37,834 bases of DNA, taken from the NCBI GenBank assembly GCA_027334165.1, contig DAHWXM010000004.1, positions 1 to 37,834 of the forward strand, written 5' to 3'. A program made the translations under genes and the position numbers. The stretch is from Microcaldota archaeon. Lineage in GTDB: Archaea > Micrarchaeota > Micrarchaeia > Micrarchaeales > CABMGC01. The notes beneath the pieces were generated by a model. It did not search any database and was not told where the DNA came from. It saw nothing but the letters and a program-made list of their open reading frames with translations. Every line of letters begins with the position of its first letter. Position 1 is the stretch's first letter. Shown here piece after piece: positions 1 through 37,834 of this stretch.

Positions 1-1
1 A

Positions 2-1123
2 AACGCGGGGCTGTCCACGACGTCGACTTCATTCTCGATAACCCCAGGAAATTACTACTACTGCGCATCAGTGACGGATTCCTCCTCGTCTCAGCAGACG
101 TCCAGTTCGGGGTCTGGCGTCTCTTCCACTACGTCAACCTCCCTTTCCACAACATCGACCACATCAACGTCAACGTCAACTTCGACATCTACAACCTCGA
201 CGTCATCCTCGACCACCGTGTCTACGCTAACATCGACGTCATCAGTCACATCAACGTCCACGATCCCTGCCACAAACGCAGCAACGAACGGCGTCACTAG
301 CGGTACCACCAATGGGGCCACAAACGGTGCGACAAACTCCGCCACAAACGCAGCAACAAACTCAGCAACCAATTCGGGAACCAATGCTGCCACAAACTCA
401 GCAACCACCCAGAGTATTCAGGGATGCTATTATTCTGGAACATGCACTGGTATTACATTTACGTCCTGCGCGAGTGGATATGTCTGCAGCACGGGCGCCA
501 CCCTATGTTCTGGAAGCTGCTGCTTCCACCAATGCGTACAGCAGACCACCACCGTCGCAGATAGTGACGATACAAATGGCGTTGAACAGACCTGCTATTC
601 GGGAGCCGCAGATTACGATGAAGTCCCATTGCCTAAGTGCACCACCGTGGCCACCAATGCCGCTACCAACGCAGCCACAAATGCGGCTACCACTACCAGC
701 GGCGGCTGCGTGCTGGGCAACGACACCGTCACACTCTACGGCGGCGCGACTGTTCCTGTTTCCTCGCTGTCCGCCGGAGACTATGTGCTCGGCTATGACA
801 CGCTGACTAATTCCACAGAGGCGCTTCGCGTCACCATGGTGACCGAAACCAATGCGTCCACCATTGAGTACATAAACGGCAACATCGGCGTGACTCCATT
901 TGACCAGCCGATGTACGTTCGCCACGACGCGTACACCGGATGGATTGACAACCCGTCCGCGATTCAGCCGGGCTGGCAGCTGTTCCAACCCGTCAATGGA
1001 GAATGGGTGACAGTGCAAACCGTAGCATACAAAGGAGGCAACTTCTCTGTGTACAACGTGTACACTAATTCCACAAACACATATGCGGTTAACGGCGTCT
1101 TGGTCGATACAAAGATAGCGTGA
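2..1123 (+). CDS. Surface protein with C-terminal Hint domain, 5' end outside window
   Basis: The frame is open from base 2, so the gene is truncated by the window edge; the first in-frame ATG (71) is not the real start, because the residues before it (ending YYYCASVTDSSSSQQ) match the middle of the paralogue at 1248. Visible parts in order are a Ser/Thr tract, about eleven four-residue ATN-type repeats, a Cys-rich segment (about 12 Cys), a second short ATN run, then a Hint domain starting at the Cys encoded at 707-709. Hint hallmarks are GGG-C at the junction, CVLGNDTV (block A-like), GVTPFDQP (block B-like, with the usual His missing), and a final VYNVYT...NGVLVD strand pair (block F/G-like) without terminal His-Asn. 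I infer a secreted or anchored protein that cleaves or ligates itself through its Cys. Family confidence is good, activity is untested. Confidence 0.8.
   Translation, partial: NAGLSTTSTSFSITPGNYYYCASVTDSSSSQQTSSSGSGVSSTTSTSLSTTSTTSTSTSTSTSTTSTSSSTTVSTLTSTSSVTSTSTIPATNAATNGVTSGTTNGATNGATNSATNAATNSATNSGTNAATNSATTQSIQGCYYSGTCTGITFTSCASGYVCSTGATLCSGSCCFHQCVQQTTTVADSDDTNGVEQTCYSGAADYDEVPLPKCTTVATNAATNAATNAATTTSGGCVLGNDTVTLYGGATVPVSSLSAGDYVLGYDTLTNSTEALRVTMVTETNASTIEYINGNIGVTPFDQPMYVRHDAYTGWIDNPSAIQPGWQLFQPVNGEWVTVQTVAYKGGNFSVYNVYTNSTNTYAVNGVLVDTKIA
127..411 (+). repeat. Low-complexity Ser/Thr and ATN-repeat coding tract
   Basis: TCAACG/ACATC-like codon runs encode an S/T-only tract, followed by 12-base units (consensus GCCACAAACNNN) encoding xATN tetrads. 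It probably forms an extended, possibly glycosylated stalk. The antisense frames over it (Val/Asp/Glu-rich) are shadows. Confidence 0.85.
707..1120 (+). repeat. Hint-domain coding repeat, copy 1 (copy 2 at 2958-3368)
   Basis: The DNA from the junction Cys to about 990 is nearly identical to 2958-3241, with mostly third-position differences. Similarity falls in the last third. This marks a recent tandem duplication or ongoing gene conversion between the two genes. Confidence 0.85.
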
Positions 1124-1217
1124 CAAAGAACAATGCACCTTGATCAACCACGGGTTTCCGATGCGCTTTTCAATCACTACACGTGCCTAAAGCCGATACA
1201 AAGCGAACGAACATATC

Positions 1218-1226
1218 TATTTAAAA
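1218..1226 (+). promoter_or_regulatory. TATA-like box of the Hint surface protein gene
   Basis: TATTTAAAA is centred about 26 bases before the ATG at 1248, the spacing expected when transcription starts at or next to the start codon. Confidence 0.6.
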
Positions 1227-1247
1227 CCCCGCTTGGATTAGTAAAAC

Positions 1248-3371
1248 ATGGCACTAAAGCATGCGAACCAAAGAAACGCACGATTCGCGCAATTCAAACC
1301 GCGTAAATCCTCTAATGCCCAGGCCGCGATAGAGTATCTCACCACTTACGGGTGGGCGATCCTCATAATCGCGGTGGTGGTATCGCTCCTCTACGCCTTT
1401 GTCTTTGCTCCGTCGTTCATAACTCCTCAGAAATGCTCATTCGCTTCTGGCGCCAATTGCAACGATGTTATAATAGGCACCTCGTCAACGGCATCTAAAA
1501 TCGTACTGCTTCTATCAAATTCGCAACAGTACTCCATGGACACTCCGAGAATGACCATCAACATGCCTGACGTGGGCAATGTGACCGGCACGTGCTATCC
1601 CTCCTACGTGCTCCCTGGAGGATCAATCATTTGCAATGCCACCGTGCCTTCTAGCTACTCGAAGGGCTCACTGGTCTCGAGCACAGTTTACCTGAGCGGG
1701 AAACCGTGCGACCCGAGGAACACGTCAACATGCTCCTCGTCGCCTATCCGAACGTATACCGGTGCGATCGCGGCCCACGCACAACCAGAGCTCACATCCC
1801 AACCAATAACGGTTTCCCTTTTTGCCTTCAATTCAACACCGAGCATAAATGACGGTCAGACCGCGATAATAGCGAAGGTGATGCTGTTGGGCTATCCTCT
1901 GTCTGGCGCAACCATTAACTTCACCGAAAGCGGCGGTGCACAGTATGCACTAGTGCCCCCAGAAGCGTCGACAGACTCCCGCGGCGAGGCCATAAGCTAC
2001 CTGTCCGGATCAAAGACGGGGCCTGTCACAGTTAATGCCTCGTTTGCCGGGCACGTATCATCAATAGTTGTCGACTTTCAGCCACAGAAGTACTACACCA
2101 CGCAGCAGTACACCACGATAGGGACTTCCAATGGCACGTACACCACCCAAAACTATGCCGCGCTGTGCTCACCATCAATCGCATTTTCCAGTCCCGCTAC
2201 CATAACGGTGTCATGGTGCGGCGGCAATCCGTTGTATTTCGTGACGCTGCGGGACGGGACATCTCCTGACTGCGCGCAGGACACGAATGTGGTAGCTACG
2301 AATTCTGGCGTGCCATCTACATCAACGTCGTTTTCAATATCTCCGGGAGCATACTACTACTGTGCATCCGTTACGGATTCTTCCTCCTCTCAGCAGACCA
2401 CCAACACGAGCTCCGGGATATCATCAACAACGTCCACATCGATTTCCACTACTTCAACGACTTCATCGTCCACCTCAACATCAACGTCGACAACGTCCAC
2501 ATCTACCTCAACATCCCTGACGTCAACCTCTACCTCGACGTCCCTTTCATCTTCATCGACCACATCAACAGCTGCCACAAATGGTGCCACAAACGGCGCT
2601 ACCAACGGAGCAACAAACGCGGCAACCAATGCCGGCACCGTGCAGCATCTGGGGACGTGCACGTACACCACCCCCGTAGGAATACTCGGATGCCCGTCAG
2701 GAGCTTACAATTCAACTGAAGAGACGTTCCTGTCCTGTTCATGCTTTGACACTCCCCCTGGCGGGTCCTGCCAGCCCCCCTCCTATCCTGTGGGTTATGG
2801 ATACTCCGGCACCTACGAAACATGCGTTTACCCCACGACTACCACCATCGCTGCCACAAACGCAGCAACTAGTTCCGCCACAAATATAGCCACCAACGGT
2901 GCCACAAACTCTGCCACAAACTCCGCAACCAACTCCGCAACCATCGCGGGCGGTGGCTGCGTGCTGGGCAACGACACCGTCACACTCTACGGCGGCGCGA
3001 CTGTTCCTGTTTCCTCGCTGTCCGCCGGAGACTATGTGTTCGGCTACGATACGTTGACTAATTCCACAGAGGCGCTCCGCGTCACCATGGTGACCGAAAC
3101 CAATGCGTCCACAATAGAATACATAAACGGTAACATCGGAGTGACTCCATTCGACCAGCCGATGTATGTTCGCCACGGCGCGTACACCGGATGGATTGAC
3201 AATCCGTCCGCAATCCAGCCCGGATGGCAGCTGTTCCAACCCGCAAATAAAGGATGGGTTTCGGTATCGTCAATCACTTACAAGAAAGGACGCTTCGGTG
3301 TGTACAACGTGTACACGAATTCAACCAACACCTACGTGGTCGATGGGGTGCTTGTGGACATGAAGTCATAA
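1248..3371 (+). CDS. Pilin-like, Ser/Thr-rich surface protein with C-terminal Hint domain
   Basis: This 707-residue protein is the full-length paralogue of the truncated first gene. Residues 1-24 are basic; residues 25-55 (QAAIEYLTTYGWAIL onward) form a class III signal/type IV pilin-like membrane segment. An Ig-like (bacterial Big-type) domain lies near residues 185-275, followed by a Cys-containing domain ending YYYCASVTD, a Ser/Thr tract, ATN four-residue repeats, a Cys-rich segment unlike that of the paralogue, another ATN run and a Hint domain at residues 571-707 starting GGG-Cys571. The Hint domain is nearly identical to its neighbour's but ends DMKS, without the His-Asn needed for intein C-terminal cleavage. 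The ATG lies 26 bases after a TATA-like box, suggesting a leaderless mRNA. Hedgehog-like thioester chemistry, giving cleavage or covalent attachment of the exposed part, is inference. Confidence 0.85.
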   Translation: MALKHANQRNARFAQFKPRKSSNAQAAIEYLTTYGWAILIIAVVVSLLYAFVFAPSFITPQKCSFASGANCNDVIIGTSSTASKIVLLLSNSQQYSMDTPRMTINMPDVGNVTGTCYPSYVLPGGSIICNATVPSSYSKGSLVSSTVYLSGKPCDPRNTSTCSSSPIRTYTGAIAAHAQPELTSQPITVSLFAFNSTPSINDGQTAIIAKVMLLGYPLSGATINFTESGGAQYALVPPEASTDSRGEAISYLSGSKTGPVTVNASFAGHVSSIVVDFQPQKYYTTQQYTTIGTSNGTYTTQNYAALCSPSIAFSSPATITVSWCGGNPLYFVTLRDGTSPDCAQDTNVVATNSGVPSTSTSFSISPGAYYYCASVTDSSSSQQTTNTSSGISSTTSTSISTTSTTSSSTSTSTSTTSTSTSTSLTSTSTSTSLSSSSTTSTAATNGATNGATNGATNAATNAGTVQHLGTCTYTTPVGILGCPSGAYNSTEETFLSCSCFDTPPGGSCQPPSYPVGYGYSGTYETCVYPTTTTIAATNAATSSATNIATNGATNSATNSATNSATIAGGGCVLGNDTVTLYGGATVPVSSLSAGDYVFGYDTLTNSTEALRVTMVTETNASTIEYINGNIGVTPFDQPMYVRHGAYTGWIDNPSAIQPGWQLFQPANKGWVSVSSITYKKGRFGVYNVYTNSTNTYVVDGVLVDMKS
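2405..2640 (+). repeat. Low-complexity Ser/Thr and ATN-repeat coding tract
   Basis: This has the same architecture as the tract at 127-411: Ser/Thr codons, then five or six xATN tetrads. A further ATN run lies at about 2851-2945, immediately before the Hint domain. Confidence 0.85.
2958..3368 (+). repeat. Hint-domain coding repeat, copy 2 (copy 1 at 707-1120)
   Basis: This is the second copy of the Hint segment, starting at the TGC of Cys571. The middle (Cys-rich) parts of the two genes are not similar, so the homology is confined to the flanking modules. Confidence 0.85.
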
Positions 3372-3389
3372 CCGACCGTGCATCACACC

Positions 3390-5117
3390 TCACGGTTTGT
3401 AATACACGTTGCCTGTGTACGTCGGGTCTATCGGTTGCAAACTCGACAGCGTCCCATTTCCATAGTTATCGGCCACCAGCGTGAAGTTGCACTCGGACGG
3501 ATCGAAGGCCCATGTCTCGTTGATCGACCACAGGTTATAGCTGTTTATTGTCTGTAGTGCATCCTGTGATGGGATGACCAAGTACGTGTTGTCCGGTATG
3601 CCAGCGCAGGTTGGGATAAAGAGCCCCCCGTACGCACCGTTGTCGTACTCGTTTGCGTAAACGTTCTGCGGATATCCCATATAGTAATCCACGTAGAACG
3701 GCATAAGGGCAGGTGCAAGGAGCGTGGCATTGCTGGTGCCTGCAGCGGCCTTCACCTCATCCGCAACGGCCTTCATGTACTGCATCGAGTTGTGGTTGTA
3801 AAGATAGAAGAACCTGTCTATCTGGTACGATGTGGCAAAGAGCAGGAAGATGATCAGTGCTGCCGCAGCGATTCTCAGCACCCGTCCGTTCGATCCCGCA
3901 GGTCCCTTCCCAATACGCTCCCCGATGAAGTCAGAAAGCGCGGCTCCAACGATGAGCATGAGCGGAACCGCGACTATGGCGGTGAACCGCATCAGCTTGT
4001 ATATCGGGAAGTAGTGAGTTATGCTCATGCTACCGAATTCCATGTACGCCACAAGGAAGGCACCCCAAACAAGAAGGAATCTTGACTTCTTGTCGTTAAG
4101 TGCGAGCAATGCTATTCCGGAGAGTGCGGCCGCATACCCGAAAAAGCCAACATCATTCAGATTTATGCTGTTGAAGCTAAAGAGACTCTGTGCCAGCGAG
4201 GAAAGACCTTGTGCAGCGGCACCGAAGTCGAGATGCACCAGCGGGGACAGTATGCCCGCCATCAGACCGTACGGGAAATAGCCGTTTATGTAGAAACTAA
4301 GGCTCGGGTTTGTGTAGAATATCTCGTCCGGGCCTCCAGCAGCACTGTAGTAGCTATTGGTCAAATTAAGCTCGTAGAATGGCTTGCCGTGCGCCAGCGC
4401 CATGTTTGCGTATCCCATGACCGCTACCGCGGTCATGAATCCCACAAAAACGGCGAGGGACATGTAGTCCAACGCTATCCCTCGCGCTTTTAGGGAGCTG
4501 TACAGTCCGTCCGCCACTATGTAAAAGGCGTAGAATACGAAGTAAAGATATGCGAGCGGATTGGCCAGCGCGCCAACAAATCCCGAAGCTCCGGAAGCTA
4601 GAAAGTACCACACGTTGCGCTTCCTCTTTCCGTATATGAACAGCAGCACTGACAGGCTGAGGAACATCACAAGCGGAAGCATGGGATCCGGAGAGGTGTT
4701 GAAGCGCAATGACACAGGGTATATGGCAAACAGCAGCGCCGCTATGAGCCCCGTTCTACTGCCATGCAGCTCCCGACCTATCAGGTACGTTATCATTATT
4801 GTTATCGCATAAGCGAACAGCGCCCATGCTCCGGCTCCGAGATCGGTGTATCCGAAGACGGCTATCGAAAAGGCCAGTGGGAAGAGCATCGTTAGCCTGA
4901 GTGAGAATATGTTTATGTTCTCAGAGAAGGTGCCGTTGAGGATACTGGGCACGAACGCAGTGTAAGACACATCGTCACCGTAGAAGCTCACTCCCTTCAT
5001 CAGTGACAATGAAAGCGCAACCCCGAACACCACGATCAGCGCAAGGTAGATGCATTCCTTATCTTTCGCAATCGCGGCGATTTTGCGGCGCATCCTATCC
5101 TGCGTTTTTACCTGCAT
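3390..5117 (-). CDS. GT-C family membrane glycosyltransferase (ArnT/PMT-like)
   Basis: The 575-residue protein has about ten or eleven hydrophobic helices in the N-terminal two thirds, then a soluble C-terminal domain of about 120 residues. An acidic pair in the first outside loop (GDDVSY, about residues 47-52) fits the catalytic acidic residue(s) of polyprenyl-phosphate-sugar dependent GT-C enzymes (PMT/ArnT, PMT_2-like). It would move a sugar from a lipid carrier to protein or lipid on the outer face of the membrane. It lacks the WWDYG motif of the oligosaccharyltransferase AglB. It is the last gene of the surface operon, 10 bases after the beta-propeller gene, with a GGAGAGG stretch before the ATG. 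Donor and acceptor cannot be told from sequence. Confidence 0.75.
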   Translation of the reverse strand: MQVKTQDRMRRKIAAIAKDKECIYLALIVVFGVALSLSLMKGVSFYGDDVSYTAFVPSILNGTFSENINIFSLRLTMLFPLAFSIAVFGYTDLGAGAWALFAYAITIMITYLIGRELHGSRTGLIAALLFAIYPVSLRFNTSPDPMLPLVMFLSLSVLLFIYGKRKRNVWYFLASGASGFVGALANPLAYLYFVFYAFYIVADGLYSSLKARGIALDYMSLAVFVGFMTAVAVMGYANMALAHGKPFYELNLTNSYYSAAGGPDEIFYTNPSLSFYINGYFPYGLMAGILSPLVHLDFGAAAQGLSSLAQSLFSFNSINLNDVGFFGYAAALSGIALLALNDKKSRFLLVWGAFLVAYMEFGSMSITHYFPIYKLMRFTAIVAVPLMLIVGAALSDFIGERIGKGPAGSNGRVLRIAAAALIIFLLFATSYQIDRFFYLYNHNSMQYMKAVADEVKAAAGTSNATLLAPALMPFYVDYYMGYPQNVYANEYDNGAYGGLFIPTCAGIPDNTYLVIPSQDALQTINSYNLWSINETWAFDPSECNFTLVADNYGNGTLSSLQPIDPTYTGNVYYKP

Positions 5118-5127
5118 GTGCCCTCTC

Positions 5128-6552
5128 CTATTTCAGCAGTGTGCTCAACGGCACAAACATGATCCTTCCATCCATACCCGCGAGAATGGCATACTTGCTT
5201 GTCACCACCGGCTCTCCAGAAAGGTGCGGCATCCCGGTTGCTATCTCATTCACCACCCTTCCCGTTGTGGCGTTGACCACGAATAACACCCCGTTATCGT
5301 TTATCTGCAGGAGGTAGCCATTTCCTATGGCATTCGGATTGCTCTCATCCTGCCCTGTGTTCAATGCCCACAGTATCCTGCCGCTGCTAACATTCACTGC
5401 GACGAGATATCCCAGATAATTGGAATCAAGATACGCTATTCCGTGGTATACGGTTATCGGAGATATGCTGTTCTGGTTGTAGCCAAAGTTTATGCCAGGG
5501 TCAATGGCGTTTGCGGACACGCTTCCATGTGCCGACACGTACGCCGTCTCGTTGGTTTCCCACAGCACCCGTCCATCGGTCCTGTTTATTCCGACCACCC
5601 ACGGATCCGTGTAATCGCTCTGGTAAAGGAAACCCGTCACTATGGTGTTGCCACTCAGTGCAGGCGAAACGTCATTGAGTCCGCCTCCGGCGTTAGGGAA
5701 GCGCACCTTCCACAAGATGTTTCCAGTGCTCGCATTTACGGCAAAGAAGGTGAAGTTCGTTATCACATTCACTGGCGCACCGGATAGGTTGCTGTGAAGG
5801 TTGTTGAATCCGTATACCGTTGCATATCCCGCACCGAAGTACGCCGTATCGTTCACTAAGAGCGGAGATGAGAGTGTGTCCGGTAGCCCCGTGTAAACAA
5901 CCCGGGTCATCGCCCCATTGGATGCGTCAAAGAAATCCACTGAACCCATTCCCGGTTCTATGACGCTGCCATTGAAGTATGCTGGGGTTGGCATGTCTGG
6001 GCCCGTTCCGCCCCCTCCCCCGTTCTTTGTCAGCCACACCAGCCTTCCGGTAGTTACGTTCAGCGCACCCACACCATCGTAGTGTGTGTTATAATACTCC
6101 GATGGAACTTCTCCGTTGTTGCTTATGCCGACTATGGCCAATCCGTCCACCACGAGTGGCTCGGACATGACCTGGTTCGGAAAGTATGTCCTCCACGCCA
6201 ATCTTCCGGTGGTGAGATTTATCGCAGCAACCGAACCGTTGGTCAGGTCATACCTGCTCGCCACAAGTGCGCTTAGGTTTCCCATGGTGCTTACCAAAAG
6301 GTAATGCCCGTACACCGTTGGCGGGCCGTAGACGGCCGCTCCTAGATAAACTGTGGCAGGGTGAATACTTGCGTTGCTTAAATACAGATGTGCGGTGTTC
6401 TGGTCGTACTGCACGACATTCTGCGGGCTCGCCGCTTGCTGGGCTGCCTGCGCCGCGGCAACCGTAGTCGTTGATAGTGGGGCTCTTATGGCGGCTGTGC
6501 CTGCACTGAAGGATATGTAAGACATACCGAGAACTATCGCCACCGCTGTCAA
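5128..6552 (-). CDS. Membrane-anchored PQQ-type beta-propeller protein
   Basis: At least six repeats of the form NxTxGxxxW (AINLTTGRLAW, ALNVTTGRLVW, AVNASTGNILW, GINRTDGRVLW, AVNVSSGRILW, VVNATTGRVV) are the PQQ/BamB-like blade signature, with one hydrophobic N-terminal segment as anchor. It is probably an extracellular scaffold; no PQQ-enzyme active site is evident. The start is problematic. The only standard in-frame start is TTG at 6552, which leaves the anchor without its basic flank. The frame upstream to the stop at 6639 encodes a basic stretch (RHRGKRARNGARG) with AAGGGTGAG, a good Shine-Dalgarno sequence, in front, but no ATG/GTG/TTG. The real start may be a rare codon in 6555-6620. 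It lies in the operon between two GT-C genes. Confidence 0.75.
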   Translation of the reverse strand: MTAVAIVLGMSYISFSAGTAAIRAPLSTTTVAAAQAAQQAASPQNVVQYDQNTAHLYLSNASIHPATVYLGAAVYGPPTVYGHYLLVSTMGNLSALVASRYDLTNGSVAAINLTTGRLAWRTYFPNQVMSEPLVVDGLAIVGISNNGEVPSEYYNTHYDGVGALNVTTGRLVWLTKNGGGGGTGPDMPTPAYFNGSVIEPGMGSVDFFDASNGAMTRVVYTGLPDTLSSPLLVNDTAYFGAGYATVYGFNNLHSNLSGAPVNVITNFTFFAVNASTGNILWKVRFPNAGGGLNDVSPALSGNTIVTGFLYQSDYTDPWVVGINRTDGRVLWETNETAYVSAHGSVSANAIDPGINFGYNQNSISPITVYHGIAYLDSNYLGYLVAVNVSSGRILWALNTGQDESNPNAIGNGYLLQINDNGVLFVVNATTGRVVNEIATGMPHLSGEPVVTSKYAILAGMDGRIMFVPLSTLLK

Positions 6553-6621
6553 AAATGCCGCGTACGCCCAATTCGTACCACGCGCACCATTCCTTGCGCG
6601 CTTCCCGCGATGTCTCGTAAA

Positions 6622-6630
6622 CTCACCCTT
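6622..6630 (-). promoter_or_regulatory. Shine-Dalgarno-like site without a standard start codon nearby
   Basis: On the minus strand this reads AAGGGTGAG, resembling the GGTGA sites before ATP synthase genes in this window. No ATG, GTG or TTG follows in the beta-propeller frame until 6552. Confidence 0.35.
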
Positions 6631-6636
6631 CCGCTT

Positions 6637-8433
6637 TCACGGATTATATAACGAAGTCCCATTTTTATAACTTACTATCCTGTAAATCCCGAAGGTTATG
6701 TTCCATCCAAATCTGTCATACGGCGCCTGTGCGACGGGCTCCATTGTGAAGTTGCTCATTATATGGCTGCACCCGAGCTGCGAGTTGTCGTAACCCCCTG
6801 CGCTCTCGTTCAGCGTGCAGCTAACGCTGTAATCAAAGTACAGGCAGCCTCGCGACATGTTAAGCAGCGTGCCTTTGTAGTTGTCTAGGAATATCCAGTC
6901 GGCGTAGATGTTGCTCTTGTTTAGCACGTACCACAACGGGGGCTTGTATGTGAGCACGAAGCACCCGTTCGGTATCTTCTGGTAGTTTGCCATTATGAAC
7001 TGTTGATCGAAGCGCTCCGCCGCGAAGGGATAGACGTCTTGCGGCGGCTTATGCACGAAAACCGCGAAATCGTACATCGGGTCCAGCATGACGACCACAA
7101 GCAGAGCGCCCAACGCCAACGCGCTCCAGCCATATTTCCTGCGCAGCTTTCCCCGCGCCGGCAGCCTGTTGGCAATGGCCTTCGCCGACTCAACTGTTCC
7201 GAAGGCAGCAAGCATGGCCACAGCCGGAAACGCGCTCATGAAGTATCTTATGTCATCTCCTGCACTGTAGAGTGCACCTCCTGCATAGTACGCAGTGTAG
7301 AATGCAAACACCACGCCAAACCAAACAACGAGCAGCGCCGCAACGCGCCACCTCCTCGCGTACGCGAGGAACGCAAAGCCTATCACAGCAAGCGCCGCGT
7401 ACGTAGTAGGGTACTCGATGTTGTAAGTGTAGTACCCGCGCCCGAAAACGATGCTTCCGAAGCCACCGTACCAGAACTCTACATTCTGCGGTAGGTTCGA
7501 GATGAAGTTGGACACCGAGAATCGCGACTGCATGCTGGCAGCTCCAAATGAGTTGGCGTTCCATGAATTGTAAAGGAAAGCGAGCTGGGGCACTACGAGG
7601 GCCGAAAACAGCACCGCGACGCCGGCGGTTAGCGCCATCCTGCGCTTCCATCCCTTTCTCTTCGAGCTGCTGCCGTACAAGCCGAGTAGAACAACCGTCG
7701 CGACTATTGGCACAACCACTATGGCATCCACCTTCATTATGGTTGTGTACGCCAGCGCCGCAGCCGCTGCAACACCCACAATAAAGTCCCTTTCACGGAG
7801 ATAGGTGAGAAGGAGCGCTACGCCGAGTAGCATCACCGTAAGCTCTGGGGTGTCCAGCACCAGCGATCTGGAATACGTCAGGAAGATTGGCGTCGCCGCA
7901 AACAGGAGCGAAGAGACAAGGGCCGTATTCCAGTCATCAAGCAGCATGCGTGCTATGTAGAACACTAGTATTATGGAAAGTGCAGAAAGGGCCAAGACCA
8001 GCGCGTAGGCGCTGCCGAAGCCCACCCCGACCAGCGCAAAGACCACGCTCAGCATCATTGCCCATCCCGTGGGCTGCTGGAACAACCCGGATGTGCCTGT
8101 CACACAGTGCAGCGGCGAAGAGAAGCTGCATATGCCTATGCTGTTATCGTACAGTATGCCCTTCGCTATGCTCATGTGTATGAACTCGTCGTTGTAGAGC
8201 TGCTGCGTTGGCTGGACAAGAAGCAACTCCACTAAGAGAAAAACGAACACTATACCAGCAAGGTACAGCAGCCTTTCCCTTCCCGCCTCGCGAAAGAGCC
8301 GTCCCATCTTCATCGCAGCTAGCGCAGAGGTGATCAGCATTGCTGCAAGAAGCGCAGCATCGTAAACCAAATACGCGCTGTGCCAGTTGTTGCCAAAAAA
8401 CATCGCTACGCTGGCCAAATTACCCTGTACCAT
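6637..8433 (-). CDS. GT-C family membrane glycosyltransferase (ArnT/PMT-like)
   Basis: This 598-residue protein has around eleven transmembrane helices followed by an outside domain of about 120 residues rich in Cys and aromatics. The loop after the second helix contains QQLYNDEFIH, with the Asp-Glu pair at the place of the catalytic acid of PMT/ArnT-type enzymes, and later TYSRSLVLDTPE fits the conserved second loop. It is distantly similar in layout to the GT-C gene at 3390. It overlaps the end of the beta-helix gene by 14 bases, so the two are probably translationally coupled. The role is likely sugar transfer to surface proteins outside the membrane; substrate unknown. Confidence 0.75.
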   Translation of the reverse strand: MVQGNLASVAMFFGNNWHSAYLVYDAALLAAMLITSALAAMKMGRLFREAGRERLLYLAGIVFVFLLVELLLVQPTQQLYNDEFIHMSIAKGILYDNSIGICSFSSPLHCVTGTSGLFQQPTGWAMMLSVVFALVGVGFGSAYALVLALSALSIILVFYIARMLLDDWNTALVSSLLFAATPIFLTYSRSLVLDTPELTVMLLGVALLLTYLRERDFIVGVAAAAALAYTTIMKVDAIVVVPIVATVVLLGLYGSSSKRKGWKRRMALTAGVAVLFSALVVPQLAFLYNSWNANSFGAASMQSRFSVSNFISNLPQNVEFWYGGFGSIVFGRGYYTYNIEYPTTYAALAVIGFAFLAYARRWRVAALLVVWFGVVFAFYTAYYAGGALYSAGDDIRYFMSAFPAVAMLAAFGTVESAKAIANRLPARGKLRRKYGWSALALGALLVVVMLDPMYDFAVFVHKPPQDVYPFAAERFDQQFIMANYQKIPNGCFVLTYKPPLWYVLNKSNIYADWIFLDNYKGTLLNMSRGCLYFDYSVSCTLNESAGGYDNSQLGCSHIMSNFTMEPVAQAPYDRFGWNITFGIYRIVSYKNGTSLYNP

Positions 8434-10351
8434 GTTTGCTCCCCCGCGTGCTCTTGCGCCTACCCGAACGCGACGATTTTCTTCTTCTGGTAATAATCAG
8501 GTAAGCGTAAAAAGCCGCGAGCGCCACTGTCAGTGCCACCAGCTCATCCACCGGGGTGATGCCGTGCACGATGCGGTACAACGTGACGTTCCCGCACGTC
8601 GGTGTGTAGCTGTACACAAATGCCACCTGCTTTATTGCAGAGAGGTTTTCGCTTCCGCACGAGGAAAGGTTGTAAACGCTTATCGCCTCTGAGAATGGGG
8701 TGCCCGCCGAGGAGAACACGGAGAACGGGCTCTTGTACCCGTTGTTTATGGTCAGGTTGTTGAATGTGACCCCCTGCGTGTCACGTATGTCTATGCCGAA
8801 GTCCCCGGAGGCTCCGGGAGTGAGGTTAAGGTTGTTTACCGTTATCCCGCTGGAGTTGACGATCCTCACACCGTTGCCATGTATTCTGCAGTCGTTGAGC
8901 GTAACGTCACTGGAATTCTCTATGAGTATTCCGGTAACTGTGTCGTTTATTCTCCCATTGTCGCAGTTTATCGTTATGCCGCTGCCACTTATCACAACGC
9001 CAACGCTGCAGGCATTGTTGACCAACTGTGGCAGCGCGGCCTGCGCTATCGGAAGCAGTCTGTGTACCATGTTGTAAGTTCCCGGCGAGCTTACCCTAAT
9101 GTAGCTCATGGGCACGCTGAGGTCGTTTGCGAGCGCGCAGTATCCCAATCCCCTGCTGAACGACGGCGTGGTTGAGTCCTCCACGAATCTACCAAGTCCC
9201 GGTATCGTGCCTGGAAGCATCATTATCGAGGAATTTATCCCGACAGGCATGCGCTGGGTATAATTTACATAGTATATCATTGTGCCATTCTGCCCCGAAT
9301 CCGGAGCGCTGCCTGGGAACGAAAAAGCCCTGTAAAGTATTGAGTGCGCCCCTACTCCATCGGACGGGTTTAGCACGAACTCGGTCGGGTTGTACCTGTA
9401 GAGGTACGCCGTGAAGTTCCATCCCGCGTCCTCAGGAGGCACCGCGACAAGCCACCTTATGGTCATGTTCTGCGTCCCATTGTCCGGAAGGATGTTGAAG
9501 TTGAAGCTGGGGTACACCGGCTGTATGTAGAACGGGGTGAGGTTCATGTTTTCGGTCACGTTAAGCGTGAACGTCACCAGCTGGTCGAATCCGATGAACG
9601 AGTAGTCTATCTCATAGGGGTTGTAGTCCACCCTGCCGGACCTCGTGAGCGTGTACTGCGGCAGTAGGAAGGTCTTGCGCCCGACTATCTTTCCGTATGG
9701 CAGCCTCTCGGTGTAGTTGCCCCATATCTGGCTCTCGTTTATGTTGTACGCCCCGAATGGGATGCTCTGCTGGAAGGTCGAGAACCTGGCCGTGAAGTTG
9801 TTGAAGAACTCTCCCATCTGCAGCTCGGTGTTGTTGCTGCTGAACGACCCGTTCATCGTCGGGAATATGTAGGAGAATCCTGCAACCCTCTGTCCGAACA
9901 CGCCGGTAGTGTTGGATCCGTATGGTTCGAAGACCCTCACCGTTAAGTAGTGCGCCACGGTGATGTTGGAGCTGTTGTACCTGAAGCGCGGCGTAAACAC
10001 CGGACGGTTTGTGCCGACTACATAAAGGCTGGAGTCGTTGCCCATGACTACCACAGGTCCGTCGATGCTGCAGTTGACTATCCTATCTGCCACGTCCCTG
10101 CTGCCGACCACTATCGTGTAGTTACCGTCAAACCCGCCTGCCCCTGTGCACACCAATGTCGCGTTGCTCACTTCTTTTGAGAAAACCAGCGTACCGTGAT
10201 TGCACTCTGTCCCGTTCAGATAAGTGGAGGTATTGCTAGATCCTACGGTAAAGCTGCACCCCGCCCCGTGCACCTGTCCCGACAGTGCGAGAAGCACAAC
10301 CGCAGCTGCAAACATCATGCCAATGTAATGTGTACCGTGCGTGATCCGCAT
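8420..10351 (-). CDS. Large surface protein with parallel beta-helix region and C-terminal anchor
   Basis: The protein has 643 residues. I start it at ATG 10351 (MRITHGTHYIG), not the longer frame, because a TATA-like box lies 26 bases upstream and a signal peptide (about residues 10-32, ending VHGAG) follows at once. The long middle is rich in NxS/T sequons and aromatic residues. Near residues 430-560, repeated turns such as NSSDVTLNDCRIHGNG and NSSGITVNNLNL are the right-handed parallel beta-helix (NosD/pectate-lyase-like) pattern. The end has a transmembrane helix (VALTVALAAFYAYLII) and a very basic cytoplasmic tail. It is the first gene of the operon with the glycosyltransferases, which may glycosylate it. 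It is probably a cell-envelope protein; no enzymatic motif was seen. Confidence 0.75.
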   Translation of the reverse strand: MRITHGTHYIGMMFAAAVVLLALSGQVHGAGCSFTVGSSNTSTYLNGTECNHGTLVFSKEVSNATLVCTGAGGFDGNYTIVVGSRDVADRIVNCSIDGPVVVMGNDSSLYVVGTNRPVFTPRFRYNSSNITVAHYLTVRVFEPYGSNTTGVFGQRVAGFSYIFPTMNGSFSSNNTELQMGEFFNNFTARFSTFQQSIPFGAYNINESQIWGNYTERLPYGKIVGRKTFLLPQYTLTRSGRVDYNPYEIDYSFIGFDQLVTFTLNVTENMNLTPFYIQPVYPSFNFNILPDNGTQNMTIRWLVAVPPEDAGWNFTAYLYRYNPTEFVLNPSDGVGAHSILYRAFSFPGSAPDSGQNGTMIYYVNYTQRMPVGINSSIMMLPGTIPGLGRFVEDSTTPSFSRGLGYCALANDLSVPMSYIRVSSPGTYNMVHRLLPIAQAALPQLVNNACSVGVVISGSGITINCDNGRINDTVTGILIENSSDVTLNDCRIHGNGVRIVNSSGITVNNLNLTPGASGDFGIDIRDTQGVTFNNLTINNGYKSPFSVFSSAGTPFSEAISVYNLSSCGSENLSAIKQVAFVYSYTPTCGNVTLYRIVHGITPVDELVALTVALAAFYAYLIITRRRKSSRSGRRKSTRGSKHGTG

Positions 10352-10372
10352 CGCATATTCTTGCTCAAGAAA

Positions 10373-10381
10373 GGTTAAAAG
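10373..10381 (-). promoter_or_regulatory. TATA-like box of the surface operon
   Basis: The minus strand reads CTTTTAACC, centred 26 bases before the ATG at 10351. It should drive the four genes 10351 to 3390. Confidence 0.55.
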
Positions 10382-10484
10382 CGTTTTCCGACTCCTTAGT
10401 GCGATGGGCCACGGCAACAGCGTGCCGATTTGCAAACGTATTAATATTTTCGGTGCCAGCTATAATTCACACAAGGTACTTAGA

Positions 10485-11702
10485 ATGGCACTCTTATCTC
10501 GCGCAAGCAAGTACGCAGTCAATCCGATACAGGAGGAAGACGAGGTCGCCATGCGGCTCATTCGCTCCGGAAAGAAGGTCATCCAGATAAATAGGGGAGA
10601 CCCGCCTTCCTACTTCAAAACCCCGAAATACATGATAGATGCATTCGTAAGGGCGCTCAGGGAAAACCACACTGGCTACGCGAACCCGCTCGGCATTACC
10701 GAACTCCGCGAGGCAATATCTGACAGGTATCGGAGGCTCTACGGCACGGACGCGGGCACGGACAAGATAACAGTGACGCAGGGGGTCAGCGAGGCGCTGA
10801 TATTCCTAAATTCGATGCTCCTCGATCATGGCGATTCCGCGGTCATATTCAAGCCGTTTTATACCCAGTATCTGCCCGACATGCAGTTCTACGGCGGCAA
10901 GCCCATAGTAGAGAGCTACGAGGAGCGCCTCGGGTGGAACATAGACACTGACTCACTCTCAAGGCGTCTAAGGTCAGGGGCGAATTCCAACCGCATCAAG
11001 TACATGCTCATAACGAATCCAAACAACCCCACAGGCACGGTGCTCTCAAGGAAAGTGCTGGAGGAACTAGTCGATCTGGCCAACGAGCATGGGATCGTGC
11101 TGGTGAGCGATGAAATATACGACGAGATCGTGTACAACGGGGCAAAATTCACAAGCGTTGCCGAACTAGCGAAGGGGGTCCCGCACGTGATCATCGGGGG
11201 CGCGTCCAAGATCCTCGACGCGACCGGGTTCAGGATAGGTTTCATGATGGTTCCAGGAGAGGACAGGGCGTCAGTGCAGATAAACGGGGCGATAAAGAAT
11301 CTCGCAAGGGTGCGTCTTTCCGCAAACACCCCTGCTCAGTACGCAGTTGCCGAAGGGTTACGCAACAGCGCAGAACACAAGAAGGCAATAGGTTCCATGG
11401 TGAAGAGCATATCCGAGCGCGTAAACTTCGCCTCAAAACTTATAAATGAAAGCGGATATATGCATACGGTAGTGCCTAACGGCGCGTTCTACCTCTTCCC
11501 ACGGCTTCATATTGGCGAGCTCAAGATAAAGGACGACAGGGAGTTTGTCGACAAACTCTTGAAGGAGGAATACGTACAGCTCACCCGCGGCTCCGGATTC
11601 GGGGCAAGGAACTACGTGCGTCTTGTTGCGCTCCCTCCAAAGGAGGTGCTCGCATCTGCGATAGAGAAGATGGAGAGGTTCTGCAGGCGCCATTCACGCT
11701 GA
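10485..11702 (+). CDS. PLP-dependent class I/II aminotransferase
   Basis: The 405-residue protein is a fold type I aminotransferase of the aspartate/aromatic/alanine group. Motifs are NPNNPTGTVLS (the PLP-binding Asn region), SDEIYDEIVY (the Asp that pairs with the pyridine N and the Tyr), and GASKILDATGFRIGF, where Lys242 should form the Schiff base and the later Arg binds phosphate. Near the C-terminus RGSGFG... supplies the carboxylate-binding Arg region. The start at 10485 is chosen because the family begins near MALLSRASKYAVNP; upstream in-frame ATGs would overlap the divergent surface operon. AGGT lies 8 bases before the ATG and TATAATT about 21 bases before. Substrate specificity cannot be read. 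Confidence 0.9.
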   Translation: MALLSRASKYAVNPIQEEDEVAMRLIRSGKKVIQINRGDPPSYFKTPKYMIDAFVRALRENHTGYANPLGITELREAISDRYRRLYGTDAGTDKITVTQGVSEALIFLNSMLLDHGDSAVIFKPFYTQYLPDMQFYGGKPIVESYEERLGWNIDTDSLSRRLRSGANSNRIKYMLITNPNNPTGTVLSRKVLEELVDLANEHGIVLVSDEIYDEIVYNGAKFTSVAELAKGVPHVIIGGASKILDATGFRIGFMMVPGEDRASVQINGAIKNLARVRLSANTPAQYAVAEGLRNSAEHKKAIGSMVKSISERVNFASKLINESGYMHTVVPNGAFYLFPRLHIGELKIKDDREFVDKLLKEEYVQLTRGSGFGARNYVRLVALPPKEVLASAIEKMERFCRRHSR

Positions 11703-11706
11703 AACT

Positions 11707-11777
11707 GGAGGCATAGTCTATTGGTAGGACGTCACCCTTACACGGTGAAGAGCTGGGTTCGATTCCCTGTGCCTCCA
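11707..11777 (+). tRNA. tRNA-Val (anticodon UAC)
   Basis: A cloverleaf can be drawn: acceptor GGAGGCA/TGCCTCC with discriminator A73, D arm GTCT-ATTGGTA-GGAC, anticodon stem TCACC/GGTGA with loop CTTACAC (anticodon TAC), and T arm CTGGG-TTCGATT-CCCTG with one T-T mismatch. No CCA is encoded and no intron is seen. The gene ends 5 bp after the start of a genomic island: its last 15 bases plus one are repeated downstream, so it is the integration target. Confidence 0.93.
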
Positions 11778-11778
11778 A
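11763..11778 (+). repeat. Attachment-like direct repeat, copy 1 (inside tRNA-Val 3' end)
   Basis: TTCCCTGTGCCTCCAA covers the T-loop end, the T stem and the acceptor 3' strand. The same 16 bases occur at 14260-14275, and a shorter version at 15744-15758. This is the classic footprint of tRNA-targeted site-specific integration. Confidence 0.8.
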
Positions 11779-11779
11779 C

Positions 11780-11795
11780 CGACGACAAATCGTCG
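11780..11795. repeat. Inverted repeat next to the tRNA attachment site
   Basis: CGACGA-CAAA-TCGTCG forms a 6-bp stem with a 4-base loop two bases after the tRNA. GACAAA is repeated three times in 11784-11809. It could be a recombinase arm site or a transcription terminator for the tRNA. Confidence 0.45.
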
Positions 11796-11828
11796 ACAAA
11801 ATGACAAATCTCTCCATAAACGAAAGGT

Positions 11829-11837
11829 CTATATATC
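11829..11837 (+). promoter_or_regulatory. TATA-like box of the island operon
   Basis: CTATATATC lies about 40 bases before the ATG at 11874. With a transcription start about 26 bases on, it leaves a short leader containing the Shine-Dalgarno GGGAGGG at 11858-11864. Confidence 0.45.
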
Positions 11838-11873
11838 AGAAAAATCGCATAATCACTGGGAGGGTAATAGTTT

Positions 11874-12773
11874 ATGGGTAGAGCTACAGCAGTGAAAATT
11901 AATTCTGAAATATTGCCAAATAAGGAAGACATATGTGCAGTTGCGCGAGGCGCAACAAATAACTTAATAGCCCCTATTGAAAATATCAAAGTCTTACTTC
12001 TTGTTGGTGGGAAAGGCACTCGCCTTTCTTCGGTTTCTGGTGATATATCTAAAGGATTGATAACCATAGATCAAGACGGTAAAATCTCTGGTACGGAGCA
12101 TTCAAGTATGATTCTTAAAAATTTAGAACTTAATGACGTAGTGCTTCTTGTTAGACACAAATCAGATCAATATATTGAATTTGCAGAAAAACACGGATAC
12201 GCTATTTTACATCAAAATGAAGAATCTGGTACCGGTGGGGCTTTAGAAGAAGCAATCACTGAATTTGGTGCAGACAAGCAATATTTAGTCATGGCGACTG
12301 ACACCTATCTATATGCAACTGACGTTGCAAGGCTACTAAGTGCGCATTTAATAGGTAATGTAACTTGGGGAGTATCTATCCGCAATCCAGACCTTGATAT
12401 GGATTCGTATTATGGCCTAGTTCTAGACTCACAGAACAATGTGATAGGTGATGTAAAACAACATTGGTGGCACAATTACAGTGTTGATCAAATGCAACTT
12501 GTAACCAAAGGCGCAGTACAGATTGTTGATCCAATGCTCTATCTCCATAGCGTAAAAGTTTTTAAAAGACTAGCCGGAAATCCCTCTGCAATAGATCTCT
12601 ATTGGGACATTATGCCGCTAATGGAAGAGCAAAACAGAAGACGAATAAATAAGGGACAGAACTCTGTTGTTAAAGGTGTGATATTTGATCATGATATAAT
12701 AGACTATGGCACTCCAGAGCGGCTTGCAATTACAAGAGCTAGGTACGATATAGCCAGTACAAAGAGAGATTAA
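11874..12773 (+). CDS. Sugar-phosphate nucleotidyltransferase-like protein
   Basis: The 299-residue protein has the NDP-sugar pyrophosphorylase (NTP_transferase) fold signature. LLVGGKGTRLS at about residues 42-52 is the nucleotide-binding G-G-x-G-T-R-L loop, SKGLITI stands at the usual PKxL position, and ATDTYLY (Asp143) is the metal-binding Asp segment. About 35 extra N-terminal residues precede the Rossmann start. The start is supported by GGGAGGG ending 9 bases upstream. It is followed after one base by the Nudix-like gene (TAA-G-ATG), so the two are one transcription unit. Base composition and codons are clearly AT-richer than the flanking chromosome, and it lies between copies of the tRNA repeat, so it was probably acquired. 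Substrate unknown. Confidence 0.7.
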   Translation: MGRATAVKINSEILPNKEDICAVARGATNNLIAPIENIKVLLLVGGKGTRLSSVSGDISKGLITIDQDGKISGTEHSSMILKNLELNDVVLLVRHKSDQYIEFAEKHGYAILHQNEESGTGGALEEAITEFGADKQYLVMATDTYLYATDVARLLSAHLIGNVTWGVSIRNPDLDMDSYYGLVLDSQNNVIGDVKQHWWHNYSVDQMQLVTKGAVQIVDPMLYLHSVKVFKRLAGNPSAIDLYWDIMPLMEEQNRRRINKGQNSVVKGVIFDHDIIDYGTPERLAITRARYDIASTKRD

Positions 12774-12774
12774 G

Positions 12775-13500
12775 ATGGCTCAAATTTTTCCAATATTCAA
12801 TCCAATAACCCAGGAACATATCGGTTACAAAGAACGTAGTTTAGTCCATACAAATGGGGATTGGCACAGAGCTATTCAGGCAAATCTGATAAGGAAAAAC
12901 AATACGGGCTCATTTGATATACTTATACAAAAGCGTTCTAACTATGTAGATATTGGTGCTGGTAAATTTGACCAAAGTCTTGCAACTCAGATGACTGATC
13001 TGGATGATTTAGATGAATTAAAGACTTTGCAACGTGGATTATTATTGGAATTAACTGTAGTTACCTATCAGGCTACCAGATTAAATAGCGAATCGCATAT
13101 AATCAAAACATACGAAGAACATCCTGAGACATTAAATCGTGAATTATTGTCTCTATTTATTGTGGTAACTAACAGGGATGAACAAATAACATCTGCAACG
13201 CCTAAAATAACAGAGCTATTCTGGATGTCTTGGGAGAATTTTCTTAAATTCTTTGCTAAACGAAAGAATGAATTTACCAAAACAGCGCAGTTCTATTTTG
13301 GAGATCCTAATCTATTGCAACAGATAGAAGAATTGAGTTTTAGTATACTTTCCAGCGTTTCATCAATTGGAACTTATGTTGGGTACGAAAAAGCAACTGC
13401 ACAAACATTGTTACGCGTAGATAAATGGCCCGACGTCCCTAAAACCTATTGCGGAGATATTTCTAGCACCTTGTTAGAAGCTGGAGAACTGAGTAATTGA
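12775..13500 (+). CDS. Degenerate Nudix-like protein
   Basis: The 241-residue protein resembles the Nudix/IPP-isomerase-like fold: GDWHRAIQANLI and DILIQKRS at residues 28-55 match the usual strand pair before the Nudix box, and YVDIGAGKFDQSLA takes the place of the K-W-D-x-S-x-G-G segment. The box itself (about residues 64-95) has lost the signature. The expected R-E-x-x-E-E run reads QRGLLLELT, so metal binding is doubtful. The C-terminal 110 residues are helical without recognised motifs. It is cotranscribed with the nucleotidyltransferase and shares its AT-rich composition. It may be a non-catalytic sensor or partner; this is inference and family assignment is moderate. Confidence 0.55.
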   Translation: MAQIFPIFNPITQEHIGYKERSLVHTNGDWHRAIQANLIRKNNTGSFDILIQKRSNYVDIGAGKFDQSLATQMTDLDDLDELKTLQRGLLLELTVVTYQATRLNSESHIIKTYEEHPETLNRELLSLFIVVTNRDEQITSATPKITELFWMSWENFLKFFAKRKNEFTKTAQFYFGDPNLLQQIEELSFSILSSVSSIGTYVGYEKATAQTLLRVDKWPDVPKTYCGDISSTLLEAGELSN

Positions 13501-13585
13501 GAATTTCAACCCTGTAGGAATAAAATCTTAAATGTTCTTTCTGAATATTACTTGATATATACTAACCAATATAGAGTTCGCTTAT

Positions 13586-14107
13586 ATGAACACTTTCAAA
13601 CCTCCAACATACAAATATTGCCCCATGTGTGGAAAAGGGCTCACAGAAATTAAAGTTAACGGTGAGGCTTATCAGGCATGTTCGGATAGAACTGCATGTA
13701 AGTGGATACGCTGGGAGCATACTCCTATTACAGTGGCAGTTATAATCAGAGACCTTAACAATCCAGAAAGAATACTTCTTGTAAAACGCAACAACGAGCC
13801 TTTCAAGGGACTATGGTCTCTTCCTGCGGGATTTGCAGAGTACGGAGAGATGCCCAGCGAGGCAGCCAAGCGCGAGCTTAAGGAAGAAGTAGGTCTGTCT
13901 GCAAGTCATTTGAAGCTAATAGGTCAATATTTAGAGTCTTCCCATCCCAAAACTTTCTCGATACTTAATGTATTTGCAGCAGAAGGGATAACTGGAAATG
14001 CGTCGCCATCAGATGATGCAGAAGATCTGGCCTATTATTCTTGGAAATCACTTCCTAAGATGGCATTTGCAGGCCAAGTGCTAGCAATAGACGATTTCTT
14101 TAAATAA
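13586..14107 (+). CDS. Nudix hydrolase with N-terminal zinc ribbon
   Basis: The 173-residue protein has a treble-Cys start, CPMCGK and ACSDRTAC (Cys12, 15, 32, 38), typical of the zinc ribbon in NADH-pyrophosphatase-like Nudix proteins. A complete Nudix box follows at residues 82-104 (G-x5-E-x7-RELKEEVGL), so it should hydrolyse a nucleoside diphosphate linked to another group using Mg2+. GLWSLPAG precedes the box as usual. A TATA-like GATATATAC is centred about 28 bases before the ATG, so it has its own leaderless promoter. It sits inside the tRNA-flanked island and is less AT-biased than the two genes before it. Confidence 0.88.
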   Translation: MNTFKPPTYKYCPMCGKGLTEIKVNGEAYQACSDRTACKWIRWEHTPITVAVIIRDLNNPERILLVKRNNEPFKGLWSLPAGFAEYGEMPSEAAKRELKEEVGLSASHLKLIGQYLESSHPKTFSILNVFAAEGITGNASPSDDAEDLAYYSWKSLPKMAFAGQVLAIDDFFK

Positions 14108-14247
14108 CTGGCCACACCCTGAGTACAGAACAACTAACCAACATATTATACGTTATGTCAGTCATCTCAAGAAAAGGATAAAATTCACTGTAAAAAAGTA
14201 CGTAAACAATATTCAATTATATTGCTTAATATTATCTCGGAAACCCC

Positions 14248-14547
14248 CTAGACATTGGCTTCCCTGTGCCTCCAATGATTTTTGTCGTCGTAGAAGCTGA
14301 GAACCGATAAAACACATCCTTTGCGGGATGCAGTGATTGCATGAACGCAGAGGAAGCCCACACCGTTTACGGGTGGGAGGATGTCACAAATGGATTCTAC
14401 CATCAGACCTATTATTATACCAGTAGAGCCTATGCAAGAACCAACCAGAAATCCTTTATTTTTTCCTCCGGTATCCATTGCATGAATCATTAGCCTCGCA
14501 AAGAATCCTATATAAACGATGGCTATTATCCAATAGTATAACGCCAC
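14248..14547 (-). CDS. Small membrane protein, start uncertain, possibly a gene remnant
   Basis: The frame encodes two or three hydrophobic helices (YWIIAIVYIGFFARLMIHAM and GFLVGSCIGSTGIIIGLMV are the clearest). GTG at 14547 is the only standard start, but the frame stays open to 14640 and its upstream part is also strongly membrane-like (GGFIAGLFVTFVVFDVIAFA), so a start has been lost or is non-standard. The last residues (HWRHREANV) are encoded by the complement of attachment repeat copy 2, as if integration replaced the original 3' end. I do not recognise a family. Confidence 0.4.
   Translation of the reverse strand: MALYYWIIAIVYIGFFARLMIHAMDTGGKNKGFLVGSCIGSTGIIIGLMVESICDILPPVNGVGFLCVHAITASRKGCVLSVLSFYDDKNHWRHREANV
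14260..14275 (+). repeat. Attachment-like direct repeat, copy 2
   Basis: TTCCCTGTGCCTCCAA is identical to the tRNA-Val 3' end at 11763-11778. Preceding bases (ATTGGC) differ from the tRNA but recur before copy 3. It lies inside the 3' end of the small membrane ORF at 14248. Confidence 0.8.
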
Positions 14548-14690
14548 TCCTAATGCAAAAGCAATTACGTCAAAAACAACAAACGTGACGAAAAGACCTG
14601 CAATGAACCCCCCATAAGATCTTGGCCATTTATTATCACTCTATCAAATTCTGTACATGTACTGTATGTTCGTCTGTTGTCTTAGGCTGA

Positions 14691-15593
14691 CTAGGTAGAA
14701 ATGATATATTGTGAGAGTAGCTGGTTACATAAGTAAGTGGCAAATGGCTTCTGGTCTCCTTTATCCGCTGCTTCTATTGCGTTGTAGTATTGCTCTTTGT
14801 TTGAAACCTCAATTATTACTGGAGGGAACTTATTTCTAAGCAGTATCCAGTTCATCAGAAGCCTGGCAGTTCTCCCATTGCCACCTGTAAATGGGTGTAT
14901 TTTAACGAACTTATTGTGAAGCATGGTAGCAAGTTCTACCGGATGCAATCTTTTCTTCTCTATATAGAATTCAGCAAACAGGTCTTCAAGCAACCCTGCC
15001 ACAATTGCTGGCTTTGGTGGAACGTGCCCCGAACCCGCTATCCTCACTTCGCTGTCCCTGTAATTACCTTGTATCCTGCAAGAAGTATTTTTGGTTATTT
15101 CGTACTGCATTTTGCATATGAATGCCTTGTTCAACCTGCGTTTGTAGGATTTGACAAAATCCCATGCGTCAACAGCATTAAGGGCCTCAATAACATCATC
15201 TGCACGTGTGCCTTCTGGTGCTATCCTATCACTAAGCACTAAAGCAGTCTGTCTAAGAGTTAGGCGATTACCTTCTATAGCATTTGTGTTATATGTATAC
15301 CGTACCAGAAAATCTTTAGGCAACACATTCGTAGCGGTTTTGCGAAATACCGTTATCGACGCACTAAGATCATCGACTTTTTCTACTAGCTCTTTTGGTA
15401 GCCATCTGGTCTGATATTGCTCCATCGTTCTTTTTTCTAGCTCTACAAAGTGTTTTTGCAGTTCGACTTGCTTTGGAATCTCTCGGCCTAAGAAAATCCT
15501 AAGTTTTTTTACGTTAGTCGGAGTCACTCTGATATTCTTGACTAGATAATAGTAGGAATGCCCCCCATGTTTCTGTCTCTCTATAAACGACAT
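14691..15593 (-). CDS. Fic domain protein (predicted AMP-transferase)
   Basis: The 300-residue protein has the Fic active-site motif HPFTGGNGRTAR at residues 233-244. His233 is the catalytic base, and the Asn/Gly/Arg bind the nucleotide phosphates. An N-terminal inhibitory motif TNAIEG (residues 103-108, consensus S/T-x3-E-G/N) makes it a class II, self-inhibited Fic enzyme; Glu107 would block ATP. The first 70 residues are a helical region shared with archaeal Fic proteins. It has its own AT-rich promoter (TTTAAATAT about 25 bases before the ATG) and no antitoxin partner gene is visible. It lies between attachment-like copies 2 and 3, suggesting it is accessory. The target protein is unknown. 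Confidence 0.9.
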   Translation of the reverse strand: MSFIERQKHGGHSYYYLVKNIRVTPTNVKKLRIFLGREIPKQVELQKHFVELEKRTMEQYQTRWLPKELVEKVDDLSASITVFRKTATNVLPKDFLVRYTYNTNAIEGNRLTLRQTALVLSDRIAPEGTRADDVIEALNAVDAWDFVKSYKRRLNKAFICKMQYEITKNTSCRIQGNYRDSEVRIAGSGHVPPKPAIVAGLLEDLFAEFYIEKKRLHPVELATMLHNKFVKIHPFTGGNGRTARLLMNWILLRNKFPPVIIEVSNKEQYYNAIEAADKGDQKPFATYLCNQLLSQYIIST

Positions 15594-15916
15594 AATATGT
15601 CTACATTATATAGATATTTAAATATTGTGGACATAATGACTACATTTATACTATTATCTAATTATGTAGCCATATAAATATGGCCTTCGTATATGACCTT
15701 TTATTTAAATGATTTAAACTGGCAATCTGTCCAGATTGGCAAACTTTCTGTGCCTCCATCTGCATCTGTCTATATCCGATGTCGTTTGAACTACCTCTAT
15801 TTTACGGAATTTATCTGGCATTGCTTCCTGTTTCCATTGGTCCTGCAAAAACGCCCATTGCTATGGTAATTTAAACTAGTGGCTACAAGACATAATCACA
15901 ATACAATGTGATATAA
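15594..15916. other. AT-rich intergenic region with repeats and two promoters
   Basis: No gene is seen here. It holds the Fic promoter (about 15615-15625), repeated GACATAAT (15589-15596 and 15630-15637) with inverted relatives CTACATTAT (15601-15609) and ATTATGTAG, an inverted repeat CAATCTG-TC-CAGATTG (15723-15738), attachment-like copy 3, and AATTTAAAC (15869-15877) before the cold shock gene. Confidence 0.55.
15744..15758 (+). repeat. Attachment-like repeat, copy 3 (imperfect)
   Basis: It matches the tRNA-Val 3' end in 12 of 15 bases, with CTGTGCCTCCA exact. ATTGGC just upstream is shared with copy 2, and a palindromic inverted repeat (15723-15738) lies 5 bases before it. It is probably an older, decayed attachment site bounding the Fic segment. 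Confidence 0.5.
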
Positions 15917-16108
15917 ATGAAAGGAAAAGTAAAGATGTTTAATGCGGAGCGCGGATTCGGCTTCATAACCGGAGAAGATGGGAAGGACACGTACTTCCAC
16001 AAAACCGCAGTCGAAGGCGGAGCGGCACTTGCCGTAGGCGATTCCGTAGAGTACGAAGTCGAAGCGGGAGAACGTGGAACGCGCGCAAAGAACGTAAAGA
16101 AGATATAA
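15917..16108 (+). CDS. Cold shock domain protein (CspA family)
   Basis: The 63-residue protein is a single OB-fold cold shock domain. RGFGFIT (residues 12-18) is RNP-1 and TYFHKT (25-30) is RNP-2, the aromatic patch that binds single-stranded RNA or DNA. Length is normal for the family. Csp proteins are common in bacteria but patchy in archaea. GTGAT lies a few bases before the ATG, and a TATA-like AATTTAAAC about 45 bases before it, so the mRNA should have a short leader. The gene is monocistronic and sits just outside the last attachment-like repeat. Confidence 0.93.
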   Translation: MKGKVKMFNAERGFGFITGEDGKDTYFHKTAVEGGAALAVGDSVEYEVEAGERGTRAKNVKKI

Positions 16109-16348
16109 GCGCGTCTTACATCGCATATCCCTATCTGGTCAAACGGTCTCTACGTTCAGTGCCGGCTTCGATCCAATACCAACTTGGTTGCGCCATAGGC
16201 ATTGCCCGCCAGCCGACGCTGGTGTCGTTCGCGGTGCCGGCATCGCAATTTCATGCCAATTTCGTCATGGCTGCTTGCGGTGGAATGAGACGGCCACGCA
16301 ATCGGTTCATCCACAACCATTTTTATATGCGCGTGGCGAAAGTAAAGC

Positions 16349-16894
16349 ATGGATCATCCGCTGAGCGTGAAACATTATCCTCTGTCAAAGGCGGCAAGAA
16401 TCGCTATAGCCATCGCCCTCATTTTCAACGTGCTCGCACTTCTTTCCGTAGCGTACTACTATCCCGGACTGCCTGACATAGTCGCGACACACGTTGGCTT
16501 GAATGGCGTGCCGAATTCATACGGGTATAAGTCGACCCTTCTCACCATTCCTGTGATCTTCCTCGCAATATTCCTGCTGCTGCTCCTTGTGATGCGCTTC
16601 AGATACACGCTGCTAGAAAAGTATCCCTATCTGATAAATCTGCCATCGTTCGTGTACCGCTTGGGCATGGAGAAAGATTCCAAGATGCAGGGAGAGATAA
16701 TCGGCAAGGTATTCACCGTATATTCCCTAGTAATCCTTTACGTATCCACCCTGGACTTCGCAATAACGGCCGCGCTGTTGCGGCAGAGCCAAGGCATTCT
16801 TCCACCTGTGATACTGACCACTGTTTTCGTATTTGTGGCTACCATACTACTTCTTTACAGAAGCATTTACAGGAGCTTCGCAGCCAAGAGATGA
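16349..16894 (+). CDS. DUF1648-type membrane protein
   Basis: The 181-residue protein has about four transmembrane helices. The stretch YYPGLPDIVATHVGLNG after the first helix is the DUF1648 signature (Y-P-x-L-P-D-x-V-A-T-H), known from SdpI-like membrane proteins. The function in archaea is unknown. The start is supported by TTTTATATG centred 24 bases upstream, again fitting a leaderless mRNA. The 240 bases before it (16109-16348) show no gene I can support. It is convergent with the gene at 16919, 24 bases apart. Confidence 0.7.
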   Translation: MDHPLSVKHYPLSKAARIAIAIALIFNVLALLSVAYYYPGLPDIVATHVGLNGVPNSYGYKSTLLTIPVIFLAIFLLLLLVMRFRYTLLEKYPYLINLPSFVYRLGMEKDSKMQGEIIGKVFTVYSLVILYVSTLDFAITAALLRQSQGILPPVILTTVFVFVATILLLYRSIYRSFAAKR

Positions 16895-16918
16895 CCTGCC
16901 CGGCGGGCTGTCAGAGAA

Positions 16919-17467
16919 TCAATACGGAGTGAATGTGACCTGTGCGTCGACCATTTTCCTGTAAAATTCTTCGTCCGCCGCGTCATCCTTTGGTCTGATC
17001 ATCAACCTGTCGAATCCTGTCCAGATCGTGTACCAGCTTGCAGGAGTGAGTATTATCTCTATGGAATCCTTGAATATGGCCTCCACCCCGTTAATAGAGA
17101 GCAGAAGTGCATCGGCAAGGCCTATTACCGCACCCACGGCTATCAACTCGATTGCGTGTCTGTTCCTCACTACGTGTTCCTCCCTGGATTTTTTGTAGTG
17201 CTTCCTGAAGTGGTTTTTCAATCTTGCCTTTATCAGCTCCTCACTCGCGGTACTTCGAAGCGCCTTTGGTATCAGCAGGCGCAGTTCTATTCCACGCGCC
17301 TTGTCTCTAGCCGCCCTCTTCGCTTCGTAGAGGAAGTCTTCCGATAGTGTCCGTTCGTTGTACGGGCGCGGGTCGAAGTCTGAGAATATGTCGTCATACG
17401 TGTCCAACACAAGGCTTATCTCAGCCCGATCTATTATGCTCTTCACGTCTACCGGATCCTCTGCCAT
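16919..17467 (-). CDS. Conserved hypothetical membrane protein (YDDIFSDFDPRPY family)
   Basis: The 182-residue protein starts with a soluble domain containing LVLDTYDDIFSDFDPRPY and LSEDFLYEAKRAA, a motif block I recall from uncharacterised archaeal and bacterial proteins. Then follow a basic region (about residues 85-105), one clear hydrophobic helix (AIELIAVGAVIGLADALLL) and a second weaker hydrophobic segment. No catalytic motif is evident. It is monocistronic and divergent from the DUF3175 gene, with about 90 bases between them. Function unknown. Confidence 0.65.
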   Translation of the reverse strand: MAEDPVDVKSIIDRAEISLVLDTYDDIFSDFDPRPYNERTLSEDFLYEAKRAARDKARGIELRLLIPKALRSTASEELIKARLKNHFRKHYKKSREEHVVRNRHAIELIAVGAVIGLADALLLSINGVEAIFKDSIEIILTPASWYTIWTGFDRLMIRPKDDAADEEFYRKMVDAQVTFTPY

Positions 17468-17528
17468 GCTTTCCTATTGGTGGTTTGAGTTTAAAAGACC
17501 CGAGCACGCGCCATTCAAGTGCAAGCGT

Positions 17529-17537
17529 GTATAAATT
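17529..17537 (+). promoter_or_regulatory. TATA-like box of the DUF3175 gene
   Basis: GTATAAATT is centred about 24 bases before the ATG at 17557. Confidence 0.55.
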
Positions 17538-17556
17538 ACGCATCCAATATTGAACG

Positions 17557-17853
17557 ATGCGAAGGCGAAACAAAAGTGGAAACTGGATAAGAAGCGTAAA
17601 GACGGTATCAACTTTCCCTCCACAGGGTACGTTCACCCATTCCTCCTCCGAGATAGCGCGCATCATGGCGAGAAGAGACGCATCCCCGTTCGGCATCGGC
17701 TCTGCGGTAAGAATGATTCAATATTTCATAAACCGGGCGGGCAGAAATCTCCCTCCAAAGAGGTACAGGGCGCTGGAAGGCGCGAAGCGCATACTTCGCA
17801 GAAGGATGCTGTCAAGCCAAAGGGGTTCAGGCGCCCGGCACCCACACCGTTAA
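17557..17853 (+). CDS. DUF3175 family small basic protein
   Basis: The 98-residue protein matches the DUF3175 pattern: GTFTHSSSEIARIM, then a middle segment ending MIQYFINRAGRNL, then RYRALEGAKRILRRR. Both ends are very basic. The family occurs in many bacteria with unknown function. The start is fixed by a TATA-like box 24 bases upstream. An overlapping 117-residue frame at 17550-17903 is a shadow. It is convergent with the DNA glycosylase gene 53 bases away. Confidence 0.75.
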   Translation: MRRRNKSGNWIRSVKTVSTFPPQGTFTHSSSEIARIMARRDASPFGIGSAVRMIQYFINRAGRNLPPKRYRALEGAKRILRRRMLSSQRGSGARHPHR

Positions 17854-17906
17854 ATGCCGTTCGCCTAAGCCTTGGAAGTAAGCCCTATGGCTTTGGCCAG
17901 TGAGGT

Positions 17907-18863
17907 TCACGTTAATCGTATCCTTGTCCCAAGCTTCCTGGACAGTCCTTCAAGGTCCTGCACGGTGTAAAAGAAGGCCATCCAAGCCCACTTCCCCCAT
18001 CTTCGTATCCCTTCTCTCTTCACCCTCTCCACCGCGTCCCTGTTGTTTCTCGGCTCCTTTCCAAAGAATAGTTTCCCGAATACCTCCGCTGACCAAACGT
18101 CGATAGGAAACCCTCCGTGCGGATTTATGATGTCTGCCGAATAATCGCCTATACCTGGCAATTCGAGCAGAGCTTCCCTTGCCCGGTCGGAATCCATGCG
18201 CTCAAGTTCCTCCGCGGAGGGGAAGTCAACAGCCAAAAGTCTTTTTGCCAGTTTTATTATGCTCTTGGCCCTGTATCCCACCCTGCACCGTCTTGCGAGC
18301 TCCTCCTGATCCACGTTCGCCATTTTCTGTGGCGTGGGCCATGCCCTGATGCGCTCTCCGTCGAACTCCACCGTGTCTCCGTATTCATTGATGAACGAGA
18401 CCATCATCTCGTTGCTTCTTTTGAGCGGAGCCATCTGCAGCAGTATGGCGAGCACCGCTTCGGAGAATATCGTGTTGGAGAACGTGTCGTGCATCCCATA
18501 GAGGTCATCTATAACGTGCTTAAGTATCCCATCTCTTTTCGCAAAGGAATAGAATTGAGAAAGATCCTGATCAGCACCCAGCATGCTGGAGAGGAGCTTC
18601 TCCGCGCCAGCGGCCCATCCGGCACCATGTCTCTTCGAACTGAAGATTGCCACGTCTATCCTCGGATGTTCCACGGTGCCTTTTCCAGTAAGCCTTATCC
18701 CGACGAGCTCCCTATCGAAGTGCGTTGCGGTCCAGAGAGTGCCCTCCCTGTAAACCTCCAAAGGGTTCAGCAGCGACCATCCCGCGGGCTTTCTTACCGT
18801 CAGTTCAAAGTCGTACGGCGGAATCGGTCTGATAACAAATAGTGTCCTGTTGGAAAGTCGCAT
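17907..18863 (-). CDS. HhH-GPD DNA glycosylase, AlkA-like
   Basis: The 318-residue protein has a helix-hairpin-helix ELPGIGDYSADII (about residues 234-246) followed by FPIDVW with Asp255, the catalytic Asp of the HhH-GPD superfamily. The Lys used by OGG1/Nth lyases is absent from the hairpin (GIGDYSAD), so it should be monofunctional, like AlkA, removing alkylated bases. Preceding RRCRVGYRAKSII and the N-terminal beta-rich domain (residues 1-115) fit the AlkA/OGG layout. There is no Fe-S cysteine cluster. GCTTTAAAGC lies about 30 bases before the ATG. The divergent surface-protein gene starts about 145 bases away. Confidence 0.85.
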   Translation of the reverse strand: MRLSNRTLFVIRPIPPYDFELTVRKPAGWSLLNPLEVYREGTLWTATHFDRELVGIRLTGKGTVEHPRIDVAIFSSKRHGAGWAAGAEKLLSSMLGADQDLSQFYSFAKRDGILKHVIDDLYGMHDTFSNTIFSEAVLAILLQMAPLKRSNEMMVSFINEYGDTVEFDGERIRAWPTPQKMANVDQEELARRCRVGYRAKSIIKLAKRLLAVDFPSAEELERMDSDRAREALLELPGIGDYSADIINPHGGFPIDVWSAEVFGKLFFGKEPRNNRDAVERVKREGIRRWGKWAWMAFFYTVQDLEGLSRKLGTRIRLT

Positions 18864-18979
18864 CCTATCAGATCAAGATCGCAATCAATGCTTTAAAGCC
18901 CTGCGTTTGCTCCGGACCATCGCACATACGACTGCTACCTATTTAAACAGCATCCTCCGATGGCCGCGAGCCCATCCGA

Positions 18980-18988
18980 TTTTAAAAT
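18980..18988 (+). promoter_or_regulatory. TATA-like box of the Ig-repeat surface protein
   Basis: TTTTAAAAT is centred 25 bases before ATG 19009. It selects that start over the longer frame from 18850. Confidence 0.6.
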
Positions 18989-19008
18989 CCTCCCTGCCAC
19001 TTACAAGC

Positions 19009-21771
19009 ATGCGTGACGCGCGCTCATGGCATTGTGGGACAATCGTACTTCCAGTGTTCTTTCTCTTTCTCTTAATTTCTGCGTCGGTACTACCCGTACT
19101 TGACATTGCGGCTCCGACCCCTACGGTATCAATAACGATGGTGACCCCTATCGTCGACCAAGGACAGACAGGCACTGTAACGGGCTCGGCGTCAGGAGGC
19201 ACCGGCGGTCCTTACACTTACCAATGGCTGGCAACAGCCGCTGGCGGTTCGACCTACACGTCAACGTATGCAAACTCGTACTGCGCAAACGCGCAATCCA
19301 CTACCTGCAACTTCGCAACTACTACCTCGACTACGACCGGGGTGTACAGATTCGAACTGTCTGCTTACGACGGCGCGAAGACTGGGTACTCTCCGAGCAG
19401 GACGATGACCATAAACCCGGCCTTGGCTACTCCGATCATTTCCCCATCAAGCCCTTCGATAGACTCGGGGCAGACGGTGACGCTGACAGCCTCCGCAGGC
19501 TCCGGGGGCACGACTCCATACTCATACCAGTGGTACACGGGCTCGGGCTGTTCTTCCATAATAACGGGCGCGACGTCACTGTCCTATGTTGCTTCGCCTT
19601 CGTCTACAACAACGTACAGCTTCAAGGTTACCGATTCCGCGTCGGTGCATCAGACTGCATGTTCTGCTGCGGACACGGTCACGGTCAATCCAGCCCTCGG
19701 AACGCCGTCTGCTTCCCCATCAACCCAGACTCTTGACGCGGGGCAGTCAACGTCCGTAGCCGGTTCCGTCTCCGGAGGCACAACGCCCTATTCCTATCAG
19801 TGGTACCAGATATCACCTGGCTCCAGCACGTTCGTTCCCGCAACGATGTGCGCGTCACCAACATCATTGACGTGCGGTATAACGACCACCGGAAGCACGA
19901 CCACCGGCCTTTACAGTTTCAAACTGAAGGTTACCGACAGTGCGTACTCGCCAGTCCACACCAACTCGTCAACGTCCACGATGACCCTTAACACACAACT
20001 TACGGTTAGCACTCCAACAACGACAAAACTGGAGATGTTCCAGGGAGAAAACGCCACGGTATCATCAACAGGGTCAACCACGGGTACAAGCCCGTACTCG
20101 TACCATTGGTACGAACAGGCTCCTGGAGGTTCCTACGCGCAGGTGCCTGGAGCAACAGCCCTGTCGTACACGTTCTTCTCTTCAGATTCCGATCCTACCG
20201 GTACGTACAACTTCCTCCTGCAAATAACCGACTCGGCTACAACACCGTCAGTCACCAACTCCTCGCCGGTGTCCATACTCCTAAAGCCAAAACCGACCAC
20301 AACTACCACCTCAACTTCGACCGTATCCACATCCACGTCAACAACCTCTACCGAAACTACAACCTCCACTACCTCTGTAGAAACAACAACCTCTACGACA
20401 TCCCTATCGACCACCACTTCGTCGAGCACGACGACGATTCCACCAACGACTAATACGACTTCCACCTCCACATCTTCGATCCCCACAACAACATCAACGT
20501 CTACCACAACATCCGTAGAAACGACAACATCCACAACCTCGCTCTCTACGACCATCAATGCAACGTCCACCACCTCAACCACCACGATACCAACAACGGC
20601 AAACACGACAACCTCTACTACCACTATAATTCCCACCACAGAAAACACCACCACAGCGAACACCACCTCCACATCAATAACGTCCACAACGTCAACCACG
20701 TCTGTTCCTGCAACAACATCCAACACCACCTCAATGACCGTCAGTACTAGTACGTCCTCCACCACATCCCTTGCAACAACCGTGCCCACCACGATTTTGC
20801 CACCTGGTGGCGCAGGCGGCGGAGAGCTTCGCGCGTCAGGCACTGGCGTAAGCGGAATACCTGAGCTCATACCTCAGAGAGTGTCTGTCGCCAATGTAAC
20901 CAACATTGCCAATGTTACTGAGGGATTTGCAATAGGCAATTTCACTCAGTATGATTTCATCACTGCGTTGATCAATGAGAAAAAATTCCTAATAACCGAG
21001 AACTACATAACTCCCGACTATGCAGGCATAACCGTCAATAACGACAGGTACGACATATTCCCTAACGAGTCTCTGTTGCTGGCGTCAACGTCCGAATACC
21101 TATACTACATGCGGCTCACGCACATCGCAATAGTCCCAGCGCTCGACACAATAAACTTCTCCATATTCGCAGTCCCTAACCTGACCTCAAACGAGGTGCT
21201 TTCATACGCCACCAACACATCGATCAACATGAGCCTTACAGGAAACGGCATCTCCTACATAAACCTGGAAAATCTGAACACGCTCATTTCCATAGAATCC
21301 CCGGAGAGCACCGGCCTGTCGCTTACCGTGACGAATCTGACCGGCTCAAACGACCTGCCAATCCCTACGGGCTATGACAAGTGGCTGCTGATGAACATCT
21401 CCGCGAAGGCCCTTACCGACAGCGCAACGCTCTCAATGAACGTTACCTCTGTTTATGACTGCAACAGTTCTCCCGATGTCACTGCACCGTACCTGTTCAA
21501 TGGGGGTAACTGGGTTGCGTTGGATGGGGTCAACTACAATTCAACTTCCTGTCAAATGTCGTTCAGCTTGAGCCGCAGCGGCATAGTAGGCATATTCGAG
21601 AAATCGTCAAAGCCGATCACAGCAACAACATCCAAAACATCTTCCCAAACCTCTGCGCAGCCCACGCCGCCAATATCCTCGTATGGGGGGATGGCGTTGA
21701 CGTACTGCCTGATCGCCATAATCGCAATAGCGGCTACGATCCTCCTGTACAGATATGCAAGGAAGCAATAA
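19009..21771 (+). CDS. Surface stalk protein with four Ig-like domains
   Basis: The 920-residue protein begins with a signal peptide (about residues 9-34). Four Ig-like domains follow at about 38-136, 139-227, 230-327 and 331-424, each with a D-x-GQ strand and a PYxYxWY strand. Then comes a Thr/Ser/Asn tract of about 170 residues (428-600), a Gly-rich hinge (PPGGAGGG), a C-terminal domain with many NxS/T sequons, and a final membrane helix with a basic tail (LLYRYARKQ). It is therefore an anchored, probably O- and N-glycosylated cell-surface protein, perhaps an adhesin. ATG 19009 is preferred to 18850 because of the TATA box and because the longer frame would run into the glycosylase gene. 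It is not homologous overall to the Hint proteins, despite the similar tract. Confidence 0.8.
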   Translation: MRDARSWHCGTIVLPVFFLFLLISASVLPVLDIAAPTPTVSITMVTPIVDQGQTGTVTGSASGGTGGPYTYQWLATAAGGSTYTSTYANSYCANAQSTTCNFATTTSTTTGVYRFELSAYDGAKTGYSPSRTMTINPALATPIISPSSPSIDSGQTVTLTASAGSGGTTPYSYQWYTGSGCSSIITGATSLSYVASPSSTTTYSFKVTDSASVHQTACSAADTVTVNPALGTPSASPSTQTLDAGQSTSVAGSVSGGTTPYSYQWYQISPGSSTFVPATMCASPTSLTCGITTTGSTTTGLYSFKLKVTDSAYSPVHTNSSTSTMTLNTQLTVSTPTTTKLEMFQGENATVSSTGSTTGTSPYSYHWYEQAPGGSYAQVPGATALSYTFFSSDSDPTGTYNFLLQITDSATTPSVTNSSPVSILLKPKPTTTTTSTSTVSTSTSTTSTETTTSTTSVETTTSTTSLSTTTSSSTTTIPPTTNTTSTSTSSIPTTTSTSTTTSVETTTSTTSLSTTINATSTTSTTTIPTTANTTTSTTTIIPTTENTTTANTTSTSITSTTSTTSVPATTSNTTSMTVSTSTSSTTSLATTVPTTILPPGGAGGGELRASGTGVSGIPELIPQRVSVANVTNIANVTEGFAIGNFTQYDFITALINEKKFLITENYITPDYAGITVNNDRYDIFPNESLLLASTSEYLYYMRLTHIAIVPALDTINFSIFAVPNLTSNEVLSYATNTSINMSLTGNGISYINLENLNTLISIESPESTGLSLTVTNLTGSNDLPIPTGYDKWLLMNISAKALTDSATLSMNVTSVYDCNSSPDVTAPYLFNGGNWVALDGVNYNSTSCQMSFSLSRSGIVGIFEKSSKPITATTSKTSSQTSAQPTPPISSYGGMALTYCLIAIIAIAATILLYRYARKQ
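20296..20800 (+). repeat. Low-complexity Thr/Ser coding tract
   Basis: This is a 500-base run of ACN/TCN codons with recurring TSVETTTSTTSLSTT-type units. It is a likely glycosylated stalk. The 245-residue antisense frame across it (Val/Glu/Asp only) is an artefact of composition. Confidence 0.85.
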
Positions 21772-21816
21772 GCCGGTGGGAGCGCAAGGAACGCACCGCG
21801 ACTTACAACTGCAAGG

Positions 21817-22527
21817 TCACAGCATCGCCGCTGCTTCTTCGTCGAGCACCGCGACAACGTCGTCATGAAGCTGCAGGAAGGAGGCGGGAACGTCTCCAGT
21901 CACACCTCCCCGTGCCATTCTCATCACGGCGTCGGCCTTGTCCCTTCCAGAAGCCATGAGCAGTATGCTTTTCGATTCGAGTATCTCAGCGATGCCCATG
22001 GTTATTGCTCTTGCGGACACGCGGCCATTCCTCTCCACGGTATTATCTGAAAGTTCCACCACGCGTATACGCGAATTCCTTGTGCATCCCGGCTCATTGA
22101 ACGCTATGTGCCCATTGACGCCTATTCCGAGAATCTGCAGGTCAACGGGCCCATCGGCGGCGTAGGCCGCAGAGTACGCCAAAACCGCCTCGCTCTCCTG
22201 GAGCTCTGCATCGGGGAAGTTTATGCTTCCTTCTGGAAGGTCGGTCTTGGAGAACAGGTTTTTTTCCATGAAGTGCCTATAGCTTCTCGCGTCCGAGCGG
22301 CTAATTGGGTAGTATTCATCGAGATTGAAGGAAATCTTGTTCTTGAGTGATACTTCGCCATTCCCGCATCCGTCCGCTATCCTGCCGTACAGCCCTAATG
22401 GCGTGCCCCCTGTGGCGAATCCCAGCACTCGCGCGTCACGAAGCTTGCGCTTGAAGATCCCAAACGCCCTGTCGGACATGGCTTCATAATCATCCTCAAC
22501 TATTACTCTCACGTTCTGCACCTTCAT
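21817..22527 (-). CDS. nagB: Glucosamine-6-phosphate deaminase-like protein
   Basis: The 236-residue protein has the NagB/6-phosphogluconolactonase fold with NagB-specific motifs. ATGGTPLGLY (38-47) binds phosphate, FNLDEYYP has Asp70, and LGIGVNGHIAFNEPG (133-147) has His140 and Glu145, the ring-opening base and its partner. Asn138 replaces the Asp of E. coli NagB, as in the Bacillus-type group. It interconverts glucosamine-6-phosphate and fructose-6-phosphate plus ammonia; in archaea this reaction may run toward amination for surface sugars. It lies 15 bases after the chloride channel gene on the same strand, likely one transcript. Confidence 0.88.
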   Translation of the reverse strand: MKVQNVRVIVEDDYEAMSDRAFGIFKRKLRDARVLGFATGGTPLGLYGRIADGCGNGEVSLKNKISFNLDEYYPISRSDARSYRHFMEKNLFSKTDLPEGSINFPDAELQESEAVLAYSAAYAADGPVDLQILGIGVNGHIAFNEPGCTRNSRIRVVELSDNTVERNGRVSARAITMGIAEILESKSILLMASGRDKADAVMRMARGGVTGDVPASFLQLHDDVVAVLDEEAAAML

Positions 22528-22542
22528 TGCGTTACCAGTGCG

Positions 22543-24312
22543 CTATCTGTAGTGGCTCGACGGCACCACTCTCGCCTTCTTGAACCTCCTGTTGTATTCC
22601 GCACTAAGCCGCTCGAGCGTTATCGTACCTACGTAAGTGCCGTCTTTCAGCACCGGCGCCCACACGGAATCGTTCTTCGCCATAACCATGAACGCCTTCC
22701 TTGCGCTGTCTCCATATCCTACGTGTGCTATTTTCGCAAGTCTCAGTTTTGCTATGCTCCCTCCACTCCTTGCCCTCTCCAGGTCCTCCATCGATATCCC
22801 CCCGAGAAGGCGTCTGACGTGCTCCCCGCTCACTACCGGGAGACGGTGCACTCCCAGTTCCATCATCTGCCTTTTCGCATTCCCCGGAGAAGACGTCGTC
22901 CGCACCGATATGTCCTCCAGTATGAGATCGCTTGTCTTTATGGACTCGAGCATCGGGGTGCTGTACTCGTTCATGTGCACCGGCGAGTCTCTCCTGGTCG
23001 GTACCTGTGACTTGTATATGGTCCTGTCCCCAGATACGAGATAGGATAATGCCACGGCGACCATCGCTGCTGGCAGGAGCTGCATGCTGCCGGTCATCTC
23101 CGTGACCATGAGCAGAACCGATATCGGGACCTTTCCCGCGGCACCCATAAACGCGAGTGCGCCGACTATGACAAAAGGTGCTATCGACGTTGCGATTCCC
23201 GGACTTACCGAATGAAACAGCAACCCGAACATAAGCCCTATGGATGCACCTATGAAAATTCCCGGTGCGAAGACACCTCCGGATCCGCCAGAGCTTATGC
23301 TGAATGACGTTGCGAATATCTTTGCGAATGGCATCAGCACTATGATCAGGATGAGCGGGATGCCATACGTTGGAAGATTCTGCGTGGTGGCGTTGAAGAA
23401 TATCTGCACCCACCCGTATCCCACGCCCATGACCTCTGGAAAGAGCATGGCTATTGCAGCAACTACAATGGCGCCAAGGAACGGTTTGATGTGATTCTTT
23501 ATCCTCAGTTTCCTAAATGCCTCCTGCACTCTGTAGAACACGCCCACATAGAAAATGACAAACAGTCCGGTCACTATCCCCAAAACCGCATACAGCGGCA
23601 GGTTGAGCGGATCGAAGGCCTGCAGGTAATATCCGAATATCGGCTGGAAGCCCACTATGGACCCGAAGATCGAGTAGCCGACTGCGCTTGCAACTACTGC
23701 CGGAAAAAGCGCGCTCGTCTCAAAATCCCTCTTGTAAGGAACTTCCACCGCGAGCAGTGCTCCTCCTATGGGGGCCTTGAATATCGTGCCTATACCTGCC
23801 CCCGTGCCCACAAGAACCGCGATTCTCCTGTCTCTGCTGTCGAGCCGTAGCAGATCCGAAATGTACGCGCCTATTCCTGCGGCTATCTGCGCCGTAGGGC
23901 CTTCCCTCCCCGCGCTCCCTCCAGAGCCTATGGTGATGGCTGATGCCAGGGCCTTGATCAGGGGCACGCGCCTGCGTATCTTTCCGTCCTTGTTGTGGAA
24001 CGCGTCTATCATCGCATCCGTCCCATGCCCCTCCGCCTCCGGCGCAAACGTGTAGACGAGGAAGCCGGAGAGCAGTCCTCCAAGGAGCAGCGATATCGGC
24101 ACGAGCAGCATGTTGTCCTGTACGAACGGCTGCCCTCCCTCTCCTACAGATGACGGGAGCTGCGTGCCGGCAATGCCTCCGAGGAACAGGTCCTGCGCGT
24201 ACACTATGGCGTAATAGAAAAGCAGCGCGCCAACTCCCGCGGCAACGCCAATGAGTATTCCCAAGACAAGCCATTTCTTGAAGTATTCGAGATTCTTGAT
24301 TCTCAGGTTCAT
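22543..24312 (-). CDS. ClC-family chloride channel/antiporter with CBS domain pair
   Basis: The 589-residue protein has ClC signatures. GSGGSAGREGP (about 129-139) has gating Glu137, AVEVPY keeps a Glu near the proton-transfer position of antiporters, and GSGGVFAPGIFIGA (about 346-359) is the anion-pathway loop. About 17 helices span residues 15-440. The C-terminal 140 residues form two CBS motifs (around ISVRTTSS...HRLPVVSG and IAHVGYGDSARKAF...WAPVLKDG), which usually bind adenine nucleotides and regulate transport. The two Glu residues favour a Cl-/H+ antiporter. It is first in an operon with nagB. ATTATTAAAGG lies about 33 bases before the ATG. Confidence 0.92.
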   Translation of the reverse strand: MNLRIKNLEYFKKWLVLGILIGVAAGVGALLFYYAIVYAQDLFLGGIAGTQLPSSVGEGGQPFVQDNMLLVPISLLLGGLLSGFLVYTFAPEAEGHGTDAMIDAFHNKDGKIRRRVPLIKALASAITIGSGGSAGREGPTAQIAAGIGAYISDLLRLDSRDRRIAVLVGTGAGIGTIFKAPIGGALLAVEVPYKRDFETSALFPAVVASAVGYSIFGSIVGFQPIFGYYLQAFDPLNLPLYAVLGIVTGLFVIFYVGVFYRVQEAFRKLRIKNHIKPFLGAIVVAAIAMLFPEVMGVGYGWVQIFFNATTQNLPTYGIPLILIIVLMPFAKIFATSFSISSGGSGGVFAPGIFIGASIGLMFGLLFHSVSPGIATSIAPFVIVGALAFMGAAGKVPISVLLMVTEMTGSMQLLPAAMVAVALSYLVSGDRTIYKSQVPTRRDSPVHMNEYSTPMLESIKTSDLILEDISVRTTSSPGNAKRQMMELGVHRLPVVSGEHVRRLLGGISMEDLERARSGGSIAKLRLAKIAHVGYGDSARKAFMVMAKNDSVWAPVLKDGTYVGTITLERLSAEYNRRFKKARVVPSSHYR

Positions 24313-24379
24313 GGTTCTCTTATCTATAGACTGCGCAAGCCTTTAATAATTCAATCGGTGAGTTAAAATCGGTGTGCAC

Positions 24380-24523
24380 ATGAAAGACCCGATATGCGGA
24401 ATGAACGTGAACGACAGCTCCAAATTCAGGAGCTCTTACAATGGCAGGGAGTATTTCTTCTGCTCAATTGCATGCAAGCAGAGTTTCGACAAAAATCCCG
24501 GTGCGTATGCCAAAGGCAAATAG
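24380..24523 (+). CDS. YHS-domain microprotein
   Basis: This 47-residue protein consists of one YHS domain. It starts KDPICGMNV, then YNGREYFFCSIACKQSF, then DKNPGAYAKGK. Cys6, Cys28 and Cys32 are the metal-binding cysteines known from the YHS segments of copper P-type ATPases and related metal chaperones. It probably handles copper, silver or mercury in the cytoplasm. The frame is short but every conserved position of the family is present and it begins with a clean ATG. Its last 17 bases overlap the next microprotein in another frame, so the two are very likely translated from one mRNA. It is divergent from the ClC gene. Confidence 0.88.
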   Translation: MKDPICGMNVNDSSKFRSSYNGREYFFCSIACKQSFDKNPGAYAKGK

Positions 24524-24677
24524 TGCCGTGTTCGCCTGCCCCCTCTGCGGACTGCATTACTACACGAAGGAATGGGCTGAAAGGTGCCACGCGTGGTGTG
24601 CCGAGCACAACAGCTGCAGCATGGAGATAACGTCTCACTCCGCAGAGCGCAGCTCCGTGCGCTCCGAGTCCGGCTAG
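24507..24677 (+). CDS. Cys/His-rich microprotein (CPLCGLHY...WC..HNSC)
   Basis: This 56-residue protein contains FACPLCGLHYYTKEWAER, then CHAWCAEHNSCSMEIT. Cys11, Cys14, His17 and a later Cys-x2-W-Cys-x2-His-x2-Cys could form a zinc or heavy-metal site. I recall small proteins of this pattern next to metal-resistance genes in bacteria and archaea, without an assigned function. I chose ATG 24507 because the conserved part begins there and it overlaps the YHS stop (ATG CCA AAG GCA AAT AG). The longer frame from 24441 is a shadow of the YHS gene. It converges with dph6, and the two stop codons share CTAG. Confidence 0.75.
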   Translation: MPKANSAVFACPLCGLHYYTKEWAERCHAWCAEHNSCSMEITSHSAERSSVRSESG

Positions 24678-25354
24678 GGTTTGCTCACGAGCCGCGCTTC
24701 CTCGAACACGTACGCTCCCGTCGAGCCGTTCCACTCCTTCCTGACCTTCAGTATCTCTATCCTTTTCTTGAACAGCGGCGCGTCGAGCACGAAGCTCTCC
24801 GCTTCCCCTCCCTCGAACAGCATATTGATGCCGTACTTCCTGTTCGCCTCGACAAGCAGCGAGACGGTCTCATCATCTATCCTCGCGCCAAGGAACGACT
24901 CGCCGAGTCCCTCCGCCGCAACAGCGGTTATTATCGCGTTGTAATCCCTGGCAAGAATGCCCAACTCTTCCATCGGGTCTATGTGCCAGAGCGGAGCCAT
25001 GTGCTCTATGCCTAGCCTTCTCGTTATGCCGTTTATCCTGTCCCCCTGGTACGCGCTGTACGTGGCTCCTGTAACCAGCAGCCCTACGTCGTTGTCCACC
25101 AGCGCCTTCTCGAGGTCCTTCAGCTCTTCCTCCTTCCTTCCCTCAGTATCAACGAACACCTGCTCTATTCCGAGCGCTTCTGCCTGCAGCTTCGTGAACC
25201 TCGTGTTAGGATAATGGAACATGTAGCTTTCCCTGTTCCTGCTGAGCATGGTTATCAGGAGGTCGATCGTTGCCCCTGCCTCCACTGCCCTGTGCAGGGC
25301 AAGGGTAGAGTCCTTCCCTCCACTATAAAGAACCGCGCTCCTCATAAAAACCAT
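24674..25354 (-). CDS. dph6: Diphthine-ammonia ligase-like PP-loop ATPase
   Basis: The 226-residue protein begins with a PP-loop, YSGGKDST (about residues 10-17), and contains PNTRFTKLQAEALGI, LVTGATYSAYQGDRI and EGLGESFLGARID, followed by GGEAESFVLDAPLF. This is the block pattern of the Dph6/MJ0570 family, which amidates diphthine on elongation factor 2 using ATP and ammonia. The start may be ATG 25354 or ATG 25345; the second gives the usual MRSAVLYSGG. It follows the ATP synthase D gene by 20 bases and may be cotranscribed with it. Assignment is strong at family level, slightly weaker for the exact reaction. Confidence 0.88.
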   Translation of the reverse strand: MVFMRSAVLYSGGKDSTLALHRAVEAGATIDLLITMLSRNRESYMFHYPNTRFTKLQAEALGIEQVFVDTEGRKEEELKDLEKALVDNDVGLLVTGATYSAYQGDRINGITRRLGIEHMAPLWHIDPMEELGILARDYNAIITAVAAEGLGESFLGARIDDETVSLLVEANRKYGINMLFEGGEAESFVLDAPLFKKRIEILKVRKEWNGSTGAYVFEEARLVSKP

Positions 25355-25373
25355 CAGAAAACAACCTTGAGAG

Positions 25374-26012
25374 TCAGGCGCCGCCTTCCTGCGAAGACTT
25401 CGCTATCCTCTTCTTGACATGCTTGAGCGCCGAGAACGTGTCTCTGTCTATCTCCTCCAGGCGCATGCGGATGTACCTCTGCTGCGCCCTCATCCCGGGT
25501 ATGACCTTGTAATCGAGGGCGTTGACCCTCCTCTTCGTCTTGTCTATCTCCAGCACGAGCCTCTTCAATCCCTGCTCCCTCTGCGCTATCTCAATTATTG
25601 AATCCGTCGCCTGTCTGAACGTATCGTTGATGTCGTCAACCGCGAGGCTGCTGGAGAAGAAGAGCGGATCAGCAGCGACCTCCTGCCCCACCTTCTCTAT
25701 CTTAGGAATGCGTACGCCCATGATGTTCTTGACCCTTATCGAGACCGGCTTGGCCTCCTTGGCGCGCAAGGCCACCTCCTCAAGTTCAAAGTTTCCGACG
25801 TAGGTCGATGCGGTCTTGACCATCTTGTACGAGTCTTGTACGAGCTCATTGAGCCTTGCCCGACTCTCTCCCGACTGCTTGAGCATCTTGAGGAACTCGA
25901 GCACCAGGACCTCCCTCTTCCTCTTAAGGATGCCGTGACCCTTCCTGGCCACCGCTACCCTCTTCTTCAGATTTATCAGGTTGATCCTCGTTGGGTTGAG
26001 CCTCGCCATCAT
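25374..26012 (-). CDS. atpD: A-type ATP synthase subunit D (central stalk)
   Basis: The 212-residue protein starts [20 protein letters not shown], the typical subunit D beginning, followed by long coiled-coil helices, and near the end [23 protein letters not shown], the conserved C-terminal helix. It is the rotor shaft that couples the A3B3 head to the membrane ring. Its ATG overlaps the B stop as ATGA (4 bases), so it is translationally coupled. It is the last gene of the synthase operon proper. Confidence 0.95.
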
Positions 26013-27469
26013 TTCGACCTTTTCCTCTCCTCCTTGCCGCTGTGTGCAGGAGCTTCCTCCGCCTTCTTGGCCCCATGCCCCTCCTCCTTGCCCTGTCGCT
26101 TGTAGTACTTGGCTACGTGGTCCTTCTTTATCCTTGTCAGCTCTCCCTCCTGCATCATGGAGAGAAGCTCCCAGCCTATGTTAAGAGTGTCCTCTATGCT
26201 TCTTCTCTCGTAGAATCCCTGCCTGAGGAACCGGTTCTCGAATTCCTCCCCGAACTTTAGGTACAGCTTGTCGCTGTCGCTCAGCGCCTCAGCACCCACT
26301 ATTGCGCTAAGGCTCTTCACATCAAGGGATTTTGAGTAGAAGGTGTAGAGCTGGTTCGCAACCCCACTGTGGTCCTCCCTGGTCTTACCGCTCCCTATCC
26401 CGTTGTTCATGAGCCTCGAGAGCGATCCTATCGGCTGTATCGGCGGATAGATGCCTTTGTTCACCAGATCCCTGCTCAGGTATATCTGCCCCTCGGTTAT
26501 GTATCCGGTGAGGTCTGGTATCGGATGAGTGACGTCGTCGCTAGGCATGGTTACCACGTCCAGCTGTGTTATGCTCCCCTTCTTTCCCTTCACTATTCCG
26601 GCGCGCTCGTACAGGCTGGCGAGGTCCGTGTACATGTAACCCGGATAACCTCTTCTTCCCGGCACCTCCTCCCTCGCGCTTGCCAGCTCCCTGAGTGCCT
26701 CCGCGTAGTTCGTCATGTCGTTAAGTATCACCAGGACGTGCATCCCCTTCTCGTACGCAAGGTACTCCGCTGTCGTCAGTGCTATCCTTGGTGTGAGTAT
26801 CCTCTCTATGCTCGGGTCATCCGCGAGATTGATGAACGCAACTGTCCTCTTCAGCGCGCCAGTCTTCCTGAACTCGTCTATGAAGTACGCCGAATCATCG
26901 TAGTTGATTCCTATCCCTGCAAATACTATGGCGAAGCCCTCTGTGCTGTTCTTGACGTTGGCCTGCCTGGTTATCTGCGCGGTGAGCTCGTTGTGCGGAA
27001 GTCCCGAAGCCGAGAAGAGGGGAAGCTTCTGCCCCCTGACCAGCGTGTCCAGGCCGTCTATCGCGGATATGCCAGTCTCAATGAAATCGCTTGGTTTCTC
27101 CCTGGATGCCGGGTTGATCGGCGAGCCGTTTATGTCCATCCTCTTGTCCGGCACTACCTCGGCGCCGCCGTCCCTGGGTCTGCCCTGTCCGTCGAATATC
27201 CTGCCCAGCATTGTCTCGCTGACCCCGATCTCGAACGTCTCCCCGAGGAAACTTACGGTGGTCTTGTCCACGCTTATGCCGTCGGTAGGGCCGAATACCT
27301 GCACCACCGCGTGCTTGTCGCTCGTCTCGAGGACTTGGCCAAGCCGCGTCTCTCCATTGCCGAGTTTTATCCTTACCACTTCATTGTACTTAGCGTTCTT
27401 GACCTTATCTACCACGACAAGCGGCCCCGCAACGCTTCCTATTGTGCTATACTCTATCTCGAACTTCAT
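26009..27469 (-). CDS. atpB: A-type ATP synthase subunit B
   Basis: The 486-residue protein is the regulatory, non-catalytic nucleotide-binding subunit alternating with A in the head. It starts [21 protein letters not shown] chose ATG 27469 because the longer frame would overlap the end of subunit A with a very basic, non-family sequence. The segment [20 protein letters not shown] replaces a Walker A loop, as expected for B, and [18 protein letters not shown]-like [11 protein letters not shown] lies near residues 375-385. The C-terminal 25 residues are Lys/Glu-rich and beyond the family core. It lies 13 bases after the A gene. Confidence 0.96.
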
Positions 27470-27482
27470 AACATCACGCCAT

Positions 27483-29252
27483 TTACTCCTGCGCCTCCTG
27501 GTACTCCTTTCTGAGCTCCAGGAATTCCGCATCCATCTCATCAAGCATCTTCTTCTCGTGCCTCTCCACTTCTACCTCCTTCACTTCCTTCATCCTGGCG
27601 ACCTGCTCTCTCGCCTTCATCTTCAGGATCCTTTCCGTGGCGACCTGGTGGGACAGGGCCTCCTCCGCCTTCTTCCTGAAGTGGAGTATCGCCCTAAGCA
27701 TCATGTCCTGCTTGCGCAGGCTGGTGCTCGCGTCTGTCTCGTCGTACGCATTCTGCCTAAGGAAATCCTCCCTCAGCATTCTGCCTACCTCCAGCACGAG
27801 CTTCTCGTTGTCCGGGAGCGCATCCGCTCCGACCAGCTGCACTATGTCCTTCAGCTCGGCTTCTCTCTGGAGCACCTTTGTCGCCTCGTTCCTATTCGCG
27901 ACGAACTCCTCGCCTATGCTCTTCACGTACCACTCCTTGAGCGCGTCCAGGTACAGCGAGTAGCTTGTAAGCCAGTTGACGGAAGGGAAGTGCCTGGATC
28001 CTGCCAGTGCGGCATCGAGCGCCCAGAAGGTCTTAACCACCCTCAGCGTTCCCTGCGACACAGGTTCGGACAGGTCCCCTCCCGCAGGAGACACCGCGCC
28101 TATTATGGTTATCGAACCCATTCTGCCATTGAGCGATTCCACCTTTCCGCTTCTTTCGTAGTACTCAGCCAGCCTCTTCGGCAGATAAGCCGGGTATCCT
28201 TCCTCTCCGGGCATCTCCTCAAGCCTTGCGGATATCTCCCTCATGGCCTCCGCCCATCTCGACGTCGAGTCCGCCATGATTGCGACGCTGTATCCCATAT
28301 CCCTGAAGTACTCGGCTATCGTTATTCCGGTGTAAATGCTGGCCTCCCTAGCCGCCACCGGCATGTTGCTCGTGTTGGCTATGAGCACGGTGCGCTCCAT
28401 GAGCGGCCTCCTCGTCTTTGGGTCTACGAGCTCCGGAAACTCCACGAGCACGTCGGTCATCTCGTTGCCCCTCTCTCCGCATCCCACGTAAATAACTATG
28501 TCGGCGTCAGAGTACTTCGCGATCTGCTGCTGTATGACCGTCTTCCCGCTTCCGAACGGCCCCGGCACCGCCGCCGTCCCTCCCTTCGCTACAGGAAAGA
28601 ATGCGTCGAGAACCCTCTGCCCCGTGACCAGCGGCTCGCTGGACCTGAACTTGTGCCTGAAAGGCGAGCCCCTCCTGACGCTCCTCTTCTGGACCATGGT
28701 TATCGGAATCTGCTTGCCGTTCCTCTCCACCTTCGCGACCGCCTGGTCGAGCGTGAACGTTCCGTCCTTTAGCCCGGATATCCTGCCCTCTATCCCGCTG
28801 GGTATCATGATGTAGTGCTTGATGTTCTCCGTCTCCTGCACGTGCCCGATTATCTCGCCCGGTCTGACGTGTGCGCCGTTCTTTATCCCCTTCTCTGCGA
28901 AGAACTTCCATTTTCTCTTCCTGTCTATTGCCTCTGCGGTGAGTCCCTTGCCGATGAACGCGCCGCTCTTTGACCTGAGAACCTCCAGCGGCCTCTGTAT
29001 TCCGTCATATATGTTGCTCAGTATTCCGGGACCGAGCTCCACTGAGAGCGGCATGCCTGTCGAGGTCACCGGCTCGCCAGGCCCCATGCCGGTTGTGTCC
29101 TCGTAAACCTGTATCACCGCTCTCTCTCCCCTGAGCTGTATGATCTCGCCTATGAGGTTCTGCTTTCCTACCTTTACAACGTCATACATATTGCTTCCGA
29201 GCATGTCATTTGCCACGACTAGCGGGCCTGATATTCTCTCTATGATACCCAT
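27483..29252 (-). CDS. atpA: A-type ATP synthase catalytic subunit A
   Basis: The 589-residue catalytic subunit starts [14 protein letters not shown]. The A-subunit-specific Walker A loop GPFGSGKT is at residues 231-238 (Lys237), with GERGNEM and [15 protein letters not shown] following. The non-homologous insert typical of V/A-type A subunits covers about residues 115-190 ([12 protein letters not shown] and neighbours). No intein interrupts the P-loop, although archaeal A subunits are frequent intein hosts. AAGGTGAATCAATG gives a clear Shine-Dalgarno seven bases before the ATG. A long antisense frame covering A and B is a codon-bias shadow. Confidence 0.97.
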
Positions 29253-29256
29253 TGAT

Positions 29257-29261
29257 TCACC
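29257..29261 (-). promoter_or_regulatory. Ribosome binding site of atpA
   Basis: The minus strand has GGTGA four bases before the ATG at 29252. The same GGTGA pattern sets the start of subunit K. Confidence 0.6.
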
Positions 29262-29272
29262 TTAAACACCAT

Positions 29273-29623
29273 TCATTTTCCCATTTTTGTTATGTCTATG
29301 CCTATGGCCCTGAGTATGAGGCTTCTCAGCGTGTCCTCCTCGGCCATGCTCTCTCCGGGCTCAGGAACCTCGACCACTAGCGGCAGTATGCTCTCAGACA
29401 TCATGTCCTGGAGCCTGCGGTCCCTTATCTGTCTTCTCACGGAAGAACTGACTATGACTATGCCGACATCGCTCCTGGACAGGAGTTCCCTCATCCTGGA
29501 TTCGGTTTCCTTTGGATCAGCCGCGTTGTAAGACTCCGACACGCCAGCAAGCTTGAAGCCTAGCGTGAGCAGCTCGTTGCCCACCATGACTATCTTGTAT
29601 TCCTTCTCTACTCGTTCTTCCAT
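29273..29623 (-). CDS. atpF: A-type ATP synthase subunit F
   Basis: The 116-residue protein has the Rossmann-like subunit F pattern: YKIVMVGNELLTLGFKLAGV near the start, then VGIVIVSSSVRRQI, and PLVVEVPEPGE near the end. It binds subunit D in the rotor and regulates activity. It overlaps the C gene by 16 bases and ends 20 bases before A. The N-terminal eight residues (EERVEKEY) are charged and slightly longer than usual. Confidence 0.92.
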   Translation of the reverse strand: MEERVEKEYKIVMVGNELLTLGFKLAGVSESYNAADPKETESRMRELLSRSDVGIVIVSSSVRRQIRDRRLQDMMSESILPLVVEVPEPGESMAEEDTLRSLILRAIGIDITKMGK

Positions 29624-30684
29624 ACTATCAGCCTTTCCGTCTCCTCCTTGGTGAGCCCGTAAGCCCTGCTGTGTATCAGTATCCTCAGCGTGAATATCTC
29701 TATCTCCTTCATGTAAGCGTAAGCGAGTATCGTGCCGAAGGAGAGTATGCTGTGCCTGAGCATGCGCATGCTCTCGTTGAACACGGCGTTCCGCATCCCG
29801 ATCTCGAACAGGAGCAACTGCTTCCTCCTGCTGTTCCTGTACGCATCTAGTGCCGGTTTCATGTCGTACGCCTTTATCTGCGCCACGAATCCCTCCACGT
29901 CTCCTGCTCCGTTGTACATCTGCTCGAGCTCTCCCGGCCGCATCCTGCCGTTGCCTATGATGTGTCCGCTCACGTCCGCAAACTTCATGCCAGCCCTCTT
30001 GGCCTTTACCAGCAGTAGCAGGTTCCTCACGTCTATCTCCATCTTCAGCACTAGAGCAGATTCGCTGTGCACCGCCCGCAGGCCCAGCACCATCCCTCCG
30101 AGGTCCTTGTAGTAGCTCCTGTCGATCTCCGCCATCGCTTCGGCGACGCTTCCGCTTTTCTTCAGCGCGTCAGCAGCGCCTCTGAGGATCCTAGCGTAGG
30201 GCGAGTTGATCGCGAAGCGGTTCAGCATGGTCTCCACAGAGTCCTCGCGCATCGCCTCCTTAATCGCCGCGGCGTTGTACCTGCCATAGTCTATGACGTA
30301 ACTGGCGATGGATTCGTATCCGAGCCCGCGGTCCTTTGCTCCGAGCGCGAGCTTCACGTTGTTCAAGTCCCATCTTCCGACGACACCCCTTACGGTCTTC
30401 TTATCGGAGGAAGGCGATATCTGCACGAGCTTACCCGTGTTCCTGGCCAGGTTCCTGCTGAGCGCGAAGTCTATCAGTTCCTGCTTTATCGCGAGCCCTC
30501 CAAACCTCTCCAAATCCTCCCGGTAGTCTCCTTGGAAGAGAATGGCCATCATGCTGCTCACATCGCGTGCGTTCGCTATCTCAGACATGGCTCTCCTGGT
30601 CATGAACCTGGACTCCATAGCCTTGACCCTCGCACTGGAGTATCCGTAATGCACAGCCGCCTCTCCTCCCGACAACAAATTCAT
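29608..30684 (-). CDS. atpC: A-type ATP synthase subunit C
   Basis: The 358-residue, mainly helical protein follows the subunit C/d (V-ATPase AC39-like) pattern: YGYSSARVKAMESRFM at the start, LKMEIDVRNLLLLVKAKRAGM in the middle and EIEIFTLRILIHSRAYGLTKEE near the end. It is the socket joining the central stalk to the proteolipid ring. Its ATG overlaps the E stop as ATGA. Confidence 0.94.
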   Translation of the reverse strand: MNLLSGGEAAVHYGYSSARVKAMESRFMTRRAMSEIANARDVSSMMAILFQGDYREDLERFGGLAIKQELIDFALSRNLARNTGKLVQISPSSDKKTVRGVVGRWDLNNVKLALGAKDRGLGYESIASYVIDYGRYNAAAIKEAMREDSVETMLNRFAINSPYARILRGAADALKKSGSVAEAMAEIDRSYYKDLGGMVLGLRAVHSESALVLKMEIDVRNLLLLVKAKRAGMKFADVSGHIIGNGRMRPGELEQMYNGAGDVEGFVAQIKAYDMKPALDAYRNSRRKQLLLFEIGMRNAVFNESMRMLRHSILSFGTILAYAYMKEIEIFTLRILIHSRAYGLTKEETERLIVWKNE

Positions 30685-31316
30685 CTCCTCTTGGGTTTTG
30701 ACTTTCGCCTGTTCTTCACCGCCCTCTTCACTGGCATGCGCTTAGACGCCGCACCCTTCCCGCCGAAGAGCTCCTCCGCCACCGCCCTCCTTATCGTGTC
30801 GATGTTTTTCTCCACGGCCCCGGATACGGTCGCGTTGAGCGATATCTTCCTGTCAGGCGTGCAGAACACGAACCCGTCGATGTCTCCGGTTTCAACCTTC
30901 ACGTTCCTGCCCTTGGCGATGTCTGAGTTTCTCTTTCCGGATATAACGACAACTTCCTCGGAATCCGAGATCCTCCTGAACTCCTTCATGCCCGCCTCGA
31001 AGATCCTCTCAAGGTCTTTCTTCTCCACACTCCTGGCTATCTCGTCCCTCACCTCCTTCATGTACTTCGAGACTACCTCTCCCTGTGCAGCGACGATAAG
31101 CGTGTTCCTCTCGGTCTCGATTCCTGCCTCGGCCTCCTTCCAGAGGCGAGCCGCCTCCTTCTCCGCGTCCTCCTTGGCCTGCCTGAGCGCGGCCCCGGCC
31201 TTCTTCTCTGCATCAGCGACTATTCTAGCTGCTTCCCTCGATGCATCTGATTCGATTGCCTTGGCCTTGGCATCGGCGTCGGAAACGATGCTCCTCTTTA
31301 TGACGTCTAGGGACAT
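30681..31316 (-). CDS. atpE: A-type ATP synthase subunit E (peripheral stalk)
   Basis: The 211-residue protein has a long charged N-terminal helix (AKAKAIESDASREAARIVA onward, Ala/Lys/Glu heptads to about residue 70) that pairs with subunit H, then a globular domain with VVVISGKRNSDI and ISLNATVSGAVE. It is the stator. The C-terminal 25 residues are very basic (KRAVKNRRKSKPKRR), an unusual extension. GAGGG lies a few bases before the ATG. TATATAAAG at the end of the K gene, about 17 bases before this ATG, could be an internal promoter or chance. Confidence 0.92.
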   Translation of the reverse strand: MSLDVIKRSIVSDADAKAKAIESDASREAARIVADAEKKAGAALRQAKEDAEKEAARLWKEAEAGIETERNTLIVAAQGEVVSKYMKEVRDEIARSVEKKDLERIFEAGMKEFRRISDSEEVVVISGKRNSDIAKGRNVKVETGDIDGFVFCTPDRKISLNATVSGAVEKNIDTIRRAVAEELFGGKGAASKRMPVKRAVKNRRKSKPKRR

Positions 31317-31328
31317 TTTACGCCCTCT

Positions 31329-31565
31329 TTATATAATGCCGAAAGCGAGCATTATGAGTATCGCAACCACGAATCCGAAGATCAGCAATGTCTCGGGGAG
31401 CACCAGGAATAGAAGCACTATTCCCATGCTGTCTGGCTTCTCCGCTATCAGTCCGAGCCCAGCGCTGCCTATTCCAGACTGCGCCATTCCCGTTCCTATT
31501 GCGCCTCCAAGTATTGCTATTCCGGCGCCGATTGCCGCGTACTCTGCTCCTGTTGCTACTACCAT
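31329..31565 (-). CDS. atpK: A-type ATP synthase subunit K (proteolipid c-ring)
   Basis: This is a 78-residue hairpin of two membrane helices joined by AEKPDS. I start at ATG 31565, not TTG 31577, because GGTGA sits just before this ATG exactly as before atpA. The ion-binding carboxylate is Glu58 in LPETLLIFG in helix 2; helix 1 has Gln29 in GTGMAQSG and Thr59 follows the Glu, residues that can coordinate Na+ in other rings. One hairpin per subunit means a ring with a normal number of carboxylates, unlike fused archaeal versions. Confidence 0.95.
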   Translation of the reverse strand: MVVATGAEYAAIGAGIAILGGAIGTGMAQSGIGSAGLGLIAEKPDSMGIVLLFLVLPETLLIFGFVVAILIMLAFGII

Positions 31566-31570
31566 TTGGT

Positions 31571-31575
31571 TCACC
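31571..31575 (-). promoter_or_regulatory. Ribosome binding site that decides the atpK start
   Basis: The minus strand reads GGTGA-ACCAA-ATG. It overlaps the alternative TTG/GTG codons upstream, which would lack any such site. Confidence 0.6.
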
Positions 31576-31583
31576 AATATTCT

Positions 31584-33449
31584 CTATTCCTTTTCTTCTT
31601 TAGTATAAGTCCTCTTGTACCCGAAGGGCTTGAATCTGACTCCGTTGCCCATGTAGAACTTGGAGAAGAACTCCACGAAGTTCAATCTCGCACCTTGCAC
31701 TATCCCCTCGAATATGCCGAGCAGCATGTTGAGGAAGTGCAGCAGCATGAATATCACGAGATAGATTATGAACACGAGTATGCCCCCGCTGAGGTTCGGC
31801 GTGAAGTACTGGTCTATGAGGAACGCTATTATGACGCTGCCAAGCCCGAATCCCATTATCCTCGCGTAGCTCAGCGGATGCGTTATCAGGTTCGTTATCT
31901 CCGTGGCTTCGTGTCCGCTTATCGCCAGCGTCACCAGCAGAGCGAGCACGGCGATCGCCGCGGAGACTATGGGGAGGGCTCCTCCGGTAAGCCCGAACAG
32001 CGCGCTCACCGCGACCGTACCGGCGAGTATCACAACTATGGACGTGAGCTTGCTTATCGCCATCTTCATGTGCTTCCTGCTGTAGTGGTTGACGAAGCCG
32101 AAGAACAGCCCGAGCACTATCTGGACGATGCCGAAGAGTATCGTTACCGCCATGACCGTCGTGGCGTTCTTCATCCAGTCAAAACCCACAAATCCCGGAA
32201 TTATGTACTGGTTTAGCTGGAACCCGAAGTACTGATTCGACATGACTCCGAAGAATATCGCTGCGACAGACATGAGTTGCCATATCTTGCACGCGTTGTA
32301 CACAAGGCCTTCCTTGTCAACGAGTCTTGAAACGTAGGTGACGAAAAGCAGCGAGGCTATGCCGTACCCCACGTCGCTGACCATCAGCCCGTAGAAGATC
32401 GGGAATGACAGGACAAATATCCATGTCGGGTCCACCTCGTCGCTCCTCTGCGTCGAGTAGAAGTTTAGCAGGTATTCGAAGGGCTTCAGCACCGCGGGCC
32501 TGTTGGTGTGTGTAGGCGCAAGCTCGTCATGCTCCAGCGTCTCGATCTCGAATCTTCCGTGCGCCACCCCACCGACCTTTTCCTTCAGCTCGGCAAGCTT
32601 TCTCTTCTCGATCCATCCCTCCACAACGAACGTGCTTGCGGTCCTCTTGAACATCGCCCCCGCGTCGGCTCTCGCAAGCTCTATGCCGAGCATCTCCGCG
32701 AGATTCGTCAGCCTTGAATAGTTCCTGTCGCTAAGTGTTTTTATCTCACTCCCTATCTCGGCGGCCCTCTTCCTGTGGGCAGCGGCCTTCGCGTGCACGC
32801 TCTTAAGTATGTCCTTCGGCTTCCCATCTAGATATCTCGCTGACAGGTCGAGCTCCGTGGTGCCGGCACCCTTAATCTCCTCGTCTAAGCCGATCTTCCT
32901 GTCGTACGCGACGAAGACCAGGTACCTCCCATTTTCAGAAGGGCTCACACTGCTCTCCATCCCTCTGCCTTCCTTTCCTATTCCCTTCCTGAATGCGGCA
33001 AGCGCCTTCTTGTCCATCTCGAAGGCCCTGTACAAAACGTAATCGCTCTTCAACTTTCCGAAGTCTACGCCGAGGCCGGAAAATGCCCCTGCCACCCTTC
33101 CCGCGTACTCCAGCGCACTGGTGTCCTCGCTTATTGCGCGCATTTCACCGCTAAGCGCGTATATCCTGTCTATCGCCCTGCTGCTCCGTACTTCGTCAAG
33201 CACTTTTTCTACTGGGATGTGCCTCTCAGAATGCACTGCCCTCTTCTCGAGCACTTGCAGCGCGCCGTTTATCCTTATCAGCGCGTCGGATATCTCGGTA
33301 GAATAAGACGCCGGTTTATCATCCTCTATTGCGAGCGAACTCCTCCTGAGGTCTATTATCCTCAGGCCGTGCAGCGCGGAGACGATGCGCCTCCTGTCTG
33401 ATTCTAGCGCTATTACCCTAACTTTTTCCATGGGTTCCGTATGAAACAT
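31584..33449 (-). CDS. atpI: A-type ATP synthase subunit I (membrane a-subunit)
   Basis: The 621-residue protein has a soluble N-terminal half (to about residue 330) with two alpha/beta lobes that bind the peripheral stalks, then seven or eight membrane helices. LMVSDVGYGIASLLF and FFGVMSNQYFGFQLN are family blocks. HPLSYARIMGFGLG near residue 550 holds the Arg that faces the ring carboxylate. ATG 33449 is 5 bases after the H stop; ATG 33431 (MEKVRVIALES) matches the usual family start better and may be the true one. Ends FGYKRTYTKEEKE in the cytoplasm. Confidence 0.95.
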   Translation of the reverse strand: MFHTEPMEKVRVIALESDRRRIVSALHGLRIIDLRRSSLAIEDDKPASYSTEISDALIRINGALQVLEKRAVHSERHIPVEKVLDEVRSSRAIDRIYALSGEMRAISEDTSALEYAGRVAGAFSGLGVDFGKLKSDYVLYRAFEMDKKALAAFRKGIGKEGRGMESSVSPSENGRYLVFVAYDRKIGLDEEIKGAGTTELDLSARYLDGKPKDILKSVHAKAAAHRKRAAEIGSEIKTLSDRNYSRLTNLAEMLGIELARADAGAMFKRTASTFVVEGWIEKRKLAELKEKVGGVAHGRFEIETLEHDELAPTHTNRPAVLKPFEYLLNFYSTQRSDEVDPTWIFVLSFPIFYGLMVSDVGYGIASLLFVTYVSRLVDKEGLVYNACKIWQLMSVAAIFFGVMSNQYFGFQLNQYIIPGFVGFDWMKNATTVMAVTILFGIVQIVLGLFFGFVNHYSRKHMKMAISKLTSIVVILAGTVAVSALFGLTGGALPIVSAAIAVLALLVTLAISGHEATEITNLITHPLSYARIMGFGLGSVIIAFLIDQYFTPNLSGGILVFIIYLVIFMLLHFLNMLLGIFEGIVQGARLNFVEFFSKFYMGNGVRFKPFGYKRTYTKEEKE

Positions 33450-33454
33450 AACAA

Positions 33455-33775
33455 TCAGTCGAATATATCGGCAACTGCCTTCTTAGCGATCTTCCTTATG
33501 CGCTCCTTTCCCAATTCTGCCTTCCTTATCTTCTTCGCCGCCTCCCTGCCCTCCGCAGCTTCCTTCGCGATGTGCTGTGCGATTTTCTCCCTGGTGCTCT
33601 CGAGCTCTTTCTCCCTCGCCAAGCGGGCCTTTGCCTCGGCATCCTCTATTATCTTCGTCGCCTTCGCATTCGCAGCGGCGACTCTCTCGGCGCGGTCCCT
33701 CTCCGCCTCTTCGACCTCCTTCCTGGCCTTCTCCTCTGCTCCCTGCACCTGTTCTATAGACGCTGCGTCAGACAT
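33455..33775 (-). CDS. atpH: A-type ATP synthase subunit H (peripheral stalk)
   Basis: The 106-residue protein is almost entirely a right-handed-type coiled coil of Ala, Glu, Lys and Arg (for example ATKIIEDAEAKARLAREKE), the stator partner of subunit E. It is the first gene of the operon, as in many archaea. GGTG lies before the ATG. Family assignment rests on composition, length and position. Confidence 0.88.
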   Translation of the reverse strand: MSDAASIEQVQGAEEKARKEVEEAERDRAERVAAANAKATKIIEDAEAKARLAREKELESTREKIAQHIAKEAAEGREAAKKIRKAELGKERIRKIAKKAVADIFD

Positions 33776-33792
33776 TGCACCAACCTACTGGA

Positions 33793-33800
33793 CCTTAAAG
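33793..33800 (-). promoter_or_regulatory. TATA-like box of the ATP synthase operon
   Basis: The minus strand reads CTTTAAGG (flanked CTA...TCC), centred about 21 bases before ATG 33775. No other candidate is seen in the 166-base divergent region. Confidence 0.45.
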
Positions 33801-33910
33801 TAGACGTCTAATTCGCTACGAAAAGCCCTGATTATTGTTTCCCAGATAAGTTTTAAATGCCTTGCTATCCTCTCGGTTTGACCCGTCGCCGCCGTCGCGC
33901 GTGGGGCATA

Positions 33911-33920
33911 GCTTATTATT
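33911..33920 (+). promoter_or_regulatory. TATA-like box of the FtsJ-type methyltransferase gene
   Basis: GCTTATTATT is centred about 26 bases before ATG 33942. Confidence 0.4.
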
Positions 33921-33941
33921 CGGCCCCGCGAGAAGCCTATC

Positions 33942-35054
33942 ATGCTCTTTTTCGTTTACGTGTCTTCGTTCTTTCCGGAGAGCTCCGCCAAGGAACTGGA
34001 GGGGCTTGCGAACGTCTCTATAGTCGACAAAAGTCTTAATGTTGCGATAGTCGAGTCTGACGCCGATCTCTGCTCCATCGTGAGGAAGAAGAAGCCGGTG
34101 TTCATCTACGGCGTTTTTCCCTTGCGCACCAAGGGCAGGATATCAAAGGGTGACTACCTGGGCTCGATATACCGCCAGATGCTCAAGGCAATGCGCGCCG
34201 GCAAGGTGGGCAGGGACGAAACCGTGTTCCTGGAGTGCTATGACATCAACAACAGGACCCGGTACTCCGCCAAGGACATAGAGGTAAGTCTTGGTCAGCG
34301 GCTCAATTCCGATGGCTACAAGGCCGACATCATAGACCCCACGGCATTCGTGTACGCCGTCCTGCTTAACGGCGTGTGCTATGCCGGGACGTCAGAATTC
34401 GACTACGAATGGCAGCGCAGGCTGAACCCGTTGCGTCGGTACATGGGCACAAGAAAAGTGAGCCGTGCGGAATTCAAGATACGGGAGGCGTTCGAGGAAT
34501 TTGGCATAAGCGGTAATGGCATCGCGATAGACCTGGGCGCAGCGCCTGGGGGATGGAGCCTCTTCCTGCACAAGCGCGGATACAAGGTAATCGCGGTGGA
34601 CCCAGCGAAGCTCGACTATGCGGCAATGAAGTCAGCTGGCGCAAGGGTGATCACGCTGCCGCCCGGCGGAGATGTAGCGAAGAGCATCAAGAGGTGCGAC
34701 GTGCTGCACATCAAAGCCGGATTCGATGACGCGCTGCGAATGATCCCAAAAACGTGCGCAACCCTGATTGCCGACGACATGAATCTGGGGCCGCTGGCTT
34801 CCGCCGCCGCAGTTCTCGAGTTCGTTCCGACGCTTACGCCGCACGCATCATTGGTGCTTACGGTAAAGTGCATGAGCAGGAACGCCCCGAAGTTCATGCG
34901 CGAGGCGAAGCACGCGCTCAGCGGAAGCTTCGAGGTAAAATCGATCAAGGCTCTGCCGAGCAACAGGCAGGAAGTTACGCTGTTCGCATCCCGTTCCGGA
35001 AGCGTCAAGGCCTCCAAGACCGCGCACGACTGGAAAAAGTGTGGTGTGCCGTAG
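33942..35054 (+). CDS. FtsJ/RrmJ-type RNA 2'-O-methyltransferase with N-terminal THUMP-like region
   Basis: The 370-residue protein has a Rossmann methyltransferase domain from about 170. SRAEFKIREAFEEF supplies Lys179, AIDLGAAPGGWS (195-206) binds SAM, LIADDMN has the Asp (278/279), LVLTVK ends in Lys309, and SNRQEVTLFAS has Glu344. This completes the K-D-K-E tetrad of 2'-O-methyltransferases. The N-terminal 160 residues look like a THUMP/ferredoxin-like RNA-binding region, so the layout is that of RlmM-like rRNA enzymes rather than plain RrmJ. The target nucleotide is unknown. It is monocistronic and divergent from the ATP synthase operon. Confidence 0.82.
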   Translation: MLFFVYVSSFFPESSAKELEGLANVSIVDKSLNVAIVESDADLCSIVRKKKPVFIYGVFPLRTKGRISKGDYLGSIYRQMLKAMRAGKVGRDETVFLECYDINNRTRYSAKDIEVSLGQRLNSDGYKADIIDPTAFVYAVLLNGVCYAGTSEFDYEWQRRLNPLRRYMGTRKVSRAEFKIREAFEEFGISGNGIAIDLGAAPGGWSLFLHKRGYKVIAVDPAKLDYAAMKSAGARVITLPPGGDVAKSIKRCDVLHIKAGFDDALRMIPKTCATLIADDMNLGPLASAAAVLEFVPTLTPHASLVLTVKCMSRNAPKFMREAKHALSGSFEVKSIKALPSNRQEVTLFASRSGSVKASKTAHDWKKCGVP

Positions 35055-35182
35055 CCCCCCTTCTGTTTTAGGTGACATTCGACTAAGCGGCGTTCGAGCC
35101 TTGCATGCTCACACGCGCGTTTTCCGACGCGTTTCATCCGCACCGGCACGCTCATCGTATCATCGCGTTATGTGCCGTAGCG

Positions 35183-35284
35183 GTATCGTTTCTGTTCCGG
35201 ATCTGGCCTTGGGCCGTGCGCGCATCTGCATGGGGAGAGCTTCCTCAGTCACAAGGACCGTGAGTCACCCGCACACCACGATAC
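35183..35284 (-). ncRNA. Candidate structured small RNA
   Basis: On the minus strand a 102-base segment begins GTATCGT and ends ACGATAC, a 7-bp terminal stem (35278-35284 with 35183-35189). Nested inside, GTGTGCG (35270-35276) pairs with CGCGCAC (35216-35222) with one G-U, and GGCC-CAA-GGCC forms a further small hairpin (35205-35215). The minus-strand TATA box lies about 24 bases before the predicted 5' end, the archaeal spacing. The family is not recognised; it does not fit RNase P, SRP RNA or tRNA. Confidence 0.35.
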
Positions 35285-35298
35285 TTATTAGCCGCTCG

Positions 35299-35310
35299 GC
35301 ATATATAATA
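35299..35310 (-). promoter_or_regulatory. TATA-like box of the candidate small RNA
   Basis: The minus strand reads TATTATATATGC, the best TATA match in the window's right end. Transcription starting about 25 bases on would begin at about 35280, at the terminal stem. Confidence 0.45.
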
Positions 35311-35481
35311 ATTACCCTCGGCCTGATCTTGTATCCTACCCTGATCCACACTGCCGCTTCCGGCAACGGTACCTCTATATCTTCCTATTTGCCAGACGTC
35401 CTGTCTCTGGCCCCTGCCCGCCACAACAAGCCAACGCCTCTGCCCTGCACGGCCCCACATTCGGCAATTTTTAATCGCCTA

Positions 35482-36408
35482 CTATTCTGCCCTTCTTATT
35501 TCCGCAAGTACATCGGCCGGTGCCTGCATGATCAGGTAATTCTGAATGGCGGCAAGACTCATCGCATACTTTATGGTGTTGTTGTGCATGTACCATGCGA
35601 TCTCCGGCCAGCTCGCGATGAATGCCGATATCGGCGCCTCCTCCTTTTCATTGCTTGTCCTGCCCAGGTACGGCTTCCTTTTTGATACCTTAACCACCAT
35701 TACGCTATCTGTGGTGTTCAATCTATGCGGTGCATGCCATACTGCTTCCAATCCCTGCATCGCTATTATGCTCTCGCCGTTGAGCCCAGTCTCCTCCCGC
35801 AGTTCCCTCCGTGCGGCATCCTCCACTGATATGTCCTTGCCCACCGCTCCGGAAGGAAGTTCCACTGACCAATTTTCTACTGACGGCTGCGGCTTATAGA
35901 TAAGTACCGGAAGCTCCTGTGTCTTTACTGTAAAGGTATGCTTGCGTCCCAAAACGTGCGATTTATACTTCGGCAGGTCATTGCGCTCGTATGCGCTGCG
36001 CTTGACATGTTCTATCCGTCCAAAGTCCACCAATGCCAGTATGGTTACTCCAGCCCCTTTCATAACGCGCATCCACGTTTCTGTCACGGTGCTTCCTGTG
36101 ATGTCATTAGTTGCAGTGTAAGCTATCTCTTCCCCTTTCAAGAACTTAAAGTTCGGACTTTGCGTTATTTCCTCGCCTTTTCTGAGCACCTCTACGCGCA
36201 ATGCAGTATTCAGGATACCTGAAGATGCTCTGTCAAAAATCTGTTTGCCAAGTTCCCTCATCTGTAATACTTCTTTATGTATCGGCTTGCGGATTGCGTG
36301 CGTCATTTCATCACGACAAATTCCCATGCCTTTTACTTTATAAATATTCCCTTGCGGCGTTTTCAAGCGCTCAAAATCAAAGTCGGCAATAGGTGCATTT
36401 GGCGCCAA
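35482..36408 (-). CDS. Nudix hydrolase with long N-terminal extension
   Basis: The 308-residue protein has a complete Nudix box at about residues 187-209 (G-x5-E-x7-RELREETGL), preceded by WSVELPSGAVG as in ADP-ribose-pyrophosphatase-like members. About 110 residues before the domain have no motif I recognise and contain a segment, KFLKGEEIAYTATNDITG, of unknown role. The start is supported by a minus-strand TATA-like CTATATTTGT (36426-36435) about 23 bases upstream, so it should be leaderless. Catalysis on an NDP-linked substrate is expected. The gene is single, convergent with nothing close but the candidate RNA. Confidence 0.8.
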   Translation of the reverse strand: MAPNAPIADFDFERLKTPQGNIYKVKGMGICRDEMTHAIRKPIHKEVLQMRELGKQIFDRASSGILNTALRVEVLRKGEEITQSPNFKFLKGEEIAYTATNDITGSTVTETWMRVMKGAGVTILALVDFGRIEHVKRSAYERNDLPKYKSHVLGRKHTFTVKTQELPVLIYKPQPSVENWSVELPSGAVGKDISVEDAARRELREETGLNGESIIAMQGLEAVWHAPHRLNTTDSVMVVKVSKRKPYLGRTSNEKEEAPISAFIASWPEIAWYMHNNTIKYAMSLAAIQNYLIMQAPADVLAEIRRAE

Positions 36409-36425
36409 TTCGGCACGCGTTTTTT

Positions 36426-36435
36426 ACAAATATAG
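36426..36435 (-). promoter_or_regulatory. TATA-like box of the right-end Nudix gene
   Basis: The minus strand reads CTATATTTGT, centred about 23 bases before ATG 36408. Confidence 0.5.
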
Positions 36436-36581
36436 CCGTCTCTTTCCTCCCCTGTCGTAAGTGCTAGATGGACAAAAACACTATAAAAGCTGTTTTTTTG
36501 CGCAAATAGACCAAGCTTAAATAGGATGGTCGGTGGGATATCTGCGCGCCAATACTCATATATGCGGTGCAGGTAATCAAA

Positions 36582-37061
36582 ATGGGAAGAATAGGATTCG
36601 TATCTAAGAGCGAAAGGTCAAACCCACTGCACGCTGTCGATCCGCGACTGGCGGGGCACAACAGCACCGACAGGCAAGCGCTCCAATTCTCCAATCGGCG
36701 GGTGTTGGACGCAGTTTCATGCCTCCGCAAGGCGCGGGTATCCAAGAGCCCGGAGGACGTAGAGGGCGCAATGCGCAATCTCATACTCGCGGCGGAGAAG
36801 ATGCATTTGATATACGCGATCAATCCAAAGGGCAGCGAACTGTCTACGCAGGCGCTCAAGGCGAGCCTCAGGATGGAGCGCTGGGCGCGCAGGGTAGAGG
36901 CCCGTGCTCTAAACCGCGCAGGCATCGAACAATCCAAAGAGAAGCTTGTAGGCGACCTCCGCTTCTCCGAGCACGAATCCGGCATCATTGCGATGAACTT
37001 TGAGGAGCGAATAAGCGACCTGAAGGCGGCTCTCCGCAAGGCCGCGAGCCAAACAATTTAA
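36582..37061 (+). CDS. Hypothetical small helical protein
   Basis: I do not recognise a family for this 159-residue protein. It is soluble, basic and mostly helical, with LRKARVSKSPEDVEGAMRNL and MERWARRVEARALNRAG as its clearest amphipathic segments; it has no Cys and no membrane helix. ATG 36582 is chosen over GTG 36567 because CATATATG is centred about 22 bases upstream. Codon use matches the chromosome, so it is probably a real, lineage-level gene. Its stop overlaps the likely TATA box of the next gene. Confidence 0.6.
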   Translation: MGRIGFVSKSERSNPLHAVDPRLAGHNSTDRQALQFSNRRVLDAVSCLRKARVSKSPEDVEGAMRNLILAAEKMHLIYAINPKGSELSTQALKASLRMERWARRVEARALNRAGIEQSKEKLVGDLRFSEHESGIIAMNFEERISDLKAALRKAASQTI

Positions 37062-37078
37062 AAACCACCGACCCATAT

Positions 37079-37381
37079 ATGGGCATGGCAGGCATAACGC
37101 TGGCCAACATCCTGATTTCCGTTGGCATCATTATAGCGGCAGTTGCGGTCTCGCTCTTCATCATAATGAAGTTCGGTCGCGTTATAGTTAGGATAGCGCT
37201 CGCCGTACTCATCAACAGCATACTGGGCATGATAACCCTTGTGCTCCTTGTTTACTTCATCGGTTTTTCGATACCGATAGACACGCCGACGCTCGTCGCA
37301 ACTGGCATATTCGGGCTGCCCGGCGTGGGCGTCATCGCCATCCTGAAGCTGTACGGCGCATCACTCCTCGTCGGTGCATGA
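37079..37381 (+). CDS. BofA-like small membrane protein
   Basis: The 100-residue protein has three hydrophobic segments. LINSILGMITLVLLVYFIGF followed by IPIDTPTLVATGIFGLPGVGVIAIL resembles the sigma-K processing inhibitor BofA family (SigmaK_BofA), which also occurs in archaea without sigma-K, so the name is historical and the role unknown. ATG 37079 is the longest start; ATG 37085 lies 25 bases after TTTAAAA (37058-37064) and may be the real start of a leaderless mRNA. Confidence 0.7.
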   Translation: MGMAGITLANILISVGIIIAAVAVSLFIIMKFGRVIVRIALAVLINSILGMITLVLLVYFIGFSIPIDTPTLVATGIFGLPGVGVIAILKLYGASLLVGA

Positions 37382-37462
37382 GCTTCTGCCTGCTCCCCCG
37401 TGCGTCAGGCTCATGCAATACTCCACCCCTTGGCATGATTATCTCTACGTATCAAAAGGGAG

Positions 37463-37564
37463 ATGAAGGGACTCCTCGGCTGCAGAGGCTGGCACGTTTC
37501 AAAGTTCATGGGCTCCGTGGGGTACGGGAAGAACGGCGTCTACGTCGCCATAATAAGTAAGTAG
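37463..37564 (+). CDS. Candidate 33-residue protein
   Basis: The frame reads MKGLLGCRGWHVSKFMGSVG and 13 more residues. Codons have chromosomal third-position bias (GGC, CTC, TAC, AAC, GTC), which suggests coding. C-x-G-W-H is reminiscent of small metal-binding proteins, but one Cys and one His are not enough to assign it. AAAGGGAG sits immediately before the ATG, too close for a standard ribosome site. It lies in the 225-base gap between two genes. Confidence 0.3.
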   Translation: MKGLLGCRGWHVSKFMGSVGYGKNGVYVAIISK

Positions 37565-37605
37565 ATGCTGGCAAATCACACGTCGGTTTGCGACACCATG
37601 CGTTT

Positions 37606-37834
37606 CTACTTGGTTACGTACTCGAGTATCCTCTTCCGTTCCTTAACGCTAGAGACCACCACATCCGCGCCGGAGATCCGCAGCTCCCCTATAGAATACC
37701 TCCTGTTGGCCACGCCAACCACCGAAAGCTCCTTCCTCTTCGCCGCCTTTATGAAGTACGGCGAATTCGTAACGACAAGCATCTCATGCTTATCCACCTT
37801 GTACTCGCTGTTTCCCCTGTTAATTGCAACGTCC
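37606..37834 (-). CDS. C-terminal part of an unidentified protein, cut by the window edge
   Basis: The frame is open to the last base, so the gene continues outside; GTG at 37797 is not needed as a start. The visible 76 residues include EMLVVTNSPYFIKAAKR, VVGVANRRYSIGELRISGADVVVSSVKE. The pattern 'strand-TN-x3-aa-K, VVGVANR, GADVVV' resembles the end of HAD-superfamily phosphatases, where the aged segment predicts a Rossmann edge, but the catalytic motifs would be outside the window. Low confidence on family. Confidence 0.55.
   Translation of the reverse strand, partial: DVAINRGNSEYKVDKHEMLVVTNSPYFIKAAKRKELSVVGVANRRYSIGELRISGADVVVSSVKERKRILEYVTK

What the first reader, a model, noticed from the sequence alone, without database searches (positions are those of the whole stretch)
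2..3371. Tandem pilin-anchored surface proteins ending in splicing-disabled Hint domains
Both proteins end in a Hint-type domain whose Cys follows Gly-Gly-Gly, with block A-like CVLGNDTV and block F-like VYNVYT...NGVLVD. Both lack the C-terminal His-Asn and any C-extein, and the block B His is replaced (TPFDQ instead of TxxH). Such a domain could make a thioester and pass the N-terminal surface stalk to water, an amine, or another surface molecule, as hedgehog or BIL domains do. A pilin-like archaeal protein with this end would be a self-cleaving or self-crosslinking envelope component. Domain recognition comes from sequence; the chemistry is inference.
Basis: partly seen in the sequence, partly recalled or inferred. 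Interest (0 to 1): 0.85.

Follow-up and report, generated by a model that had tools for sequence, protein, structure and literature searches.

The report
Self-cleaving-type tips on archaeal surface stalks
Tiny acid-living archaea carry long surface stalk proteins tipped with a relative of the self-cleaving hedgehog/intein domain; the attacking residue (Cys or Ser) is kept, while the usual helper histidine has been swapped throughout a whole family for other strictly conserved residues, which suggests a self-processing domain retuned for acid, though no cleavage has been shown.

Summary
Window 701-1123 and 2949-3371 are C-terminal Hint domains (AlphaFold pLDDT 92.7; Foldseek best hits BIL2 of Tetrahymena, TM 0.86, and C. 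thermocellum BIL). They end pilin-like, S/T/N-rich surface stalks of a Micrarchaeota genome that holds four copies. The domain is not simply disabled. In relatives from about 16 genera it forms a clade with an invariant nucleophile: Cys 7/7 in the window's subclade, Ser 47/47 in the other. In the Ser subclade the Thr and His of TxxH have become invariant Asp and Glu (47/47 each). Three of its only seven invariant columns are therefore the canonical active-site positions. In the Cys subclade the site is TPxDQP (7/7). Sister families keep canonical TxxH and VHN. The tip is exchanged between stalks, and tip subtype matches two downstream membrane-anchored partner families (28 of 35 loci adjacent; not at the window copies). 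Best reading: a retained N-terminal acyl-shift (self-cleavage) domain with a remodelled active site, perhaps suited to pH 2 (a named relative is grown at pH 2.0-2.5). Rival: a non-catalytic, repurposed pocket. Chemistry is untested. New variant of a known kind.

The parts
2..1123 (+). Surface-stalk protein, copy 1 (5' end cut off by the contig edge), ending in a Hint domain
   Evidence: open ORF 373 aa; Hint E 1.8e-4
707..1120 (+). Hint domain of copy 1; Cys1 codon at 707-709, block B TPFDQP from 893
419..634 (+). Cys-rich insert in the copy 1 stalk (QGCYYSGTCTG...QTCYSGAADYDEVPLP)
   Evidence: sequence
1217..1228 (+). TATA-like CTATTTAAAACC 20-31 nt upstream of the copy 2 ATG (possible leaderless promoter)
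   Evidence: sequence, position; inference
1248..3371 (+). Surface-stalk protein, copy 2, complete (707 aa)
1320..1394 (+). Class III (pilin-like) signal/anchor helix QAAIEYLTTYGWAILIIAVVVSLLY
   Evidence: motif shared by many family members; Pfam PF04021 not reached for the window protein
1830..2078 (+). Big_1 Ig-like domain
   Evidence: PF02369 E 6.9e-9
2418..2957 (+). S/T- and A/T/N-repeat stalk with a Cys-rich insert (2652-2834)
2958..3368 (+). Hint domain of copy 2; Cys1 codon 2958-2960, block B TPFDQP from 3144

Best explanation
The two genes encode stalk-like surface proteins of a Micrarchaeota archaeon whose outer tip is a Hint domain of a lineage-specific, remodelled clade. SHOWN (by computation): Hint/BIL fold; nucleophile position Cys or Ser in every scored derived domain; block-B Thr/His replaced by strictly conserved other residues (Asp...Glu in Ser tips, Thr-Pro-x-Asp-Gln in Cys tips); His-Asn lost; no C-extein; purifying selection; tips exchanged between stalks and matched to two downstream membrane-anchored partner families. 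INFERRED: the domain still performs the first Hint step, an N-to-S (or N-to-O) acyl shift at the Gly-Gly|Cys (x|Ser) junction, followed by hydrolysis or transfer of the stalk end to a nucleophile (likeliest water or a hydroxyl), so that the tip is shed or the stalk end is esterified. INFERRED, weaker: carboxylate/amide residues take the role of His because the reaction happens outside the cell at about pH 2, where Asp/Glu but not His can shuttle protons. This would parallel the Ser-Glu-Asp sedolisins against the Ser-His-Asp subtilisins. The partner proteins may bind or regulate the tip.
For: Fold: pLDDT 92.7, pTM 0.86; BIL2 TM 0.86, CthBIL 0.81, hedgehog 0.75; profile vs PDB 3e-12. Active-site columns: Ser clade S1 47/47, D 47/47, E 47/47, three of only 7 invariant columns, at median identity 38% (28 sequences at <60% identity); Cys clade C1, T and D 7/7. 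Neighbouring stalk columns are free (-1 is G/S/C/T/N/A...). Ser is encoded by TCN (44) and AGY (3). Two degenerate second-of-tandem domains have lost S1 and carry Gln in place of the Glu (read by eye). Canonical sisters keep TxxH and VHN. dN/dS 0.06-0.19. Partners directly downstream in 28/35 loci; tip subtype and partner subtype agree in 28/28 (with the tree). Same-genus stalks 60-64% identical carry tips only 28% identical. Precedents: inteins lacking block-B His can be active through compensation (PMC6333167; PMC7664689); sedolisins replace His by Glu and are acid proteases (PMC6278154). A relative with this tip, strain A_DKE (record NZ_CP060530.1), described as Ca. Micrarchaeum harzensis, is grown at pH 2.0-2.5 (PMC8975820).
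Against: No cleavage has been observed anywhere. Block-B His is essential in several studied inteins (PMC6333167). Conservation of S1/D/E could reflect a binding pocket. For the Cys subclade the residue opposite the His is ambiguous (Asp or Gln; MAFFT vs hhalign), so 'a carboxylate replaces His' is firm only for the Ser subclade. External pH is documented for one relative only, and the A_DKE gene itself has an in-frame stop. Amide hydrolysis through a Ser ester without His is chemically demanding. The window copies lack the partner genes next to them.
Confidence: 0.5

Rival explanations
1. Non-catalytic Hint: the domain no longer cleaves, and the old active-site pocket (S/C1 with D..E or T..DQ) has become a conserved binding site (metal, glycan, host surface or the partner proteins), so the tip is an adhesive or recognition head.
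For: The catalytic His and His-Asn are gone from the whole clade; a C-terminal tip on an Ig-like, S/T-rich stalk resembles an adhesin (sequence); tip exchange and partner matching suit a recognition head; the modelled partner ectodomain weakly resembles sensor/ligand-binding domains such as PknH (TM 0.43-0.48).
Against: The position that survives everywhere is exactly the nucleophile, as Cys in one clade and Ser in the other, an interchange typical of nucleophiles rather than of binding residues.
Confidence: 0.35
2. Covalent coupling: the tip passes the stalk's C-terminal glycine, as a (thio)ester, to an acceptor on the partner proteins, the S-layer or the host cell, making a self-crosslinking attachment organelle.
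For: Gly-rich junction; the conserved C/S nucleophile; co-occurring membrane-anchored secreted partners; the hedgehog precedent of cholesterol modification after the N-S acyl shift (PMC7664689); host contact sites with filaments in a Micrarchaeum co-culture (PMC8975820).
Against: No acceptor identified; no acceptor-recognition region after the Hint domain, since the protein ends 2-5 residues later; amines are protonated at pH 2; partner folds give no catalytic hint.
Confidence: 0.1
3. Relic: decaying BIL/intein-like domains with no present function.
For: Loss of His and His-Asn; two degenerate second domains; one relative carries an in-frame stop.
Against: dN/dS 0.06-0.19; seven invariant columns over 47 divergent domains; conserved gene neighbourhood.
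Confidence: 0.04

Closest known systems
Bacterial intein-like (BIL) domains, e.g. BIL2 of Tetrahymena BUBL1 (6y75) and C. thermocellum BIL (2lwy)
   Same: Same fold (TM 0.86 and 0.81), N-terminal nucleophile after a flexible junction, domain length ~138
   Different: No block-B His, no C-terminal His-Asn, nothing after the domain; Ser or Cys with D..E or T..DQ in the active-site positions
Hedgehog C-terminal autoprocessing (Hog/Hint) domain
   Same: C-terminal Hint on a secreted protein, no His-Asn, so only the first (N-terminal) step is possible; TM 0.75
   Different: No TxxH motif; no sterol-recognition region after the domain; archaeal
Inteins naturally lacking block-B His (CDC21-1 group)
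   Same: Show that Hint chemistry can survive loss of this His by compensation (PMC6333167)
   Different: Those are splicing inteins with exteins on both sides; the compensating residues there are different
Sedolisins versus subtilisins (fold unrelated; analogy only)
   Same: His of a Ser-His-Asp site replaced by Glu in acid-active enzymes (PMC6278154)
   Different: Different fold and true turnover enzymes; here the acid role is an inference

Membership tests
Hint superfamily (fold level) | Hint horseshoe beta fold | tested here: met
   pLDDT 92.7; Foldseek best hits are all Hint/intein structures
Hint superfamily (fold level) | Cys/Ser at the first position of the domain | tested here: met
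   54/54 scored derived domains, 4/4 canonical sisters; two degenerate second domains set aside lack it
BIL domains | Block-B TxxH | tested here: not met
   DxxE 47/47 in Ser tips, TPxDQP 7/7 in Cys tips
BIL domains | C-terminal His-Asn (type A) or related C-terminal cleavage residues and a following extein | tested here: not met
   VHN replaced by [VIAT]D, or by T/S at the protein end
Inteins | C-terminal Asn plus nucleophilic +1 residue, C-extein | tested here: not met
   protein ends 2-5 residues after the Hint domain
Hedgehog/Hog | Sterol-recognition region C-terminal to Hint | tested here: not met
   no sequence follows the domain
Hedgehog/Hog | Autocatalytic cleavage with a thioester intermediate | not testable with these tools
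   needs a bench assay
Archaeal type IV pilin-like (class III signal) proteins | Basic N-terminus, processing site before Q..EY[LM] followed by a hydrophobic helix | tested here: inconclusive
   motif present in copy 2 and many relatives; Pfam PF04021 only E 0.17 for one relative and not reached for the window protein

The most novel reading that the evidence does not exclude
A new Hint active-site class ('serine-carboxyl' S1/D/E and its Cys/T/DQ sister) that self-processes at the acid outer surface. pH would gate it, being inactive in the near-neutral cytoplasm and active after export. It would shed or covalently couple the exchangeable tip of a stalk used by a DPANN symbiont, together with two matched partner proteins.
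Probability: 0.3. Interest if true: 0.88.

Novelty: new variant of a known kind. Interest (0 to 1): 0.7.

Why it matters
If active, it would be a natural Hint domain whose catalytic His is replaced by conserved carboxylate/amide residues across a whole clade. That would test directly what the block-B His does, and could give acid-triggered, histidine-free self-cleaving tags. It also gives a concrete, conserved three-gene surface system (Hint-tipped stalk plus two partners) to test in Micrarchaeota host contact, where the molecular basis of symbiont-host attachment is open.

Tried and rejected
Intein or splicing element: rejected (no C-terminal Asn, no C-extein, four paralogues all at protein ends). 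Chance similarity: rejected (fold, profile E-values, selection). Viral origin: a scan of viral contigs with the Cys-group profile gave no relative. Pfam and NCBIfam on single sequences give only sub-threshold Hint hits or none, and none informative for the partner genes. Partner fold: only weak similarity to PknH/TiME sensor domains; not used as firm evidence of function. 'Carboxylate at the His position in every member' was weakened after hhalign placed Gln rather than Asp opposite His in the Cys subclade. 'Cys strictly conserved' rejected: it is Cys or Ser. Literature: the searches made here brought up no paper linking Hint domains to Micrarchaeota surface proteins; the S-layer paper of A_DKE is not held.

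Full report
WHAT IS THERE. Two plus-strand genes lie head to tail at the left end of the window. Copy 1 (2-1123) is cut by the contig edge. Copy 2 (1248-3371, 707 aa) is complete: basic N-terminus, pilin-like AQAAIEYLTTYGWAILIIA helix, Big_1 Ig-like domain (E 6.9e-9), long S/T- and A/T/N-repeat stalk with a Cys-rich insert, and a C-terminal ~138-aa Hint domain. A TATA-like CTATTTAAAACC lies at 1217-1228 upstream of copy 2 (for the position; the promoter role is inference). The strand downstream is occupied by convergent genes including two PMT-like glycosyltransferases.

IS IT HINT? Single sequences match Pfam Hint only weakly. A profile of 18 relatives hits the Tetrahymena BIL2 domain at 3e-12 and the C. 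thermocellum BIL domain at 1.5e-10. AlphaFold gives pLDDT 92.7, and Foldseek ranks BIL2 (TM 0.86), CthBIL (0.81), mini-inteins and hedgehog (0.75) on top. The fold is settled for practical purposes.

HOW FAR IT SPREADS. The own genome has four copies. A phylum search found matches in 52 of 301 genomes; the strong, derived matches come from two families of one order, about 29 genomes and 16 genera by my count from that table. Named relatives include Candidatus Micrarchaeum sp. A_DKE (NZ_CP060530.1) and two Micrarchaeota MAGs. The cultured organism described as Ca. Micrarchaeum harzensis is grown at pH 2.0-2.5 (PMC8975820). In A_DKE the Hint gene is split by one in-frame stop.

THE ACTIVE SITE. 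I aligned 58 domains and scored columns. Four canonical sister domains from other families of the class keep TxxH and VHN. The other 54 fall in two clades: Cys tips (7, support 100/99, the window's own) and Ser tips (47, support 85/83). In the Ser tips position 1 is Ser in 47/47; the Thr of TxxH is Asp in 47/47 and the His is Glu in 47/47. Only seven columns are invariant in this clade (median pairwise identity 38%), and these are three of them. Ser is encoded by both TCN and AGY codons. In the Cys tips the site is Cys1 with TPxDQP (7/7); whether Asp or Gln stands opposite the His depends on the alignment method. Block G VHN has become D, or a terminal T/S. Two second-of-tandem domains (in L066 and L075) were set aside as degenerate; read by eye they have lost the Ser and have Gln instead of the Glu. 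The pattern is that of a remodelled site, not of random decay: dN/dS between the four own-genome domains is 0.06-0.19 where it could be computed.

TIPS ARE EXCHANGEABLE AND HAVE PARTNERS. In one genus, stalks 59-64% identical over ~370 aa carry tips only about 28% identical (Cys in the window genome, Ser in G005), while two stalks of the window genome with N-terminal parts about 28% alike share 70% identical tips. In 28 of 35 derived loci with enough sequence downstream, a membrane-anchored secreted protein (families X or Y) follows within about 35 nt. Cys tips go with X3/Y7, Ser 'SF' tips with X3/Y14, Ser 'SV' tips with X1/Y2, without exception among those 28 (one search read with the tree). 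Shared descent explains part of this, but the same-genus swap shows that tip and partners can differ on alike stalks. The window copies are exceptions without adjacent partners; the genome has four X copies elsewhere. Partners have no informative Pfam match and only weak structural similarity to PknH-type sensor domains.

HOW IT PROBABLY WORKS. Established knowledge: Hint domains start with an N-to-S/O acyl shift at the first residue; without Asn and a C-extein only this step is left, as in hedgehog (PMC7664689). Block-B His normally assists and is essential in several inteins, but some inteins lack it and compensate (PMC6333167). My inference is that these tips still do this step with a new residue set. 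A further inference is that the set suits the acid outside: sedolisins, acid relatives of subtilisins, replace His by Glu (PMC6278154), and the tip domains are poor in His and in charged residues (His 0.4-0.9% vs 3.4%, Lys+Arg 5.0% vs 10.3% in canonical sisters). The product would be a shed tip or an esterified stalk end. The main rival is a non-catalytic binding pocket. I put retained cleavage chemistry at about 0.5.

VERDICT. Observation confirmed with small corrections; interpretation partly supported; new variant of a known kind; not shown to be active.

Noticed in passing
L083 (A_DKE, NZ_CP060530.1), Hint-protein gene: The reading frame is interrupted by one in-frame stop between the N-terminal part and the Ser/Thr stalk, so the cultured relative's copy may be broken or recoded.
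   Followed up: partly
L087 around 1571 (G300): A canonical Hint ORF (TGEH, VHN) opens directly after a stop (TGA) that separates it from a 522-aa upstream ORF: frame break or recoding.
   Followed up: no
L088 965-3667 (G120): A 900-aa protein with two canonical BIL-like Hint domains in tandem, bounded by Gly-rich stretches and HNKGG; possible splicing or cleavage pair in a sister family.
   Followed up: no
window 2652-2834 and G000:C11: A ~64-aa Cys-rich insert is 95% identical between two stalk proteins whose flanks are only 61-65% identical, suggesting recent exchange.
   Followed up: no
window 3390-5117 and 6637-8433, minus strand: Two PMT-like glycosyltransferases next to the S/T-rich stalk genes; could O-mannosylate the stalks.
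   Followed up: partly
L055, L060, L064, L068, L076 and others: Many Ser-type proteins carry two (one locus three) Hint domains in tandem; apart from L064, whose two domains group together, first and second copies fall in separate parts of the tree, so most of the duplication looks old.
   Followed up: partly

What the first reader, a model, noticed from the sequence alone, without database searches (positions are those of the whole stretch)
11763..14275. tRNA-Val-bounded genomic island with an exact 16-bp repeat and no visible integrase
TTCCCTGTGCCTCCAA at the tRNA 3' end recurs at 14260-14275. The DNA between is strikingly AT-rich against GC-richer neighbours and holds a nucleotidyltransferase, a degenerate Nudix and a Nudix gene. 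An inverted repeat with repeated GACAAA follows the tRNA directly. This is the signature of site-specific integration; the integrase has been lost or is supplied elsewhere.
Basis: seen in the sequence. Interest (0 to 1): 0.68.

Follow-up and report, generated by a model that had tools for sequence, protein, structure and literature searches.

The report
Integrase-less gene cassettes stacked at tRNA-Val
In a family of tiny archaea (Micrarchaeota), one valine tRNA gene is a docking site where small, AT-rich, one-to-three-gene cassettes without an integrase gene of their own are inserted and sometimes stacked end to end; the window holds two of them, and they probably move with an integrase encoded on rarer elements.

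Summary
The 16-bp repeat is exact and not chance. The AT-rich insert does not stop at 14275: it runs to 15758, where a third copy of an 11-bp core (CTGTGCCTCCA) sits 158 bp before a native cold-shock gene. So there are two tandem segments: 2.50 kb (nucleotidyltransferase, unknown, Nudix) and 1.48 kb (Fic). The host is a Candidatus Micrarchaeota MAG.

Among 43 relatives with an intact core, 17 carry 23 further exact copies downstream of the tRNA, all in the same orientation; none occurs in reverse or upstream. Empty sites (tRNA then cold-shock gene) exist. Cassettes recur across genera: Fic is 76-83% identical where the adjacent aminotransferase is 51-58%. Shared DNA blocks begin or end at core copies, and cassette ends fall into recurring types. 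Three MAGs branch in assembly exactly at the tRNA 3' end.

No integrase lies in the window. Autonomous ~6-kb elements with a matching integrase occur at this tRNA in a few relatives; integrase clades largely track the target tRNA, and this clade was not found in the host genome (83% complete). Best reading: integrase-less cassettes, moved in trans or as composites, akin to CIMEs. Mobility is inferred, not shown.

The parts
11707..11777 (+). tRNA-Val(UAC), the attachment-site gene; downstream of an aspartate-type aminotransferase (10341-11702) in most relatives examined
   Evidence: ARAGORN; Rfam; conserved linkage
11763..11778 (+). core copy 1 (tRNA 3' end; TTCCCTGTGCCTCCAA; conserved core CTGTGCCTCCA)
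11780..11808 (+). left-end motif of segment 1: CGACGACAAATCGTCGACAAAATGACAAA (inverted repeat plus three GACAAA)
   Evidence: sequence; CGACGACAAA unique per strand; enrichment
11874..12773 (+). nucleotidyltransferase (NTP_transferase), cargo of segment 1; no close relative in 79 family genomes
   Evidence: Pfam
12775..13500 (+). unknown 241-aa protein, cargo of segment 1
13586..14107 (+). Nudix hydrolase, cargo of segment 1
   Evidence: Pfam (E 2.6e-20)
14260..14275 (+). core copy 2, boundary between the two segments
14281..14290 (-). left-end motif of segment 2 (TTTGTCGTCG, reverse complement of the motif at 11780)
14691..15593 (-). Fic/DOC protein, cargo of segment 2; 76-83% identical copies in several genera, mostly at the same tRNA
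   Evidence: Pfam; PADLOC
15700..15747 (+). right end of segment 2, type A (TTTATTTAAATGATTTAAACTGGCAATCT...), shared with cassettes of other genomes
   Evidence: blastn
15748..15758 (+). core copy 3 (CTGTGCCTCCA), outer end of the island
15917..16108 (+). native cold-shock-type gene flanking the island; lies 80-236 bp after tRNA-Val at empty sites of relatives

Best explanation
The region 11778-15758 is two tandem, integrase-less integrated segments at tRNA-Val(UAC). Each runs from one copy of the 11-bp tRNA core to the next, with a left-end signal just after the core (CGACGACAA-like, in some relatives followed by a mimic of the tRNA T-arm) and, in segment 2, a recurrent right-end sequence just before the next core. 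Inferred mechanism: a tyrosine integrase specific for tRNA-Val(UAC), encoded by rarer autonomous elements that use the same site, joins the core of a circular cassette to the core in the tRNA. This rebuilds the tRNA 3' end and pushes older cassettes downstream, and by the same chemistry can release cassettes singly or as composites. Shown: repeats, orientation bias, empty sites, cassette sharing across genera with boundaries at cores, existence of site-matched integrase elements. Inferred: excision, action in trans, the circular form and how the DNA passes between cells.
For: 43 loci with intact core: 17 hold 23 extra exact cores, all forward; 0 reverse in 275 kb and 0 upstream in 240 kb; about 0.05 expected for the 13 copies of the first 28 loci. 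GC falls from 48% before to 41% after the tRNA, paired p = 3e-6. Empty sites: tRNA to cold-shock gene 236 bp (L150) and 80 bp (L152, a second tRNA-Val of its genome); occupied sites end in a core or degraded core 62-158 bp before that gene (L257, L053, window). Fic 76-83% identical in five genomes where the aminotransferase is 51-58%, at tRNA-Val in G007, G076, G087 and L093. Shared blocks begin or end at cores, with recurring end types. Left-end motif enriched at first (9/28) and internal (7/20) junctions against 4/56 other tRNAs, p about 0.005 each, and after tRNAs followed by family A integrases 15/29, p = 7e-6. Autonomous elements at this tRNA with a family A integrase that keeps the catalytic residues and a repeat that reaches into the T-arm: G073 (5.9 kb) and G080 (6.5 kb). 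The four integrases found in tRNA-Val arrays form one clade, 87/91. Contigs overlap by exactly 127 bp at the tRNA 3' end in G005, G007, G080.
Against: No excised circle or reads were available. The host genome is 82.9% complete, so a cognate integrase could be in the missing part. The Val clade has long branches and modest support, and two of its members (G083, G033) lie in the opposite orientation. The left-end motif is absent or weak at most junctions (19/28 first junctions have 3 or more mismatches), and in family A elements it overlaps the integrase N-terminal codons. It was recognised on part of the same junctions that were later counted, so its p-values are optimistic. Segment 1 has no relatives in the family and its right end matches none of the recurring types.
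Confidence: 0.72

Rival explanations
1. Dead remnants: the segments are internal-deletion derivatives of autonomous tRNA-Val elements that lost the integrase and are now fixed; nothing moves them.
For: Autonomous elements at the same tRNA exist; the left-end motif can be read as the start of a family A integrase gene; G004 carries an array-like AT-rich insert and has no detected integrase; some junctions are degraded.
Against: The same integrase-less Fic cassette is 76-83% identical in several genera while the neighbouring host gene is 51-58%, and TA, AAA-ATPase and other cassettes recur at different array positions. Independent decay does not give this.
Confidence: 0.17
2. The cassettes spread by ordinary homologous recombination between tRNA-Val regions, not by site-specific recombination.
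For: tRNA-Val and the aminotransferase 3' end are conserved flanks.
Against: The downstream flanks of relatives differ, host genes are only 50-58% identical, and the shared blocks begin or end at an 11-bp core within arrays.
Confidence: 0.04
3. A true integron or CALIN: cassettes carrying attC sites acted on by an integron integrase.
For: Small cassettes of one to three genes in tandem, captured at one site, with no integrase inside.
Against: Single strands at five tested junctions do not fold better than shuffles (z -1.7 to +0.8). The integration site is a tRNA, and the site-associated integrases belong to a tRNA-linked Phage_integrase family.
Confidence: 0.04
4. Chance repeat beside a compositionally odd region.
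For: A search allowing 3 mismatches finds two matches in 10 of 100 shuffles, but that is not the exact 16-mer.
Against: Exact 16-mer; 23 forward and 0 reverse core copies across 43 loci.
Confidence: 0.01

Closest known systems
ssrA-linked genomic islands of Dehalococcoides (PMC3146451), including 15 islands without an integration module, suggested to be cis-mobilizable elements (CIMEs)
   Same: Tandem islands behind one tRNA-like gene, bounded by direct repeats of its 3' end; some with an integration module, others with none; integrase-less ones thought to move by accretion with neighbours.
   Different: There a serine recombinase, a 20-bp repeat and reductive dehalogenase cargo in a bacterium; here a tyrosine integrase family, an 11-bp core, cassettes mostly about 0.6-3.3 kb and TA/Fic/ATPase cargo in a DPANN archaeal family.
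Integrated elements of Thaumarchaeota at tRNA 3' ends (PMC6563490)
   Same: Archaeal, tRNA 3'-distal att sites, short repeats (most shorter than 26 bp); the paper notes that tyrosine-recombinase elements can form arrays by re-using a site.
   Different: In the passages read these are larger elements; arrays of one-to-three-gene integrase-less cassettes with shared end types were not seen described there.
Integrons and CALINs of Archaea (PMC9668308)
   Same: Tandem small gene cassettes; CALINs lack a local integrase.
   Different: Structure-folded attC sites and IntI; no folding signal was found here, and the dock is a tRNA gene. The paper does not mention Micrarchaeota (word search).
Tycheposons of Prochlorococcus (known to me from memory; the original paper is not in the library)
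   Same: tRNA-linked, cargo-carrying elements using tyrosine recombinases.
   Different: Larger, different host and cargo; not compared by sequence here.

Membership tests
tRNA-site integrated element (tyrosine recombinase type) | Direct repeat of the tRNA 3' end at the far boundary | tested here: met
tRNA-site integrated element (tyrosine recombinase type) | Empty site in relatives | tested here: met
   L150 and L152: tRNA then cold-shock gene at 236 and 80 bp; L152 is the second tRNA-Val locus of its genome
tRNA-site integrated element (tyrosine recombinase type) | Own integrase gene | tested here: not met
   No integrase found at this locus; the host's four lie elsewhere
Cis-mobilizable element (CIME) / accretion array | Flanked by att-like sites, lacks integrase and transfer genes | tested here: met
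Cis-mobilizable element (CIME) / accretion array | Related integrase-bearing element uses the same site | tested here: met
   G073 and G080 family A elements at tRNA-Val(UAC)
Cis-mobilizable element (CIME) / accretion array | Excision or movement with a helper shown | not testable with these tools
   needs reads, PCR or culture
Integron / CALIN | attC sites that fold as single strands | tested here: not met
   five junctions, DNA parameters; no attC covariance model was run
Integron / CALIN | IntI integrase | tested here: inconclusive
   Two Phage_integrase families found beside tRNAs; no IntI-specific model was run

The most novel reading that the evidence does not exclude
A tRNA-anchored, integron-like gene-capture platform of a DPANN family: very small cassettes with interchangeable end modules at double-stranded att sites are shuffled between species in trans by integrases whose specificity is set by the target tRNA, T-arm mimics in the cassette ends serving as extra integrase sites.
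Probability: 0.3. Interest if true: 0.7.

Novelty: new variant of a known kind. Interest (0 to 1): 0.52.

Why it matters
Micrarchaeota have genomes of about 1 Mb and are thought to depend on hosts; how they gain genes is poorly known. A family-wide dock that accepts one-to-three-gene cassettes (Fic, toxin-antitoxin, ATPases, methyltransferases), beside autonomous restriction-modification elements, would be a concrete gene-exchange route. The clade-to-tRNA match of the integrases makes target choice and helper dependence directly testable with purified protein and short DNA.

Tried and rejected
Viral origin: the Fic protein and the family A integrase have no relative in IMG/VR at this sensitivity, and exact TTCCCTGTGCCTCCA hits there show no cassette-type ends. 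Resident host integrases as the direct helper: those with a known target belong to Glu, Ala (family A) and Asn (family B) sites, and C19 groups with a Val(CAC)-adjacent integrase, so they are unlikely to be cognate, though cross-use is not excluded. Core-like sites elsewhere in the host: the exact 13-mer at C16 has no array beside it and one-mismatch counts equal the reversed-pattern control. Integron attC folding: no signal. Source of the nucleotidyltransferase/Nudix cassette: no close family relative, only weak phage hits, no plasmid hit for the unknown protein. Rfam: only the tRNA above threshold.

Full report
Check of the observation. The tRNA-Val(UAC) is at 11706-11777/8 and TTCCCTGTGCCTCCAA is exact at 11763-11778 and 14260-14275. 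The AT-rich DNA does not stop there. GC is 53.8% to the left, 38.2% for 11778-14274, 39.8% for 14275-15758 and 54.3% to the right, and a third copy of the core, CTGTGCCTCCA, lies at 15748-15758, 158 bp before a cold-shock-type gene. The inverted repeat after the tRNA is CGACGA-CAAA-TCGTCG, with GACAAA three times. The 10-mer CGACGACAAA occurs once per strand in the window, each time within 7 bp after a core copy.

Host. The window is contig C18 of an 816-kb, 82.9%-complete genome. Its nearest named relatives by the adjacent aminotransferase are Candidatus Micrarchaeota MAGs, for example JAJYOL010000002.1, 70% identical.

The site in relatives. The aminotransferase-tRNA-Val(UAC) pair is conserved, but what follows the tRNA is not. 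Of 43 loci with an intact core, 23 of the 41 with enough sequence turn AT-rich by my criterion, and 17 hold 23 further exact copies of CTGTGCCTCCA, all in the tRNA's orientation; none in reverse in 275 kb, none upstream in 240 kb. Several other loci are flat in GC with no extra copy. L150 and L152 have the same cold-shock gene 236 and 80 bp after the tRNA, while occupied loci end in a core 62 (L257) and 158 bp (window), or a degraded core about 75 bp (L053), before it.

Cassettes. Blast between arrays shows shared blocks that begin or end at core copies and two kinds of recurring ends: right ends of about 50-60 bp before the core (at least three types) and left ends after it (at least four). 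End types are combined differently: the Fic gene has one pair of ends in the window and another in G007. Fic is 82% identical in G007 and G025, 81% in G076, 83% in G087 (partial) and 76% in G006, where the aminotransferase is 55, 56, 53, 51 and 58%. Other cargo: ParE/RelE-type toxin-antitoxin pairs, AAA_14/DUF4143 and ATPase_2 proteins, methyltransferases, weak GNAT matches, HAD. PADLOC places the Fic near candidate defence family PDC-S04 and SoFic; this is resemblance only. L079 holds a tandem copy with a 54-bp repeat.

Integrases. The host has four tyrosine integrases, three of them 9-67 bp after tRNA-Ala, tRNA-Glu and tRNA-Asn, the fourth at a contig end. Across relatives two families (A about 300 aa, B about 400 aa) sit mostly just after many different tRNAs. 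In the family A tree, clades largely follow the target tRNA (Ala, Leu, two Glu groups, Arg/Lys), and the four found in tRNA-Val arrays (G073, G080, G083, G033) group at 87/91, the G073-G080 pair at 100/99; long branches call for caution. G073 and G080 are autonomous elements of 5.9 and 6.5 kb with DNA methylase genes (in G073 also a Tsp45I-type restriction enzyme), conserved R, H-x-x-R, H and Y residues, and a repeat that reaches into the tRNA T-arm. Their stop codons reported by the six-frame search are at or after the ORF end. In G080 two cassette-type cores follow the autonomous element. Family B integrases occur directly at this tRNA in G023 and G031, and a homologous ORF lies after tRNA-Val in L105, whose core differs.

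End signal. A CGACGACAA-like motif within 45 bp after the core is found (2 mismatches or fewer) at 9/28 first junctions, 7/20 internal junctions, 15/29 tRNAs followed by a family A integrase, and 4/56 other tRNAs. In family A elements it falls in the first integrase codons, so its conservation there may be partly coding. T-arm mimics (GGGTTCRATTCC-like) follow several left ends but none was found in the window with up to 3 mismatches.

Population signal. In G005, G007 and G080 two contigs overlap by exactly 127 bp ending at or within 5 bp of the tRNA 3' end, as expected where an assembly graph (k=127, my inference) branches because different sequences follow the same tRNA. Eight genomes have a contig end at this tRNA; a rough chance estimate is 3e-5, from rounded contig counts.

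Reading. Segment by segment the window fits two integrase-less integrated elements at one tRNA. The pattern matches what is called cis-mobilizable elements or accretion arrays; the nearest described case is the ssrA islands of Dehalococcoides, where 15 islands lack an integration module (PMC3146451). The archaeal variant differs in recombinase family, size of the cassettes and shared end types. No paper found in the held library describes it for Micrarchaeota, which is a limited search. Movement in trans, the circular form and the vehicle between cells are inferred.

Noticed in passing
window 14326-14388: GGGATGCAGTGATTGCATGAACGCAGAGGAAGCCCACACCGTTTACGGGTGGGAGGATGTCACA, nearly repeated in G031 (L141, 19031 minus). 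From memory it resembles an IS200/IS605 (TnpB) right end; no TnpB was found in the host genome and Rfam gave no hit.
   Followed up: partly
G000:C20:53439-60100 (L044): Classical element at tRNA-Glu in the same genome: family A integrase right after the tRNA, 30-bp repeat at +6693, cargo with an ATPase/OLD-like protein and a methylase-type restriction protein (read from sequence, no family search run).
   Followed up: partly
G000:C9:48658-48728: Second tRNA-Val (GAC) with core CTGTACCTCCA, uniform GC downstream, apparently unoccupied.
   Followed up: no
L222 (G076:C48): Fic cassette 18-29 bp after a tRNA-Val whose own 3' end differs (CTGTACTCCCA), with CTGTGCCTCCA inside the insert; possibly integration at an imperfect site.
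   Followed up: partly
L224 (G006:C21): Fic segment (75-76% identical) as an AT-rich island in 60% GC DNA with no tRNA detected nearby; possibly a secondary site.
   Followed up: partly
family A integrases, e.g. L162 and L161: The integrase reading frame overlaps or abuts the tRNA 3' end, so the first codons (YDDK) coincide with the end motif; integration may restore the gene start.
   Followed up: no
window 26012-33449: A/V-type ATP synthase genes on the minus strand; also a CLC chloride channel at 22543-24312.
   Followed up: no
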